Assembly: GCF_024231755.1 (NCBI RefSeq)
Contig: NZ_JAAEQH010000279.1
Coordinates: 62,001 to 126,000 of the forward strand
DNA length: 64,000 bases
Reading direction: 5' to 3'
DNA from: Neptuniibacter sp.
GTDB lineage: Bacteria; Pseudomonadota; Gammaproteobacteria; Pseudomonadales; Balneatricaceae
Under the pieces are notes generated by a model. It was not told where the DNA came from. It saw nothing but the letters and a program-made list of their open reading frames with translations, and made no database searches. Of the stretch, positions 1-64,000 are shown piece after piece. Every line of letters begins with the position of its first letter. Position 1 is the first letter of the stretch. The position numbers and the translations under genes are program-made.

Positions 1-974
1 GTGCTGACCAATCACTGAATGGTCGTTTGAGTAATGAGAATATGGAAATTGTTCTGCAAAAGAACAGTCGTCATGATTTGTCGAAGCATTCCGACATGGA
101 ATTAATCAGTGGAGGGAATCTAATATCTCTTCCCGATAAACGGAAAGTGAAGGTGACATTACGCTTGCTTGCACACAGTGATACAGCATTGAAGTTGCGT
201 AATTCAGGCCATATTCGTTTAACTGCCACACCGTTTCCAACAGAGTTTGATCGCTTTAAATTACCTGAATTAAAAGCGGGTGACCTACTGGAGCTGGATT
301 ACAGCTTTTATAGCAATAAAGGCATCCAATATTTCTCACCCTTTTTGGAAGCAGGGAGTGATGGTGAGGTCGAGATTCTTGAGTTTAAGGTGAGTGCAGA
401 GCCCGCGGAAGAACATGATTCGTTAGGCTTTAGTGTTGATAAGCTAAACGTAACTGCCAACAATAAAGTTACAGATCACTTGCACAACTCTGCAGGTCCT
501 AAATTCGTATTTAAAGAGTTGGTTTTACACAGCTTTACAGGAAAAGATCAGGGTAAAAACACGTTGATAGCGGGTTGGGGGATACCTGAATCTTGGGGTG
601 TATGGAGTGTGGCCGATCAAGCTGTATTACGCTTTGCTGTTGATAATCAGGCATTGCCCTTAAAGAACTACAGTATCAAATTGAAGCTGCAAGGCTTTAC
701 CGCTAATCAGAAAAAGGAACAGAAAGTCAGCTTCAAACTCAACGGGGTTATGATTTCTGAACAGGTGCATAGAATTAATCATCGCGCACAAGTTTTGGAT
801 CTGCGTTTGCCGGAAGGCGTGCTGCAAAATGGAAGTAACCTGTTGCAAGTGAATATTGAGGACCCGGTATCGCCTTTACAACTAGGGATTGATACTGATT
901 CAAGAGCCTTAGGGCTGGGACTCAAAGCGATGCAGGTTGTAGCATACAGCGATGACTTAGTAGAGCTACAATGA
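1..974 (+). CDS. C-terminal part of an unidentified protein (truncated at window edge)
   Basis: The reading frame is open to the left edge of the window (codons readable from base 3), so the first start-like codon (TTG at 27) is probably not the real start and the gene begins outside. The visible 320 or so residues have no membrane segment and look like two beta-rich domains. The second contains the motif GWGIPESWGVWS (about residues 180-192 of the visible part). I recall similar W-G-x-W-S motifs in beta-sandwich domains attached to membrane glycosyl- or phosphoglycerol transferases, but this link is weak. Function is not assigned. The next gene follows after 165 bases with its own promoter. 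Confidence 0.6.
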   Translation, partial: ADQSLNGRLSNENMEIVLQKNSRHDLSKHSDMELISGGNLISLPDKRKVKVTLRLLAHSDTALKLRNSGHIRLTATPFPTEFDRFKLPELKAGDLLELDYSFYSNKGIQYFSPFLEAGSDGEVEILEFKVSAEPAEEHDSLGFSVDKLNVTANNKVTDHLHNSAGPKFVFKELVLHSFTGKDQGKNTLIAGWGIPESWGVWSVADQAVLRFAVDNQALPLKNYSIKLKLQGFTANQKKEQKVSFKLNGVMISEQVHRINHRAQVLDLRLPEGVLQNGSNLLQVNIEDPVSPLQLGIDTDSRALGLGLKAMQVVAYSDDLVELQ

Positions 975-1053
975 CCTAGAAGCCCTCTTTCTTACTTTAA
1001 CTGTTTGATTTTTATACATCTGTCATGAATTCCTTCGTTACGGGTCAGGGTGC

Positions 1054-1082
1054 TTGCATGAGGCGCTCGCGCGGCGTATAAC
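1054..1082 (+). promoter_or_regulatory. Probable sigma-70 promoter of the Lon-like protease gene
   Basis: TTGCAT at 1054-1059 and TATAAC at 1077-1082 are separated by exactly 17 bases and lie about 58 bases upstream of the ATG at 1140. Found by eye from consensus; not experimentally supported. Confidence 0.5.
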
Positions 1083-1139
1083 TGCTAGAAAGCAACTTCA
1101 CGTTGTATCCTTCTTTCAGACGTCAGCGGGAGTACCTGT

Positions 1140-3518
1140 ATGGTAACGGAAACCCGACTTACCCCTGAACAGCTCTACTGCAGCTGTGATCCTGAACTAC
1201 TGCCTTTTAAAACCACATCCACACTTGAACCGTTCTCTGGATTCTTTGGTCAGAGCCGTGCGATTGAGGCGATGGACTTCGGTATTGGTATGCGCCGGCC
1301 GGGTTATAACTTGTTTGTGATGGGTAATCCGCACACCGGAAGGTTTTCCTTTGCGATGGAAAATCTGAAAGCAGTGGCAAAAAAAGAGAAAAAGCCGGGT
1401 GACTGGGTTTATCTGAATAATCTTTCAGATAACCGTAATCCGCTCTCAATACAGTTCCCTGCAGGTAAAGCACAGCAGTTTAAGCGGGATATAAAAAATA
1501 TCATTGAAGGTGCGCTCACCGAGATGCCCGCTGCTTTTGAAAGCCCGACTTACCAACGCAAGAAAAGTAAGATCGAACGTGATCTCAATAAATATTACGA
1601 TCAAGCGATTGAAGGGGTAGAGCGTGATGCACGTGAGCACAGTATTGCCGTGTATCGTGATGCTGGAAGCATAGGTTTTACGCCAGTAGCTGATGGACAG
1701 GCTATGGATGAGGCTGTTTTTTCTCAGTTGCCTGAGGATATCAGGGATGCTTTTACAAAAGCGATCTCTAATCTTGAAGATAAACTGAATGAATCGCTTA
1801 CTGGCTTACCTCAATGGCGTCGTGAAGCGGCTGAAAAGCTGAAGAATCTGGACCGGGATACTACACGTCAGGCCATTGCTCCTCTGTTCCAGCCGGTAAA
1901 AGATAAATACGCCAATATCTCCTCCGTGGCAGATTACCTTTCTGAGATGGAAACTTCATTGGTAAAGAACTGTGGTGAGATAGTCGGTGATGACAAACTG
2001 CTTGAGCCGGTTACCGATGCAACGCGACGTAGCTATATGGAGAGCAACTACGGTGTAAACCTGCTGGTGGATAACCAGAAAACCAAAGGTGCCCCAGTTG
2101 TTTATGAAGCACATCCGAGCTACGAAAATCTGTTTGGCCGCGTTGAATACACCTCAGAGATGGGGGCGTTGTCGACCTCCTATAAACTGATCCGTCCGGG
2201 TGCTCTGCATCAGGCTAATGGCGGGTATTTGGTGCTGGAAGCGGAGAAGCTGTTTGAACAGCCTTTTGTCTATGGTGCTTTGAAGCGTGCGCTTAAATCC
2301 CATGAGATCCGTATCGAAAGCCCTGCCAGTGAATACACCGGTATTAGCACCATCACGCTGATCCCAGAAGCGATTCCTTTGTCAGTCAAAGTTGTATTGA
2401 TTGGAGCTCGGAATATCTATTACCTACTGCAGGAACTGGATCATGATTTTGAAAAGATGTTCCGTGTTGTGGTGGATTTTGATGAGGATGTGAAACGGAC
2501 GCCCCAGGCGATTCGTAATTATGCTCGTCTGATGAAAACCTTAGCTGAGGAAGAGGGCTTAGCACCTCTAACCCGCAGGGCGGTCGCTCGTCTGGTAGAA
2601 CACAGTTCACGTCAGGCGGAGGATCAAGAGCTTTTATCGGCCCATATCGGTGAGTTAGTGGATCTTCTCTGCGAGGCGAACTTCAAGCGCATTAAAGAAG
2701 AGGATGAGCTTATCAATGCTGACCATGTTGAGATGGCTTTGAATGCGAAAGAGCGCCGCACCTCACGTATGTCAGAAAAGATTGAAGAAGGTATTCTGAA
2801 CGAAACTGTTCTGATTGATACCGAAGGTGAGGCTGTGGGTAAGTCCAACGGTCTCACTGTCCTTCAGGTGGGTGACGTCGCCTTTGGTACACCTGCAAGA
2901 ATTACCGCCACGGTGCATCCAGGTAGCCGTGGAATCGTAGATATTGAGCGAGAGGTGACACTGGGGCAACCGATCCACTCTAAAGGGGTTTTGATCTTAT
3001 CAGGCTTCTTAGGTCATCAGTATGCTCAGGATTTTACATTAGCAATCTCTGCCAGTATCGCTCTTGAGCAATCATACGGTTATGTGGATGGGGACAGCGC
3101 ATCACTGGCAGAGGTTTGTACTTTGTTGTCTGCTTTAACGCATATCCCGATCAGTCAGAACTTTGCTACCACCGGTTCAATTAACCAGTATGGCGAGGTT
3201 CAGGCGATTGGAGGTGTGAATGAGAAGATTGAGGGCTTCTTCAATCTGTGTAAAACCCGTGGCCTGAATGGTAAGCAGGGTGTGATTGTTCCCAAAGCAA
3301 ATGTCAGAAATTTAATGCTTAAAGCCGAAGTGGTTGAGGCTGTTAACCAGGGTATGTTTGCTGTTCATGCGGTATCGCATGTGGACGAATGTCTCGAAAT
3401 CCTGATGGGGCGTAAGGCAGGACGGCGTAAAGATGATGGTAGCTTTACGCAACGTAGTATTAATGCTCAGGTGGTGAAACGACTCAAGGAAATCTCAGAG
3501 GCAAAATCTGAAAGCTAA
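1140..3518 (+). CDS. Lon-family (LonB/YcbZ-like) ATP-dependent protease
   Basis: A 792-residue cytoplasmic AAA+ protease of the YcbZ/LonB-like branch, which carries the Lon proteolytic domain but lacks the classical LonA N-domain. The N-terminal nucleotide-binding loop is atypical (GNPHTGRF, about residue 60; arginine where Walker A has lysine). The proteolytic dyad is readable: Ser653 in DGDSAS and Lys696 in GGVNEKIEGF, 43 residues apart, the same spacing as in E. coli LonA (S679/K722). The ATG at 1140 has GGGAG about nine bases upstream. The expected role is degradation of misfolded or regulatory proteins; the substrates are unknown. It appears monocistronic. Confidence 0.92.
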   Translation: MVTETRLTPEQLYCSCDPELLPFKTTSTLEPFSGFFGQSRAIEAMDFGIGMRRPGYNLFVMGNPHTGRFSFAMENLKAVAKKEKKPGDWVYLNNLSDNRNPLSIQFPAGKAQQFKRDIKNIIEGALTEMPAAFESPTYQRKKSKIERDLNKYYDQAIEGVERDAREHSIAVYRDAGSIGFTPVADGQAMDEAVFSQLPEDIRDAFTKAISNLEDKLNESLTGLPQWRREAAEKLKNLDRDTTRQAIAPLFQPVKDKYANISSVADYLSEMETSLVKNCGEIVGDDKLLEPVTDATRRSYMESNYGVNLLVDNQKTKGAPVVYEAHPSYENLFGRVEYTSEMGALSTSYKLIRPGALHQANGGYLVLEAEKLFEQPFVYGALKRALKSHEIRIESPASEYTGISTITLIPEAIPLSVKVVLIGARNIYYLLQELDHDFEKMFRVVVDFDEDVKRTPQAIRNYARLMKTLAEEEGLAPLTRRAVARLVEHSSRQAEDQELLSAHIGELVDLLCEANFKRIKEEDELINADHVEMALNAKERRTSRMSEKIEEGILNETVLIDTEGEAVGKSNGLTVLQVGDVAFGTPARITATVHPGSRGIVDIEREVTLGQPIHSKGVLILSGFLGHQYAQDFTLAISASIALEQSYGYVDGDSASLAEVCTLLSALTHIPISQNFATTGSINQYGEVQAIGGVNEKIEGFFNLCKTRGLNGKQGVIVPKANVRNLMLKAEVVEAVNQGMFAVHAVSHVDECLEILMGRKAGRRKDDGSFTQRSINAQVVKRLKEISEAKSES

Positions 3519-3605
3519 TCTTATACATTGGGCTAGAAACGGATGAAAAGTTAGCGGTAATGATTCCATGGAAAGTAGATTGGGGATAATATGCCCGATA
3601 AGAGT

Positions 3606-3640
3606 GCAGAAAAGTTAGGAAAGGATAATAGCTTTTCTGC
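3606..3640. terminator. Hairpin downstream of the Lon-like gene
   Basis: GCAGAAAAG (3606-3614) and CTTTTCTGC (3632-3640) form a perfect 9-bp stem with a 17-base loop, about 90 bases after the Lon-like stop. No clean T-run follows, so termination activity is uncertain. Confidence 0.35.
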
Positions 3641-3650
3641 ACAACCTTTT

Positions 3651-3700
3651 GTGACGGCCGGAGGCGATGATTGAAGGGGGATTCGTCACCGGCCGGTCAC
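3651..3700. terminator. GC-rich inverted repeat between convergent genes
   Basis: GTGACGGCCGG (3651-3661) is nearly complementary to CCGGCCGGTCAC (3689-3700), with one extra base and a 27-base loop. It lies 56 bases beyond the stop of the minus-strand porin gene and also faces the Lon-like gene. It may act as a transcription barrier, but there is no T-tract on either strand. Confidence 0.35.
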
Positions 3701-3756
3701 ACTAAAGGCACTGTTAACGCTTTAACAAATGCCTTAGCTCATACCTCAAACTAAGC

Positions 3757-4841
3757 TTAGAAAGAGGTAGTTACAGCAACATTAAGAATGTCTGTATCAC
3801 CGCCATCGTAAGCTTCTTCGCGAACGTACTCTGCGCTCAGTTCTGCATTTTCACCCATTGCTCTTGTGATACCCAGAGCCGTACGAGTTTCTGGTAGTTC
3901 GTAATCGATACCCGCTACATCATCGATGTCGCTGGCTTCGTCAGATTCGCTGTAACCCAGGAATAGAGAACCATCAGCGCCAAGCACCTGAGTGCTATAT
4001 CCCGCGCCTAGGTGTAGGAAGCTTGGCTCACCTTCTAGGTTAGAGTCACCCAGTTTGATATATTCAGCAAACATTGCCAGATCACCGGTTTCTACCAAAG
4101 CATTTACACGCCAAGCATCGATCTTTTCGGTCAGACCACCCAGCTCAGAGAATGGGCCAGCAGTGTTAGCTACATCAGTCACATAACCTGCACCTACAGA
4201 TACACCATTTTGAAAATCCAGACCCAGGTTTAGACCCAGAGTATCCAGGGTTGTACCTTCGTCGCCAGAGTTGTTCAGTGCGTAAGCGTCCAGACTCACC
4301 ATGTCGTTAGCATAGCTAACCATAGCAAGACCTTCTTTTGCGTCGAAGATGTCGAAAGCAATTGGGTCAGTGAACGCTGCAGAGTCGCCAACAAGGAGAG
4401 GGTGAGCTGCTTTACCCAGGGTCAGGTGTACCGGGCTGTCTTCAGCTCCAATCACAGCGTACGCTTCCGCTAGGTCTAGTTTCTCATCAACTGACAGGTA
4501 TTCAATCAGAGTCGCCAGTTTAACGTTTTCGTTTACGTCAGCTTCGATTGCAATCTCAAAGGTATCAACCAGAATATCAGCTGTGCTATCACCGTTATCA
4601 GCTTCAACTTGCTGAGCTAGCAGAGAAACTTCACCGCTAACAGTGACGTTATCAGCAAAACCGCCAGCAGTGCTTTCTGTCGTTTCATTTTTAGCGATAG
4701 TCGCCTGCTGTGCTGCCAACTGTGCTTCTAGCTGGGCAATCCGAGCTTTCATTGCTGCAAGTTCTTCTGCAACGCCTGCAAATGCAGGGGAAGCCGTTGC
4801 TACTGATGCCGCTACCAGAGTAGCCAGAGCTGTTTTTTCAT
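3757..4841 (-). CDS. LbtU-type outer-membrane porin with a frameshift in its signal peptide
   Basis: The downstream frame (from ATG 4752) encodes 331 residues: a short coiled coil (MKARIAQLEAQLAAQQ), then alternating amphipathic strands ending in F, as in outer-membrane beta-barrels. I read it as an LbtU/siderophore-porin-like protein. A second ATG at 4841, preceded by the good ribosome site AGAAGGG, begins a typical signal peptide (MKK, Ala/Val-rich core, cleavage after AFA), but in a different frame. After ATG there are six A residues (4833-4838); seven would join the signal peptide to the porin as one protein. As written, the ATG 4841 frame stops after nine codons. This is a sequencing error, a mutation, or a slippage/phase-variable tract. 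Without the fix the product would lack export information. Confidence 0.7.
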
Positions 4842-4954
4842 GTTTTTCCCTTCTATATCTTTAAAGAATAAGATTTAAGTTATGTTATTTCGTCATAGAC
4901 GCTCTGTTCTTAAATAAACCCAGATACACCAAGGAATGATTTGTAGCTATCCCG

Positions 4955-6070
4955 TTAACTAAGGCTTGTAAGATGGTTATCCCAGCTAACCCTGCCAAGA
5001 CCGGTAAGCGGAAATTTGGTTTTCTCTGCCGTGAAGGCGTTGTACGTGTAACAATGACCTCTCCCGGTCGATATAAGGAAATTTCCGTCCTCTTCCATCG
5101 CTGCCAGGCCACAACCATCAGCAGCTCGGGTTGAAGTTAGGAATTCACCATGCTGATTCCAGAAAGTCACGAGATCTCCACGAGGCGATGAGATCGCTGC
5201 AATCTGACCACTGCGATCAAAACGAGCACTGCCGCAATACTGCTTCATAGCGTTGTTAATTTGATCTGGTGCACGAACCAGTTCTATCTCTTTACCAGGA
5301 GAGTGGAATGCAACTAGAGGGACATCATCGTATTTTTCGCCTTGATACTGCAGGGCGATCACTACTCGCCCCAGAGAGTTGATATCGATATGGCGAATAC
5401 TTAACTGGTGCATCTCTTCTGGTAGAAATACCTGCTCCTTTAGCGCTCCGGTACTGCTATCGATATATGCTAGTGATGGCTGCATAGTGTCGAGGTTTAG
5501 TTTTTCTCTGCCACGTTCTGGATGAGTGAAAATACCGCCATTGGCTACCACAAGCGTCTCGCCATCCGGCATCATTTTTAACTCGTGCGGGCCGATACCT
5601 GCAGAGCTGTACTGATGAACGACCTGGTAGTTATCTTCAATATCCCGCAACACGATTTGTCCTTGTCCGGTACTGATCTTGTTTTCAGTCGAGATCAGAT
5701 AGCGGCCATCCGCGCTGAAAATGGCGTGTCCATAGAAGTGATGGTTTGCTTCTGCAGTTACTCTTTTCTCTAGTTGTCCGGTTCGTAGATTAACTATGTC
5801 GATAAACTGTTCAGGACGTCTACCCACTGCGGCCAGAAGCGGTTTAAATGGGTGTAGCTCCACGTGATGCGCGCGAGCTGGCAGAGGGTGCTTCAGCATG
5901 GTTTGCCCTACAGTACTCACAACTGTCAGTTCAAAAGCACCAGCAGCGGACTGGGCGGCAGATGCAAACCAACGCTGTTGTTCAGCGACTTGTTGGCTGG
6001 CCAACAACTGAGGCGCGAATAATCCACAGCCTAACAGTAGGCAGAACTTGCGCCTGTTAATCCCCGTCAC
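4955..6070 (-). CDS. DUF1513 beta-propeller-like protein with Tat-like signal
   Basis: The last gene of the Fur-controlled imelysin operon. The N-terminus carries INRRKFCLLLGC followed by a hydrophobic stretch, a twin-arginine-type signal, so a folded periplasmic protein is expected. The body has repeated short strands with motifs such as GPHELKMMPDGETLVVANGG, matching DUF1513, a YncE/beta-propeller-like family of unknown biochemical role. The longest frame begins with TTG at 6097; I prefer GTG at 6070, just before the RR motif, giving about 371 residues and a 14-base overlap with the upstream imelysin gene. Context (di-haem oxidoreductase and two imelysins) suggests a role in periplasmic iron acquisition or handling. 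Confidence 0.75.
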   Translation of the reverse strand: MTGINRRKFCLLLGCGLFAPQLLASQQVAEQQRWFASAAQSAAGAFELTVVSTVGQTMLKHPLPARAHHVELHPFKPLLAAVGRRPEQFIDIVNLRTGQLEKRVTAEANHHFYGHAIFSADGRYLISTENKISTGQGQIVLRDIEDNYQVVHQYSSAGIGPHELKMMPDGETLVVANGGIFTHPERGREKLNLDTMQPSLAYIDSSTGALKEQVFLPEEMHQLSIRHIDINSLGRVVIALQYQGEKYDDVPLVAFHSPGKEIELVRAPDQINNAMKQYCGSARFDRSGQIAAISSPRGDLVTFWNQHGEFLTSTRAADGCGLAAMEEDGNFLISTGRGHCYTYNAFTAEKTKFPLTGLGRVSWDNHLTSLS

Positions 6071-7142
6071 GGCTATTAAATCCCAGTTGTAGCTCAAGTT
6101 TGTTCATGCTTTTACCCAGGTGCTCATGTAGCTCGGTAAGCTCTGCTGAAACCTGCAATAGCTTTACTCTTACCTTCTCATCCTGAACATGCAGATAGAG
6201 CGGGGAAGGAAGTTCTGCCAGTAGTTTGTTGATGCTGTTGAAGCTTGTTTCTATAGCTTCAGCTCTGTCCGTAACACCGTTCTCTTCTAGAAGTCGCTTC
6301 AGGTTCAGGCCGGAAACACCGCTGAACATATGCTGCAGGCTTTGAAGATTGGTTTGGATGTTTTGCAGTGATTGCCCACTGCGCCAGCTTTCCAAGCGTT
6401 TGCCTTTAGCTTTGGTTTTTCCCAGAGGGCGGTTGAGTTTCAGGTCGCGAATAACTTCAAGTGGTTCGACCTGGGCTTTCATCAGATCGATAGTGGCTTC
6501 CTGGCTGGTTTCATAATGGCCCTCTTCAGAGTTCAGGTAGTTGAACTCCTCGCTGAATGTCTGCCACTCATTAAATGTATCTGTTGCAGTTTTATTTACA
6601 TTGCCGCTAACCGCATGGAGGAACTGGCAACGGAACGGAGCCTCTTGGATTTCCGTTAGTGGTGCTTTGGAAAACAGCAGGCGTTCTATAGCGGGTAGTC
6701 CTTTTACAGCGATACTGGCGGTTTGGAAATACTCTGGTTGCAGTGTCTGCGGGTCTTCAGCTTTAAGCAGTTTGTTCAGTTGCTTTGAAGTCAGGTTCTT
6801 TTTATCCGGCCAGAACTGCAGGCTATAGCTGCGCATCAGAAATTCAATTGGGCCAAACTGGACATGCTGAATAGCCTGCCATGCATTCAGAGTATCTCTA
6901 AATGCTGACTGAGCAGAACCAAGCGTTTTCTCTTCCGGTTTATCACAGAAGAGTTCCACCTCTTTATGTAGTTGAGCGGAGGTGTGCATCAGCGCCTGAT
7001 AGCGAGGTAATACATGCTGCTGAACCAGGTTCTGGTTCAGCTCCATCCACTGCTGTTCGGTTACAGAGGCATAGGTATTACCTGTGACCGTAGTTGTGGT
7101 AAGACTAAGCAGTATTAGCTGGAAGCGTGTAACTAATCTCAT
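6057..7142 (-). CDS. Imelysin (peptidase M75) family periplasmic protein
   Basis: 361 residues with a signal peptide (cleavage near TYA-SVTEQ, about residue 26) and the helical architecture of imelysin-like proteins (GPIEFLMRSYSLQFWPDK around residue 97). The GxHxxE metal motif of canonical imelysins is not obvious, so it is the divergent partner of the first imelysin. Its ATG overlaps the stop of the di-haem oxidoreductase gene by one base (TGATG), indicating translational coupling. Imelysins are bacterial iron-regulated proteins related to EfeO; proteolytic activity is doubtful. Confidence 0.8.
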   Translation of the reverse strand: MRLVTRFQLILLSLTTTTVTGNTYASVTEQQWMELNQNLVQQHVLPRYQALMHTSAQLHKEVELFCDKPEEKTLGSAQSAFRDTLNAWQAIQHVQFGPIEFLMRSYSLQFWPDKKNLTSKQLNKLLKAEDPQTLQPEYFQTASIAVKGLPAIERLLFSKAPLTEIQEAPFRCQFLHAVSGNVNKTATDTFNEWQTFSEEFNYLNSEEGHYETSQEATIDLMKAQVEPLEVIRDLKLNRPLGKTKAKGKRLESWRSGQSLQNIQTNLQSLQHMFSGVSGLNLKRLLEENGVTDRAEAIETSFNSINKLLAELPSPLYLHVQDEKVRVKLLQVSAELTELHEHLGKSMNKLELQLGFNSRDGD

Positions 7143-8623
7143 CAGAGAGACTCCAGAAATTGTATGAGATGGCGGCGATCTTCAGTCGGCATTTGGATAA
7201 CCTTATCCCGAGATGCTGAGGCTTCTCCTCCATGCCATAGGATCGCTTCCAACAGAGTGCGAGCGCGACCATCATGTAGATAGTGGCTTTTACCGCTGAC
7301 TTTTTCAGTTAGCCCGATCCCCCAGAGTGGTGCTGTGCGCCACTCCTGACCGTTAGCCATATATTCAGGGCGATTATCAGCCAGATCAGGTCCCATATCA
7401 TGGAGCAGCATATCGCTGTATGGCCAGATACGTTGTTGACTCAAAAGTGGCAGTCCGGGTGTTTCGGCGGTAATAAAACTTGCACTGTGGCAGGAAACGC
7501 AGCCGCTATCGTAAAAAACTTTTTTGCCTGCGAGAACTTCAGAGTTGTCTGCAGTGCGACGCGCAGGAACAGCGATGTGGCGGGTGTAAAACAGCAGCAC
7601 CTCATTCATCTCGCTGGAAGCTTCCAGCCCTTCAAGATGATTGGAATTACCGCTAGGCAGAGATAGGCAGTCTGTTTGTTGTTCGGTGCAGTCGCCCCAG
7701 GCATTGGTAGCGTAAGGTGTTGAGATACCGATATCACCATTAAATGCTGAGTTATTCTGTTGGTTCAGCGTAGGGTGACCCGCTTTCCAGCCAAATCGGC
7801 CGAGCATGCTTTTCTGTAATTCAGAGTTCCATACTTTGTTAGCTTTACCAGATATGCCATCGCCGTTTCTGTCTTGCGGGTCGGCTAAAGCTAAAATCTG
7901 TGCTTCAGGAATATTTTCAAGCAGTCCCAATCCGATCATTGCTGGGGCAATGCGTGGGGAGATCATTGTGTCAGGGTGCAGGGGGCCATAACTCAGGTCA
8001 GTAACCTTATAGCTTGGCTTACGAAGAGATATCTCCTTGCCGTCGGCCAGTGTGATTTTCTTCTCGGTATAACTGATCTGCATCTTCCCTTCAGCTTGCA
8101 GGCCTGTGACTGCGAAATCCTGTAATTGGCCCCCGTAATTAGGTTCGGGGATAACACCAAGTTTACCTTCCTTGAGGAGGGTTTCCTGTTGCTTTTTTTG
8201 TGCCGGAATACTCAGGCGCAAGAACATGGATACCGCATTATCTTCCGGCCAGTTGGCTATAGGCGTGTGACCGCGTCCATCTCGGGCATGGCATTGCATG
8301 CAGGAGCGAGCATTATAGAGAGGTCCTAAACCATCGCTGGCGGTGGTAGAGGAGGGAGCTGCCACCCAGAGCTTTCTGAAAATCCCATTTCCCAGTTTGA
8401 AATCCAGCTGCTGTTTAAAAGGCATATTGGCAGCAGGATGGGTAAAGGCATTTCGATCAGCTGTTTTAAAATGGGTGGTAGCACCCCCCTGATAAATCTC
8501 TCCTTGTTCCGGTTTGCTGAAATCGAGGGCTGCTTCAGCGTGCAGAGCATGGCCGATCCCAACCACGCAAATCAGCAGGCTGTGAAAGATCGGGCTGAAG
8601 AGAAAATCAGGGAGTTTTTTCAT
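7142..8623 (-). CDS. Di-haem oxidoreductase (DHOR/DUF1111, thiol-oxidoreductase-like)
   Basis: 493 residues with an N-terminal signal peptide (cleavage near HAEA, about residue 31) and two c-type haem motifs, CMQCH (about residue 107) and CVSCH (about residue 375), typical of the di-haem oxidoreductase family related to cytochrome c peroxidases. It is periplasmic. It lies 15 bases after the first imelysin gene and is coupled to the second. A redox role, such as keeping iron in one oxidation state during uptake, is inferred from the neighbours and the Fur box; the electron donor is unknown. Confidence 0.88.
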   Translation of the reverse strand: MKKLPDFLFSPIFHSLLICVVGIGHALHAEAALDFSKPEQGEIYQGGATTHFKTADRNAFTHPAANMPFKQQLDFKLGNGIFRKLWVAAPSSTTASDGLGPLYNARSCMQCHARDGRGHTPIANWPEDNAVSMFLRLSIPAQKKQQETLLKEGKLGVIPEPNYGGQLQDFAVTGLQAEGKMQISYTEKKITLADGKEISLRKPSYKVTDLSYGPLHPDTMISPRIAPAMIGLGLLENIPEAQILALADPQDRNGDGISGKANKVWNSELQKSMLGRFGWKAGHPTLNQQNNSAFNGDIGISTPYATNAWGDCTEQQTDCLSLPSGNSNHLEGLEASSEMNEVLLFYTRHIAVPARRTADNSEVLAGKKVFYDSGCVSCHSASFITAETPGLPLLSQQRIWPYSDMLLHDMGPDLADNRPEYMANGQEWRTAPLWGIGLTEKVSGKSHYLHDGRARTLLEAILWHGGEASASRDKVIQMPTEDRRHLIQFLESL

Positions 8624-8638
8624 CGATAATTGGCTGAA

Positions 8639-9919
8639 TTATTCGGCTAAAACAACCGCAGGGTTATCTAGGCTGTCAGAGCCTTCCAGTTCGATATTGT
8701 CTAGCTTTAGAACCGCGATGGTATGCTCGATCGCTTCAGCTTCAGCAACCAGGGCATCAACAAATGTCTGAACAACCTGATTACCAGCAGTGTTACCTTC
8801 ACCGATCAGAACATCAAAGGTGTTTCCTTTTTCTGCCTCATCCATCATCACTTGTGCAGCCGTTTGTGTGGCCTCAAGTTTGTTACGTAGATTCTGGTCT
8901 ACAACTGGCGCGGATGCCTTAACTAACTGAGAAAGGCTTGGACCAGACACAGTAGAACCATCTACGCGAGTGTATTCACCCAGATATACGTTCTTAATAC
9001 CTTTGGCATCGTAGTAGTGAGAAGCGTGTGTGTTGTCTGAGAAACAATCATGCTCTTCTTCCGGGTCATGCAGCATCAGCCCTAGCTTAGTACGTTCGCC
9101 TGCCAGTTCTCCGTATGCAAGGCTACCCATCCCGGTCAGAATAGTTGCCAGACCGCCTTCAGGACCTTTGGAAAGCAGATCCTGACGTGCTGCACCGTTT
9201 ACAGTCCAGTTGTTCGTCATCTCAGTCAGATCATCAATCAGCAGATTTGTGGCTGCCTGTAGGTAATCACGACGACGGTCACAGTTGCCGCCAGTACAAT
9301 TTTTTAGATCGAAGTCAGTTGCTGGACGGTTACCCGCACCAGGATTGTTGCCGTTTAGATCCTGGCCCCACAGCAGAAATTCAATTGCGTGATACCCTGT
9401 AGCTACGTTGGCTTCTACTTCGTCGATTTCGTGCAGAGTTTCGCCAAGTAGCTGCTTATTGATTGTTGAAGCATCAACTTCAATACCGCCAATCTTCAGG
9501 GTTTTGTTAGCGATAATGTTTGCCGTGTAGAACGGGTTTTCATCAGACTCTGTGCCATAATCAGTAGCAACGTAGTCGATCAAACCTTCATCCAACGGCC
9601 ACGCATTTACTTTGCCTTCCCAGTCATCAACCAGTGCGTTACCAAAACGGTAAGCTTCTGACTGTTGGTATGGGACACGTGCAGCAACCCAGGCTTCACG
9701 TGCTGCTTTCAAATTGGCTTCACTAGGTGAAGCTAGGAACTGATCGATTACCTTGTTTAACGCTTTGGCTGTAATCAGGGAATCTTCATAAGTTGCATGA
9801 GCAATATCAGCGTAGTGGTTCAGAACGTCATTTGTAGCTGGCGCTGCAGCTTGAGTCTGAGTAGAACCAAGCATAGCGGTAGATACTGCCAGAGCAGCAA
9901 GAGTCTTGCGCAGTTTCAT
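8639..9919 (-). CDS. Imelysin (IrpA-like) iron-regulated periplasmic protein
   Basis: First gene of the iron operon. About 426 residues with a clear signal peptide (MKLRKTLAALAV..., cleavage near TQA-AAP) and the imelysin GxHxxE signature (GYHAIEFLLWGQD, about residue 190). I start it at ATG 9919, which has AAGGA seven bases upstream, rather than the TTG six bases earlier. A perfect Fur-type palindrome overlaps its promoter. The family is iron-regulated and binds metal; the detailed role, probably ferric/ferrous iron capture in the periplasm, is inferred. Confidence 0.88.
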   Translation of the reverse strand: MKLRKTLAALAVSTAMLGSTQTQAAAPATNDVLNHYADIAHATYEDSLITAKALNKVIDQFLASPSEANLKAAREAWVAARVPYQQSEAYRFGNALVDDWEGKVNAWPLDEGLIDYVATDYGTESDENPFYTANIIANKTLKIGGIEVDASTINKQLLGETLHEIDEVEANVATGYHAIEFLLWGQDLNGNNPGAGNRPATDFDLKNCTGGNCDRRRDYLQAATNLLIDDLTEMTNNWTVNGAARQDLLSKGPEGGLATILTGMGSLAYGELAGERTKLGLMLHDPEEEHDCFSDNTHASHYYDAKGIKNVYLGEYTRVDGSTVSGPSLSQLVKASAPVVDQNLRNKLEATQTAAQVMMDEAEKGNTFDVLIGEGNTAGNQVVQTFVDALVAEAEAIEHTIAVLKLDNIELEGSDSLDNPAVVLAE

Positions 9920-9964
9920 GATCAATTCCTTAGAGTTGATGGAAATATGTTAATGAGGGCGCGA

Positions 9965-9993
9965 ATGATAATGCTTATCATATTACAGTGCAA
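9965..9993 (-). promoter_or_regulatory. Fur-box promoter of the imelysin operon
   Basis: The perfect palindrome TGATAATGCTTATCA (9966-9980) matches the Fur consensus core. On the minus strand, TTGCAC (9993-9988) and TATCAT (9970-9965) make a promoter with 17-base spacing, so the Fur site covers the -10 box and spacer. Repression by Fur with iron is the expected regulation. Confidence 0.8.
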
Positions 9994-10070
9994 TAATTAG
10001 TTTCATGAACTGTATGGGTTTAAGCTTCGGTGGAGGAGTAGTGCGGGGATGGTGCAGGCTATTTAGATAT

Positions 10071-10104
10071 AGGAGCTGAAGTTATAGTTTTAACTGCAGC
10101 CCCT
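10071..10104. terminator. Imperfect hairpin between minus-strand genes
   Basis: AGGAGCTGAAGTTA (10071-10084) pairs with TAACTGCAGCCCCT (10091-10104) at 12 of 14 positions around a 6-base loop, about 30 bases beyond the stop of the carbonic anhydrase-like gene. It could end that transcript before the imelysin promoter. Confidence 0.4.
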
Positions 10105-10135
10105 ACATAGAGTGATAAAGAGTAGAGTAGAGCTC

Positions 10136-10681
10136 TTATAAAGAGGCGTATTCCTCTTCAAGGTGCTTATCCTTAAGCTTCACATAGTTTCCTGCTGTGT
10201 AGCTGAAAAATGAGCGTTCCTTTTCAGTAAGGGGGCGTTGTTGCTTGGCTGGGCGACCTACATAGAGATAGCCACTTTCCAGGGTTTTACCCGGTGGCAC
10301 CAAAGCGCCTGCTCCAATAATTACTTCATCTTCAACAACCGCGCCATCCATCACCATTGCGCCCATACCGACCAGTACTTTGTTGCCGATTGTGCAGCCA
10401 TGCAGCATTGCCTGATGCCCAATGGTAACGTCTTCGCCGATGATTAGAGGAAATCCATCCGGGTTGTAGGGGCCCGCATGGGTGATATGTAGAACAGAGC
10501 CATCCTGTACGCTGGTACGTGCACCAATACGAATACGATGCATATCGCCACGTATGACAGTCAGAGGCCAGACCGAAACGTCATCCCCGAGTACTACATC
10601 ACCCAGAACAACGGCACTAGGATCAACAAATACACGTTCACCCAGTTCTGGTGTCATGCCCTGATATGTACGAATTTTCAC
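10136..10681 (-). CDS. Gamma-carbonic-anhydrase-like hexapeptide-repeat protein (YrdA family)
   Basis: 181 residues forming a left-handed beta-helix of hexapeptide repeats (VVLGDVVLGDDVSVWP, IGEDVTIGHQAMLHG, IGNKVLVGMGAMV) with a C-terminal helix. Metal-ligand histidines typical of the family are visible in VLHITHAG (about residue 66) and GHQAMLHG (about residues 88-94). It belongs with YrdA/PaaY-type proteins; carbonic anhydrase activity is possible but not certain for this subgroup. It is divergent from prlC across a 126-base gap, an arrangement that often shares regulatory space. Confidence 0.85.
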   Translation of the reverse strand: MKIRTYQGMTPELGERVFVDPSAVVLGDVVLGDDVSVWPLTVIRGDMHRIRIGARTSVQDGSVLHITHAGPYNPDGFPLIIGEDVTIGHQAMLHGCTIGNKVLVGMGAMVMDGAVVEDEVIIGAGALVPPGKTLESGYLYVGRPAKQQRPLTEKERSFFSYTAGNYVKLKDKHLEEEYASL

Positions 10682-10807
10682 AACATTACCTCTGAAAGTG
10701 TTCTTTATCCTTACTTTAACTGCATTCTAGCGCTGCTTGTTATTGAAAAGTATGCTTTTGAACCCATTTATATGTGATCAGTTCATCTGTTTCAGGAGTT
10801 CATCGCA

Positions 10808-12844
10808 ATGAGCAACCCTTTGCTTGAGTCACAGCTATTACCTACATTCAGTCAGATTAAGGCCGATCAGATTGAGCCTGCTATCGATCAGATTCTTGCG
10901 GATAACCGTGAAATCGCTGCAAAGCTGGTGGCTGAACTGGATCAGCCTGACTGGGACTCGCTTGTAGCACCTCTCGAAGAGATGAACGACCGTCTGTCAA
11001 AAGCCTGGTCACCGGTATCGCATATGAATGCGGTCGTTAACAGTGATGAGTTGCGTGATGCCTACAATGCCTGCCTGCCTAAACTGTCTCAATATTGGAC
11101 AGAGATGGGGCAGAATCACGATATCTATACTGCCTTTAATAAACTGGCTGAGAGTGAAAGTTTCTCCCAGCTCTCTGAAGCGCAACAGAAAGTGGTAACA
11201 AATACTCTGCGTGATTTCCGTCTTTCTGGTATTGCTTTGAATGATTCAGACAAGCAGCGCTACGCTGAACTACAGCAGAAACTATCTGAGCTGACGACTA
11301 AGTTCTCCGAGAACGTGCTGGATGCGAGCAACGATTGGAACAAACTGATCACTGACGAAGCTGAATTGGCCGGTTTACCGCCAATGGCGCTGGCAGCAGC
11401 AAAACAGCTGGCGGAGGCGAAAGAGCAGGAAGGCTGGTTGCTGACTCTGGATTTTCCGTCATATCTAGCGGCAATTACCTATGCAGATAATCGTGAACTG
11501 CGCAAAGAGGTATATACGGCTTTCTCAACCCGTGCTTCAGATCAGGGGCCGGGTGAAGGTAAGTGGGATAACACGGATGTGATGACTCAGATCCTTGATC
11601 TGCGTCTTGAACTGGCGCAGCTTTTAGGTTTTGAAAACTACGCGGAATACTCTCTTGCAACAAAGATGGCAGAAACACCGGATCAGGTGATTAAGTTCCT
11701 GAATGATCTGGCAGAAAAAAGCCTACCCGTGGCTAAAAGGGATTATCAGCAGCTGTGTGATTTTGCTAACCAAGAGCATGGTGTGAGTGATCTTCAGGCC
11801 TGGGACCTGGCCTATTATGGAGAGAAACTCAAGCAAGCGGAGTATGCGATCTCTGAAGAGCAGATTCGTCCTTATTTCCCACTACCTAAAGTACTGGATG
11901 GCCTGTTTGCTGTTGCTGGAAAACTGTTTGATATACAGATTAGCGAAGTAGAAGAATTTGATCGCTGGCATAAAGATGCACGTCTGTTTGAGATTAGTCG
12001 TGGTGGTGAATTAATCGCCCGCTTCTTCCTTGATCTTTATGCCCGTGAGAAAAAACGTGGCGGTGCTTGGATGGATGATTGCCGTGTCCGTCGTCGTCTT
12101 GATGATGGCGCATTGCAACTGCCAGTGGCGTATATGGTGTGTAATTTCAGCTCACCCGTAGGGGATGACCCTGCACTGCTGAGTCACAATGAAGTGACTA
12201 CTATGTTCCACGAGTTTGGTCATGGTTTGCACCATATGCTGACCAAGATCGAATGTGCTGATGTCAGTGGTATCAATGGTGTTGCCTGGGATGCGGTGGA
12301 ATTGCCAAGTCAATTTTTGGAAAACTGGTGTTATGAGCCGGAAGCGCTTGTCTTGATCTCTGGCCATTATCAGACAGGAGAAGCGCTTCCACAGGAGCTG
12401 TTGGATAAGATGCTGGCGGCACGTAACTTCCAGTCAGGCATGATGATGGTTCGTCAGTTGGAGTTCTCTTTATTTGATTTCCGTTTACACCGTGAATACC
12501 TGCCGGGCAAAACGGATGTGCAAGCGTTATTGAATGATGTGCGTAGTAAGGTTGCGGTAATTACTCCACCTGTATTCAATCGTTTCCAGCATAGCTTTAG
12601 TCATATCTTCGCTGGTGGTTATGCTGCGGGTTACTACAGTTATAAATGGGCGGAGGTTCTCTCTGCTGATGCATTCTCCCGTTTTGAGGAGGAGGGTATA
12701 TTTAATACTGAAACAGGCAACTCTTTCCGCAGTAATATCTTGGAAATGGGTGGTTCGAAAGAACCGATGGCGCTGTTTGTTGCCTTCCGGGGGCGTGAAC
12801 CAGAGGTTGATGCTCTGCTTCGCCACAGCGGCATTACAGAGTGA
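10808..12844 (+). CDS. prlC: Oligopeptidase A (M3 zinc metallopeptidase)
   Basis: 678 residues, a full-length cytoplasmic M3 oligopeptidase. The zinc site HEFGHGLHH starts at His468 and the third ligand is expected in the downstream WDAVELPSQFLENW helix. The fold is entirely helical with no signal peptide. PrlC degrades oligopeptides, including cleaved signal peptides. The start ATG at 10808 has AGGAG upstream. The stop overlaps the start region of yheV, and this pairing is conserved in gammaproteobacteria. Confidence 0.95.
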   Translation: MSNPLLESQLLPTFSQIKADQIEPAIDQILADNREIAAKLVAELDQPDWDSLVAPLEEMNDRLSKAWSPVSHMNAVVNSDELRDAYNACLPKLSQYWTEMGQNHDIYTAFNKLAESESFSQLSEAQQKVVTNTLRDFRLSGIALNDSDKQRYAELQQKLSELTTKFSENVLDASNDWNKLITDEAELAGLPPMALAAAKQLAEAKEQEGWLLTLDFPSYLAAITYADNRELRKEVYTAFSTRASDQGPGEGKWDNTDVMTQILDLRLELAQLLGFENYAEYSLATKMAETPDQVIKFLNDLAEKSLPVAKRDYQQLCDFANQEHGVSDLQAWDLAYYGEKLKQAEYAISEEQIRPYFPLPKVLDGLFAVAGKLFDIQISEVEEFDRWHKDARLFEISRGGELIARFFLDLYAREKKRGGAWMDDCRVRRRLDDGALQLPVAYMVCNFSSPVGDDPALLSHNEVTTMFHEFGHGLHHMLTKIECADVSGINGVAWDAVELPSQFLENWCYEPEALVLISGHYQTGEALPQELLDKMLAARNFQSGMMMVRQLEFSLFDFRLHREYLPGKTDVQALLNDVRSKVAVITPPVFNRFQHSFSHIFAGGYAAGYYSYKWAEVLSADAFSRFEEEGIFNTETGNSFRSNILEMGGSKEPMALFVAFRGREPEVDALLRHSGITE

Positions 12845-13122
12845 GTGACAAGATGAAAGTGATTAAACGATTTATCGCAGGTGCCGTTTGTCCACGTTGT
12901 GGCGAGATGGATTGCATCCGTACCTTCCGCGATGAGGAGCGGGAGTATAAAGAGTGTGTGCGGTGTGATTACGAAGACTCCATGCGCTTGGATGGAGAGC
13001 CCGATCAGCAGATGGAAGAGTTGGAAACTCGAGTAAACCAGGATAAGAAACCGGAAATTGAGCCGGACGCACAGCCACTGTTATTTACCTCTAATCCAGG
13101 TGCTAAGCGAAAGGATCACTGA
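12841..13122 (+). CDS. yheV: YheV family zinc-ribbon protein
   Basis: 93 residues from GTG 12841, or 89 from ATG 12853; the conserved family N-terminus (IKRFIAGAVCPRCGEMD) follows directly after the ATG, which favours 12853, while the GTG overlaps the prlC stop and would allow translational coupling. Two CxxC knuckles (CPRC and CVRC, about residues 17 and 39) form a putative metal ribbon, followed by an acidic, probably disordered tail. The molecular role of YheV is unknown. Confidence 0.85.
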   Translation: MSDKMKVIKRFIAGAVCPRCGEMDCIRTFRDEEREYKECVRCDYEDSMRLDGEPDQQMEELETRVNQDKKPEIEPDAQPLLFTSNPGAKRKDH

Positions 13123-13144
13123 TAATTTATATTTTGGATGGTTG

Positions 13145-14239
13145 TTACTCTGCTGAAATTCGATAGATAACATCTGCGTAGTCATCGGATACAAGCAAGC
13201 TGCCATCTTCAGCTACGATCACATCATTGGGCCTACCCCAGTGATCTTCGCCTTGAAGCCAGCCCTCAATAAAGGGCTGGTGATCAATGACCTTTCCATC
13301 CCGGATTTGCAACTTAACGACCCTATAGCCCACCTTGCTGCTACGGTTCCAGGAGCCGTGTTCTGCTATGAATAACGTATTTTCATCAGCACCAGGAAGA
13401 TTATTATCAGTGTAGAAAGTAAGCCCTAGGGGGGCGACATGAGCGCCCAGGTCATAAGCAGGCAGTTGGTAATTGCCGAAGGCCTGACCGCCGAATGTAG
13501 GATCTTTTACCCCTGATGCATGGATAAAAGGATAACCAAAATGCTGGCCGTATTCTTCCAGTCTATTGAGCTCGTCTGAAGGTTGATTATCGCCTAAAAA
13601 GTCGCGCCCATTATCGGTAAACCAGATCTTCTCAGTGGTGGGGTGCCAGGTGAAGCCGACGCTATTACGAACCCCAGATGCGATGATGGATAGATTTTTC
13701 TGCTGATCTAGTCGTACCAGCGTTGCAAAGGGTTCTTCTGGTAAACAAATATTACATGGAGCTCCAATATTAAAATACAGCGCCCCATCGGGACCGAATT
13801 TCAAGTATTTCCAACCGTGGTGACGCTTGTCGGGTAGCTCATCGAAGTAGATTTCGGGTTCAGGTAGGTTCTTTTGAGAGTTTTGAGAGCCTATATTTTG
13901 TTTTAACGGAAGAATATTTTTGTAACGTAGGATCCTTTGTACTTCGGCTACGTAAAGGTCATTCCCTTCAACGGCTACGCCACTTGGCAAATTTAGTCCC
14001 GAGGCAATCTCAATGGTTTCTTCATATTTGCCGTCTTTATCTTTATCGATAAAGGCGTAAACATTCCCCGCTCTGCGGCTACCGGCAAAGAGAGTTCCGT
14101 CTTGGGCTAGTGCTAGCTGACGGACATTAGGCGCTGTGGCAACGACTTCAATTTTAAGACCATCTGGAAGTTGTAACTGCTCTAATTCAAGACCGTTAGC
14201 TTGATTGAAAAATGCCATCAGCAGGAGGAATTCTGTCAT
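13145..14239 (-). CDS. PQQ-dependent (sorbosone/glucose-type) sugar dehydrogenase, periplasmic
   Basis: A six-bladed beta-propeller of the soluble glucose/sorbosone dehydrogenase family. Motifs include LPSGVAVEGNDLYVAEV, KFGPDGALYFNIGAPCN, SGVRNSVGFTWHP and the C-terminal HWGRPNDVIVAEDGSLLVSDD. The longest frame starts at 14335 and would overlap the divergent transporter gene. I prefer ATG 14239, preceded by AGGGG and followed at once by a short signal peptide (MTEFLLLMAFF...), giving 364 residues. It oxidises an aldose or similar substrate in the periplasm if PQQ is available; no pqq genes are in the window. Confidence 0.8.
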   Translation of the reverse strand: MTEFLLLMAFFNQANGLELEQLQLPDGLKIEVVATAPNVRQLALAQDGTLFAGSRRAGNVYAFIDKDKDGKYEETIEIASGLNLPSGVAVEGNDLYVAEVQRILRYKNILPLKQNIGSQNSQKNLPEPEIYFDELPDKRHHGWKYLKFGPDGALYFNIGAPCNICLPEEPFATLVRLDQQKNLSIIASGVRNSVGFTWHPTTEKIWFTDNGRDFLGDNQPSDELNRLEEYGQHFGYPFIHASGVKDPTFGGQAFGNYQLPAYDLGAHVAPLGLTFYTDNNLPGADENTLFIAEHGSWNRSSKVGYRVVKLQIRDGKVIDHQPFIEGWLQGEDHWGRPNDVIVAEDGSLLVSDDYADVIYRISAE

Positions 14240-14334
14240 TGCTACCCCTAACGCCTTGGTTCGTTTTGTTGATAAACCCTGTTCATAAACATAGTTGTAT
14301 AAGGGCATAAAGGCCATTGCATAGGAAGGGTACA

Positions 14335-15249
14335 ATGGGATCTGCTATGATGCCTCGCCCGAATAATCCACCGAGTTTCGCCGCAATTATGATTTCTGCT
14401 GTCCCTATTGCAATCCGTTATATGCTGCTCTCTGCTTTGGGATTTGCTTTGATGGCTGCCTGCGTTAAAGCGGTAAGTGGCTATGGTATTTCTGTGTTGG
14501 AGATCGTAGCGGCGCGAGCAGCAGTTTCGCTGTTTCTTAGTTATCTTGATGTGAAAAGAAAGCGGATCTCTATTTGGGGCCATAACAAGCCGTTATTGGT
14601 AGCTCGAGGTGTGGCTGGGGCTTTAGCGTTAGTGTGTGTTTACTACTCTGTCACCACACTAACTTTGGCAGATGCGACTGTATTACAGTACACCTACCCA
14701 GCTTTCACTGCTGTGTTAGCGCTGTTGTTTTTGGGTGAGCGGATAAAAGCCTCCACTCTGATCTGTATTCTGTTGAGCTTCTTGGGTGTGATGGTGATGG
14801 TAAGGCCGTTTGGTGGGGAGTCGTTAATTAATCTGCCACATCTTAGTTTGATGGCGGCTTTAGCTGGGGCGTTTGGTAGTGCCATTGCTTATGTGATTGT
14901 TCGTAAGCTAAGTCAGAGTGAAGATAGCTCCGTTATTATTTTCTATTTCCCGCTGGTCGCATTGCCTGCATCGATATTGATGCTTGGAGATGATTTTGTG
15001 ATGCCAGGTACAGAAGCTTTAGTGCTATTGTTACTGGTGGGCATCTTTACTCAAGTGGGACAGATTGGACTTACCAAAGCGATGGCTGCAGAAGAGGCTG
15101 GTAAGGCAACCGCTTATTCCTATGTACAGGTAATCTTTTCCGCCATCCTTGGCGTTATATTCTTCTCAGAGGTTCCGACTCTGTGGACACTGTTGGGAGG
15201 TAGTCTGATTATTGCTGGTGCTCTGGTTAATGCTCTTTGGAAGCGCTAG
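14335..15249 (+). CDS. EamA/DMT-family inner-membrane transporter
   Basis: About 304 residues with ten predicted membrane helices arranged as two EamA repeats, as in RhtA/YdcZ-type exporters (DATVLQYTYPAFTAVLALLFLGE in the first repeat; YVQVIFSAILGVIFFSE in the second). The ATG at 14335 has GAAGG at good spacing; the TTG at 14317 is less likely. The substrate cannot be deduced. The stop codon TAG straddles the left end of the adjacent MITE: TA from the target, G from the element. Confidence 0.85.
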   Translation: MGSAMMPRPNNPPSFAAIMISAVPIAIRYMLLSALGFALMAACVKAVSGYGISVLEIVAARAAVSLFLSYLDVKRKRISIWGHNKPLLVARGVAGALALVCVYYSVTTLTLADATVLQYTYPAFTAVLALLFLGERIKASTLICILLSFLGVMVMVRPFGGESLINLPHLSLMAALAGAFGSAIAYVIVRKLSQSEDSSVIIFYFPLVALPASILMLGDDFVMPGTEALVLLLLVGIFTQVGQIGLTKAMAAEEAGKATAYSYVQVIFSAILGVIFFSEVPTLWTLLGGSLIIAGALVNALWKR

Positions 15250-15513
15250 GGCCTGTTAGCACTAATTTATTCATCCCTGTTGAGACTAGAAAAGCATCAA
15301 TCTAGGCAAGAGGAGAGAATTTAGTGGTTCTAAATGAACGACGAGTAACAACGAGTGACGCTTTTATAGCCTCAATCCGAAGGACTGGGGCTATTTATGC
15401 CCTCAACTTCGTTATTCTTCGCTTATTTAGAATAACTAAACTACGCTCATGCTGCCTTGTTGAGAACAAAAATAGCCTCCAGCAGGGGCGATGAAATTAG
15501 TGTTAACAGGCCC
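15249..15513. mobile_element. MITE-like element, one long imperfect palindrome with TA target sites
   Basis: The ends are inverted repeats: GGGCCTGTTAGCACTAATTT at 15249-15268 against the complement of AAATTAGTGTTAACAGGCCC at 15494-15513 (19 of 20 matching). Both ends are flanked by TA (15247-15248 and 15514-15515), as for IS630/mariner-type insertions. The whole element folds on itself: the centre at 15366-15394 is a hairpin (ATAGCCTCAATCC against GGACTGGGGCTAT), and the inner arms around TTCTAAATGAACGACG and TTCTAAATAAGCGAAG are also inverted copies. There is no open frame of note, so it is non-autonomous. It lies between two convergent genes. Confidence 0.75.
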
Positions 15514-15552
15514 TAAAAAGCGTCTCCTAATTAAGCACTTTTCATTAAGGTG

Positions 15553-16341
15553 CTACTGATTCTGTTTGCTAGGAATAGTGTAAAGCAGAATAAAAATTAG
15601 CAGGGCAATGACTACAACAGAGGGGCCTGCAGGTGTATCAACGTGCCAGGATAAGGCTAGCCCCCCTGCAACGGACAGACAGCCAACCAGTGCAGCACCA
15701 AATGCCATCTGTTCTGGTGTACGGGCCAAACGCCTCGCTGAAGCAGCAGGAATTATCAGTAGTGAAGTGATTAGCAGTAAGCCAACAATTTTCATGGCGA
15801 TGGCTATTACTACGGCAATCAGTAGCATCAGCATAAGGCGTGTCAGAGCGACGTTTACCCCTTCAACCTGAGCCAGTTCCTCATTGATGGTAATTGCCAA
15901 CAGAGGCTGCCAGAGAAGCTTTAACAGGATCAGAACCAGGAGTCCTCCTCCATAGATCCAGTACAAATCCTCTCTACCTACAGCGAGCAAGTCGCCAAAT
16001 AGATAAGACATCAGGTCTACCCGGATTTCCAGCAATGCTACCGCGACTAAGCCAAGGGATAGAGCGCTATGAGCCATAATCCCCAGTAGGGTATCTGTTG
16101 CGACCATACGTTGGCGTTGCATAGCGACGAGTGCCAGAGCTAAGCCAACGCAACAGAAGATCACAGCAAGATTCATATTGATATCGAGCAGGAAACCTAT
16201 GGATACACCGAGCAGCGCTGAGTGGGCCAGTGTATCGCCAAAGTAGGCCATGCGACGCCAGACGACAAAAGAGCCCAGAGGGCCTGCAACCATAGCTACT
16301 CCAAGGCCGCCAAGAAGCGCAAATAACAGAAATTCAGCCAT
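15553..16341 (-). CDS. znuB: Zinc ABC transporter permease
   Basis: 262 residues with about eight membrane helices, an ABC-3 family permease (FLLFALLGGLGVAMVAGPLGSFVVWRRMAYFGDTLAHSALLGV at the N-terminus). It forms the membrane channel of the ZnuABC zinc importer. Its ATG overlaps the znuC stop by one base. It is convergent with the EamA transporter across the MITE. Confidence 0.95.
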   Translation of the reverse strand: MAEFLLFALLGGLGVAMVAGPLGSFVVWRRMAYFGDTLAHSALLGVSIGFLLDINMNLAVIFCCVGLALALVAMQRQRMVATDTLLGIMAHSALSLGLVAVALLEIRVDLMSYLFGDLLAVGREDLYWIYGGGLLVLILLKLLWQPLLAITINEELAQVEGVNVALTRLMLMLLIAVVIAIAMKIVGLLLITSLLIIPAASARRLARTPEQMAFGAALVGCLSVAGGLALSWHVDTPAGPSVVVIALLIFILLYTIPSKQNQ

Positions 16342-17114
16342 CAGTTATGCTCCTCGTTGCAACAGGAGTCGGTGATAACATCACCGTGATCGTTATGACG
16401 ATGATTGTGGTGATGGCTATATACCGCAAGTTGTTCGCTACCCGTGATGCCAAAGAGTTCGGTAAAGGACGGGTCGTTGGTAACATGTTCAGGATGACCA
16501 GAACAGCAGATATGATGGTTAATGCAAACCACATGATCTGTTGCAGCCATTACCAGGTGAAGATCATGACTCACCATCAACACGCCGCAGCCGCGTTCAT
16601 CACGGATCCTGCTGATCAGGTTATAGAGTTCAAGTTGGCCGTTGATATCTACGCCCTGCACCGGCTCATCCAACACCAGCAAATTGGGATCGCGTAACAG
16701 GGCCCTTGCCAACAGTACCCTCTGCATCTCTCCACCAGAGAGATTGTGGATCGATTGGGATAGCAGATGTTCTGCACCTACATCATTTAGAGCAGATCGA
16801 AGTGTATTAATATCTTTACACTGCGATGTCTTGAGAAAGCGTTCCACTGTTAGAGGGAAGGTATTGTCGATCTGCAGTTTCTGCGGCATATAGCCGATAC
16901 GCAGATTTTGTTCCTTCCAGACGGTACCTTGCTGCGGTTTTACCAAACCTAGAACTACACGAACCAAACTGGTTTTTCCCGCACCGTTAGGACCAATTAA
17001 TGTAGTGATACAACCTTTATGCAGCTCAGTGCTGATATCCTGCAGAACATGGTTTCGCCCGAAACTGAGATTGACATGATCAAGTTTAATTAACGGTTGG
17101 TGTGAACTGCTCAT
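16341..17114 (-). CDS. znuC: Zinc ABC transporter ATP-binding protein
   Basis: 257 residues with Walker A GPNGAGKTS (about residue 38), signature LSGGEMQRV (about residue 124), Walker B NLLVLDEPVQGVD and the H-loop VSHDLH. The C-terminus carries a His-rich tail (SHHHNHRHNDH) and a CC pair, likely metal-binding. It energises zinc import through ZnuB. The gene overlaps zur by four bases, so zur-znuC-znuB form one operon. Confidence 0.95.
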   Translation of the reverse strand: MSSSHQPLIKLDHVNLSFGRNHVLQDISTELHKGCITTLIGPNGAGKTSLVRVVLGLVKPQQGTVWKEQNLRIGYMPQKLQIDNTFPLTVERFLKTSQCKDINTLRSALNDVGAEHLLSQSIHNLSGGEMQRVLLARALLRDPNLLVLDEPVQGVDINGQLELYNLISRIRDERGCGVLMVSHDLHLVMAATDHVVCINHHICCSGHPEHVTNDPSFTELFGITGSEQLAVYSHHHNHRHNDHGDVITDSCCNEEHN

Positions 17115-17602
17115 GCAGTATTACCCTTCTGGCATGTTGGGCATAAACCAAGGACTTCAACGGATTGTTGTTCGGGTTGAAAACCTACCTGGGACGCCTG
17201 CTCGTTGATGGCTTTGCTTATGTTGCCTGTCTCAATCTCGACGGTGTTATTGCAGGTTTTGCAAATTAGAAAAGACCCTTCATGGTGGTCATTGGGGTGC
17301 GGACAACCGATAAAGGCATTGAGCAGGGCTATACGGTGAACAAGTCCCTGTTCCTGAAGAAATTCCAGTGCCCGGTAAACTGTCGGAGGAGCCGAGTTAA
17401 AACCAGCCTCTGCTAGTGTAGGTAGCAGTTCGTAGGCACCAAGGGGTTTATGACTCTGCCAGATTGTTTTCAGCACCAATTCCCGGATTGGAGTGAAGCG
17501 TAAGTTCCTTTTTTTGCACAAACTACGTGCATCTTCCAGCGCATGTTCAATGCAACCGCTGTGATCGTGTTCCGGATGAAAAGCGAGCTGTTTGTTTGTC
17601 AT
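17111..17602 (-). CDS. zur: Zinc uptake regulator (Fur family)
   Basis: 163 residues with a winged-helix DNA-binding half (TPIRELVLKTIWQS...TVYRALEFL) and a metal-binding half with two CxxC pairs (CKTC and CPTC) and HPNDHHEGSFLIC. This fits Zur rather than Fur, consistent with its position at the head of znuCB and divergent from znuA. It represses zinc uptake when zinc is sufficient. The divergent gap to znuA contains a palindrome of Zur type. Confidence 0.92.
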   Translation of the reverse strand: MTNKQLAFHPEHDHSGCIEHALEDARSLCKKRNLRFTPIRELVLKTIWQSHKPLGAYELLPTLAEAGFNSAPPTVYRALEFLQEQGLVHRIALLNAFIGCPHPNDHHEGSFLICKTCNNTVEIETGNISKAINEQASQVGFQPEQQSVEVLGLCPTCQKGNTA

Positions 17603-17624
17603 GGCGTGAGCGTCACTACAATGG

Positions 17625-17647
17625 TTTATGTTATATTGTAACCAAAT
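17625..17647. promoter_or_regulatory. Putative Zur operator in the zur-znuA gap
   Basis: GTTATATTGTAAC at 17630-17642 is a GTTA-N5-TAAC palindrome inside an AT-rich stretch, matching the core of gammaproteobacterial Zur boxes. It lies in the short divergent region and could control both zur-znuCB and znuA. Confidence 0.7.
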
Positions 17648-17671
17648 CTTACCTAGGTGTACCTTTTCCTG

Positions 17672-18562
17672 ATGAAAAAGCTTTTTCTAGTTCTCTTCAT
17701 TTCTTTATTTTCAATATCTTCCAGCGCTGCTGAAAAAGTAAAAATTGTCACCAGTATCAAACCATTACAGTTGGTGTTGCAAGAACTATTGCAGGATCTT
17801 GCTGATGTTGATGTACTTATCCCGGCGGGTGCTTCGCCGCACCATTACAGCCTGAAACCTTCTGATATGCGTAAACTTGCCCAGGCGGATCTTATTGTCT
17901 GGGTAGGGCCAGATATGGAGCAATTTCTGAGTAGGCCTCTAACCAAATTGAATCGCCCTCTGCTACAACTTCTGGAAGGGGAAGTGGAACAAGATAAACA
18001 TCACGAAGCGGGGCGTGAAGAAGGGCATGAGGGACACCACCATGACCACGGTGACAATGATCCACATATTTGGTTAGATCCACTTTTGATGCTGGAGGCG
18101 GCGACTAAAGTTCGTGATGTGTTGAGTCAGCAGTATCCGGAGTTGTCTTCTTCTCTGGGTATACAGTATGAGCAGTTTGCAGCGAGCCTGTTAGCGACTG
18201 ATAAAGCGATCAGTTCGAAACTTGCACCGTATAAGGATCGAGGCTTTGTCGTGTTTCATGATGCTTTCAGCTTGCTGGTGGAGCATTACAGCTTGAACCA
18301 GTTAGCCTATTTCACAGTCGATCCAGGTCAGGCACCGGGTGCGAAGAAGCTGGCAAATATTCAGGAAGTGATAAAGAAAGAAAAAGCGGTATGTGTTTTT
18401 CTTGAGCCTCAGTTTGAAGCGGCAGTGGTTAAGAGAATAACACAGGGGCTATCTGTTAAACGTGGCCATCTGGATCCACTGGCAATCGATATCAGTCAGA
18501 AACAGGGTTACAGTGGATATTTGCAGGATATGGCGGCACGTATCGAAAACTGCCTGAAGTAA
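17672..18562 (+). CDS. znuA: Zinc ABC transporter substrate-binding protein
   Basis: About 296 residues from ATG 17672, where a typical signal peptide begins (MKKLFLVLFISLFSISSSA-A); the upstream GTG at 17657 only adds five residues. It is a cluster A-I metal-binding protein with the characteristic flexible His-rich loop (HHEAGREEGHEGHHHDHGDND, about residues 110-131) and metal ligands in SPHHYSLKPS, DPHIWLDP and VVFHDAF. It captures periplasmic zinc and delivers it to ZnuBC. Confidence 0.95.
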   Translation: MKKLFLVLFISLFSISSSAAEKVKIVTSIKPLQLVLQELLQDLADVDVLIPAGASPHHYSLKPSDMRKLAQADLIVWVGPDMEQFLSRPLTKLNRPLLQLLEGEVEQDKHHEAGREEGHEGHHHDHGDNDPHIWLDPLLMLEAATKVRDVLSQQYPELSSSLGIQYEQFAASLLATDKAISSKLAPYKDRGFVVFHDAFSLLVEHYSLNQLAYFTVDPGQAPGAKKLANIQEVIKKEKAVCVFLEPQFEAAVVKRITQGLSVKRGHLDPLAIDISQKQGYSGYLQDMAARIENCLK

Positions 18563-18574
18563 TCTTCAGGCAGT
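18549..18574. terminator. Bidirectional hairpin embedded in the ends of two convergent genes
   Basis: ACTGCCTGAAG (18549-18559), loop TAAT, CTTCAGGCAGT (18564-18574): a perfect 11-bp stem. The loop contains the znuA stop codon and the stem contains the last codons of both znuA and the convergent response regulator. No T-run follows. Confidence 0.6.
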
Positions 18575-18979
18575 CGCTGATGTGGAGTTAGGCATCATGC
18601 TGTTTACTTTCTTGCATAGTGCTGCTGGCTGGAAAGGCTTGACCATATAAGTATCAACATCGGCACTGATACACTGGTGGATAAGCTCTGCAGAGGAGTT
18701 TGCAGTTAGCATGATAAAAGGGATTTTTCTTAGTCGCTCATCTGCCCGAATTGCTATTAACAGTTCCAATCCGTTCATCTGTGGCATATCCCAATCACAA
18801 ATGATCAAGTCGACATTCATCAGTTTTAGCCGTTTCAGTGCTTCATAACCGTTGGGACTTTCCGCAAACTGCTTGAACCCCATATGCTTCAAAGTGGTTT
18901 TAACCAGCATGCGCATAGCTTGTTGGTCATCTATGATCATGACGACCGATTTTTCTGGGGGAGTATTGATTTTTCGCAC
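18566..18979 (-). CDS. CheY-like single-domain response regulator
   Basis: 137 residues, a lone receiver domain: acidic pair DD (about residues 17-18), phospho-acceptor Asp in IICDWDMPQMNG (about residue 62), Thr in MLTAN and Lys in YMVKPFQP. No output domain, so it acts by binding a partner or as a phosphate sink. It is convergent with znuA and next to a tRNA pair; its kinase is not evident locally, although several kinases lie in the window. Confidence 0.88.
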   Translation of the reverse strand: MRKINTPPEKSVVMIIDDQQAMRMLVKTTLKHMGFKQFAESPNGYEALKRLKLMNVDLIICDWDMPQMNGLELLIAIRADERLRKIPFIMLTANSSAELIHQCISADVDTYMVKPFQPAALCKKVNSMMPNSTSATA

Positions 18980-19118
18980 GTTTAAACCTTGATAACTGTG
19001 AACCGAATAGCGCGGAATACTTGCGATGGTCCATCCTGGATATATCTTAACGTCCTTACTAAATATACAGGAATTCCCGGATAGTTTGACCCGTTAGGAA
19101 AAATAAGTTCGGCAATAC

Positions 19119-19147
19119 TTCACAAATAAAAATCATATCTATATAAT
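19119..19147 (+). promoter_or_regulatory. Promoter of the tRNA-Leu pair
   Basis: TTCACA (19119-19124), 17-base spacer, TATAAT (19142-19147), followed by a GC-rich discriminator (GCGCCCC) typical of stable-RNA promoters under stringent control. It ends 16 bases before the first tRNA. Confidence 0.7.
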
Positions 19148-19163
19148 GCGCCCCACTTTTGAC

Positions 19164-19250
19164 GCAGATGTGGTGGAATTGGTAGACACGCTAGCTTCAG
19201 GTGCTAGTGCCTTCACGGGCGTGGGAGTTCGAGTCTCCCCATCTGCACCA
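19164..19250 (+). tRNA. tRNA-Leu (anticodon CAG)
   Basis: 87 bases including encoded CCA. Acceptor stem GCAGATG/CATCTGC; anticodon stem CTAGC/GCTAG with the 7-base loop TTCAGGT gives anticodon CAG. The long variable arm and GTTCGAGTC T-loop fit class II tRNA-Leu. Confidence 0.95.
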
Positions 19251-19320
19251 ATCTCAGATTAGCTGAGTTGGTGAACAAAGTAAGGGTTGCGCCTTCAATA
19301 GCAGACAATTTGGTTGACAC

Positions 19321-19407
19321 GCAGATGTGGTGGAATTGGTAGACACGCTAGCTTCAGGTGCTAGTGCCTTCACGGGCGTGGGAGTTCGAGTCTCCCCATC
19401 TGCACCA
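19321..19407 (+). tRNA. tRNA-Leu (anticodon CAG), second identical copy
   Basis: Same 87-base sequence as the copy at 19164-19250, with a period of 157 bases. The 70-base spacer shows no promoter better than the upstream one, so the two are probably co-transcribed. Four bases separate it from the convergent GGDEF-EAL gene; a short T-run (CTTTTTCC) lies just downstream inside that gene. Confidence 0.95.
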
Positions 19408-19410
19408 ATC

Positions 19411-21519
19411 TCAAACTTTTTCCGTTATTTTTTCCTCATTATTCAAAAAGTTAGCAGCTAGTTCCGATGCGCTTTGTGGTTTTCCGTAAAAATAGCCCTG
19501 TGCCTGATGGCAGCCTTCTTTGCGCAGAATATCGATTTGTGCCTTCTCTTCAGTGCCTTCTGCAATAACTACCAAATTCAGGCTGGTGCCCAAGGCGATA
19601 ATAGTGGTACTGATCGCTCTGTCTTCGGAAAGGTTTACTATCCCGTCAACGAACGATTTATCGATCTTTAGCTTAGTCAGAGGCAGACGCTTCAGGTAGG
19701 AGAGCGATGAATAGCCGGTACCGAAGTCATCAAGCGCCAGCTGAATATTCATATCCCGCAATTGCTGGAGTTTAAAGATCGCATCTTCTGGGTCCTGCAG
19801 GATATAGCTTTCTGTTACTTCAAGCTCTAGTTGATTGGCATCGAATCCGGTTTTATCCAGTATCGCTTTTATAACTCGGGGAAGATTTGCTTCGTTAAGC
19901 TGCTTTGGCGAGATATTCACTGCCAGAGTCAGTGGTATCCCATCTGATGAACGCCAATCTTTGGCATCGTTACATGCTTGTTCCAGAACCTGACTGCCCA
20001 GTTCATGGATCAAGCCTTTATCCTCTGCCAGAGCTATGAATTGATCTGGGGGAATCATTCCTTTTTCCGGATGATTCCATCGTGCAAGGGCTTCAATGCC
20101 GATGAGGCTGTTGCTATGGATATCGAATTGCGGCTGATAATAGACTTCCAGATGTTTATGTTTCAGAGCCAGTCTCAGGTCGGCTTCCAGTTGCATCCAC
20201 ATCAATGCATTCTGATTCATCTCTTTACTGTAGTAGTGGAAATCACTGCCTCCCGCTTTTTTTGCTTTATACATAGCTGCATCAGCATTACGCATAAGTT
20301 CAAGAGGTTCTTCGCCATCATCAGGGTATACAGCAATGCCGATGCTGGTATTAAGATACAGTTCCCGCCCTTCGTACTTAACGGGTTTATTAAGGCATTT
20401 GATAAGCTTTCGCGCTAACTCTCCGGCATCATGTACGTTATGAAGGGGTTCAATGATGACGGAAAATTCATCGCCACCTATTCGAGCAATGAGGTCATTT
20501 AGGCGTAAGGATTTGCCAAAACGGTTTGCTGTTTCAATGAGCACTTTATCACCCGCGTTGTGCCCAAGAGAGTCATTGATTTGTTTGAACTTGTCGAGAT
20601 CGATAAAGAACACCGCAGCTGAGCTTTGCTCACGTTTGCAGCGGGCGATGGTGCTGCTCAGGTTACCAAGAAAGGTAGTACGATTGGCCAGGCCGGTCAG
20701 ACTGTCTTGTTCGGCAAGTTCTTTGAATGCTTCTTTCTGTTGTTCAAGTTCACAGGTACGTTTTTCTACCTCATGTTGCAACTCGTCTATAGAGATGGTG
20801 CTTTCTTTCAGGCTTTGGGTCATCTGGTTGAAATGACCGGCGATCAGGCCTATCTCATCATTATCCGATACTTGAATCTGATAATCGGTATCTCCTGACG
20901 CAACTTTGGTAATACCGGTCTCAAGTGTGTTAAGCCGGGAGCGGAACAGATTTAAGGTCTGAAGTGCAGCAAGAGAGATCATTAGAGTGAGTGAGAGCAG
21001 TAATGCGTCGATAAACAGCATACTTTCGTGAGTTTTGGCTTTGGTAATTTTTTGCGCCAGCGTTGCTAGCTTGAAGCTATCTTCACTCATACTGAGGATA
21101 GTGTTATCCAGGCGATCCATTAGATGATGATGGCTTTCCAGTACTAAATGTCCGGGATAGTCAGCTCCATGTACCTCTTGTAGCTTAGTAAGAAGAGAAC
21201 TAAGGCTGTTGTTGAGGCGGAGTAAACTATTGCGATAGGTTTGCAGCTGCCCTTCCTCAAATTTCATTTTATTGAGCTGTAGGTGAAGGCTTTGCTGAAC
21301 TTTGGTGGCTTTAGCGATTGAGTCACTGTCATTATATCGCTCATGCATATGGAACTGACTACGTAACAGACTGGTCTGTACCTCAATCCGGCCAATATCC
21401 TCTATCCGCTTGAATAGCTGGGCGTGCTGGTTTTCCAACCAGTAAAGGCCTACAAAAATGCTCACACTCAACAAGATACAGAGAGAGGTAAGAATGATTA
21501 GCCGGGTTCTAATCTTCAT
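19411..21519 (-). CDS. Membrane-bound GGDEF-EAL protein (dual c-di-GMP enzyme)
   Basis: 702 residues: TM1 (about 7-27), a helical periplasmic sensor region, TM2 (about 170-192), HAMP-like linker, GGDEF domain with intact GGDEF (about residue 350) and EAL domain with intact EAL (EALARW, about residue 474). Both active sites look complete, so it may both make and break c-di-GMP, or one domain may regulate the other. It lies 17 bases downstream of a substrate-binding protein gene in the same direction, suggesting that the secreted protein feeds ligand information to this enzyme. Confidence 0.92.
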   Translation of the reverse strand: MKIRTRLIILTSLCILLSVSIFVGLYWLENQHAQLFKRIEDIGRIEVQTSLLRSQFHMHERYNDSDSIAKATKVQQSLHLQLNKMKFEEGQLQTYRNSLLRLNNSLSSLLTKLQEVHGADYPGHLVLESHHHLMDRLDNTILSMSEDSFKLATLAQKITKAKTHESMLFIDALLLSLTLMISLAALQTLNLFRSRLNTLETGITKVASGDTDYQIQVSDNDEIGLIAGHFNQMTQSLKESTISIDELQHEVEKRTCELEQQKEAFKELAEQDSLTGLANRTTFLGNLSSTIARCKREQSSAAVFFIDLDKFKQINDSLGHNAGDKVLIETANRFGKSLRLNDLIARIGGDEFSVIIEPLHNVHDAGELARKLIKCLNKPVKYEGRELYLNTSIGIAVYPDDGEEPLELMRNADAAMYKAKKAGGSDFHYYSKEMNQNALMWMQLEADLRLALKHKHLEVYYQPQFDIHSNSLIGIEALARWNHPEKGMIPPDQFIALAEDKGLIHELGSQVLEQACNDAKDWRSSDGIPLTLAVNISPKQLNEANLPRVIKAILDKTGFDANQLELEVTESYILQDPEDAIFKLQQLRDMNIQLALDDFGTGYSSLSYLKRLPLTKLKIDKSFVDGIVNLSEDRAISTTIIALGTSLNLVVIAEGTEEKAQIDILRKEGCHQAQGYFYGKPQSASELAANFLNNEEKITEKV

Positions 21520-21536
21520 AAGTCACTCTCCAGCTT

Positions 21537-22529
21537 CTAAAAAGCTGAAATATCATCGACTTTGCTAAGAGGAGCATGGTCGATGAATTCCTGGAAAGAA
21601 GGAATCTGCTCGTGAGTAACCAGATTGGATTCCACAGCCCAGCGGGCCTGGTTTTCAAGCGAAGTAACCAATGAATTGTTCAACGAGAGTTTGAACAGGT
21701 AATCCTGCCAGATCCAATCGATAAACTCCTGATCTAATTGCAGATGACTACGTAAAATAGCCTGGGCCTGTTTCGGGTTGCTGGCGATAAAGTGAGTGGC
21801 TTTATTCAGAGCTTGTAGAACCTTTGTTCTAATCTGAATCTGGGCCTCAGAGCTATCTCTTTTTCCGGCGAGTACAAAAGAGAGGTTGTATAGCCCTTTG
21901 GCATCAACTTGCGCTGCCTGTTGGTTGTGTTTGTGAGTTTGGTACGCGAAAGGCTCCCATACTGAGATCGCATCGACCGTATGCTGTTCGAGAGCTTCTG
22001 GCATTTTATCCACATTGAGTGGGACCCTAATGACTTTGTCAGGTTCAATACCGGAGGTGATCAGTAGTGAATGCAAGAAATACTCACTGGCACTGCCTTT
22101 GACGACACCAATATTTTTGCCGACAAGATTATGAATAGTTGCGGGATGATTATCCTCTGTTCGGGCGAAAAGTTTTATGTCGTTATCTGATTCAACGAAA
22201 CTACCGAGTACAGAGAAATTATTGTATTGGAAGCTGTTAAACATCACTACGGAGTTGGAAATAGTCGCCAGTTCTACATTTCCGCTGATCATTTCACTGA
22301 AGCACTTAGCGCCACCGGCCATTTCAACAAGCGTGGCAGCAACACCTGACTCTTCAAAAAAACCTTGCTCTTTTGCAACGTAGAAAGGAGCTGATAGCGG
22401 AGTAGTGGATACCGCTATCCTGACCTCCTCTAGAGGAAAATCTTTTTTAATGGGAGTCCCCAGCAGAGCAAACAGAGTAATGGCAGCTATTGCCAGAAAA
22501 GCAATAATCGAGGTTTTGTTATGCTGCAT
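21537..22529 (-). CDS. Orphan NMT1/SsuA-type substrate-binding protein next to a c-di-GMP enzyme
   Basis: About 330 residues from ATG 22529 (AAAGGA upstream), preferred over the GTG at 22562. An N-terminal hydrophobic segment (about 8-25) serves as signal or anchor. The core (VRIAVSTTPLSAPFYVAKEQGFFEE, VGKNIGVVKGSASEYFL, DAISVWEPFAYQ) is that of nitrate/sulfonate/thiamine-precursor-binding proteins. No permease or ATPase gene is adjacent. Its only operon partner is the GGDEF-EAL protein, so a sensory rather than transport role is inferred. The ligand is unknown. Confidence 0.85.
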   Translation of the reverse strand: MQHNKTSIIAFLAIAAITLFALLGTPIKKDFPLEEVRIAVSTTPLSAPFYVAKEQGFFEESGVAATLVEMAGGAKCFSEMISGNVELATISNSVVMFNSFQYNNFSVLGSFVESDNDIKLFARTEDNHPATIHNLVGKNIGVVKGSASEYFLHSLLITSGIEPDKVIRVPLNVDKMPEALEQHTVDAISVWEPFAYQTHKHNQQAAQVDAKGLYNLSFVLAGKRDSSEAQIQIRTKVLQALNKATHFIASNPKQAQAILRSHLQLDQEFIDWIWQDYLFKLSLNNSLVTSLENQARWAVESNLVTHEQIPSFQEFIDHAPLSKVDDISAF

Positions 22530-22715
22530 CTTCGGTGATCCTTTTGAAGTGGGCAGGGGCACGCCAGGTACAGCTTATTTCTGGAATTGCTCACAGCTGC
22601 TTAAACACGGTAACCAAGGCCTATAGCAGGCCCTGTAGTAAGTATTTGTTAATATTAGCAACTGCGCAAGGAACCGAAGTCAAGAAATTGAGAGATCCAG
22701 GTAGGTTGAAAGCCC
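22530..22715. other. Intergenic stretch without a recognised gene
   Basis: 186 bases between the substrate-binding protein gene and the hairpin of the small ORF. It should hold the promoter of the downstream minus-strand pair, but no convincing -10/-35 pair was seen. Confidence 0.4.
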
Positions 22716-22741
22716 GCCGGGTAGGGAGCGTTCTACCCGGC
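22716..22741 (-). terminator. Terminator-like hairpin after the 40-aa ORF
   Basis: GCCGGGTAG (22716-22724) and CTACCCGGC (22733-22741), a perfect GC-rich 9-bp stem with an 8-base loop, starting 10 bases after the small ORF's stop. The following minus-strand sequence (GGGCTTTC) has only a short T-run. Confidence 0.55.
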
Positions 22742-22750
22742 AGCATTGGG

Positions 22751-22873
22751 CTATCCTGAAATCAGGACCAACTGAACAATTGCTGGAAGTATTGCTACGG
22801 CTAATCCTGCTAGTACCATCAGGATAGAAGGAACAACGCCTATGACTTCTACATTTTCTTCATGAGTATCCAT
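22751..22873 (-). CDS. Small membrane protein (40 aa)
   Basis: ATG 22873 is preceded by AGGTGA seven bases upstream and the frame runs for 40 codons to TAG at 22751. The product starts with an acidic tail (MDTHEENVEVIGVVPS) followed by a single hydrophobic helix of about 23 residues (ILMVLAGLAVAILPAIVQLV), so a one-pass inner-membrane peptide is likely. A GC-rich hairpin follows at once. The combination of ribosome site, uniform hydrophobic helix and terminator supports a real gene. No family recognised. It is divergent from the EAL-HDOD gene. Confidence 0.6.
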   Translation of the reverse strand: MDTHEENVEVIGVVPSILMVLAGLAVAILPAIVQLVLISG

Positions 22874-23162
22874 AATAATTCACCTAATAGGTTTGAATGA
22901 GTTGTTACCCTCGGTAGAGCAAGGAGGGTGCCAGTCTCATTAATTACTGTAAGGCTATGATTACCAAGGAGTTTTTTGTGGTCGATGTTCTGGCGTAAAG
23001 TATTTATGTCAATTTAGTCATGACAATTTTGTTTTATGTCATGATTTGCGGGCTTTATTGTAGTTGCATCCGTTAGCTGCTCTTTACTACACTCGAAGTA
23101 CCCAGGCTGCTGAGGAAGCGGTTTTTGTTGGATCAATACCGGCGCTGTTTTAAAGGAGAAAT
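22874..23162. other. Divergent regulatory region with an inverted repeat
   Basis: 289 bases between the 40-aa ORF and the EAL-HDOD gene. It holds a perfect inverted repeat, TCATGACA (23018-23025) and TGTCATGA (23037-23044), separated by 11 bases, and a TTTATGTCA motif repeated on the same strand. The spacing is that of a dimeric operator; the regulator is unknown. Confidence 0.5.
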
Positions 23163-24362
23163 ATGAGCAGGCCAATTCTTTTTGCTCGTCAACCTATCTT
23201 CGATCAAGCCCTCAATACTTATGCTTACCAGCTTCTTTACAGGGATGCCGAGGGGTTGGGGCCCGATAGTGGTTTTGATGGTGTGGCTGCAACCACTGAA
23301 GTACTGGTTAGCGCATTCACTAATATTCTCGAAAATGGGCAGGTTAAATACCTTCCTGCGTTGGTAAACTTTAATGCTGACTGGCTTTACGATGGGCAGC
23401 TTCCCTCTGTTCCTGTGGAAACCTTGATTCTGGATGTTGAGCGCCATGAGCATGTAACCGATTTAGTGATCGAGCATCTGGCTGAACTGGCGGGTAGTGG
23501 ATACCGGTTGAGTGTCTCCGCTAATGCAGATGCGCGCTTACAGGAACTTGCATCGATTATTACATTAGATGTGCAAACATTATCTCCAGCAGAACTGAGA
23601 GAACACTGTCAGCGGATTAAGTCCGAGGGTAATAAAACTATCCTGGCTGAGAAGGTCGAGGACTATGATGAATTCGAATTATGCCGTGAAGCCGGATGCG
23701 ATCTTTTCCTAGGCTATTTCTTCGCCCGCCCCCAATATATCAAAGGTAACAAATTGGCTCGTAATGAGCTGGTGATGTTGCAGTTGATAGGTGAAGTTCA
23801 CCATCCAGACGCTAGCCCTGAGAGCATAGAAGAGCTGATCCAGAAAGACCCACAGTTAATGGCGGCTTTGTTGCGATTAGTGAATTCGGCTGTGTTCCGT
23901 GGGCATCGTACGATTTCCAACATATCCGAGGCTATAGTTCTTCTTGGTTTGAAGGAGCTGCGTAAATGGGTTTTGCTTCTCTCACTGACCCGTAATGACC
24001 ATGCTCCAGATGAAGTGATTAATAATCTGCTTATCAAAGGTAAAATGTGCCAATCCTTGGCAGAAAGCGAGGAGGCAATAGAGCCTAGTACGGCCTTTAT
24101 GGCAGGTGTTTTATCAGGGATTGATGCTCTGTTTGGCATCCCGCAGAAAGAGCTTCTTGAACAACTGCCTGTGCAGCTTGAAATCAAAAGAGCGGTTGCT
24201 GGTGGGGGTAACCCGCTGGGGCTTATGTTACAAGAGGTTGATGCTTATACCCGTGGTGAGTGGGATGCCATTTCTAACAAGTATACTCAGCAGCAACTTT
24301 CTACCTCATATTCTGATGCGGTCTGTTGGAGTAATAGTACTTTGCAGAGTTTGCCGTCTTAG
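23163..24362 (+). CDS. Degenerate EAL plus HDOD signalling protein (YuxH/CdgJ type)
   Basis: 399 residues. The N-terminal half is a degenerate EAL domain: the usual EAL is replaced by QLLYRD (about residue 22) and other catalytic acids are missing. The C-terminal half (about 200-390) is an HDOD domain (LIQKDPQLMAALLRLVNSA, ISEAIVLLGLKELRKW). Such proteins bind rather than cleave c-di-GMP, or act as adaptors; the Vibrio relative CdgJ affects motility. AAGGAG precedes the ATG by five bases. Confidence 0.85.
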   Translation: MSRPILFARQPIFDQALNTYAYQLLYRDAEGLGPDSGFDGVAATTEVLVSAFTNILENGQVKYLPALVNFNADWLYDGQLPSVPVETLILDVERHEHVTDLVIEHLAELAGSGYRLSVSANADARLQELASIITLDVQTLSPAELREHCQRIKSEGNKTILAEKVEDYDEFELCREAGCDLFLGYFFARPQYIKGNKLARNELVMLQLIGEVHHPDASPESIEELIQKDPQLMAALLRLVNSAVFRGHRTISNISEAIVLLGLKELRKWVLLLSLTRNDHAPDEVINNLLIKGKMCQSLAESEEAIEPSTAFMAGVLSGIDALFGIPQKELLEQLPVQLEIKRAVAGGGNPLGLMLQEVDAYTRGEWDAISNKYTQQQLSTSYSDAVCWSNSTLQSLPS

Positions 24363-24371
24363 TGAGGCAAG

Positions 24372-24401
24372 CGCTGAGATCGGTGAGACAGGATCTCAGC
24401 G
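24372..24401. terminator. Hairpin between convergent genes
   Basis: CGCTGAGATC (24372-24381) and GATCTCAGCG (24392-24401): a perfect 10-bp stem with a 10-base loop, 10 bases after the EAL-HDOD stop and facing the convergent kinase gene. No T-run. Confidence 0.5.
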
Positions 24402-24447
24402 TGCGAAAATTGCCCTGAGTTAAGAGTCCGCTCACCTTGACTCGAAT

Positions 24448-26085
24448 TTATAGTTCAATCGGTTTATCTTTCGCTTCAAGGGGGATGGTAATCTTGATGT
24501 GGAAGCCGGATTCATTTGAAGGTATTAGCGCTATACGTCCTTCCAGTTGCCGTGAAACAATATTAAATACAATCGACATTCCGAGCCCGCTTCCTCCATT
24601 CCCGCGTTTGGTGGTGAAAAACGGTTCAAATAGTTTTTTCTGCTCTTCGTCGTTAAGGCCGCGACCATTATCAGAGTAGTACAGAGCTAGCTGTTCATTA
24701 TCCCTTTCAGCCCGGATAGTAATCTCACCTATCTCATTGTCTTCAAAGCCATGCAGAACTGAGTTATTGATCAGATTGCTCAGTACCTGATGCAACGCAC
24801 CTGGGTAGCTGTTCATCTCAATATTGTCGGGTATGTCGAGTGAGAAAGTAACATTCTGATGTTTGTATTGTGGGAAGATGGTCTGTATGGATGATTCCAA
24901 ATAATTCTTGAGATTGAATTTATGTTTGGCATCGTAGCTCTGATCCATTGCGATCTCTTTAAAACTTGAGATCAGCCTGCTGGCTTTAACAATATTGGTT
25001 TCAAACAACAGGCTTGATTCATCAATATCATCCAGAAAAGTTTTGAGATCTGATTGAGTAAGAGTGCCTTGCTCAAGTTTTTTTCGAATCAGTTTGCTTC
25101 CCTCGTCCTGATAGCTGGCAGCGGTTCGACAGACACCGATAGGTGTATTGATCTCATGGGCCACACCGGCAACCATATTTCCCAAGGCTGCCATCTTCTC
25201 GGATTCGATCAGCATATCTTGTGCTGAGCGTAAATCATCCATCGATTTTTCCAGCTGATCTGTGCGTTCCGATACTAAATCTTCCAGATGCTCTTTGTAG
25301 TTACGCTCTACTTGTAGCAGGTTATCGCGTTCTTTTACCAGAGATTGTAAGTGTTGTTTATGTTCATTCAGCTCTTCGTAGGAACTATGAAGGCTTTCGC
25401 GCATATGGTTGATTGTATGGGCTACAGAATCTATCTCATCAGGTTTATTCGGATTCTCTTTTTTCTGCAGTTGCAGGGGCGTTCGCAGATTATCGAAATC
25501 AAGGGTGCTGATATATTCTGAAATGGTGTGTAGGTGCCGGGTAATTAATACCCAGATCAGGAGCAGGATAAAACCTGATACAAGGAAGGTTTTGACCGCA
25601 TTACTGACCAGAATAACCCCTGCCTTATTTATCAGTCGCTTGTATACATTGTCGATACTGGCAGTGACAACCAGAGTGCCGATGTTCTGTTCAGAAATAC
25701 CTTGTGCCCGGTATGAAAGCGGAAATTCCATCGTCCTTGTGTTGGTTGATACATCATCCCCCTGCTGCCAGTTGGTTTCTCCAGATACCTTAATCGAAAC
25801 GTGTTCGATATCGGGTAATTGGCTCAGTCCTACTAGCTGGGTTTCAATCTGTGAGTCATCAAGAGACCAGACACTGAGCGTAATCGCTTGCAGATATGAA
25901 GTTCGGATATTGGTGAACTGTTGTTCGATTCGGCTGATATCCACCCGGTAATCAAGTATCAACTGAAGACTTGTGCTGAGTAGAGTGAAGCAGGAGCTGA
26001 ACAGGACAATGAGGATAGCAAAACGTTTACCCAGTCGACTGGCAATCACTTTGCGGGAGGTTTTTTGAGATGAAGCCTCAGACAT
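24448..26085 (-). CDS. Membrane sensor histidine kinase
   Basis: 545 residues: TM1 (about 20-42), periplasmic sensor, TM2 (about 155-180), HAMP-like segment, long coiled coil (about 215-285), HisKA-like box with His at about 311 (VAGVAHEINTPIG) and HATPase domain with N-box (LINNSVLHGF), G1 (DNGRGL) and G2 (GNGGSGLGMSIV). It lies 15 bases downstream of the DUF3369/HD-GYP regulator gene, its probable partner. It resembles the kinase at 46379-48367 around the His box (HE-NTPIG and the following SFK-A-DQS). Confidence 0.92.
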   Translation of the reverse strand: MSEASSQKTSRKVIASRLGKRFAILIVLFSSCFTLLSTSLQLILDYRVDISRIEQQFTNIRTSYLQAITLSVWSLDDSQIETQLVGLSQLPDIEHVSIKVSGETNWQQGDDVSTNTRTMEFPLSYRAQGISEQNIGTLVVTASIDNVYKRLINKAGVILVSNAVKTFLVSGFILLLIWVLITRHLHTISEYISTLDFDNLRTPLQLQKKENPNKPDEIDSVAHTINHMRESLHSSYEELNEHKQHLQSLVKERDNLLQVERNYKEHLEDLVSERTDQLEKSMDDLRSAQDMLIESEKMAALGNMVAGVAHEINTPIGVCRTAASYQDEGSKLIRKKLEQGTLTQSDLKTFLDDIDESSLLFETNIVKASRLISSFKEIAMDQSYDAKHKFNLKNYLESSIQTIFPQYKHQNVTFSLDIPDNIEMNSYPGALHQVLSNLINNSVLHGFEDNEIGEITIRAERDNEQLALYYSDNGRGLNDEEQKKLFEPFFTTKRGNGGSGLGMSIVFNIVSRQLEGRIALIPSNESGFHIKITIPLEAKDKPIEL

Positions 26086-26100
26086 TGAATCGCCTCGCTC

Positions 26101-27660
26101 CTAATCAGGATAACGATTACAGATATCCAGAACGGTCTCTATATTATCTAAAAACAGTTTGATCAGCTCAGGATCGAACTGTTTTCCGCTCTCTTTTTGC
26201 AATAGACCGAGTGTTTTTTCCAGGGGCCAGCTTTCTTTATAGCAGCGTTCACTGTTGAGTGCGTCAAATACATCCGCCACTGCTGTAATACGGCCTGATA
26301 GGGGGATTTCCTCTCCTTGTAGCCCTCTGGGATAACCGCTTCCGTCCCACTTTTCGTGATGGCTGCCAGCAATGCGTGCCGCCAATTGGAAAATAGGCCT
26401 GTCAGAGCTTGCAAGCATCGCTTCGCCTATTTCAGCGTGGGTTTGCATCAACTCCCACTCATCAGGATTCAGCTTTCCGGGTTTGTTGAGAATAGCATCA
26501 GGGATAGCGATTTTTCCCAAGTCATGCAAAGGGGAGGCTAAGCGAATATTCTCTACAAATAGTTCATTAGTGCCGAACAGGGATGCAAGTAAGGCTGAAA
26601 TTTCTGCCACCCTCTTAACATGGGCACCGGTTTCCTTGGAACGTTTCTCAACTGCCTCGCCAAGGATATAGATAAGCTCTTCCTGGGTTTCCTGAATCTC
26701 CTCTTTGAGGAGAAGGGTATGGTAAGTAGAGATAACATCAGCGCTGAAAATTTCCAGTAGGTGTTTAGCGTGCTCGTCTATTTGGGAGTGATGTTTAACG
26801 TAAAGTAGGCTTTCTGAGCCTGACATACCTGAATGGTAAGCTACATAGCCCTGTTTTGTGTGAATTGAGCATTTCTCGAGCAGCGCTGTGTTAAAGACCT
26901 CTTGCAACTCTTTTGGCAGCTCATCCTCATGGTATTGCATCATGCTTTTATGTGAATGGCTTTTGTCCTTAAGAAGCGGTTCCAATGCCCCTGTAGCTGC
27001 CAGAACATTAAAATGGGCTTCATTGCGATAAATACGCCGGGTAATGCAGTAGATAGAATCGGGCTCGAACTGTAAAAGGGAAATTAATTGATCAAGTATG
27101 GCTGAAGCCAGCATTCCCAGACTTTTTACTTCATTTATTTTGCCGATTGCATGTATCACCGTTTCCAGTGAGGTGCGCTGATGATCAATAGTAAGAATAT
27201 CTCGATAGGAGCGTAAAGAAGAGTAAACCAGTGTCTTCAGTTTCGTGCCAGTGAGTTCAGTTTTATCCTTGTAATCATTTATATCGTATTCCTGAATAAT
27301 CTTCTCTTCGGGGGCTTGTCCAGGCTGACCGGTACGTAGCACGATTCGGGTTATATGGTTTTGCAGCTCACCACGGATAGTGCGAATTAACTCCAGACCC
27401 GCATGGTCCGACTCCATCACCACATCAACCAGCGCCAGAGCGATATCAATACCCTCTTGTTTCAGAATAGTTCGGGCTTCGGCAGCAGAACGGGCTTCAA
27501 TCAGTTGTACAGGTCGGTTGTCGAAGGAGAGATTCTTCAACACTAATCGGGTGACTTTATGTACGCTGTCTTCATCATCAACGACAAGCACCTTCCAGGG
27601 AGGATTACTATTTTGCTCAACGGTAGGTTTATCTTCTGCAAATAATAGGGTGTCGCTCAT
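26101..27660 (-). CDS. Response regulator REC-DUF3369-HD-GYP (c-di-GMP phosphodiesterase)
   Basis: 519 residues. The receiver (about 20-145) has DDE and Asp in LALVDVVMESD, plus a K in the C-terminal part (NDYKDKTEL). A DUF3369 domain follows (about 165-320), then HD-GYP (about 330-510) with HDLGK (about residue 378), HH(E) and GSGYPRGL (about residue 440). HD-GYP enzymes hydrolyse c-di-GMP. The gene is first in an operon with the histidine kinase. The N-terminal half closely resembles the regulator at 49501-51732, which has a different output. Confidence 0.92.
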   Translation of the reverse strand: MSDTLLFAEDKPTVEQNSNPPWKVLVVDDEDSVHKVTRLVLKNLSFDNRPVQLIEARSAAEARTILKQEGIDIALALVDVVMESDHAGLELIRTIRGELQNHITRIVLRTGQPGQAPEEKIIQEYDINDYKDKTELTGTKLKTLVYSSLRSYRDILTIDHQRTSLETVIHAIGKINEVKSLGMLASAILDQLISLLQFEPDSIYCITRRIYRNEAHFNVLAATGALEPLLKDKSHSHKSMMQYHEDELPKELQEVFNTALLEKCSIHTKQGYVAYHSGMSGSESLLYVKHHSQIDEHAKHLLEIFSADVISTYHTLLLKEEIQETQEELIYILGEAVEKRSKETGAHVKRVAEISALLASLFGTNELFVENIRLASPLHDLGKIAIPDAILNKPGKLNPDEWELMQTHAEIGEAMLASSDRPIFQLAARIAGSHHEKWDGSGYPRGLQGEEIPLSGRITAVADVFDALNSERCYKESWPLEKTLGLLQKESGKQFDPELIKLFLDNIETVLDICNRYPD

Positions 27661-27948
27661 TTCTGGTTCCTGATACTGCTGGGGGCTTTTTCAAAACCTC
27701 GCCGACTAAGCTCTCATAGTTCAGGCGCTACTTCTATGTTCTTATTAGTATTGAGGGAATTACCCATAGACCTAGGGTAAATAGTAGTCGTTCAAATACG
27801 ATGTGGAAATGTTTTAAGGGAAATAAATCAGAGGGTTTTGTGGATTGTTTGCTAAAGGTCAATAGTAATCAATCCAAAGAATCTGATTCTACTGTGCAGT
27901 GATAGCCAGACCTCTGCACAGTTACCTTTATATCTATAGGAAGGCTAG
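27661..27948. other. Intergenic region with a hairpin after the CheY-like gene
   Basis: 288 bases. CTGTGCAG (27892-27899) and CTGCACAG (27914-27921) form an 8-bp stem about 28 bases after the stop of the response regulator gene at 27949, a possible terminator without a T-run. Nothing coding was seen. Confidence 0.4.
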
Positions 27949-28311
27949 TTAACGTACAACTTTCTGTACTGTTGCTAATAGCTTCTGCGGATTGAAAGGT
28001 TTTACCAGCCAACCAGTGGCTCCTGCAGTTTTACCTTTCATCTTCATATCAGCATTACTTTCTGTTGTCAGAATCAGAATAGGGGTGAATTTAAAATTTG
28101 GTAGTTTACGTAGTTCACTGCAAAGAGTAATACCGTCCATACCCGGCATATTCACGTCTGTTAGAATCAGATCAAATTTACCAGTTTTTGCTTTGAGTAA
28201 TGCCTGCTTTCCATCTGCGGCTTCAACTACGTCGTAACCCTGTTCCTTCAGAGTAAAAGTTACCATTCCACGAAGAGATGCGGAGTCATCGACAACAAGA
28301 ATTGTAGCCAT
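27949..28311 (-). CDS. CheY-like response regulator
   Basis: 120 residues, a single receiver domain: DD (residues 8-9), Asp in LILTDVNMPGMDG (about residue 52), TTES in place of the usual T/S-A, and WLVKPFNP with the conserved Lys. It matches the single-domain regulators linked to chemosensory arrays. The ATG has AAAGGAA upstream. No direct partner is adjacent. Confidence 0.92.
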   Translation of the reverse strand: MATILVVDDSASLRGMVTFTLKEQGYDVVEAADGKQALLKAKTGKFDLILTDVNMPGMDGITLCSELRKLPNFKFTPILILTTESNADMKMKGKTAGATGWLVKPFNPQKLLATVQKVVR

Positions 28312-28490
28312 ATTGTGTTCCTTTAAATTCCAGAATTTCTAAAGGGTAAAATCTAAAAAGTTGAGGCCTACTTTGTTTGATTAGGCACAATTTTTCAACT
28401 GTCTTTATGGATAGTTTTTTAAAAATAATGTTTGTTCAAAATCAATTAATACGCCAGCCTTTGACCATTATACGATGACTTATGGGCGCT

Positions 28491-29123
28491 TTAGCTGGTG
28501 TGACCAGAACCGTTGATGTTTGAATCACTATGCTGTACCTGGCGTAGTATCTGGACAGCGGACCAGATAAACAGACTTGCCATTATTGCGGCAACAATGA
28601 GGTCAGGCCATGCACTTTGGCTCTGCCAGACACCGGCAGCAGCCAAAATAACAGCAACATTACCGATAGCGTCGTTACGACTGCAGAGCCAGACTGAACG
28701 GACATTGGCATCACCGTTTCGGAAACGGAGCAAAATAAGAACACTGATAACATTAGCGGTGAGAGCAAGCACGCCAACGGTTCCCATTGTGACTGCCTCA
28801 GGGGGTTGCAGAACTAAAACCCGATAAACCGTCATGGAAAATACTGCTATACCCATCAGCAACAGACTCACTGCTTTGAACAGAGCAGCTCGGTTACGAA
28901 TAGTTAGGGAACGGCCTATAACCAGCAGGGACAAGGTATAAGTGGCAGTATCGCCAAGAAAATCCAAAGCGTCTGCTTGCAGTGCTTGAGATGTGGCGTG
29001 AAAGCTGGCGCCCATTTCGATAAAGAACATGACCGCATTGATCCCTATGACCCACCACAATGCCCGACGGTATTCAATTGATGCTCCGTCAAAATCTTTA
29101 TCTTCACCACAACAGGAGCCCAT
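28491..29123 (-). CDS. CDF-like cation transporter lacking the cytoplasmic domain
   Basis: About 210 residues from ATG 29123 (GGAG six bases upstream; the upstream start at 29174 has no support). Six membrane helices of the cation diffusion facilitator type, with acidic metal-site residues in ALQADALDFLGD (TM2) and SRNDAIGN (TM5). The usual C-terminal cytoplasmic dimerisation domain is absent and the tail is short and His-containing. The N-terminus has a CC pair (MGSCCGEDKD). It likely exports zinc or a similar divalent metal; a partner with HupE-like genes downstream is possible. Confidence 0.85.
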   Translation of the reverse strand: MGSCCGEDKDFDGASIEYRRALWWVIGINAVMFFIEMGASFHATSQALQADALDFLGDTATYTLSLLVIGRSLTIRNRAALFKAVSLLLMGIAVFSMTVYRVLVLQPPEAVTMGTVGVLALTANVISVLILLRFRNGDANVRSVWLCSRNDAIGNVAVILAAAGVWQSQSAWPDLIVAAIMASLFIWSAVQILRQVQHSDSNINGSGHTS

Positions 29124-29350
29124 AATTACTCCATTCTTTCCGATTATTTTATTTCTACACCTTTGGTCGAGCAAAAGCCATATTGTCGGAACTAATAAGT
29201 TTGCAGATTGTCTGCTGTGAAGAATCCAGAGATGGTGCTGTTGTTTACAACATGTTGTTGGATATGGGAAATCCTGTACCCAAGTACCATGGCTATATCT
29301 GACTAAACTACTAGACTATTTGTATCAGCTTAATGTCGAGGGAGCCTGTT

Positions 29351-29917
29351 ATGCCGAAGCTTGTCCGAACTATTTCAACCGCAGTAGCACTGTCGGGTCT
29401 TGTCTTGTCAAATATTGCTCTAGCTGATGCTCTAGATGGAAAAAAACAGATTATCCTGATGGATAAACAGGGCAATGAAGTTGTCGTAGGTGATGTCATA
29501 TTCAAGCCCCAAGCTGATGGCAGTAGTTATAAACTGCATATGGATCATGCCAAGTTTCAAGATTATTTCCTCTCAATGAAAGAGATGAAATGTCTGGAAG
29601 GTGGCCCTGAATTGATGTGTCATCTTCCATACCCATATAAACAGCCGCATATGGTTACCGAAAGTGATTTAAGTTGGCTTTCCCATGACATGTTATTTAT
29701 GTTCAAGAAGAAAGAGGATTTTGGCGCTAACTTCTGGAACGGTGTTTACTACAATATGCGGGTTGAAGATGGGGTGATCAAGGGGCAGGCAGAAGCAGTA
29801 GATCTGAACCTGTTGGCCTCTCCACCGGATGATCTTACTGTTCCACCAATGAATGAAGGGGAGCGGGATGAGATCGATCGCGCTAAACGTTGGTTGCCGG
29901 ATATTGTAATTCGATAA
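29351..29917 (+). CDS. Hypothetical secreted protein
   Basis: 188 residues from ATG 29351, chosen because GGGAG lies six bases upstream and a signal peptide follows at once (cleavage near ALA-DALDG). The mature part is soluble, with two cysteines close together (MKCLEGGPELMCHL) and many aromatic residues. No family recognised. It lies between a metal transporter and a His-rich protein, so a metal-related periplasmic role is a guess. Confidence 0.7.
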   Translation: MPKLVRTISTAVALSGLVLSNIALADALDGKKQIILMDKQGNEVVVGDVIFKPQADGSSYKLHMDHAKFQDYFLSMKEMKCLEGGPELMCHLPYPYKQPHMVTESDLSWLSHDMLFMFKKKEDFGANFWNGVYYNMRVEDGVIKGQAEAVDLNLLASPPDDLTVPPMNEGERDEIDRAKRWLPDIVIR

Positions 29918-30008
29918 TAGCCATAGGTGGCTTTTTAGTACTTTATAACAGCGAGTTAGGCACCAATTGTGCCTTGCTCGGTAGCTACGTTTCCTTATCA
30001 TTAATTCC

Positions 30009-30419
30009 ATGAAAAGATCCGATACTCGATTTCAGTTGCTATGGGGGCTGCTTATTGCCGTTTTGATACTGGTGCATACCAGTGTCCAGTCCTCCTCTTT
30101 GCATCTGCATCTTAACTCGGAGTCTCATCACCACCACGATGTGGGTTATTATTCACATGATCATACCCATGCGCACGGTAGTTTTATTACGGATGGTGAA
30201 GAGCATCAGCAGCAGAGTGTTGAGATGGAGTTCACGCAACAGCTGCTGTTGAAGAAAGTCCAATCCGATTCGACGCTATTTGTTCTTAGTGTCCTTCTAT
30301 TCCTTATTCTGTCGGTTCGAGTTGCTACCCGAATTCGGTGGCTATATCAGCCGGCACCTTTACCCTCACTATCAACCATTCGCCCGCCTCCTCGGGCTCC
30401 TCCAGGGAAACTGTTTTAA
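30009..30419 (+). CDS. His-rich membrane protein of unknown function
   Basis: 136 residues: an N-terminal hydrophobic segment (about 10-26), a periplasmic His-rich stretch (HLHLNSESHHHHD and HDHTHAHG, about residues 33-60), a second membrane helix (about 85-108) and a proline-rich tail. The His cluster suggests metal capture. It is followed after 57 bases by the HupE/UreJ-like gene, so the two may work together. No family recognised. Confidence 0.7.
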   Translation: MKRSDTRFQLLWGLLIAVLILVHTSVQSSSLHLHLNSESHHHHDVGYYSHDHTHAHGSFITDGEEHQQQSVEMEFTQQLLLKKVQSDSTLFVLSVLLFLILSVRVATRIRWLYQPAPLPSLSTIRPPPRAPPGKLF

Positions 30420-30476
30420 CAAATTTGGTTAACAGTTTTTCAAGGGGATCTATGATCCCGCTATAGAGGAAATAAA

Positions 30477-31544
30477 ATGAGTTTTAGTTTTCGTTGGCCT
30501 GTATTGATCGGGCTACTGGCGTTGTTGTGTGTTTCACAGTTGGCCTTTGCCCATGGTATGTCTGAAGAGGAGAAGCAGGCGATTATCGAAGGCGGTAATC
30601 TGAGCTACCTCTGGCTGGGAGCAACACATATGCTCTCTGGATATGACCATCTGGCCTTTGTGTTCGGGATTGTCTTCTTTCTCAAGAGCTTCAGGGATAT
30701 TGCCAAGTATGTAACCGCGTTTACGCTTGGACATAGTGTTACTTTGATCTGGGCTACCTACCAGGGTATTCAGATCAATTATTACCTGATTGACGCTGTT
30801 ATTGCATTGAGTGTGTCCTATATCGCTTTTACCAATTTGGGAGGCTTCCAGAAGTACCTGCGTATAGAAGCACCTAATATGCTGCTGATGATTACAGGCC
30901 TGGGCTTGATTCATGGGTTTGGCCTTTCTACCCGCCTTCAGGAGTTACCGCTGGATGCCGAGCATCTGTTGTTGAATATTGTTACCTTCAATCTGGGGAT
31001 TGAGCTGGGGCAGCTAGCGGCACTGGTCGTTATGCTGATCCTGTTACGTGTCTGGCGTGATAAGGAAAGCTTCAGACCTTTCTCTCGCCTAGCCAACTCT
31101 GGTTTGATGGTGATGGGGGGATTACTGTTCTTGATGCAGATGCATGATTATTCCCATGCAGATACGTCTTATGCTGCTGAGAGTAAAGCCGTAGAGGTAT
31201 CAGCTGTTGCTGAAGGGTTATCTGAAGGCGACTGGCAAGATTCAATCGTTATTGATCTGCCGCCGCAAGGGTACAAGGAATATAAGGTGATGCAGGCCAA
31301 AGATAAACTGTTGGCTTACGAGTGGATAACTGATGGTGGTGAACTTTACTACGATTTCCATGGTGAGCCGGCAGGAGATAAGACGGGGTTCTTTCAGAGC
31401 TATCAGATAGGTACAGATAGTAAAGTTAGTGGAGAGGTAAAAACACCGTTTGCCGGAACCCATGGCTGGTATTGGAAAAATAAGTCAGACAAGCCTGTGC
31501 GTATCATCCTTCAATTTCGTGGTGAATATGTACTGATGCAGTAA
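30477..31544 (+). CDS. HupE/UreJ-like membrane protein with C-terminal periplasmic domain
   Basis: 355 residues. A signal peptide (cleavage after AFA) exposes an N-terminal H at HGMSEEE, then about seven helices of HupE/UreJ type (HMLSGYDHLAFVFGIVFF, FTLGHSVTLIWA, GLIHGFGLSTRLQELP). HupE-family proteins are linked to nickel or cobalt uptake; no hydrogenase or urease genes are present. An extra domain of about 110 residues follows the last helix (about 245-355), rich in Y, W and D/E, predicted periplasmic. The AGAGGA site is eight bases before ATG. Confidence 0.8.
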   Translation: MSFSFRWPVLIGLLALLCVSQLAFAHGMSEEEKQAIIEGGNLSYLWLGATHMLSGYDHLAFVFGIVFFLKSFRDIAKYVTAFTLGHSVTLIWATYQGIQINYYLIDAVIALSVSYIAFTNLGGFQKYLRIEAPNMLLMITGLGLIHGFGLSTRLQELPLDAEHLLLNIVTFNLGIELGQLAALVVMLILLRVWRDKESFRPFSRLANSGLMVMGGLLFLMQMHDYSHADTSYAAESKAVEVSAVAEGLSEGDWQDSIVIDLPPQGYKEYKVMQAKDKLLAYEWITDGGELYYDFHGEPAGDKTGFFQSYQIGTDSKVSGEVKTPFAGTHGWYWKNKSDKPVRIILQFRGEYVLMQ

Positions 31545-31714
31545 CTTTTCTCCTTTCGGTTGGAGTCTATAACCGTTCTGGTTATTGGCTCCAATACTTT
31601 GCATTTTTTCTACTTTAGTGCTGGCTAAATTAGTTCTTTCTATCCTTTTTCCCTTAACTGTCTTGCATCTCCTGCTCTGCTACAAGATAACTGCATAAAA
31701 ATGAGGGGGAAGTT

Positions 31715-32221
31715 ATGAGCTATCTGTATAAAGCAGCACAATCTTTGATGCTGCTGTTTACGTTCCTGTTTGCAGTATCACTATCCGCGGAACAGAAATA
31801 TGATGATTCAGTTGCACTGAATGGTATCAGCGAGACAAAAGCAGTTTTCCTGATCGACTTTCAAACGGCTCAGAAAACTGCGTTTTATATGGACCTGATT
31901 GTGGGTACCTATGATGGGCTTAAACGGCAGAATGTAGAGCCGGAAATGGTTGTGGTTGTCATCGGACCGACGGTTAAGTTTCTGAGCAAAACTGCCAACC
32001 CTGAGCTGACCTTTGATTATGAGAAGGAGTTTGATTCCATTCAGAAGAGTATCAAAGAGCTGCATAAACGGGGTGTGCGAATCGAAGTCTGTGCTATTGC
32101 TACTGATGTGTTCAAGGTGGACAACAGTACTCTACCCAAAGAGCTAAGCGTGGTTGCCGATGGGTTTATCTCTTTGATCGGTTGGCAAACACAGGGTTAT
32201 AAATTGGTACCGGTTTTCTAG
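31715..32221 (+). CDS. Secreted DsrE/DsrF-like protein
   Basis: 168 residues with a signal peptide (cleavage near LSA-EQK). The mature protein has the alternating strand/helix pattern of the DsrE family (KAVFLIDFQTAQKTAFYMDLI, MVVVVIGPTVKFLSK, GVRIEVCAIATDVFKVD). The family includes sulfur-relay and unknown periplasmic proteins; the single Cys in VEVCAIAT-like position matches the family's usual one. Function here is unknown. AGGGGGAAGTT precedes the ATG. Confidence 0.75.
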   Translation: MSYLYKAAQSLMLLFTFLFAVSLSAEQKYDDSVALNGISETKAVFLIDFQTAQKTAFYMDLIVGTYDGLKRQNVEPEMVVVVIGPTVKFLSKTANPELTFDYEKEFDSIQKSIKELHKRGVRIEVCAIATDVFKVDNSTLPKELSVVADGFISLIGWQTQGYKLVPVF

Positions 32222-32295
32222 TTTTTGAAACTGGAATCGTTCTTTTTTTATTAAGCTTGTATGTATTATTCTGCCTCCAAACTGGAGGAGCGATA

Positions 32296-32898
32296 GTGAG
32301 ATTACGAAGCATAGGAGCAGTACTCTCTATATTAGCTATGACCGGCTGTGCCAGTCTTAGTAAAGAGGAGTGTCTGACTGGTGACTGGCATGGTATTGGT
32401 TATCAGGATGGATTGCAGGGTAAAACTGAAGCTTATTTGGCTGAGCATCAACAGGCCTGCTCTGAGCATAAAGTTAAACTGAATCTGGATCAGTATCTTA
32501 CTGGCCGAACAAAGGGCCTGCAGTCCTACTGTAAACCTGATAACGGTTACCGGGTTGGACGTAATGGTTTTGTATATGCGTATGTTTGCCCGCCGGATAT
32601 GGAAACCGCCTTCTTAGCAACCTATAAGAAAGGTCGTGATTTCTATCTCCAGGAGCAGAAAGTCCGCGAAACTGAACGCAAGATCAGCCAGCACAAGCGT
32701 GAGCAAGAAAAGTTGGACCAAGAGATTAGTAAAAAAGAGAAACGTCTTGTCAGTGATGGTCTATCGAGCAGCGAACGGCAGAGGTTGCTGCAGGAGATTC
32801 GAGAGCTGGAACAGAAAAAAGATCCCTCCCCTTCCTATCTTCATCGTCTTGAATACCAACTCGGTCAGGAAAAACAGAAGCTGCAGCAGTTGCAGTAA
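32296..32898 (+). CDS. DUF2799 lipoprotein with coiled-coil tail
   Basis: About 200 residues from GTG 32296 (GGAGG eight bases upstream), preferred to the ATG at 32257 because the lipobox (LAMTGCAS) then sits at a normal distance. The N-terminal half has the DUF2799 signature (CLTGDWHGIGYQDGLQG). The C-terminal half is a charged coiled coil (about 130-200). Outer- or inner-membrane lipoprotein of unknown role. A strong terminator follows, isolating it from the next operon. Confidence 0.8.
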   Translation: MRLRSIGAVLSILAMTGCASLSKEECLTGDWHGIGYQDGLQGKTEAYLAEHQQACSEHKVKLNLDQYLTGRTKGLQSYCKPDNGYRVGRNGFVYAYVCPPDMETAFLATYKKGRDFYLQEQKVRETERKISQHKREQEKLDQEISKKEKRLVSDGLSSSERQRLLQEIRELEQKKDPSPSYLHRLEYQLGQEKQKLQQLQ

Positions 32899-32926
32899 TC
32901 TGTAGAGCAGGTTTGGCATTATATAA

Positions 32927-32955
32927 GTGCAACAATATCTTTGTTGCACCTTTTC
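32927..32955 (+). terminator. Rho-independent terminator after the DUF2799 gene
   Basis: GTGCAACAA (32927-32935), loop TATCT, TTGTTGCAC (32941-32949), then CTTTTC: a perfect 9-bp stem followed by a short T-run. Confidence 0.8.
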
Positions 32956-33219
32956 TTAGCTACTAACAATCCATGTTGCACTATATTAGAGTTCGCTGTT
33001 TGCAGTTTTGCGGTGCACAAAATCTGTCTATTCTTTGTTCAAGTATTTTTTTGGTGCGAAGCTCATTATTCTTAATATTCAACAGTTAATGTTTTTGAGT
33101 GCTTGTATCTTATTGATATATAAATATTTTTCTTTAAAGATGTGTAGCTAAAACATTTTTGGCAAGGCTTTTGCTCAGTCTATAACCGAGGTCAGGTGAG
33201 TGACATCGGGAGGTTAAAA
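32956..33219. other. Leader region of the haem-protein operon
   Basis: 264 AT-rich bases without a gene. It contains the candidate NsrR-like operator at 33137-33159, but no clear -35/-10 pair. TTGATATATAAATA at about 33114 resembles half of an FNR site only. Confidence 0.5.
33137..33159. promoter_or_regulatory. Candidate NsrR-type operator (nitric-oxide sensor)
   Basis: AAGATGT (33137-33143), nine bases, ACATTTT (33153-33159). The two 7-base arms are inverted copies with one mismatch, and the arm sequence and 23-bp total length match the NsrR consensus AAGATGY-N9-RCATCTT. It lies 61 bases upstream of the first gene. It is a pattern match only. Confidence 0.45.
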
Positions 33220-35199
33220 ATGAGCGAAGCACTTCCAAAAGTGAGCGTAGGTGCAGATAAATGGGACGAAGCGATCATCGTGGTCGGCGCCGGTCCCGTT
33301 GGTTTTCGTTTTATTCAGGAGTTGCGTAAAAACGCTCCTCAGGCTCCCGTTATTCTTTTTGGTAACGAACCTTACCTTCCTTATGACAGGGTCAGACTGA
33401 GTGCCTTACTGGCTGGCCAGGACTCTACAGAAAGCCTGCTTTTACCGTTAGATGATCTAGAAAACGACCCGCTTTTCAAATATCTGTGTAAAGAGATCAC
33501 TGCCATCAATACCGATTGGGGTACGGTGATGGATTCCGAAGGTACGGAATACTCCTACAGTAAGTTGGTGTTGGCGACAGGTTCCCGTGCCCATGTACCG
33601 CATATTAAAGGTGTGGAGATGGATGGCGTGTTCACTTTCCGCAACATGCGTGATGCGGAAAAGCTCAAAGCACGCACCACGCGAAGCCAGGATTTGGTTG
33701 TAGTGGGTGGTGGTTTGCTGGGACTCGAAGCCGCTAAGGCGATGCAGGGAAATCTGACCAACATCACCTTGGTACAGCAGGCTAACCGAATTATGAATCA
33801 GCAACTGGATGATGTTGCTGCAGCAGCGCTTCAGGAAAAACTTGAAGCGATGGGTATTCGTGTCGTTGTTGGTGCCGGCGTTAAAGGTGTCGTCGGGGAG
33901 CATCGAGTTGAGGGCGTTGCACTTCGAAATGGTGAGACCATTCAGTGTGACACGGTGTTGCTATCTGCTGGAATCAAACCAAATATCGAGCTAGCGCGAA
34001 AAGCCTGGATAAAAGTCGGGCGTGGTATTCGAGTTAATGACCAGCTTCAGACTTCGCACCCTGATATCTACGCGATCGGCGAGTGTGCAGAGCACCGTGA
34101 AAAGGTTTATGGCCTGGTTGCACCTGGTTTTGAACAGGCTGCTGTAGCTGCGAATCATATTACTCAGGGTGGTAGTCAGTATCTGGGTTCACACAGTATT
34201 GCCCGTTTGAAGGTTGTTGGAGAAGCGGTCTTCAGCATGGGGGATGTGCTGGATGAACAACAATACGACAAGAAAAAGTTTATTACCTACACAACAAAAG
34301 AGGGTAGCTATCGCAAACTAGCGCTAAAAAATGGCCGCTTGGTTGGAGCGATGGCGATAGGTGAGTGGGATGAAATTCCACGTATCCAGGAACTGATTAC
34401 GCACAAACGCCGCCTCTTTCCTTGGCAATTGCTGCGCTTCCGAATGAGCGGGAATGTTTGGAGCCCTTCCTCTAATAGCCCTGAACACTGGCCTGAAACA
34501 GCCGTTATCTGTAACTGTAATAATGTTACTCGAGGTCAGCTCAGCTACGCCATTGAACATGGCTGCTGCAGTGTCGACCGTCTAGCTCAGGCAACAGGTG
34601 CTTCAACAACCTGCGGAACTTGTAAGCCTCTGGTGCAGCAGATGTTGGGAAGCGAAGTTCAGCAGGAAGCTGAACCTGATAAAAACAGCTTACTTGGCAC
34701 ATCACTGGCTGTAGCAACAGCATTGTTGGCATTTCTATTGATCCCTGCACTGACTGTAAGCACTTCTGTGCAGGAGCCTCTGCGCTTAGATCTTTTTTGG
34801 AATGATGGATTCTATAAACAGGTATCAGGTTTCACCCTTTTGGGGTTAACCGTTATTGGTCTGTTGATGTCGCTGAAGAAGCGTAGCAAAGCACTGAAGT
34901 TTGGTTCTTACAAACTATGGCGCAGTTTACACACCGTCTTAGCTGTTTTCTGTTTGTTGATCTTATTAGTTCATACCGGATTTAACAGTGGCCAGGCGCT
35001 TAACCAGTGGTTGCTGATCGACTTCCTGCTTTTGGCTTTTTTAGGTGCGTTCGTAAGCGTGGCAATAGGGATGCAGCATAAATTTTCACCAAGCGTTGGG
35101 CTTCAGTTGCGCAAAATCAGCTTCTGGGGACATTTGCTCCTCAGCTGGCCTCTGCCTGCACTGCTTAGCTTCCATATTCTTAGCGTTTACTATTTCTAG
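33220..35199 (+). CDS. NirB-like FAD/NAD(P) oxidoreductase with BFD [2Fe-2S] and membrane domain
   Basis: About 659 residues from ATG 33220 (GGGAGG six bases upstream; the TTG/ATG upstream at 33196 is less likely). Domains in order: FAD Rossmann (VVGAGPVGF, about residue 17), NAD-binding (VVGGGLLGLEAA, about residue 163), BFD-like [2Fe-2S] (CNCNN...CGTC, about residues 428-466) and about five membrane helices with His residues (LHTVLAV, LVHTGF, GHLLLSW), perhaps haem-b-binding as in ferric reductase/cytochrome b. The sirohaem domains of true NirB are missing. I infer an electron-transfer flavoprotein feeding the downstream haem proteins, orientation unknown. Confidence 0.85.
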   Translation: MSEALPKVSVGADKWDEAIIVVGAGPVGFRFIQELRKNAPQAPVILFGNEPYLPYDRVRLSALLAGQDSTESLLLPLDDLENDPLFKYLCKEITAINTDWGTVMDSEGTEYSYSKLVLATGSRAHVPHIKGVEMDGVFTFRNMRDAEKLKARTTRSQDLVVVGGGLLGLEAAKAMQGNLTNITLVQQANRIMNQQLDDVAAAALQEKLEAMGIRVVVGAGVKGVVGEHRVEGVALRNGETIQCDTVLLSAGIKPNIELARKAWIKVGRGIRVNDQLQTSHPDIYAIGECAEHREKVYGLVAPGFEQAAVAANHITQGGSQYLGSHSIARLKVVGEAVFSMGDVLDEQQYDKKKFITYTTKEGSYRKLALKNGRLVGAMAIGEWDEIPRIQELITHKRRLFPWQLLRFRMSGNVWSPSSNSPEHWPETAVICNCNNVTRGQLSYAIEHGCCSVDRLAQATGASTTCGTCKPLVQQMLGSEVQQEAEPDKNSLLGTSLAVATALLAFLLIPALTVSTSVQEPLRLDLFWNDGFYKQVSGFTLLGLTVIGLLMSLKKRSKALKFGSYKLWRSLHTVLAVFCLLILLVHTGFNSGQALNQWLLIDFLLLAFLGAFVSVAIGMQHKFSPSVGLQLRKISFWGHLLLSWPLPALLSFHILSVYYF

Positions 35200-35214
35200 G
35201 CCGGAGCGATATGT

Positions 35215-36531
35215 ATGAGTCGTAAATTGTCTATCTGGTTGGTTTGGTTGTTACTGTGCTTTTCATTGGTAGCTTTCTTTGGCTATCAGATGTTTATGCA
35301 GGAACAGAAACCGGATTTCTTAATTGGTGATGCGACACATGGCCATCATCAAATAGAACTGAGTTGTGCTACCTGTCACACAGAACCTTTCGGCGGTGAA
35401 GAGGTTATTCATGATGCTTGCCTTGGTTGTCACCAAGAAGAGTTAAAGGCTGCTCACGACTCGCATCCGATCAAGAAATTTACCGATCCTCGTAATGCTG
35501 ACCGTCTGGAAAAAATCAATGCGGTCAGTTGTGTTGCCTGTCACGGCGAGCATAAGCAGGACCGGACATTTTCTATGGGTGTCACCCTGCCCGAAGACTT
35601 CTGCTACGAGTGTCATGCAGAGATAGCAGAGGAACGTCCAAGCCATGAAGGCATGGGTTTCGATACCTGTGCTTCCGCAGGCTGCCACAACTACCACGAT
35701 AACCGTGCACTTTATGAAGCCTTCCTGTTGAAGAACAGCGAGGGGCCGATGGTCAAAGCGATTGCTCAGGTTCTTGAGCGTTCAGGGACAAAAGCTATTG
35801 AGCGTAAGGCGGGCCTGAGTATTGATCAGGCAGATGCGCCAACGGCAAGCCCTGAGCATCTTAAAGAGTGGAGTTTGAGTGGCCATGCTGCAGCAGGTGT
35901 GAACTGCACCAGTTGTCATGCGCCGAATGGCCTGCCTTGGCAAGATGATCCCGGTCTGGAGGCTTGTAGTAGCTGTCACCAGAACGAAGAAAAAGGATTC
36001 CTACTGGGTAAGCACGGTATGAAACTGGCGGAAGGGCTTGGCAAGATGTCGCCAGAGAAGGGTAGAGCTGTATTCCATGGGGATGCTGATCTCACCGGTC
36101 TGGACTGTGCTAGCTGTCACGATGCACATAATCCTGCTCCTCAGCTTGCAGCAGTAGAAGCCTGTACCAGCTGTCATAACGATACTCACACGCAGAGCTA
36201 TGCCGCATCGCCTCATGCCACGCTATGGAAGAAAGAGCAAAGCGGAGAGCTGCCTAGTGGGAGTGGTGTGAGCTGCGCGACCTGTCATATGCCACGTGAA
36301 GAACATAAAGAATTCGGTCAGGTTGAAGTGCGTGTTCAGCACAACCAAAGCATGAACTTGCGCCCGAACGAGAAGATGGTGCGTGATGTATGTATGAGTT
36401 GCCACTCTCTCTCTTTCAGTCTTGATTCACTGGCTGATCCAGAACTAATTCAGAACAACTTTAAAGGTCTTCCTGTTCAGCATATTCCATCTATTGAGAT
36501 GGCGCTGAAACGGGAGGCCGAGAAAAAATAA
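35215..36531 (+). CDS. Membrane-anchored multihaem cytochrome c (about 11 haems)
   Basis: 438 residues with an N-terminal uncleaved-looking membrane helix (about 6-26). I count ten CxxCH motifs (CATCH, CLGCH, CVACH, CYECH, CTSCH, CSSCH, CASCH, CTSCH, CATCH, CMSCH) plus one CASAGCH of CX4CH type near residue 152. The periplasmic region resembles NapC/NirT- or decahaem-type electron carriers. It lies 15 bases after the flavoprotein gene, so it probably takes electrons from, or gives them to, the membrane partner. The terminal substrate (nitrite, NO, metal) is unknown. Confidence 0.85.
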   Translation: MSRKLSIWLVWLLLCFSLVAFFGYQMFMQEQKPDFLIGDATHGHHQIELSCATCHTEPFGGEEVIHDACLGCHQEELKAAHDSHPIKKFTDPRNADRLEKINAVSCVACHGEHKQDRTFSMGVTLPEDFCYECHAEIAEERPSHEGMGFDTCASAGCHNYHDNRALYEAFLLKNSEGPMVKAIAQVLERSGTKAIERKAGLSIDQADAPTASPEHLKEWSLSGHAAAGVNCTSCHAPNGLPWQDDPGLEACSSCHQNEEKGFLLGKHGMKLAEGLGKMSPEKGRAVFHGDADLTGLDCASCHDAHNPAPQLAAVEACTSCHNDTHTQSYAASPHATLWKKEQSGELPSGSGVSCATCHMPREEHKEFGQVEVRVQHNQSMNLRPNEKMVRDVCMSCHSLSFSLDSLADPELIQNNFKGLPVQHIPSIEMALKREAEKK

Positions 36532-36572
36532 ACAAGATTCACTTATGAGCAATTGATGAACGGGGAATTACT

Positions 36573-37154
36573 ATGCTGAAAAAACTAACGCTGGCTGCGG
36601 CCATAGCAGCAACAACTGTAGCTATTACAGGTTGTCAGGAAGAAGCTAAATCTGTGGGTATCGACCCAAGTAAACACACAGATGCACTGTTCGCAGTCAT
36701 GAATGCAGATCGTACTAATTATACGAAGCTGATCGTAGGCCGTTTGGGACCTAAGGGGGCTGATGCTGTTCTTCCAGTCGAACATTGGAAAGATGTTGAT
36801 AATGGCGTACCTCTACCAGCTCAGATGTTCCGTGCTGGTTACGAAGCAGTTTCAGAAGTAACTGACGATTTCACTTACTCCCTTCAGTCAATCTGGCCAA
36901 TCAACTCTCAAAACGCACCACGTACTCCAATGGAGAAAGAAGGCCTGGAATACGTTGCTAAGAACCTGGGTAAAAACTTCTACGGCACTGAAACACTGGG
37001 TGGCAAAGAGTACTTCACTGCAGTTTATGCAGACGTAGCTTCCGTTAAAGCATGTGTAACTTGCCACAACGGCCATAAAGACAGCCCTAAGACTGACTTC
37101 AAAATGGGCGACGTGATGGGCGGTGTAGTGATTCGTGTTCCTCTAGGGGGCTAA
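36573..37154 (+). CDS. Tll0287-like (DUF3365) haem-c lipoprotein
   Basis: 193 residues. Lipobox AITGCQEE (about residue 21) indicates a lipoprotein. The body is a PAS-like Tll0287/DUF3365 domain with a single c-haem motif CVTCHNGH (about residue 162) followed by SPKTDFKMGDVMGG, close to the C-terminus. Such domains act as haem sensors or electron carriers. Almost the same motif occurs in the hybrid kinase at 60402 ([23 protein letters not shown]). GGGGAA precedes the ATG. Confidence 0.85.
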   Translation: MLKKLTLAAAIAATTVAITGCQEEAKSVGIDPSKHTDALFAVMNADRTNYTKLIVGRLGPKGADAVLPVEHWKDVDNGVPLPAQMFRAGYEAVSEVTDDFTYSLQSIWPINSQNAPRTPMEKEGLEYVAKNLGKNFYGTETLGGKEYFTAVYADVASVKACVTCHNGHKDSPKTDFKMGDVMGGVVIRVPLGG

Positions 37155-37157
37155 TCA

Positions 37158-37511
37158 TTGATGTTTAACGGTGCTCTGATGTCGCTGTTCACCCTGGTAC
37201 TCATTTCATTTGCTGTATCAGGGTGCAATTCAGACGACACAACAACCAGTTCGCTATCTCCTGAATTGGAGAAGGGTAAACAGATTGTTGAGGGCCGATG
37301 CTTTGCGTGTCATGCGCAAAGTATCAATGGTGCTCCAATCGTTGGTAACAAAAAGATGTGGCAGAAACGTGCGACTCAGGGCAAAGCAGTTCTAGTCGAA
37401 CATGCCATTAATGGATTTGGGCTAATGCCTGCTAAAGGTGGTTTTGATGATTTATCTGATGAAGAGATCAGCTTTGCAGTAGGTTACATGCTCTCTCAAG
37501 TAGGACAGTGA
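37158..37511 (+). CDS. Mono-haem class I cytochrome c, lipoprotein
   Basis: 117 residues with a lipobox-like FAVSGCNSDD (about residue 23) and one CFACHA haem motif (about residue 52), the axial Met in LMPAKGG (about residue 94). A small electron shuttle, anchored by lipid. It follows the Tll0287-like gene after three bases, consistent with tight operon coupling and possible electron transfer between the two. Confidence 0.85.
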   Translation: MMFNGALMSLFTLVLISFAVSGCNSDDTTTSSLSPELEKGKQIVEGRCFACHAQSINGAPIVGNKKMWQKRATQGKAVLVEHAINGFGLMPAKGGFDDLSDEEISFAVGYMLSQVGQ

Positions 37512-37521
37512 GGAACAGATT

Positions 37522-38328
37522 ATGGGTTGTTTTTTTAGCAAGTTAAAAGGGCTGTTTGGTGGTAGCGGTAAGTGCAAAGCCTCTTTGTATGAGCGACTAG
37601 GCGGCGAAGCAGCAGTAGATGCTGCTGTGGATATTTTTTATCGCAAAGTTCTGGTGGATGACCGTATCAGTCATTACTTCGACGATGTGGATATGGATGG
37701 GCAAGCAGCTAAGCAGAAGGCCTTTCTGACCATGGTTTTCGGTGGACCAAACAATTACACCGGTGAAGATATGCGCGAAGGCCACAAACACCTGAAAGGC
37801 CTGAATGACACACATTTTGATGCAGTAGTAGAGAATTTAGCAGCAACACTTACGGAATTGGGTGTTGGTGATGAGGATATTGGTGAGATCGCAGGCATTG
37901 CAGAGAGCGTGCGTGATGATGTTTTAAATCGCCCTAAGGAAGGCGTGAGCGAAGTAGAAGAGGAAAAAGAGATGAGTTTGTATGAGCGTATTGGTGGTGA
38001 AGCAGCTGTAGATGCAGCAGTAGATATTTTCTATCGCAAAGTGCTGGCAGATGATCGTATCAGCCACTACTTCGATGATGTTGATATGGATGGACAGGCA
38101 GCTAAACAGAAAGCCTTCCTGACCATGGTTTTCGGTGGCCCACACAGCTATACCGGCATGGATATGCGTGAAGGTCATAAACACTTGAAAGGTCTGAATG
38201 ACACGCACTTTGATGCTGTACTGGAAAATCTGGCAGCAACTCTGACTGAACTGGGTGTGCCTGCATCAGATATTGAAGAGATTGCGGCAATTGGTAACAG
38301 CGTACGTGACGACGTACTAAACCGATAA
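37522..38328 (+). CDS. Tandem double truncated haemoglobin (group I-like)
   Basis: 268 residues holding two truncated globin domains, about residues 21-137 and 152-268, joined by an acidic linker (EVEEEKE). Each has the B10-type Tyr (DIFYRKVL), the Gln of the E helix (AAKQKAF) and the proximal His region (EGHKHLKGL). The two domains differ at roughly one residue in eight, mostly conservatively, while many codons differ synonymously, so the duplication is not recent. The domain 2 ATG (37972) has AGAGG upstream and could start a separate single globin. Likely role: O2 or NO binding, with NO dioxygenation when paired with a reductase. No signal peptide, so cytoplasmic. Confidence 0.9.
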   Translation: MGCFFSKLKGLFGGSGKCKASLYERLGGEAAVDAAVDIFYRKVLVDDRISHYFDDVDMDGQAAKQKAFLTMVFGGPNNYTGEDMREGHKHLKGLNDTHFDAVVENLAATLTELGVGDEDIGEIAGIAESVRDDVLNRPKEGVSEVEEEKEMSLYERIGGEAAVDAAVDIFYRKVLADDRISHYFDDVDMDGQAAKQKAFLTMVFGGPHSYTGMDMREGHKHLKGLNDTHFDAVLENLAATLTELGVPASDIEEIAAIGNSVRDDVLNR

Positions 38329-38338
38329 GGGAATCACT

Positions 38339-39301
38339 ATGGTAAGCGTCAGATTTGAAGAGGTGGATGTAACGGTTAAGGAAGGGACTACCCTGTTGGA
38401 AGCCTTACTGGATGCCGGTCATGACATTCCCAACTCATGTCGTGCCGGCGCTTGTCAGTGCTGCATGTTGCAGGCGACAGAAGGAACGCCACCTGCTGCA
38501 GCCCAAAATGGACTTAAGGAAACGCAGAAGCAACAAGGTTACTTTCTTGCCTGTCGTTGTGAGCCTGAAACGCCGATCACTGTCCAGCGAGGTGCAGAAG
38601 CGCAAAAGGTTTCCGCGGTACTTGTTAGTAAACAGTTGCTAACCCCTAGTGTATTGCAATTAAGGCTTAATGCTGAGCTTGATTATCTCCCAGGCCAGTA
38701 CGTAAACCTGATGCGACACGACGGGTTATGTCGTTCATATTCCATTGCTAGTGTCCCTGGTGTAGATGATTACGTAGAGCTCCAGTTACGCATCTTCCCG
38801 GATGGACAATTTAGCCAGTGGGCAATGAATGACTTTGTTGTAGGTGAAGCTATAGAGATGCAGGGGCCTTTTGGTGACTGCTTCTACACAGAATCAGACC
38901 TGACGCAGCCAGTACTTATGGCAGCAACAGGTACAGGCTTGGCTCCGTTATACGGTATTGTACGAGATGCTCTAAAACGCGGTCATTCGGGAGAAATTCA
39001 ACTATTTGCCGGAGCAAAAAATGCCGAGGGATTATATCTGGTAGATGAGTTGAATACTTTGGCAGAGACCTATCCGAATTTAACGTATACGCCTGTTACT
39101 CTGGAAGAGGGTAGTTTGCCTGCGGGCTGTGAAGTGGGTGATCTGAATGCTGTTGTTAAAAGCAAAGTATCAGACACCAAAGGCTACAGGGCTTACTTCT
39201 GTGGTTCCGAAGAGCGAGTGAAGAAGCTACGCAAACAGACCTTCCTCGCAGGGGCTAATATGCAGGATATCTTCTGCGATCTGTTTACTCCCTCGAGTTA
39301 G
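38339..39301 (+). CDS. Ferredoxin-type NAD(P)H reductase (2Fe-2S + FAD + NAD)
   Basis: 320 residues: plant-type [2Fe-2S] domain with SCRAGACQCCM and a fourth Cys in FLACRCEP (about residues 33-76), then FAD-binding (RSYSIAS, about residue 135) and NAD-binding (ATGTGLAPLYG, about residue 197) domains. The architecture matches CDP-glucoseen reductase/phenol hydroxylase reductases. It is the last gene of the operon, 10 bases after the double globin, and is a natural candidate to reduce the globin haem, a split equivalent of flavohaemoglobin. Confidence 0.9.
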   Translation: MVSVRFEEVDVTVKEGTTLLEALLDAGHDIPNSCRAGACQCCMLQATEGTPPAAAQNGLKETQKQQGYFLACRCEPETPITVQRGAEAQKVSAVLVSKQLLTPSVLQLRLNAELDYLPGQYVNLMRHDGLCRSYSIASVPGVDDYVELQLRIFPDGQFSQWAMNDFVVGEAIEMQGPFGDCFYTESDLTQPVLMAATGTGLAPLYGIVRDALKRGHSGEIQLFAGAKNAEGLYLVDELNTLAETYPNLTYTPVTLEEGSLPAGCEVGDLNAVVKSKVSDTKGYRAYFCGSEERVKKLRKQTFLAGANMQDIFCDLFTPSS

Positions 39302-39331
39302 AAACTCCACCCTTACTCTTCTGACTCATGC

Positions 39332-39357
39332 AAAGCCGACTTTTGTCGGCTTTTTTT
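39332..39357 (+). terminator. Rho-independent terminator closing the haem operon
   Basis: AAAGCCGAC (39332-39340), loop TTTT, GTCGGCTTT (39345-39353) and a T-run: a classical strong terminator, 31 bases after the reductase stop. Confidence 0.92.
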
Positions 39358-39507
39358 CGTCTTATTCTCGGAGCAAACTGAAAGACCGTTTGGTTTGCTG
39401 TCAGTTTTTTTAAAGAATTTATAGGCTTATTGGAATTTTGGGGCTTTAAATAGCTTTATTGCCAACCCAAAAAAATAATTACAACTACACTAAATATTCA
39501 GTGTTAT

Positions 39508-40668
39508 GTGTTTAGGAGTCGCATAGAGGTGGTATCGGTTTTTAGGGGATCATTTTTTCAACCCGCAAGCAGTGTTTTAAAACGTCTCATGCTTGTATTG
39601 ATAAGTTTGTTGTTCTCCTCTTCGGTATATTCTAAGCAGGTTGTGAACGCTCTCTATATTCCTCTGGCAGATCACTATGCCGCATTAGTGGCATACGAAC
39701 GTTATGGACAACAGATGAAGCATGCGGATTTTCAAATTGAACAGATGAAAAGCTGGGATCTGTTAAGGGCTAAATTTCAGGCCGGTTTAGCAGATATGGC
39801 TTATGTAATGAGCCCACTGGCGATGCAGATGTACATGGATCAACCCGATTTCCGATGGATCGGATTGATGCACAGGGATGGCAATGCGCTGGCGATAAAC
39901 GAGTTGCTTAGGAAACGGATTAAACTCCCCGCTGATCGTTCTGAGCGTAAACCTGATGCTTCTGTTGCAGACGCTTTGCGACAGGCTCATCAGGATACAG
40001 GCCAATCTACTGAAATCGGAATGCCTCATCTCCAGTCAACGCATACTGTAGTGCTTTATCGTTACCTTAAGGAACATGGCCTGAGTCTGGGTTTACAACC
40101 TGATAGCAGGAATGAGGTTTTGGCGATATCCGTTGCACCACCGAGATCACCTGTTTTTATTAAAGGACAAAGTAACAGGGCCCGTGCCGCAGCCTTCCAG
40201 CAGTCCCTGCCTTGGGCAGATATAGTGGAGGCCCGTGGGTTTGGCCATGTCGCCTGGTACTCGAAGGATGTAATGCCATGGCCCAGCGGCCATGTTGAGT
40301 GTATTACGCTTGCGACTGACAAGGCGATTGCCGAGAAAGAAGCAGCTCTTCGTGAAGTAATGCACTACATCCACGAAGCAGGAGCAGACATTGAGATGGC
40401 TCGGTGGCAGGGGGGTGAAGCGATGCAGGAAATTGTGTCGATAGTACGTAAACATATCCCCGCACATTCAAAGGCTGCCATTATTGCCAGCCTGGATCCC
40501 CGCTTAAAGGTTATTAACTATCTGAACCTGAACGTGGATAAGGCCGGTCTTAAACAGATAATGGACTACGCAGTTGAAGGAAATATCTTGAAACGAACCA
40601 TTGATATAGATGAATTTGCAGATACTCGTTTCTCGGTTGAAATGCTGAACAGTGGACAGGTGCAGTAA
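39508..40668 (+). CDS. Orphan NrtA/CmpA-like substrate-binding protein
   Basis: Up to 386 residues; the frame opens at GTG 39508 but GTG 39532 (AGGAG ten bases upstream) or ATG 39589 directly before the signal peptide ([18 protein letters not shown]) are also possible. The mature part ([62 protein letters not shown]) is of nitrate/bicarbonate-binding NrtA type. No permease or ATPase nearby. The next gene begins two bases after its stop and encodes a Cache-domain hybrid kinase, so it is probably a periplasmic ligand sensor for the kinase. Whether the ligand is nitrate is unproven. Confidence 0.82.
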
Positions 40669-40670
40669 AT

Positions 40671-43600
40671 ATGAATAAGGATTCGACATTGACGGCAAGG
40701 GAGAAGCTATCAAGGCCCTTCAAATTCAAGTCACTTAACCTGCAATTGTTGCTCTGGTTTCTGCTGCTTGCATTAGTACCCCTTACCCTTGTTTCATGGC
40801 TAAGTTATCAACAAGCGGAGAAAAGCCTTCTGCACGCTGCAGAAGACCGCTTGCAGCAGTCAGCGGTGATGACAGATCAGTTTATCCGCAACTGGTTCGA
40901 TTACCGCTGGATGGATCTGCGTCGACAGTCCGAAGCACGTAATACCATTTTAATGCTGGAATCTCTTAATCAGGGTTTTAATGAAAGAGGGGGAGCAGTA
41001 GAAGAGTATGTGGGCAGTTTTGATTGGGTGAATAGAACCTCTGTTTACCAGGCTGATTTCCTCACTCTTCAACGGCGCTACGATTACATTCAGGATGTGC
41101 TGTTGCTGGACATGCAGGGAAATGTCCTCTTTAGCGTCGCTAAAGGTGAGGACCTGGGAACAAACTTGTTGGAGGGGCAACATAGAAGTAGTGAGTATGC
41201 CAATGCTGTACTTAGATCGATCCGTACCGGCGAGGAGCGTTTTTCCGGTTTTATAAAGGATAAGAGTTCAAATCTTAAATTAACGGGCTTTATGGTTGCC
41301 CCAATCATCGATTACAACGGTGATTGGCAGGGAGTGTTTGTTTTCCAACTTAAGTTAGATCGTATTCTAGGTTTGTTGAGCACGGACAGTGAGCAGTCAT
41401 TTGTTCACTACCTTATAGGTCTCGATGGAAAGCTGCGGACCCCTATTAATAATAATTGGGATGAGGTACTGGAAAAGCCGATACAAACCGAAGCTTATTT
41501 AGATTTCGTGGAAAAGCATGCTTCATATCAGGATCTAACACCCCCTGCACTGCAATATATCGGACCCTACGGTAAAGAGGTTTTGGGTGTTAACTACGTT
41601 ATTCAGATCGGTAATGTGAAATGGGCGTTGGTTAGCGAACTTGACTATGATGTTGCTTTATCTGCTGCGCATTGGTTAGGAAGGATCACACTGATATTTA
41701 CGTTGCTCACGGTCATGGTGGTGTTACTGCTGTCACTTTGGGTTGCAAGAAGAATAACTGATCCTATTACAGCTTTGGCTACGACAAGCCTAAAAGTAGC
41801 GGAGGGGGAAACCAGTCAGCGGGTTGATGTTAAATCTGCAGATGAAATTGGTCAGTTGGCCGAAGCGTTTAACCACATGCTGGAAAAACGTAAAGCCCAC
41901 GAAATGGAACTTCAGTTTAGTAGCATCCAGGCCAATGAGGCTTTATTGGAACTGGAAGAGCAGAAGTTTGCTTTGGATCAGCACTCCATTGTGGCGATTA
42001 CTGATGTCCAGGGAACGATCACTTACGCTAACGATAAGTTCTCCCAGATCAGTGGTTACTCCCGTGAAGAACTGATTGGACAGAATCACCGGTTGCTTAA
42101 CTCAGGATATCACCCGCGTGAGTTCTTCATAGAGATGTACCGTAAAATTTCTGCTGGTCATGTTTGGAACGCAGAAGTTTGTAACCGTGCTAAGAATGGC
42201 AGTATTTACTGGGTTGATACCACTGTAGTGCCTTTTACAAATAAGGAGGGCAAACCGGTCAGTTATATCGCTATCCGCAGTGATATAACGAAACGAAAGC
42301 AGATTGAATTGGAAGTTCAGGAAGCACTGAGCCTCCAAGAGTCGATACTGGAATCTACAGATAATGGCATTCTGGTAACTCGTCTGGACGGCGCGATTAT
42401 TCGATATAACAAACGTTTTGCCGACCTGTGGGGGTTCCCAGAACTCTACAATGAAAACTCCCGTGTGTTGGGGCCTATAGCCAGGCAGTTAGTGAACCCC
42501 GATGAATTTGTGCCTAGCATCAAGGCTCTTCTCAGCAGTGAAAGCAAGCGTGATTATGTAACGTTAAGTCTGAAAGACGGGCGTACCTATGAACAGGCCT
42601 CATTACCGATGTATGTGGCGGGAGAAAATGTTGGACGAGTCTGGAGCTTCCGGGATATCTCTAAACGAATTAAAGCGGAAAAAGAGATTATCCAGGCTCG
42701 TGATCTGGCAGAGGGGATGCAAGAGCAACTGGTTGATGCCAAACGTCGTACCGAGCTGGCGGTTGAGTCTTCCGGCATGGGAATATGGGAGTGGGATCTA
42801 CAGACCAATCAGCTGGATTGGGATGAGCGGATGCATGAAATCTACGAAACCCCGGCAGCAATTATCCAGCAGAATTTGAACTTTGAACACTGGCGTAACT
42901 GTGTTCATCCTGAGGATATGGCAGCGGCAGAAGCTTCTCTGCAGCGTTCGGTTGAGTTAAAAAAAGAGTGGCGTTATCAGTTCAGGCTGCTACTACCGGG
43001 TGACAAAATTAAATACGTCAAAGCCACTGCAGCAGTGTTACTTGATGAGCAGGGTAATGCTCTAAAAATGATTGGTAGTAACCAGGATATTACCGTAGAA
43101 AGAGCGATGCAGCGTCGTCTGGTCGCTCTTAAAGAGGAAGCCGAGCTGGCAAATACGGCAAAAAGTGAATTCCTAGCCAACATGAGCCATGAGATCCGAA
43201 CGCCTATGAATGGTGTATTAGGTATGTTGGGACTGCTTTTGAATACACCATTGGATGATGTGCAGCGACATCGTGCGGTTATTGCACAGAGTAGTGCCAA
43301 TGCATTGCTGACCTTGATCAACGATATTCTGGACTTCTCCAAGGTCGATGCCGGTAAGTTGGAGTTGGAGAACATCGAATTCAACCTGCGGGGGATGCTG
43401 GGCGAATTTGCTGAAGCGATGGCACTACAAGCTCAGGATAAGGGGCTTGAGCTTATTCTGGATCTGACCGGAGTTGAGCAGTCTGAAGTTAAAGGTGATC
43501 CAGGACGTCTGCGCCAAATTTTGACCAATTTGGTTGGGAATGCAGTTAAATTTACAGAACAGGGCGAGGTTCTGATTCGTGCGGTATTGGAGCCATCTGC

Positions 43601-45467
43601 CAACCATAAGCTGCAGTTTACCTGCTCTGTTATCGATACGGGTATGGGTATACCAGATGAGAAACAGCCAGATCTGTTTGATTCATTCAGTCAGGTTGAT
43701 GCTTCCACTACGCGCCAGTTTGGTGGTACTGGGTTAGGGCTCGCTATCAGCAAAAAGCTCAGTGAGCTTATGGGCGGAAGTATCAGCGTCCAGAGTAAGG
43801 TTGGAGAAGGTAGTTGTTTCGAGTTCAGCATCCTGTTGGAACCAAGTGCACATTCGACAGCGGTGCTACCAAGTGTAGAGCTCAGTGAGTTAAATCTACT
43901 GGTGGTGGATGATAATGCTACTAATCGGGAGGTGCTGACGGCCCAGCTGCGGTTATGGGGAGCAAATGTATTTGAGGCTGATGGTGGAGAAACAGCACTG
44001 CAAGAGTGTGAACGGCATTACGGTGACACCGGGCGAAGCTTTGATGTGATCTTCTTGGATATGCAGATGCCTGAGATGACTGGGGCTACGTTGGGACAGA
44101 ACATTAAAATAGATGAACGTTTCCAAAACTCAAAATTGGTAATGATGACCTCTATGGCACATAGGGGAGATGCTCAGCGTTTTGCTGATCTGGGCTTCAG
44201 TGCATATTTCCCGAAACCTGCCACTACTTCAGATATTTTTGATGCTTTGCAGGTGGTAATGGATGGTGGTGAGGCATACCAAAAAGCCCAGCCATTGGTT
44301 ACTCAACACAATCTTAAAGAGCTCCGCTTTGAGTCAGAATCTCAATCTACTGCTGTTCCTGAGAGCGGAACTAAAATTCTGGTGGTAGAGGACAACCAGG
44401 TTAACCAAATGGTGATTACCGGTGTATTGCAGGAGCTAGGTTTTGCCGCGGAGGTTGCGGGTAACGGGGTTGAAGCCGTTGAAAAACTGCAGCACTCAGT
44501 TCCTGAAAACAGATACAGCCTGATACTGATGGATTGTCAGATGCCTGAGATGGACGGTTATGAAGCGACCCGATGGATCAGATCAGGCAAAGCGGAGCAG
44601 AGTAATATCTCAATACCTATTATTGCGATGACGGCCAATGCGATGGCGGGGGATAGAGAGAAATGTATTGCAGCGGGTATGGATGACTATCTTAGCAAGC
44701 CGGTAGTGCCCGAAGAGCTGAATCGTAAGTTAGAACGATGGCTTGATATTCAGTCGTCCGATGTTACAACAGACATCTCCAGTGAACAGGCCCTTTCTGA
44801 TGTCCCTGCGGAACCAGAGTTAAACACAGAACTGCAGACCAGCACTATCGCAGAGATAATGTCTGAGGATACTTTGCCTATTTGGGATCGTCAGGACGCG
44901 ATCTCAAGAATTATGGGAAAAGAAGAATTATTGGCCTCTCTGCTAGATATTTACTTTGCTGATGTTGACCCGCTTCTTCAGCAGATTGGGCCCGCGGTGG
45001 AACAAAAGAATTGGGCAGAAGTTGGACGCCTTGTACATGCTCTCAAAGGGATGGCGGCAAACCTATCTGCTATGCAGTTGCATCAGATATCTGTAACTCT
45101 GGAAAAAGCCGCTAAAGCGGATGACGAGGCAGAGGTTATTAGGTTGCTGCCCGACTTTATGCAGGCAGCTGAGTTAGTTAATACTGAATTTACCCAGTAT
45201 CTGGCTGAGAAGCAGAACACCGAAGTAGAGTCATTAAGTAAAGAAAAGATGACTGAAATGCTAATCCAGATTGCCAAAGCAGTAATTGAAAAGAGTTATA
45301 TAGATACCTCCGACTTTGATGCTTTATGGAGTTGTGATGCATCTGCTGAACTTACTGAACACCTGAGTGCTTTGCAAAGTAGTATTGGAGCATTTAACTA
45401 TAGCCGGGCGCTGGATAGCTTGAAGAAACTGGAACAAATCATGGATCTCGATCTGCAACTGTCCTGA
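40671..45467 (+). CDS. Hybrid histidine kinase: Cache, HAMP, three PAS, HisKA, HATPase, two REC, HPt
   Basis: 1598 residues. TM1 (about 22-45), periplasmic Cache sensor, TM2 (about 345-365), HAMP (about 366-418), PAS1 (about 435-540), PAS2 (about 560-660), PAS3 (about 695-820), HisKA with H-box [11 protein letters not shown] (about residue 838), HATPase (about 945-1060), two receivers (LLVVDDN about 1075; ILVVEDN about 1236, both with a phospho-Asp) and HPt ([11 protein letters not shown], about 1453). A full multi-step phosphorelay in one chain. It lies between a substrate-binding protein gene and a REC-GGDEF gene, its probable sensor partner and final target. The TorT-TorS system is a known analogue of such SBP-kinase pairing. 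Confidence 0.92.
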
Positions 45468-45477
45468 GGAGTTTGGT

Positions 45478-46362
45478 GTGAGTGAAACCGCAAAACCTGT
45501 AGTGCTGATCGTTGATGATGCACCTTCAAATATTCAGGTATTAGCTGCGTGCCTGAAAGAGCATTATCAGATTAAAGTTGCTACCTCTGGCGAAGATTGT
45601 CTCGGCTTTATTGCTCATGGCCCTAAGCCTGATCTGATTCTTCTCGATATTGAGATGCCGGGGATGGATGGCTATCAAGTTTGTCAGCGAATTCAGCAGG
45701 ACTCGCAGAGTAGTGATATCCCAGTGATTTTTGTAACGGCACGGGACGAGGATCGTAACGAAGAGATGGGCTTGCAGCTTGGAGCGGTTGATTACATAGC
45801 TAAACCGGTCAAACCCGCGATTGTGTTGGCTAGGGTAAATACACATATCACTCTGAAAAAACAACGGGATATGTTACGTGAAATTGCCCTAAGAGATCAG
45901 CTTACAGGCTTGTATAACCGCCATTATCTACTGGAAGCTGCTGCTCAGAAAATTGCTGAATCACGCCGACATAGTTCCCCGGTAAGTCTGCTCATAATGG
46001 ATATTGATCATTTTAAGCAAGTTAATGATCAGCAAGGGCATCTCATTGGAGACTCTGTACTGAAGCATGTTGCTACGGAATTGGCTGATCAGTGTCGTCG
46101 GGAGGATATTGCAGCCCGCTTTGGTGGTGAAGAATTTGTTATGTTGCTCTGCCAGTGTGACTTAAACGCTTCGAAACAAAAGGCAGAGCAACTTCGCTTG
46201 GCGCTGGAGCAACTGAAGCCGGAGGGGTTATTAGTCACTGTAAGTATTGGTGTAACCCAGTTACAGAACAGTGATAGTAATATTGATCAGTTGATAGAAC
46301 GGGCAGACCAAGCCCTTTATAAGGCAAAAGAACAGGGCCGAAACAGGGTTGAATCGTTCTAG
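45478..46362 (+). CDS. Response regulator REC-GGDEF (diguanylate cyclase)
   Basis: 294 residues; GTG start with GAGGAG upstream. Receiver (about 8-125; DD, Asp in LILLDIEMPGMDG, K in IAKPVKP) and GGDEF domain with GGEEF (about residue 215) and the inhibitory I-site RRED five residues before it. It makes c-di-GMP when phosphorylated, most likely by the HPt of the upstream kinase, 10 bases away, and is feedback-inhibited by product. Confidence 0.93.
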   Translation: MSETAKPVVLIVDDAPSNIQVLAACLKEHYQIKVATSGEDCLGFIAHGPKPDLILLDIEMPGMDGYQVCQRIQQDSQSSDIPVIFVTARDEDRNEEMGLQLGAVDYIAKPVKPAIVLARVNTHITLKKQRDMLREIALRDQLTGLYNRHYLLEAAAQKIAESRRHSSPVSLLIMDIDHFKQVNDQQGHLIGDSVLKHVATELADQCRREDIAARFGGEEFVMLLCQCDLNASKQKAEQLRLALEQLKPEGLLVTVSIGVTQLQNSDSNIDQLIERADQALYKAKEQGRNRVESF

Positions 46363-46378
46363 AAGCAGCGCTTCAAGG

Positions 46379-48367
46379 CTAGGATGCCTGTTCATCTTCA
46401 GGATATATTCCGTTTTCTTCCTCCTCCGGTTTAGTGACTTCACAAGGCATTCTTATTTGCATTGAGGTTCCTTGCCCCGGTTCGCTACTGACAGTGATAG
46501 TACCCTGAAGAAGATTATTCACAAGGTTGTGTACGATATGTAGGCCTATGCCGCTGCCCCCTTGGCCCAGCTTTGTAGTGAAAAACGGATCAAAGATAGA
46601 GGTTTGTTTATCTAGAGGAATACCCAGGCCATCATCCTCTACCGTCAGAAGAACCTGATATCCGTCGATGCGTGCTGCATTAATATTGATAGTGCCGGAT
46701 TGGTTATCAGGGAACCCGTGGACGAGTGCGTTTTGAACCAGGTTGGTTATGATCTGGGCTAATGCACCGGGGAAACTATCCATCTTGATACTTTCCTCAA
46801 CTGTCAGATTGACCTGTACCCGGGTTTTTTTCAGCATAGGGATCAGAGTAATAAGGATCTCATCCAGCAACTGTTTTAGTATGAAAGGGCGTTGACTAGA
46901 GCTTGATTGATCCACAGCTACCTGCTTAAAGCTTCTAATCAGTTCCGATGCCCGCTCCAGGTTGCGCATCAGAATCTGATTCCCTGATTCTGTTTCAGCG
47001 ATAAAGGTATCAAAATCGGATTTTTTAAGTTTGTTGTCATGTAGCAGTTGGCCGACCCTTTGTGAATTTTCAGCCAGCGTGCTACTAGCCATCATGCTGT
47101 TGCCAATCGGTGTATTCAGCTCGTGTGAGAGCCCCGCAACCAGCGCCCCCAAGGCGGCTAGTTTTTCCGATTGAATTAGCTCGTCCTGCGTAATCTTAAG
47201 GTTGTGTAGAGCATGATGTAATTCGGTATTGGTTTGACGTAGGTCCTCTGTGCGTTCTTCAACCCGATGTTCCAGTTCTGCGTTCAACTGACAGATCTCT
47301 TGCTCACGTTTATTGATCGCTTGACTGGTGACTTTCAGGCTTTCTCCAAGCCAGTTTAACTCACGTATGCGAGAGGCTTTTGGATCTATCATGTACACCC
47401 CCTCGGCTAATGCTTGCGCCAGTTTAGTATTATGGCTAAAGCCTGAAATGAACTCTTTTGACAGCAGTGAACCGGTAACACCTGCGGCAAGCATACCGAT
47501 CAGCACAGCGACAAGAAGTATCTGATTTATTGCACTCTGTTCCGCTTCAATTTGTAATCGGTCCTGAGCGGCGATCACCATCCAGTTCAACTCGGGAATA
47601 ATGGCAGCAGTCCCAAAAAGGTCATCTTCCTGAAACTGAAGCGGCAGGCTAACGTTGTCTCCGGAATCAGTTCTTTTGACCAGCTCATAGTCACTGAGGT
47701 TGAGCTGCTGCAGACTATATTCCAGGTTAGGGTGGGCGATCAGTTGACGTCCTTTGTCCAGGATCATTACCGTCACGTCATATTCGGCTGCCAAGTTAAA
47801 AACCAGTTTGGGCAGTTCGTCAACAGATATCTCACCGATAATCACGCCGTCTAACAGTGGTTGAGCATAAGCAACTGATAAGCGCCCGCTCACAGCTGAG
47901 AGGAATGTTTCGGTCCATACTCCCCGGCCAACTGAGCGAGCTTGTTTGTAGCGTTCGGAGTAACTCAGATCAAGACCAAGGAAATTGGGGCGAAGATACT
48001 GTTGATAATCAGGCAATCCGATATGTTCGATTTTGCCCTTCTCATCTGTCAGATAGATCGCTTCAAAATAACTTTGATTGCTAGCATAGAGGTCTAGCAG
48101 CTCTTCTATGCTCTCATCTGGGAAGTTAGTTTGAATAGAAAAAGAGGCTAACACTTGCATGTCAGTGGCAGCATTATCTAGATAGGCTTTAACTTGTCCA
48201 GAGATAGAGGTGGCCAGAGCTTTTTGGTCCAGACTGTGGGTTTGCTCAATTTTGGGTAGTAAAAAAATCAGGGAAAGAACCCCAACAACCAACAGTGGAA
48301 TTATCGCCACTAAAGCAAACTGAGAGGAAAGAAATAAGCGTAAGGGCCAGGCTTTTTGTGTGTTCAT
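46379..48367 (-). CDS. Cache-domain sensor histidine kinase
   Basis: 662 residues: TM1 (about 10-32), dCache-like periplasmic sensor (Y-rich, with LIAHPNLEYSL and WMVIAAQDR), TM2 (about 280-300), short linker, coiled coil, His box with His at about 411 (VAGLSHELNTPIG) and HATPase (LVQNALVHGF; DDGLGI; GQGGSGIGLHIV). Its ATG overlaps the stop of the substrate-binding lipoprotein gene by one base. The order regulator - SBP - kinase on the minus strand suggests that the SBP presents ligand to this kinase, which then signals to the regulator at 49501-51732. Confidence 0.9.
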   Translation of the reverse strand: MNTQKAWPLRLFLSSQFALVAIIPLLVVGVLSLIFLLPKIEQTHSLDQKALATSISGQVKAYLDNAATDMQVLASFSIQTNFPDESIEELLDLYASNQSYFEAIYLTDEKGKIEHIGLPDYQQYLRPNFLGLDLSYSERYKQARSVGRGVWTETFLSAVSGRLSVAYAQPLLDGVIIGEISVDELPKLVFNLAAEYDVTVMILDKGRQLIAHPNLEYSLQQLNLSDYELVKRTDSGDNVSLPLQFQEDDLFGTAAIIPELNWMVIAAQDRLQIEAEQSAINQILLVAVLIGMLAAGVTGSLLSKEFISGFSHNTKLAQALAEGVYMIDPKASRIRELNWLGESLKVTSQAINKREQEICQLNAELEHRVEERTEDLRQTNTELHHALHNLKITQDELIQSEKLAALGALVAGLSHELNTPIGNSMMASSTLAENSQRVGQLLHDNKLKKSDFDTFIAETESGNQILMRNLERASELIRSFKQVAVDQSSSSQRPFILKQLLDEILITLIPMLKKTRVQVNLTVEESIKMDSFPGALAQIITNLVQNALVHGFPDNQSGTININAARIDGYQVLLTVEDDGLGIPLDKQTSIFDPFFTTKLGQGGSGIGLHIVHNLVNNLLQGTITVSSEPGQGTSMQIRMPCEVTKPEEEENGIYPEDEQAS

Positions 48368-49482
48368 TACTCACCCATTACAACAAATTGTCCATTCTTT
48401 ATCTGGGTCATATAAGTGATACTTTGTGTATCACCAAAGCGATCCATAGCCACAACCCCTTGGACGCCTTGAAAATTATTCAGAGCGAGTAAGCTTTGTT
48501 TCAATGAATGGCCGCTCTTTCTCTGCTTAAGAGCTGCCATCACCATTGTTGCGGAGTTATAGCAGTACATGGCAGGGAAGCCAGGTTCTTGCTGAAAACG
48601 CTGTAGATACTCATTTTTGAATTTAATGAATCTCGGAGTTTCACTTTCCCTGTTAATGTATTGGGCAACATAAAGGCCCTCTACATAACTGCCGCCCAGC
48701 TCGATAAGCCTTTCTGTACCCGCCCACTCTGCTGCAAGCATTACTAGATTTGGTTTGATCTGTTTCAACTGTTTATTCAGCAGAGCGGCATCAACTGAGT
48801 TCATAACAAGCACTACCGCTTCAGGAGAGGTTCCAATAATACTGTCAGCCAGACTGGAGAAATCAGTATCGTTGCTCGATGCGAATGTTTCAGAGATAAC
48901 TTTTTTTGAAGCGTTTTTTGTGAACTCCGAGTTGAAGCCATTGGCCCAATCACGGGTGTATGCTTCATTACCGAGATCAATCACAATTGTTAGTTGAGAT
49001 ACTTCCGGGTGTTTATTCGTTAGAAGTTTAGCCGCTTTTGCCGAATGAGAATTGATGGCAGATAAGGGCCTTAGAAAATAATCATCGAGGGCGGTCAGTT
49101 TGTCCGTTGTGACGGTGCAGGCCATCATCACCGTTTCAGCTTTATTCATCTGATCGACAGTTGCCATCGCCATAGCGCTGGTCATGGGGCCAATCACTGC
49201 ATCAACATTGGCGTTGAGTAGTTCAGATATCCCTTTTTTAGCAACCTCTGGGTTTTGTTGATCATCTTTGAGAATTACTTCAATGGGATGGCCATCGATC
49301 CCTCCCCGTTTATTTTGTTGTTCTACAGCCAATAGGAAACCATTGCGACCGGCGATGCCTAGGTCAGCAACCCGGCCGGATGTGCCTCCAATAAATCCGA
49401 TCTTTATCGGTTCGGGATCGGAGCAACCGATCAGCAGTAGTAGACCACTTAGCAAAACCAATCGGAGGGATAATCTCATCAC
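48367..49482 (-). CDS. LivK-like substrate-binding lipoprotein, sensory context
   Basis: 371 residues; lipobox LLLIGCSDPEP (about residue 20). Type I periplasmic-binding fold of the Leu/Ile/Val (Peripla_BP_6) family: IKIGFIGGTSGRVADLGIAGRNGFLLAVEQQNKRGGIDG and MTSAMAMATVDQMNKAETVMM. The ligand is unknown, probably an amino acid or amide. No ABC permease genes adjoin. It is translationally coupled to the kinase gene, arguing for a sensory partner. Confidence 0.88.
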   Translation of the reverse strand: MMRLSLRLVLLSGLLLLIGCSDPEPIKIGFIGGTSGRVADLGIAGRNGFLLAVEQQNKRGGIDGHPIEVILKDDQQNPEVAKKGISELLNANVDAVIGPMTSAMAMATVDQMNKAETVMMACTVTTDKLTALDDYFLRPLSAINSHSAKAAKLLTNKHPEVSQLTIVIDLGNEAYTRDWANGFNSEFTKNASKKVISETFASSNDTDFSSLADSIIGTSPEAVVLVMNSVDAALLNKQLKQIKPNLVMLAAEWAGTERLIELGGSYVEGLYVAQYINRESETPRFIKFKNEYLQRFQQEPGFPAMYCYNSATMVMAALKQRKSGHSLKQSLLALNNFQGVQGVVAMDRFGDTQSITYMTQIKNGQFVVMGE

Positions 49483-49500
49483 TAATCAACCTACTTATGC

Positions 49501-51732
49501 TTATCTGCGTGTATGTTGAAGCAACCACTGTTCCAGTTGTTCCAGCTCCATCGGTCGGCAAAAAAAGTAGCCTTGAGCCTGAAAACAGTTAAGGTCTTTC
49601 AGGCATTGTGTCTGCTCCTCTGTTTCTACGCCTTCTGCAATAACGGACATCTGCAGGCTACGTCCCAGATTAATGATCATCTCAGGAATGTAAGTGGTAC
49701 TTGTTGGATCAATCATCTTGTCGATGAATGATTTATCGATCTTCAGACGATCGAACGGAAGTTTTTCCAGGTAACTGAGACAGGAGAAACCGGTGCCGAA
49801 GTCATCAATGGCTACCTTGACTCCGAGATTATGTAACTCATGTAAAATTTCCCGGACATTTTCCGTTTCCATCATGGCAACCGATTCAGTGACTTCAAAC
49901 TCAACTTGCCCCGATTTTATTGGACTTGCTGCAAGGCAGCTTTGGACCATCTTCAGGAAGTTGGGGTGCCTGAACTGGACTGCAGAGATGTTTACTCCCA
50001 TCTGCAGACCTAGCTGAAAGCGTTTTTCGAGAGTCGTTAGATCTTGTAGTGCGGTTTTAATTGCCCATTCACCCAGAGGCACAATCAGACCAGAGCTCTC
50101 TGCAACAGGGATAAACTGATCGGGCGGAATCATACTGTTATTTTTAGTGCGCCAGCGCATTAGGGCTTCAACGCCTATGATTTTTCCGCTCTGTAAGTCT
50201 ATCTGAGGTTGGTATGCGAGAAACAGTTCTTGGTCGGTATGGGCTTTTCGCAAACCCTGCAGCAATAACATTCGCTGATGGGTTTCTTCCTCTATTTCTC
50301 GCGTATATTCAATGCAATCCCCACGTACAATATCTTTAGCGCGTTTTAGCGCGATGTTGGCACGTTTGATGGCATTGTTACCGCTAATATTTGCATCCTG
50401 TAAGACATAGTATCCCTGTGTGATCGAGATCATCTGTTCATTGCCAAACAGTTCGAAGGGCTGTGACAGGATTCGGTCGATTAGTTCAGGGGTCAGGACC
50501 TGAGTCGGCCCCATTAGACCGAATGTATCGCCGGAAAGTCGACTGGTAAATACTTCAGCTGGCAGATCCTGGATCAGTCGTTGGGCAACCAGCCTGAGTA
50601 GCTCATCACCAGATTCAGCCCCAAGGGTGTCGTTGATGCCACTGAAGTGATCGATATCTACCAGAATAATGATCAGGTTTTTAAATTCCTCCTCCATCAC
50701 CTCATCGATATGTTTGGCGAAAGAAACCCGGTTAGGGATATCAAGCAGTGAGTCGTAATATGCGTAGTTATGTAAACGGTCGAGAATGGTGACATTATCC
50801 AGACAGATTGCGATGTTACTGCAAAACACTTCAAGCAGCTGTTGTTCTGTCTCTTCCAGGGAGCGTTGGATATCCAGGTAGAGCAACATATCGTCGCCAT
50901 AGCCATTGGGAAAATACAGGGTACAGGCATTATCGCTCTGACTGTTCGCCTGGCGTGAAATGGAGTCAACCAGAAGTTCACGGACCTGTGTATTCTGAAC
51001 TTTAGATACCTGGGTATTAATGCTGTTTTGTAGCTGATCTGATGCTGCAACTACAACAAAATCTTCAGGAGCATAGGTTAGCTGAGCTTCTTTATTCTTG
51101 TTACGAAAGCAGATCAACCCCTCGGCGGGAATGCCTAATACAGCTGCAAGCTGAGTGATTATACCGTTCGCCAGCTCTTGAATACCGTGCATTGACATAA
51201 GTTCACTGGATGCACGAACTATCACTTCAAGGCCTTTTTTACTAGTGGTGATTGTGGCGAGTTGTGAGTAAGAGCGAAGTGCACTGGTGACGCAGGTAAA
51301 CAGCCCGGTTCGGGTTAAATCAGCTTTGTTTTTGTAATCATTAATATCGTACTGCTGGATTACCTCCATCTCTGGGGCATAACCCGGTTGACCAGTACGC
51401 AGAACTATCCGGATATTGCTTAACTCTAACTCTTCGCGGATGGTTCTTACCAGATCCAAACCAGCACGATCATTTTCCATCACCACATCGAGGAGTATGA
51501 CAGCGATCTCTGGTTCATCCTGAAGTATCTGAGTGGCTTCAGCTGCTGAATATGCATGAAGAAACTCAAGAGGGCGATGCATAAAACTCAGTCCCTTCAG
51601 ACTAAAGCTGGTTGCATGATGTACCTCTCCATCATCATCAACAATGAGGATTTTCCAAGGCTTTGAACTTATGACTTGTGCTTCCGAATCCTCAGGATCT
51701 TCTTCGGCAAAGAAAACGAGTTCGTCCGACAT
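49501..51732 (-). CDS. Response regulator REC-DUF3369-GGDEF-EAL (degenerate GGDEF)
   Basis: 743 residues: receiver (about 27-145; DDD and Asp in VILLDVVMEND), DUF3369 (about 170-310), GGDEF domain with SGDTF instead of GGDEF (about residue 400), so probably not a cyclase, and an EAL domain with intact EAL (GVEALMRW, about residue 520). I predict a phosphorylation-controlled c-di-GMP phosphodiesterase. The REC-DUF3369 half is closely similar to that of the HD-GYP regulator at 26101-27660. Confidence 0.9.
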   Translation of the reverse strand: MSDELVFFAEEDPEDSEAQVISSKPWKILIVDDDGEVHHATSFSLKGLSFMHRPLEFLHAYSAAEATQILQDEPEIAVILLDVVMENDRAGLDLVRTIREELELSNIRIVLRTGQPGYAPEMEVIQQYDINDYKNKADLTRTGLFTCVTSALRSYSQLATITTSKKGLEVIVRASSELMSMHGIQELANGIITQLAAVLGIPAEGLICFRNKNKEAQLTYAPEDFVVVAASDQLQNSINTQVSKVQNTQVRELLVDSISRQANSQSDNACTLYFPNGYGDDMLLYLDIQRSLEETEQQLLEVFCSNIAICLDNVTILDRLHNYAYYDSLLDIPNRVSFAKHIDEVMEEEFKNLIIILVDIDHFSGINDTLGAESGDELLRLVAQRLIQDLPAEVFTSRLSGDTFGLMGPTQVLTPELIDRILSQPFELFGNEQMISITQGYYVLQDANISGNNAIKRANIALKRAKDIVRGDCIEYTREIEEETHQRMLLLQGLRKAHTDQELFLAYQPQIDLQSGKIIGVEALMRWRTKNNSMIPPDQFIPVAESSGLIVPLGEWAIKTALQDLTTLEKRFQLGLQMGVNISAVQFRHPNFLKMVQSCLAASPIKSGQVEFEVTESVAMMETENVREILHELHNLGVKVAIDDFGTGFSCLSYLEKLPFDRLKIDKSFIDKMIDPTSTTYIPEMIINLGRSLQMSVIAEGVETEEQTQCLKDLNCFQAQGYFFCRPMELEQLEQWLLQHTRR

Positions 51733-52009
51733 CCTCTATCCTCTTTGAGTCTAATCTGCAACGGGCGAACTAAGGAGAAGATTGCCCAAAACATTCTTAA
51801 GTATATGCACGGATTTAATTTTTTCTTGGAGGAATGAAAAAAACTTTAAGGAGCTTGAGCAATAAACCGGCATGGTTTCTGCTCTGGTCAGTAAGAGTGC
51901 CTCGTCTTGGCTGTATTCGGGGATTAGAGGATTCTTAAAGTACGCTTTTGGTGCAATCTCACTATGTATAGGCAGAGATTGCATCATTCTGGGCGTTATG
52001 GTGGCGTAT

Positions 52010-52867
52010 ATGCACCAAAAAATTCTGATCTATAGTGATTTGGATGGTTCGTTACTGGATCACTTTAGCTATAGCTTTGCTCCAGCTCAGTCCCTGCTTG
52101 GTCAGTTAGAACAGCTTAAGATCCCTGTGATTCCTGTAACAAGTAAAACCCGTGCAGAGCTATTACCGTTGCGTCAGGCTTTGGGCAACCGTCATCCGTT
52201 TATTATTGAAAACGGTGCAGCGGTTTTTATCCCTCATCACTACTTTCCTTCTCCTCCAGCGCAATGTGAACAGTACAAAGGTTATTACTGCCACCGCTTC
52301 TCGCAGCCAAGATCTGTCTGGCAAGCACTCCTACAACAGCAAACTACTGAATTTGGCGGTGAGTTTGTCTCTTTTACGGATATGGGATGCGAGGGAATTG
52401 TTGAAGTAACAGGCTTAAGTGAAGAGTCAGCGCGACTTGCTAATCAGCGTGATTATAGCGAACCGGTTCTCTGGCAAGGCTCGCAGGAGCGTAAACAACA
52501 ATTCATTGCCTGTTTACAGTTGGCCGGAGCGACAGTGCTACAGGGTGGCCGCTTTTTACACGTGACGGGCGAGTGTGACAAAGGTTTGGCTCTGACATGG
52601 CTGACAGAAGTGTATCGTCATTATCATCCCGATTCGGAATTTCTAACCCTGGCCGCTGGGGATAGTGGCAATGATATTGCCATGTTGGAAGCTGCTGATA
52701 AAGCGCTGTTGATTAAGTCCCCGGTGCATGAATCTCCCGTGGTCAATAACAACTGTTGCTACCACTCTAGGAATTACGGGCCTGAAGGCTGGGTAGAAGG
52801 TGTTGAACATCTGACAGGTATCACCGTCCCCACCACTTCAATCTCTAACATTACCAGAAACGATTAA
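52010..52867 (+). CDS. Glucosyl-/mannosyl-3-phosphoglycerate phosphatase (HAD family)
   Basis: About 285 residues from ATG 52010 (GGTGG upstream; ATG 51998 is an alternative). HAD motif I is DLDGSLL (about residue 10), motif II in VTSKTR, with DxxxD-like GDSGNDIAML (about residue 220). It belongs to the mannosyl-3-phosphoglycerate phosphatase family. Placed directly before the glucosyl-3-phosphoglycerate synthase gene, it likely removes the phosphate from glucosyl-3-phosphoglycerate to give glucosylglycerate. No signal peptide; cytoplasmic. Confidence 0.85.
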   Translation: MHQKILIYSDLDGSLLDHFSYSFAPAQSLLGQLEQLKIPVIPVTSKTRAELLPLRQALGNRHPFIIENGAAVFIPHHYFPSPPAQCEQYKGYYCHRFSQPRSVWQALLQQQTTEFGGEFVSFTDMGCEGIVEVTGLSEESARLANQRDYSEPVLWQGSQERKQQFIACLQLAGATVLQGGRFLHVTGECDKGLALTWLTEVYRHYHPDSEFLTLAAGDSGNDIAMLEAADKALLIKSPVHESPVVNNNCCYHSRNYGPEGWVEGVEHLTGITVPTTSISNITRND

Positions 52868-52877
52868 AGGATTTGTT

Positions 52878-54104
52878 ATGGCTGATTTTTATCAAAATGG
52901 CATTATCACTACTTTGCACAATCTATCTGATCGTCCTCTGGATGAGCTGGAAGCTGAGTTATGTCTCTTTAGCCAGAAGCGTCCTTTGGCATTAATACTG
53001 CCTTCACTGTTCTCTGAGCTGGAAGGGCCAGCACTTGGCCCTATCATTGATGAAATCTGCAAAGTCCCTTATCTGAATGAGATTGTAATTGGCCTGGACC
53101 GGGCGGATGAAGAGCAGTTCAGGTTTGCTAAGGAGTTCTTTGGAAAATTACCTCAGCATCATCGCATTCTGTGGAACGATGGACCACGCCTGCGAGCATT
53201 GGACGCTGAGCTGCAAGAGTTGGAGCTAGCACCTAAAGAGCCGGGTAAAGGGCGTAATGTCTGGTATTGCATGGGCTATATTTTGGCATCGGGCCGTGCT
53301 GAATCCGTTGCGCTTCACGATTGCGATATCACAACCTACACACGGGAGTTACTGGCCCGTCTGATCTATCCTGTTGCCCACCCTCAGTTTAACTATGAGT
53401 TTTGCAAAGGTTTCTATGCACGTGTGGCTGAGGGCAAGATTAATGGTCGGGTTTGCCGCCTGCTAGTTACACCACTACTACGTGCGTTGAAAAGAGTTTT
53501 TGGTGAGATTGAGTATCTGCAGTTTATGGATAGCTTCCGTTATCCATTGGCGGGAGAGTTCTCCTTCCGCCGGGATGTGCTGAACGATATCCGTATCCCA
53601 AGTGACTGGGGCCTGGAGATCGGGGTCTTGTCTGAGATGCACCGTAACTATGCTAATAACCGGCTGTGTCAGGTAGATATTGCTGATCGCTATGATCACA
53701 AGCACCAAAATCTCTCTCTGGAAGATGCCAACGCGGGGCTATCAAAGATGTCTATCGATATCACCAAAGCGTTGTTCCGCAAACTGGCTACTCAGGGGCA
53801 TACATTCAGCCCGGAAACTTTCCGTACATTAAAAGCAACCTACTTCCGCATAGCGTTGGATTTTATCGAAACCTATCACAATGATGCGCTGATGAATGGC
53901 CTGAAGCTGGATATCCATAGTGAAGAGGAAGCGGTGGAGATGTTTGCCCGCAACATTATGACGGCAGGTGAGCAGTTCCTGACCCATCCGATGGAGACTC
54001 CTTTTATTCCGAGTTGGAACCGGGTAGCGAGTGCCATGCCGGATGTTTTTGAACGATTAATGGAAGCTGTGGAGCTGGATAACAAGGAGTACGGTGCACT
54101 GTGA
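52878..54104 (+). CDS. gpgS: Glucosyl-3-phosphoglycerate synthase (GT81 family)
   Basis: 408 residues, a cytoplasmic glycosyltransferase. Family-typical features are [21 protein letters not shown] near residue 34, LNDGPR-like [11 protein letters not shown], the DxD-type HDCDITTY (about residue 149) and [10 protein letters not shown]. GpgS transfers glucose from an NDP-glucose to 3-phosphoglycerate, the first step towards the compatible solute glucosylglycerate. AAAGGA precedes the ATG. It ends with a four-base overlap into the phosphorylase gene. Confidence 0.88.
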
Positions 54105-55858
54105 TTGAACACCGGGACACGAGCGAAGCGGCGGAACAGCTGCATTTTCAGGTAAAGAGTCATCTGGATCTGGTGTACCTAACCGATAAGGTAAACACTG
54201 ACCTGCTTGCGTTGGAACTGATCGACCTGATGCGGCTGGAGACTGTTGCTGAACAACCTATCCCACATCAGAACCACTGGGATCAGGCGGATATGATTAT
54301 GATCACCTATGGCGATTGTCTGCATCATCCATCCGAGTCAGCTCTGACTACTTTATATAACTTTCTGCACGAGCAGTGTGTTGGTTTGATTAATGGCGTA
54401 CATATTCTGCCATTTTTTCCCTACAGCTCTGATGATGGTTTTGCTGTCAGTGACTTCTACGCTGTTCGTGAGAGCGCGGGTAGTTGGCAGGATATTCGTC
54501 AGATCTCCAATGAATTTCGCTTGATGTCCGACCTGGTAATTAACCACTGTTCTGGTGAAGGGGAGTGGTTCCAGAATTTCATCAGAGGCGAAGGAAAGGG
54601 GCGTGATTATTTCTTTACTGCCAGTCCAGAAGATGATCTGAGTGAGGTCATAAGGCCACGTACCAGTTCGTTACTGCGTGAGGTCGAAACGTCGCGTGGG
54701 AAACAGCATGTGTGGTGCACTTTCAGTCATGACCAGATCGATCTGGACTTCCGTAACCCGGAAGTTCTTAAGGAGTTTGTCCAGATCATCCGTCTGTATC
54801 TGGATCAGGGTGTGAATATTTTCCGTCTGGATGCAATCGCTTTCCTCTGGAAAGAGGTGGGAACCAACTGCCTGAATCTGGAACAGACCCACGAAATTGT
54901 CCGTCTGCTGCGTACTTTGATCGAATACGCCTGCCATACTGCGATGATCATTACCGAAACCAATATTCCGAGCAGAGAGAATCTTTCCTATTTTGGTAAT
55001 GCCAATGAGGCGCACTGCGTTTATAACTTCTCTCTGCCCCCGCTACTACTTCATGCACTGATTACTGGGAACAGCTTCTACCTGAAACAGTGGATGATGA
55101 GTATGCCTCCAGCCCAGGATGGTACTGCTTACTTCAACTTTATTGCTTCCCATGATGGTATCGGCTTGCGGCCTGTGGAGGGGATTCTTCAAGACGAAGA
55201 GGTTGAAATGATTATCGAAACTATGCAGGAATTTGGCGGGCATGTTTCATGGCGGGCATTGGATAGCGGTGTAAATAAACCCTACGAGATCAATATTGCT
55301 TTATTTGAGGCCCTGCAGGGTACGGTAAAAGGTAAGGACCAGTGGGGAGAGCAGCGTTTCCTCTGTGCTCATCGTATCATGCTGGCATTGGAGGGGATTC
55401 CTGGAATCTATATTCAGAGTCTGCTAGGAAGCAATAATGACCATGAGCGGGTAAACATGACAGGTCATTACCGTTCCATTAATCGCCATCACTGGCAGTA
55501 TGATGAGCTGGTAGAACAGTTGGAGAATGAGTGTTCGCATCATCACCGGATTTTTGAAGCGATGAAACAACTGATAGCGATCCGCACGCAACAGCCCGCT
55601 TTTCATCCGAATGCTACACAGTTTACCTTACACCTTGGCGAACAGATTTTTGGTTTCTGGCGTCAGAGTATCGACCGTCGTCAGAGTATTTTTTGTCTTA
55701 ACAATATCAGTGATAAACCCGCAGAGTTATTACTGTCTGATCTTAACCTGATCAGTACCGATGAATGGTCGGATCTACTTTCCGAGAATAGATTCTCGGA
55801 TCATCACGAAACGTTGATCCTGCAGCCCTATCAAAGTATTTGGCTTTCTAACGTGTAG
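54101..55858 (+). CDS. GH13 (sucrose-phosphorylase-like) glucosylglycerate phosphorylase, probable
   Basis: 585 residues, GH13 family close to subfamily 18. The catalytic Asp nucleophile is in [15 protein letters not shown] (about residue 246) and the acid/base Glu in [13 protein letters not shown] (about residue 288), with the third Asp in SHDGIGLRP. Starts with GTG 54101 overlapping gpgS (GTGA). Similar enzymes split glucosylglycerate (or sucrose, glucosylglycerol) with phosphate into glucose 1-phosphate and the acceptor. The gpgS/phosphatase context favours glucosylglycerate. No signal peptide. Confidence 0.85.
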
Positions 55859-55900
55859 TTAAGGGTTAAGGGTTAAGGGTTAAGGGTTAAGGGTTAAGAG
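55859..55900. repeat. Telomere-like heptamer tandem repeat
   Basis: TTAAGGG is repeated five times perfectly, followed by one TTAAGAG, in the gap between the convergent phosphorylase and HDOD genes, starting directly after the phosphorylase stop. Unlike anything else in the window; a simple-sequence tract likely to vary in copy number. Confidence 0.95.
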
Positions 55901-55918
55901 GTAGCTTAAGGTTCTGTC

Positions 55919-56926
55919 TTAAGAGAGTTTACTGGTTAATTGCTGGTAGAGGGTTATAGGGATCTGATGGCTAGCCAGATGCAGCTGTAGCTGTTCATCA
56001 TCAAGTAGTTCTTTCTGGCTCAGGAAATACAGTTCGGCACAGCTGTGGGCTACATGGAATACCTGATGCTCTGGTGACATAACATGCAGGTCGGTGTGCT
56101 TTTCTGGCTCCAGCAGTGGTTTGACCCAGTCTGGATTAAGCTGCCAATGATTAACTGCAGCTAAGGTGATTCTGTTACCGTAGAGTTCGAGTATGTACGA
56201 AAACAGTGGGGCACTGGGGTAAGTTCCCGGAGCTTCAGTTTCCATTAGCTCAATTAGCTTACGGAAAATAACCAGTTTGCCTACATCATGGATCAGTCCA
56301 TTTAGATAAGCGTGAAAGGGATTAACCCCCATTTTAGGTGCATAGGTTGAGGCAAGTAGTGCTACATCGTGGGAGTGTTTCCAGATATTGGCTCCAAACA
56401 CTTTGAAATAGAGAGGTTGGATTTTAAATCTGTCGGCCATCAGTGTTGATAGTACTAACTTTTTCACACCATCATTTCCTAATCGCACAACCGCTGCCGA
56501 CAGGTCCTCAATATCGGCACCACTGCTTTTATAAAGAGCTGAATTAGCCTGCTGTAGAACTTTGCCCAGCAGTGCAGGATCTTCCTCAATTACACGGGTG
56601 ATTTTATCTGCTGGTGTCTCTATGTCGGTCAGCATATTTAACAGATTCATTGATGCCTGAGCGAGCTTGGGGATATCGTCGGGTTGGAATGACTGCAGCT
56701 TCTTTTGAATACTGTTGATTAGCTTTTCATCAAATTGATTGGCTTGATCATTGTGGATATCGGCTTTTTCATCGAGTAGGAATGAAGTTAGTAGAACAGA
56801 TAACTCTTCAGGAGAGGCAGCAGGCGAGGGAAGGGCTCGTTTAGCTACCTGAACATCAGGCGCTTGAACTTTTTTCTCTGGACTACCAAATAAGCTACGA
56901 GTTTTCTTAAATAATGACTTAAACAT
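55919..56926 (-). CDS. HDOD domain protein
   Basis: 335 residues. An N-terminal charged, low-complexity segment (about 1-40, AGKAF-type Lys/Pro/Ala-rich) precedes an HDOD domain (about 105-320): VIEEDPALLGKVLQQANSALYKS, LSAAVVRLGNDGVKKLVLS, HSHDVALLASTYA and HDVGKL. HDOD proteins are output or adaptor components of signalling pathways, often linked to chemotaxis and c-di-GMP. It lies in a cluster of such genes but its partner is not evident. Confidence 0.85.
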   Translation of the reverse strand: MFKSLFKKTRSLFGSPEKKVQAPDVQVAKRALPSPAASPEELSVLLTSFLLDEKADIHNDQANQFDEKLINSIQKKLQSFQPDDIPKLAQASMNLLNMLTDIETPADKITRVIEEDPALLGKVLQQANSALYKSSGADIEDLSAAVVRLGNDGVKKLVLSTLMADRFKIQPLYFKVFGANIWKHSHDVALLASTYAPKMGVNPFHAYLNGLIHDVGKLVIFRKLIELMETEAPGTYPSAPLFSYILELYGNRITLAAVNHWQLNPDWVKPLLEPEKHTDLHVMSPEHQVFHVAHSCAELYFLSQKELLDDEQLQLHLASHQIPITLYQQLTSKLS

Positions 56927-57010
56927 ATCTCAGAGTTTCTGTATCAGTAACACAATCATAGAATTATGGGATGGATTATCTACTTTGCCAAATACACCTT
57001 AAGGTAATTT

Positions 57011-57610
57011 ATGAACTATCTAGCTCATCTGTTTCTGGCGCAACCAACGGTTGAATCCCGAGTAGGAAATCTGCTTGGAGATTTTGCTCGTGGAGTGAAT
57101 ACAGAGCTGTTACCTGAACCTATTTTGAAAGGACTGGAAAACCACCGTCTGGTCGACCGCTATACCGATTCCCACCCTGCAGTGAAGCAACTTAAAGCGT
57201 TGGTTTCTCCTCAAAGGAGAAGATTTGCAGGCATTATGCTGGATATGGCCTTTGATCATTATCTGATTAAACATTGGGACCGTTTTAGTTCCCAGCCATT
57301 TGAGGCCAGTTGCAAGGAGTATTATCTCTCTTTGTATCAGGGGGCTGACTTGATGCCGGAAAGAATGCGCACCATAACAAGTCGAATCATCGAGCAGGAT
57401 TGGTTTTCTTCCTACGCTTCAATTGAAGGCATTGGGCTTGCGTTGGACCGTATTGCTGGTCGTATTCGTTTTCAAAATGAGTTTGCAGGTTCAATTGACG
57501 AGTTATTACTATTACAGGGTCAAATTGAGCAGAGCTTCCTGAAGTTTTTTCCAGAGTTAATTGGCAATGTTGCAATGCAGAAAATAGAGGCTGGCAACCT
57601 ATCTTCTTAG
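57011..57610 (+). CDS. acpH: ACP phosphodiesterase
   Basis: 199 residues; N-terminal MNYLAHLFLAQPTVESRVGNLLGDF is the hallmark of AcpH (DUF479), with the HD-type residues in DRYTDSHPAVK and LDMAFDHYLIKHW. AcpH removes the 4'-phosphopantetheine group from holo-acyl carrier protein. The ATG has AAGG upstream. It appears monocistronic. Confidence 0.93.
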   Translation: MNYLAHLFLAQPTVESRVGNLLGDFARGVNTELLPEPILKGLENHRLVDRYTDSHPAVKQLKALVSPQRRRFAGIMLDMAFDHYLIKHWDRFSSQPFEASCKEYYLSLYQGADLMPERMRTITSRIIEQDWFSSYASIEGIGLALDRIAGRIRFQNEFAGSIDELLLLQGQIEQSFLKFFPELIGNVAMQKIEAGNLSS

Positions 57611-57885
57611 CAACGCTAAGTGCGTTGATTTTCTTTCCTTAGATTAAGCCTTACCCTCTATGCCGGAGTAATTCAAGTTAATTTACATTATTGAATAATC
57701 AGGGTTTTATTCATTATGTAAAATGCTTTATGCACCAAAATGTAACAATTCTCTTGCTATGCTATTGACATAAAGTCTAGTTGTTGGATATTTTTTGTGC
57801 GATGCAAAGCTGGTGGCAGCTTCTTAAGAGGGGAGGAAGTATTAGGCCAACGGATATTTAATAGCTTATTAAAGGAAAAGGCAGA
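57611..57885. other. Intergenic region upstream of the chemoreceptor gene
   Basis: 275 bases, AT-rich. TTGACA (57765-57770) and GATATT (57787-57792), 16 bases apart, form the best promoter candidate. No flagellar sigma-28 box or riboswitch was found. Confidence 0.45.
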
Positions 57886-59508
57886 ATGAAGAACCTATCA
57901 GTACGTTACCGGTTAAGCTTGCTTATCGCGGTAGCGGTAATGGCTCTTATGCTGATCGAGATATTTGGGTTGTATGAAAGTCAGCATGAATTGAAAGAAG
58001 CCCGCAAAACAGAAATCCAATCCCTTATCGAATCTGCTCATGGGGTGATCGTTCAACAGTATCAACTCTCCCAGAGCGGACAGATCTCAGAAAGTCAGGC
58101 ACAAGAGAATGTGCTTTCCCTCCTTGAAGGGATGAAATATCGTGGCAATGAATACTTTTTCGTACTGGACCGGAATGCCGTTCTGGTGGGCCATGGTGGT
58201 AATTCAAAATTCCGTGGTAAGGATTTGAGTGGGGTTAAAACAGAGGCCGGGGATGCTGTCTTTGTTCGTATGGCTGCGTTGGCAACTCAGCAAGATACAT
58301 CCGATTTTTTTGCCTACGACTGGCCTAAAGCAGGGGCCGACAGCCCTCAGCCTAAAATTACCTATGCACGCTCTTTCGCGCCTTGGGGCTGGGCGGTTGG
58401 AACAGGTGTTTACATAGATGACCTTGACGAGGTTTTCTATACTGAGCTGATCAAATTTACTGTCTTGGCTGTATTGGTCACAGCTCTGCTTCTTGCTATT
58501 GCGCTTCCGATTATCAGCAGTATTGTTAAACCGCTTAAGCGTATTGAAAAGGTGATGCACGAGGTTACGAACGCGGATCTTACTCAGCGCGTTAATCTCA
58601 CCAGTAATGATGAACTGGGGCGCGTAGGGCGCTGTATCGATGAGACTTTGCAAAGCTTTCAGGACTTGGTGAGCCAGTTATCCAATTCTATAAGTCAGGT
58701 ACATGGTAGTGCTATTCAATTATCCGCCAGTGCTGAGCAGACGCGTTCAGGCACCCAGAAACAGGCGACTGAAACCGAGCTTCTGGCTGTGGCAATGAAT
58801 GAGATGACTGCGACTGTGCAGGAGATCTCCCGCAGTGCGGCAGCATCTGCGAAAGCTTCTGATGCAGCGGATGATGAAGCTGAAGCGGGTAATAAGAATG
58901 TAGATATTACCATCAATAAAATTCAGGCTCTGGAGCAGGAAGTTGATAGATCAGCCGATGTAATTCGAACACTGGAAGCTGATACAGAAGAGATCAGCAA
59001 GGTATTGACCGAGATTCAGGGGATTTCAGAACAAACCAACCTGCTGGCATTGAACGCCGCCATTGAAGCGGCTCGTGCGGGTGAATCTGGTCGAGGCTTT
59101 GCGGTGGTTGCGGATGAAGTTCGCCAGTTGGCGATGCGTACTCAGAATTCAACCAATGAGATTCGCGATATGAATGAACGTCTACGTTCCGGTGCGAAAG
59201 AAGCGGTAGCATCTATGCAGCGCTCAACGGAAGGTGCAGATGCGAGTGTAAACGCTGCTACAACTGCAGGATCGGAACTGAGCCGTATAGTTGATCAGAT
59301 GTGCCATGTGCGTGATATGGCGGTTCAGGTGGCTGCAGCAACTGAAGAACAGAGTCAGGTGGCAGAAGAGATGAACCAAAATCTGGTTAATATCTCTCAT
59401 GTTTCTGAAGAAACAGCGCAATCGTCGGAGATGGTTGCGGCCAACAGTGAGCAATTATCGCAACTGGCGACGGAGCTGGAAAAACAGATCAGTCGTTTCC
59501 GCATTTAG
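57886..59508 (+). CDS. Methyl-accepting chemotaxis protein with sCache sensor
   Basis: 540 residues: TM1 (about 10-28), single-Cache periplasmic sensor ([33 protein letters not shown]), TM2 (about 188-210), HAMP (about 211-263) and MCP signalling domain whose conserved tip is [20 protein letters not shown] (about residue 380). The sCache domain typically senses small carboxylates. Expressed from its own promoter (57765-57792) and closed by a strong terminator. AAGGAAAAGG precedes the ATG. Confidence 0.93.
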
Positions 59509-59525
59509 ATGAACAATTAATTACC

Positions 59526-59550
59526 AAGGGAGCTTTAAGCTCCCTTTTTT
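59526..59550 (+). terminator. Rho-independent terminator of the chemoreceptor gene
   Basis: AAGGGAGCTT / AAGCTCCCTT hairpin (59526-59546) followed by a run of T residues to 59550. Confidence 0.93.
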
Positions 59551-59652
59551 GTGCCTCCTACCATGAGGGGTCTAGGCTTGAGCCAGAGTGTCTATAATAT
59601 TAATCTTAGCTAATGCTTACAGCATACTCTTGGCTTTGATTTGGAGATTTAG

Positions 59653-60387
59653 ATGTTCTTGCAAACAAACAAGAAGTCGTTGAGATTCCCGTACGTTTTT
59701 TTAATCCTTAATCTAATGGTGATTATAGGGATCTATTTTGTACTGTCTCAGACCATGGAACGTGCACTCTCGTCTGCCATCATTCAGGCAACCCAAGCAG
59801 GTAATAGTGATATCACTCGGATATTTATCAATGAGGTTTATCCCGAACTGCATGCTGATCTGGCATTAACAAGTGTCCCGACGAAGGTGAAATCAAAACT
59901 GAGTGAGCCGGAACTTCAGAGGGTTGATGATCGTGTTCGGCGCTTTATGTTCGGTACCAATGTTCTCAAAGCTAAGATATATAACATCAATGGTATAACC
60001 CTATACTCAAGTGAAGCCTCCCAGATAGGGGATGATAAAACGGGCAATAAAGGTTTTTCTGATGCGGCTCGCGGTATTCCGGCCAGTCAGGTGACGCACA
60101 GAGGGCAGTTTTCTGCACTGGATGGAGAGGTTTTTGATCGTGACCTGGTTGCCAGTTATATCCCAATTCGCGATAGCAGTGATGATATTGTTGGTGTAGC
60201 TGAGCTCTATACCGACCGTTCCACTGAAGTCCAGCACTCTAAAGAGCTGATTACTGAGCTTAAAAGCGAACTAATACCAGCGTTAGTTAGCATTTTATTC
60301 CTGGTGGCAGTGATCGTATGGCGCTTTACCTCCTATGTGACTCACCTACGCTTGGAATTATTACAAAGGAATGAAAGTGATATCTGA
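59653..60387 (+). CDS. Membrane sensor protein without an output domain
   Basis: 244 residues: TM1 (about 13-34), a periplasmic Cache-like domain (about 35-205; LKAKIYNINGITLYSSEASQIG, VASYIPIRDSSDDIVGVAELY), TM2 (about 213-232) and a short tail. No kinase, cyclase or MCP domain. Directly followed (14 bases) by the haem-containing hybrid kinase, so I infer it is a separate sensory subunit for that kinase. Confidence 0.75.
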   Translation: MFLQTNKKSLRFPYVFLILNLMVIIGIYFVLSQTMERALSSAIIQATQAGNSDITRIFINEVYPELHADLALTSVPTKVKSKLSEPELQRVDDRVRRFMFGTNVLKAKIYNINGITLYSSEASQIGDDKTGNKGFSDAARGIPASQVTHRGQFSALDGEVFDRDLVASYIPIRDSSDDIVGVAELYTDRSTEVQHSKELITELKSELIPALVSILFLVAVIVWRFTSYVTHLRLELLQRNESDI

Positions 60388-60401
60388 TCTTATGAGGCTG
60401 T

Positions 60402-63356
60402 ATGTTATTTAAAGGGATTTCCGTAAGAGCGGCGACTTTGCTTTTTGTGTTAGCTGCTATGGTTGGTGCAACCATGGTGTTTATTGCTTACTGGCATACT
60501 AAGAACATTGAAAGAGCTGCTCTGGAGCGTGCTGCTGCTTCATATTCCCATGCCATTGGGGCATTTCGCAGTTTCTATTCCGCTGAGGTGTTGAGTAAAT
60601 TACATGGCAGCGGTGTAACCGCTAGTCATGACTACAAAGGTAAGCCTGCAACGATTCCTATTCCGGCAACCATGACCATCGATCTTGCCAGAAAAATTAA
60701 TAGCCGTGATGGTCACATCAATGTATCTGTGATCAGTGAACATCCATACCCCTGGCGGCCAAAGCGTGATCTGAGCCATTTCGAAAGGCAGGCGTTTACC
60801 TGGTTTAACAGTAGTGCAGAACACACGTATAGCGAGACTTTGGATATTGATGGTGAGGAATTCCTTGGTTTTGCCTCACCGATGCGTATGTCAGAGAGCT
60901 GTGTTGCTTGTCACAATAGCCATCCGCAAAGCCCGAAGCGTGATTGGAAAATGGGGGATGTGCGAGGCTTACAGGTTGTGTATATGCCGTTGACTGCGAC
61001 GGGAATGGGCAATCAGCTTGGGCTATCCTATCTGATCGGTTTTATTATCCTGTCCTTTATGGGAGCTTTCTCCGTTATTCTCTGGCTGACCAATAATAAT
61101 CAGTTGGCGTTTGCCGAGTTGGATCAGAAAACCAATAAGCTTGAAGGTGCTCTGGATCAGTTGGCTCAGGCGAAAGATGCAGCGGAAGACGCTAACCGTG
61201 CCAAGAGTGATTTCCTCGCAAACATGAGTCACGAGATTCGTACACCGATGAATGCAATTATCGGTTTAAGTCATCTGGCTCTGGACTCGGATCAGGATAG
61301 TGCTAAGCAACATAGCTATTTCAAGAAGATCAATACTTCGGCTTCAAATCTACTCAACATCATTAATGATATTCTCGATTTTTCAAAAATAGAGGCTGGG
61401 CATCTTGAAATTGAGTCGGCTGACTTTGAGTTGGATAAACTACTACAGAGTGTCTACGACGTTAACTATATTCGAGCGGAAGATAAGGGAATCTACTTCC
61501 GTATCCATAGGGATTTTTCCATTCCGAACATTCTTAAGGGGGATGTGGTTCGTCTGAATCAGATTCTCACTAATCTGATCAGCAATGCAATTAAGTTCAC
61601 TGAAAAAGGTGGAGTACAAGTGGATATCAGTCCAGTTGCTATTGCAGATGAGGAGATCAGATTGTGTATCAAGGTAAGTGATACTGGTTTGGGAATTGCC
61701 GAGGATAAACTCGAGTCTCTTTTTGAAGCGTTTACTCAGGCTGATGCCAGTACTACACGCCGTTTTGGAGGGACAGGGCTTGGGCTTTCCATTACGCGCC
61801 AACTGACTGAGTTGATGCATGGGGATATCGATCTTGAAAGTACTCCCGAGAAAGGAACGATCATCAGTGTTGAATTGCCTTTCCCAATTTCATCTGCAAT
61901 GGAACAAAAAGAGTACCTACTTAATGACAAGCGTCTACTGGTTATTGGTTCTAGCCCAGAGCTTGTGGCGTTGTTGCATAGTCTGCGTTTGTCATATGAA
62001 TCCAAAGCTTACGGTATGGATCAACTACATGATGTGGAAACATATCTGAGGAGCAATCTGGTGGATTGCCTGATTCTGGTTGATCAAAGGGATGAGCTGG
62101 ATCTGATCGATTATGTTGCTCAATTACGTAGGAAAATACCCGAAGTTGTCATGTACCCGACGGTTCTGATCACTACGCCACGTAATGCAAAAGCGATACA
62201 GTCTGATCATAACTATGACCTTTTCACGATCACTGATCTCTATACCCCATCTCTGTTGCTGGATACCTTACAGAATGCATTAGCTTCGGAGCAGAATGAT
62301 TATGAGGTTGATTTCCGCAGCAGTTCTCGCAATCAGATAGAGGATATTCTGGGTGCAAGGGTTCTACTGGCAGAAGACAACCCGATCAATACTGAGGTGG
62401 CAAAAGGTATTCTTGAGAAAATGGGTGTTAAAGCGACCTGTGTTGAAAATGGCAAAGAGGTTTTGGAAATTCTCTCCAAGCAGAAGTTTGATCTACTGTT
62501 GCTCGATATGCAGATGCCGGTGATGGATGGATATGAGGCGGCGGCAGCGATCAGATCAGATAGTCGCTTTGATGAGCTACCAATTTTAGCTCTCACTGCC
62601 CATGCAATGGCTGGAGATGAGCAGCGTAGCCGAGAATTGGGGATGAACGGGCATATCACTAAGCCTATAGACCCCGACGAGCTGTTAAACGCATTGGTTA
62701 AATGGATAAAACCCGGGGAGAGGCACAGTGAAAAAGTAGTTTTGGTCGATAGTGGTACGCAGGGTGTCCCAGAGCAACTACCGGGCTTGAACCTTCAAGC
62801 GGGTCTGAGTCGGTTATCTAATGATGTTCAACTCTACTGTAACTTGTTGAATAAATTTGAACAGAGCTATGGAGATGCACTGAACAAGGCCTCACTGTTG
62901 TTTACCACGGCAGATCTGGCTGGTTTACAGGCATATTCACACGGGCTAAAAGGTGTAGCTGCCAATCTGGGGGCTGATGACCTCTCAGCCGTGGCGGCTG
63001 AAATTGAGCAGTTAAAGGCGCTGCCTGAGGACCAAGGTCAGCAGCTATTGCAGGATTTAGAACAGGCCATTGTGACTTTGAAGCAGGGTATCGAATCGTT
63101 GTATGAGGTGGTGGGCCTCAGTTCACCCGATGAAGGTGAGCCCCTTACTGTCGATGAGGGTGAACTGTTATCTGATCTTCAGCGGTTATTGGACCTGGTT
63201 ACCACCGGAGATACGGGATCTCTGAGTATGGCTGAAACTGTCAAATCTAAATCCGCTGGTTCTGCTAATGCGGGTATGATTGAGCAGATTACCAACGCCG
63301 TCTCTGATTTTGAGTTTGAAAAGGCTGAGGATCTCCTCCAGCAGCTGCTAAGGTAA
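60402..63356 (+). CDS. Hybrid histidine kinase with haem-c Tll0287-like sensor
   Basis: 984 residues. TM1 (about 8-27); periplasmic Tll0287/DUF3365 domain with one c-type haem motif CVACH (about residue 166); TM2 (about 203-227); HisKA H-box [11 protein letters not shown] (about 274); HATPase (about 385-500; [22 protein letters not shown]); a degenerate receiver (about 510-630) with no obvious phospho-Asp; a canonical receiver (about 650-765; [23 protein letters not shown]); HPt ([13 protein letters not shown], about 845). GAGG lies upstream of the ATG. A haem-based redox or gas sensor is inferred. Confidence 0.93.
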
Positions 63357-63360
63357 TCTA

Positions 63361-64000
63361 CTAGCCTTCTCTGACAGCAGTTTGATATAGCTCCAGCTTA
63401 TTCGCTTTCAAGAGGTTATAGATATCAGTGTCAATCTGACTATCCTTCTCCATTCTGTCCATAATCTCCAGAACTTCATTTACTTGAAGGCGGTCACGGT
63501 AAGGGCGTTTTTGGCACAGGGCCTGAAAAATATCGGCAATGGTGAGTATCCGGGTAGGCATGTCGATCTGGTCACCACTCCAGCCGAAGGGGTAACCCGA
63601 TCCATCTAATTTTTCGTGATGTTCAGAGGCCCACTTGGCAATCGGAGTATTTGGAAAAATCGCTTTTAGAACCCGTTTACTGTCCAGAGGGTGGCTGCGT
63701 ATCTGAGCAAGTTCATCGTCTGATAGTGCTTCTGGCTTCTCCAGAACCTCATCAGGGGTCCTGAGTTTACCTACATCGTGCAGTAGTCCGGCGATACGCA
63801 GTATACGTCTGTGGTAGTTGTCATATCCGGCAAGCCCCGCTATGGAGTAGGCTAAATCCGCTACACGTAAACTGTGGTAGTGAGTGAATGGACTTTTAGC
63901 ATCGACCACATATGAGATGAGTTCCCCTAGAGATTCGATATCATCGAAACTGAGAGATAGTTTGTAATCACTGGAAGATAATGTTTCGAAGATGGCATCA
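63361..64000 (-). CDS. HD-GYP domain protein, N-terminal part outside the window
   Basis: The frame is open to the right edge (upstream residues readable as DAIFETLSSSDYK...), so only the C-terminal 213 residues or so are visible. HD-GYP motifs: HDVGKLRTPDEVLEKPEAL, HHEKLDGSGYPFG and ILTIADIFQAL. c-di-GMP phosphodiesterase output. Its stop lies 2 bases from the stop of the haem-kinase gene; convergent. Confidence 0.88.
   Translation of the reverse strand, partial: DAIFETLSSSDYKLSLSFDDIESLGELISYVVDAKSPFTHYHSLRVADLAYSIAGLAGYDNYHRRILRIAGLLHDVGKLRTPDEVLEKPEALSDDELAQIRSHPLDSKRVLKAIFPNTPIAKWASEHHEKLDGSGYPFGWSGDQIDMPTRILTIADIFQALCQKRPYRDRLQVNEVLEIMDRMEKDSQIDTDIYNLLKANKLELYQTAVREG

Follow-up and report, generated by a model that had tools for sequence, protein, structure and literature searches.

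We describe, in the window (the whole 64,000-nucleotide stretch of Neptuniibacter sp. DNA that was analyzed), a three-gene unit that, judging from its sequence, quite likely encodes a LuxPQ-like co-receptor, composed of a predicted solute-binding protein (SBP) and a sensor histidine kinase, that would control the breakdown of c-di-GMP. The unit fills positions 46379-51732 exactly with three ORFs, all on the minus strand. In the 5' to 3' direction, these encode a response regulator with the architecture REC-DUF3369-GGDEF-EAL, a predicted c-di-GMP phosphodiesterase (49501..51732; 743 aa); a LivK-like (Peripla_BP_6) lipoprotein SBP (48367..49479; 370 aa); and a kinase comprising dCache_1, a HELNTP phospho-acceptor region and HATPase_c (46379..48367; 662 aa). 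The stop codon of the SBP gene and the start codon of the kinase gene overlap by one base in a TAATG at 48365..48369, and in five relatives that possess the same trio the corresponding gap is 3-4 bases. The adjacency, common direction and one-base overlap reported in a preliminary description of this DNA are thus all present in the sequence, but the regulator gene, placed there at the end of the unit, is actually the first. In a consensus scan, 4 promoter-like sites were found inside the unit, compared with a shuffle mean of 10.4, and 4 terminator-like sites, compared with 6.4. The assembly is a draft of 384 contigs, with 88.66% completeness and 5.86% contamination; three further genomes of the genus carry these genes in the same arrangement, which argues against a foreign contig.

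Gene products of the unit

The regulator matches the Pfam profiles of EAL, GGDEF and DUF3369 (PF11849; 155.2 bits with a cut-off of 27.2), which places it among the DUF3369 response regulators; among the NCBIfam models, only the general GGDEF domain passes its cut-off. The receiver domain is not matched by Pfam Response_reg at E <= 0.001; residues 26-135 form alternating strands and helices of the receiver type in the structure model, and the alignment with relatives shows no variation at D32, D33, D82, T113 or K134. The GG(D/E)EF motif is replaced by SGDTF in the window protein and by SGDTF, GSDTF or TSDIF in the five relatives; a bifunctional cyclase/phosphodiesterase was rejected because of this degeneration. 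All the EAL motifs (ExLxR, N, E, DDFGTG, K, AEGVE and QG) are found in the regulator, and the residue set ExLxR/N/E/DD/K/E/Q, which we take to be the hallmark of EAL phosphodiesterases, is complete in the window protein and its five SBP-linked relatives. The EAL part aligns to solved EAL domains with a best Z of 34.1 among the matches listed. Given the degenerate GGDEF and the intact EAL motifs, the output of the regulator is probably that of a phosphodiesterase. In the structure model, DUF3369 follows the order helix-strand-strand-helix-strand-strand-helix, from which a fold of the GAF/PAS type could be surmised; the solved-structure matches listed were EAL chains that barely covered DUF3369.

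The SBP belongs to the Peripla_BP_6 family (E-value 1.4e-45; 156.9 bits with a cut-off of 31.7), and no named NCBIfam family scores above the cut-off for it. The start was assigned to the ATG at 49479 (the GTG at 49482 is also possible), and a lipobox, LIGC (LIGC-SDPE), is visible. The AlphaFold model (mean pLDDT 91.4) has the type I fold (Foldseek TMq of 0.85 to 3td9 and 4gnr). The equivalents of S79, T102 and E226 of LivJ are retained in the window SBP, which would allow an amino-acid-like head group in its ligand, and the positions of Y18, Y202 and F276 are occupied by L, N and P, respectively. Among the related SBPs, the E226 equivalent is replaced in L008, L016, L076 and L077, and that of T102 in L007, L009, L011, L016, L076 and L077. 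The residue at +2 of the lipoprotein is Ser (Asp occupies +2 in one of the 13 members of the SBP clade described below that have a lipobox-like Cys). In E. coli, this residue sets the sorting of lipoproteins between the inner and outer membranes, and by that rule Ser predicts an outer membrane location, which would be awkward for docking on an inner-membrane kinase.

In the kinase, Pfam detects dCache_1 and HATPase_c, with HisKA below the cut-off, and no named NCBIfam family passes the cut-off among the 25 matches listed. H415 and the N/G-box residues are invariant in the alignment. The dCache region yields weak matches to solved chains (the best at 0.0015).

Recurrence of the unit and of its sensor pair

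The order regulator-SBP-kinase recurs on a single strand in five relatives, L006, L007 and L008 from the same genus and L009 and L014 from another genus of the same family. The regulator and the SBP are 40-67% identical to those of the five relatives; for the kinase, identity is 51-57% with three of them and, with the two from the other genus, 36-37% across the full alignment and 45-48% across a core of about 300 residues. Recurrence in five relatives at these identities indicates that the order is conserved beyond chance. A search of genome contigs with the SBP gave one relative. Furthermore, among the EAL-type DUF3369 genes of 38 genomes, 15 of 17 are accompanied by a kinase of the same core in a same-strand cluster (adjacent, or with only an SBP gene in between).

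In a phylogenetic tree, 14 SBPs including that of the window group apart from LivJ/LivK and the other sampled Peripla_BP_6 proteins, with support of 94/93 for all 14, at a fork that is not starred, and of 100/99 for the first 11. This wider tree omits L084, L092 and L099, which are present in a narrower one; L082, which has no SBP match, is in neither. Members of the clade were collected in genome searches with cut-offs from E <= 1e-30 to 1e-65, at which more distant members are missed, and the order, class and phylum were searched as samples. A dCache-type kinase is encoded directly downstream of 12 of the 14 clade SBPs (L108b and L110 are without an adjacent kinase), so that the SBP and kinase genes are coupled across most of the clade. 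A profile of the dCache variant, constructed from four SBP-linked kinases, recognizes seven of the remaining eight and thus 11 of the 12, missing that of L016, and none of the 21 distinct related kinases that are not downstream of such an SBP (this count leaves out core matches weaker than 1e-20 and one row that was a duplicate; the 21 include L016 6722-9091, whose immediate downstream neighbor is an SBP gene). All four SBP-linked kinases scanned outside the genus (L015, L016, L076 and L108) match dCache_1 below the curated cut-off. For 11 pairs, the SBP distances correlate with the dCache distances at r 0.84 (partial 0.66 given the core) and with the kinase-core distances at r 0.71 (partial 0.22).

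The SBP and dCache remain paired where the kinase core and the output differ (L015, L076, L077, L011). In another family (G525 and G559), an intact cyclase, REC-GGEEF, follows this sensor pair. Output through c-di-GMP is not universal, given that no c-di-GMP enzyme is encoded in the DNA examined of L011 (a 6.4-kb contig), L016 and L108a. A genome search of G002 gave no such SBP, and the locus, the only place where the kinase was sought, lacks the kinase gene but keeps the EAL regulator and the facing genes described below. Because the regulator tree nests this orphan inside the SBP-linked clade of the genus, the SBP and the kinase were probably lost together.

Linkage of the SBP gene with transport in relatives, which the preliminary description had named as grounds against its reading, is absent from ten genomes, in which a BPD_transp_2 permease lies within 6 kb of none of the 10 clade SBPs and of 28 of the 41 other Peripla_BP_6 proteins. 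It was seen in one distant genome, G1003, the exception in which both clade SBPs are within 6 kb of such permeases; there, an ABC operon follows the SBP-kinase pair, and the transporter of this operon comes with a PnrA-like SBP of its own. The 160-kb contig of the window contains no BPD_transp_2 match and hence no linkage with Liv-type transport. The clade SBP of G971 has, a few kb away, an ABC gene set of the peptide type that includes an SBP_bac_5 of its own.

Proposed mechanism and alternative readings

In the mechanism that we propose, the lipid-anchored LivK-like protein would bind a small solute in the periplasm and dock on the dCache domain of the kinase encoded by the next gene, altering its kinase or phosphatase activity, a step that the matched occurrence of the two partners supports. 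The kinase would then phosphorylate D82 of the regulator, as gene clustering and the intact residues suggest, and phosphorylation would set the activity of the EAL phosphodiesterase predicted from the motifs; the degenerate GGDEF domain would no longer make c-di-GMP and may act as an allosteric site. The conserved gene order, the matched dCache variant and the lack of nearby permeases for all 10 SBPs lend good support to the earlier proposal that the SBP, kinase and EAL regulator form a single signaling unit.

Alternatively, the dCache kinase and the EAL regulator could be the functional pair, with an SBP that serves transport or scavenging and shares the operon without signaling. In 10 loci (L051, L052, L055, L057, L061, L063, L068, L069, L070 and L073), the same kinase core does accompany a DUF3369-EAL regulator with no SBP present, but the kinases of these loci are not matched by the dCache profile, and the SBP-kinase pair ahead of the ABC operon in G1003 has to be set against the 10 clade SBPs without a permease. 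Gene neighborhood is not always a safe guide: in P. aeruginosa, no evidence was obtained that the SBPs encoded next to the kinases AgtS and AruS activate them (PMC11113362). Considering, in addition, that the SBP and kinase are jointly absent from the G002 locus and that SBP and dCache stay together despite differing cores and outputs, we regard a bystander SBP as unlikely.

Still less probable, in our estimate, is a reading in which the EAL regulator receives its signal chiefly from a different kinase, for instance the CHASE5 paralog (24448-26085), and the unit forms one arm of a network that includes the HD-GYP regulator (26101-27660). The two kinases have a core in common (30% identity over the whole alignment; core profile match at 5.9e-77), and the G002 regulator, which has no kinase of its own at the locus, is about 10 kb from a CHASE5 kinase; however, in both the window and L006 each of the regulators is clustered with a kinase of its own, and the residues that follow the phospho-His differ between the kinases (HELNTPIGNSMMASS versus HEINTPIGVCRTAAS). 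Least probable is an SBP that acts without contacting the kinase, for example by handing its ligand to a directly sensing dCache domain that could, in addition, respond to a second solute on its own: direct ligand binding is usual for dCache domains and the sorting residue suggests the outer membrane, but the pairing of a single dCache variant with a single SBP clade points to an interface, even though co-inheritance could also produce such a match.

Under the co-receptor reading, the unit offers a concrete candidate path by which a solute outside the cell could bring about the breakdown of c-di-GMP. In evolution, moreover, the SBP-dCache pair behaves as a cassette that accepts other kinase cores and outputs, a cyclase among them. 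Kinases controlled by SBPs are already known, and coupling to a DUF3369-EAL output is a variant of these; somewhat tentatively, at a little less than even confidence, we suggest that the lipoprotein SBP and its matched dCache constitute an undescribed transferable receptor cassette, plugged into either c-di-GMP-degrading (REC-DUF3369-GGDEF-EAL) or c-di-GMP-making (REC-GGEEF; G525 and G559) output. If so, related stimuli could push related bacteria toward opposite lifestyles, and one sensor pair ahead of both breakdown and synthesis would amount to a natural experiment. The literature on DUF3369 regulators is sparse, and no description of an SBP-kinase-DUF3369 unit was found in searches of open-licence papers that covered mostly titles and abstract openings.

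The facing cyclase unit and known systems

Another unit faces the EAL unit from the plus strand. By Pfam and motif analysis, it consists of an NMT1_2-type SBP (39508..40668), a hybrid kinase with HAMP, PAS, HisKA, HATPase_c, two receiver stretches and Hpt (40671..45467), and a REC-GGDEF protein with GGEEF and RxxD (45478..46362), a predicted diguanylate cyclase. The preliminary description had the two units back-to-back; such a divergent layout is ruled out by the coordinates, the plus-strand unit ending at 46362 and the minus-strand unit at 46379, that is, tail to tail, with 16 bp (46363..46378) between the convergent stop codons of the cyclase and dCache kinase genes. Its assignment of a cyclase to one unit and a phosphodiesterase to the other is upheld by the motifs (GGEEF and RxxD versus a degenerate GGDEF and intact EAL motifs). 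The idea that two ligands push c-di-GMP in opposite directions is weak, since the NMT1-type SBP was matched in one of 54 genomes, its own only, and the window holds two further c-di-GMP units. The kinase and cyclase of the facing unit occur in G007 and G002 without an NMT1-type SBP.

The output of LuxP-LuxQ, the AI-2 receptor of Vibrio, runs through LuxU/LuxO; the unit described here differs in that its SBP is a Peripla_BP_6 lipoprotein, its kinase has no receiver and its output is a c-di-GMP enzyme. The likeness lies in a periplasmic binding protein that acts on a kinase through its tandem PDC domains (PMC8534201). The SBP profile matches 59 solved sequences at E <= 1e-5, and LuxP is not represented among them. 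The window SBP has the Peripla_BP_6 fold in common with the transport proteins LivJ/LivK and differs from them in its separate clade, lipoprotein nature, lack of a nearby permease and changes at Y18/Y202/F276; with the side-chain pocket altered and no permeases nearby, branched-chain amino acid transport is not favored as its role.

SBP-activated kinases such as BctC-BctE, in which the ligand-loaded SBP interacts with the sensor kinase, are a precedent for the proposed unit; BctC also serves a transporter, whereas no transporter is linked to the SBP in the window (PMC9602780). VCA0210 of V. cholerae, reported to be active, shares the receiver and DUF3369 ahead of its c-di-GMP phosphodiesterase domain, but this domain is HD-GYP, unlike the EAL with degenerate GGDEF of the window regulator (PMC4212101). 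Another precedent is NspS-MbaA of V. cholerae, in which a polyamine SBP gates c-di-GMP synthesis or degradation by a GGDEF-EAL receptor from the periplasm (PMC8967002); MbaA is itself the membrane enzyme, whereas here a kinase and a response regulator intervene. A separate unit of the window, at 19411-22562, combines an SBP with HAMP-GGDEF-EAL and matches the NspS-MbaA layout more closely than the EAL unit does.

Organization of the unit and distribution of the SBP-kinase pair

The three genes of the unit are all located on the - strand and encode a REC-DUF3369-GGDEF-EAL regulator (51732-49501; 743 aa), a LivK-like lipoprotein SBP (49479-48367; 370 aa counted from the ATG, with an alternative GTG start possible three bases earlier) and a dCache_1 histidine kinase (48367-46379; 662 aa). 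The regulator gene is separated from the SBP gene by 21 bases, and the SBP stop codon overlaps the start codon of the kinase by one base (TAATG), which bears out the coupling claimed in the preliminary description. The same description placed this unit back-to-back with the first unit (39508-46362, +; an NMT1_2-type SBP, a hybrid kinase and a predicted REC-GGDEF cyclase); the direction was wrong, in that the two units converge, their stop codons facing each other across 16 bases.

Within the family, 7 of 116 genomes have a match to the SBP (E<=1e-40), and these belong to 2 of 16 genera. The order regulator, SBP, kinase is found in five of the six genomes other than that of the window, three from the same genus (loci L006, L007, L008) and two from genus g14 (L009, L014); in the sixth (L015), the order is SBP, kinase, REC, REC-GGDEF-EAL. 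Searches of class, order and phylum samples yielded, the genome of the window aside, 1 of 368, 2 of 292 and 2 of 348 genomes, respectively, and thus this SBP clade is rare. In two genomes from another family of the order (G525, G559), the SBP is followed by a dCache hybrid kinase and a REC-GGEEF protein, and a 6.4-kb Rhodocyclaceae contig encodes the SBP and a dCache hybrid kinase and has no gene for a c-di-GMP enzyme. Genome G276 encodes the SBP and, after ~120 bases, a kinase with a dCache_1 match below the cut-off and other kinases around; G1003 has two clade SBPs, one of them followed by a dCache kinase, and G971 has one with no adjoining kinase. Altogether, a dCache-type kinase is encoded directly downstream of 12 of the 14 clade SBPs, and 9 of these 12 pairs have a c-di-GMP enzyme beside them. 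Judging by sequence, the same sensor pair precedes a predicted phosphodiesterase in some genomes and a predicted cyclase in others.

The SBP and the dCache sensor may form a cassette. A profile built from the dCache regions of four kinases of the genus matched 11 of the 12 kinases downstream of clade SBPs (10 of 11 in the main scan and the L108 kinase of G1003), including 7 of the 8 that were independent of profile building (the L016 kinase was missed), and none of the 21 other distinct kinases in the fetched loci (kinase-core hit below 1e-20). Nine of these 21 were scanned with Pfam and contain PAS, CHASE5, HK_sensor_dom_bact or no named sensor; because three of the nine (L061, L068, L069) also give weak dCache_1 matches (26-32 bits vs a cut-off of 45), these three have a Cache-like sensor of another kind. 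Over 11 pairs, SBP distances correlate with those of the dCache at 0.84 and of the kinase core at 0.71 (partial correlations 0.66 and 0.22, respectively), all values being inflated by shared ancestry. The kinase core is 42-60% identical to that of the window kinase in L006-L009, L014 and L108 and 17-22% identical in L015, L011, L076 and L077. The core and the DUF3369-EAL regulator also occur with other sensors: of the 17 EAL-type DUF3369 genes from 38 genomes, 15 are clustered on the same strand with a kinase of this core, five of them with the SBP in between, the remaining two being L053 and L054. At L070 (2319-4269; G005), the kinase gene adjoining the DUF3369-EAL gene is broken into two ORFs, through either a frameshift or misassembly.

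Each of the elements has precedents: kinases activated by SBPs (PMC9602780, PMC8534201), c-di-GMP receptors gated by SBPs (PMC8967002) and phosphodiesterases of the REC-DUF3369 type (PMC4212101). Our searches of the open-licence literature brought up no report of the SBP-kinase-DUF3369 combination, or of one sensor pair preceding a phosphodiesterase vs a cyclase.

Transport or signalling

Linkage of the SBP with transport in relatives would speak against a signalling role, and on the whole the gene contexts favour signalling. A BPD_transp_2 permease gene is located within 6 kb of none of the 10 clade SBPs tested vs 28 of 41 other Peripla_BP_6 proteins (E<=1e-30; ten genomes). For five of the 10, the whole contig (27 kb or longer) has no permease hit. 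The exception, from outside this set, is G1003, where the kinase gene is followed by genes for a PnrA-like SBP, an ABC ATPase, two BPD_transp_2 permeases, an amidohydrolase and the second clade SBP; this transporter has the PnrA-like SBP as its own. Near the ABC operon are genes for a class-V aminotransferase and a hydantoin-racemase-like protein, and the context suggests, for that lineage alone, nucleobase-related chemistry. The region with the two clade SBPs around the operon (L108, 6391-19368) is a lead to the ligand class for that lineage.

In the tree, the clade SBPs separate from LivJ/LivK and other sampled SBPs with support of 100/99 for 11 members and 94/93, below the star, for 14. A lipobox-like cysteine is present in 13 of 14 clade SBPs vs 1 of 19 other Peripla_BP_6 proteins (L083), by a pattern applied to residues 1-60 of the longest frame, which may give false positives as well as misses: the LLQGC of L014 was missed, and the pattern also fired within the signal peptide of LivJ, which is not known to be a lipoprotein. 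L016 lacks such a cysteine. L083 and L096 (G010 and G463) are a related Peripla_BP_6 pair with no BPD_transp_2 permease on their contigs and, in L083, a lipobox, possibly another group of signalling SBPs.

Predicted ligand, docking and output

Among solved structures, leucine-type SBPs come closest to the predicted model of the SBP (mean pLDDT 91.4). The equivalents of LivJ S79, T102 and E226 are retained in the window protein, whereas L, N and P take the place of Y18, Y202 and F276. Because the former are kept and the latter changed, a ligand with an amino-acid-like head group and a different side chain is possible; across the clade, the S79, T102 and E226 equivalents are not all retained. 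The lipoprotein has Ser at position +2, which by the Escherichia coli rule predicts the outer membrane, and such predicted sorting is an objection to docking of the SBP on the kinase. A published caution concerns AgtS and AruS, for which the SBPs encoded nearby gave no evidence of kinase activation (PMC11113362).

The predicted pathway would run from the ligand, through SBP-dCache contact and phosphotransfer, with its sign, to c-di-GMP hydrolysis. Kinase H415 and the N- and G-box residues, and receiver residues D32, D33, D82, T113 and K134, are invariant in the respective seven-row alignments. The GGDEF site of the window regulator is SGDTF, and each of the six SBP-linked DUF3369 regulators aligned has a degenerate site (SGDTF in four, GSDTF and TSDIF) together with intact EAL motifs. 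Solved EAL domains align with the EAL part of the regulator, e.g., BifA (Z 34.1, rmsd 1.8 over 254 residues).

The facing cyclase and other c-di-GMP genes

The regulator of the first unit has a cyclase site and an I-site motif (RRED-IAARF-GGEEF), and hence the proposed contrast of one cyclase with one phosphodiesterase, the latter with a degenerate GGDEF site and intact EAL motifs, holds by motif. The further proposal, that two ligands may push c-di-GMP in opposite directions, is not supported. The NMT1-type SBP of the first unit (39508-40668, +) matched 1 of 54 genomes, its own (E<=1e-20), and other genomes of the genus (G007 and G002) encode the kinase and cyclase without it. The facing arrangement is seen in the window, in L007 (5 bases between), in L054 of G002 and, with a 3.9-kb gap, in L008, and is therefore more widespread than this SBP; L006 has no first-unit gene beside the unit.

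In G002, the EAL regulator faces the first-unit kinase and cyclase across 44 bases; the dCache kinase is absent from this locus, and no match to the SBP was found in the genome. In the regulator tree, the G002 protein nests within the clade of the genus and the window regulator branches outside it (99/99), so that joint loss of the SBP and the kinase is the simplest reading. The facing cyclase has GGETF, and may be impaired.

The window includes two further c-di-GMP units, so that c-di-GMP control here is a cluster rather than a simple pair. In one (19411-22562, -), which has a layout like that of NspS-MbaA, the gene for an NMT1/SsuA-like SBP immediately precedes that for a HAMP-GGDEF-EAL protein, and the two genes are likewise adjacent in L079 (G010); the other (24448-27660, -) comprises a CHASE5 kinase and a REC-DUF3369-HD-GYP regulator, paralogous to the dCache kinase and its EAL regulator. 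A Tll0287-like domain occurs twice in the window, in a stand-alone protein encoded beside cytochrome c and globin genes (36573-37154) and within a hybrid kinase (60402-63356).
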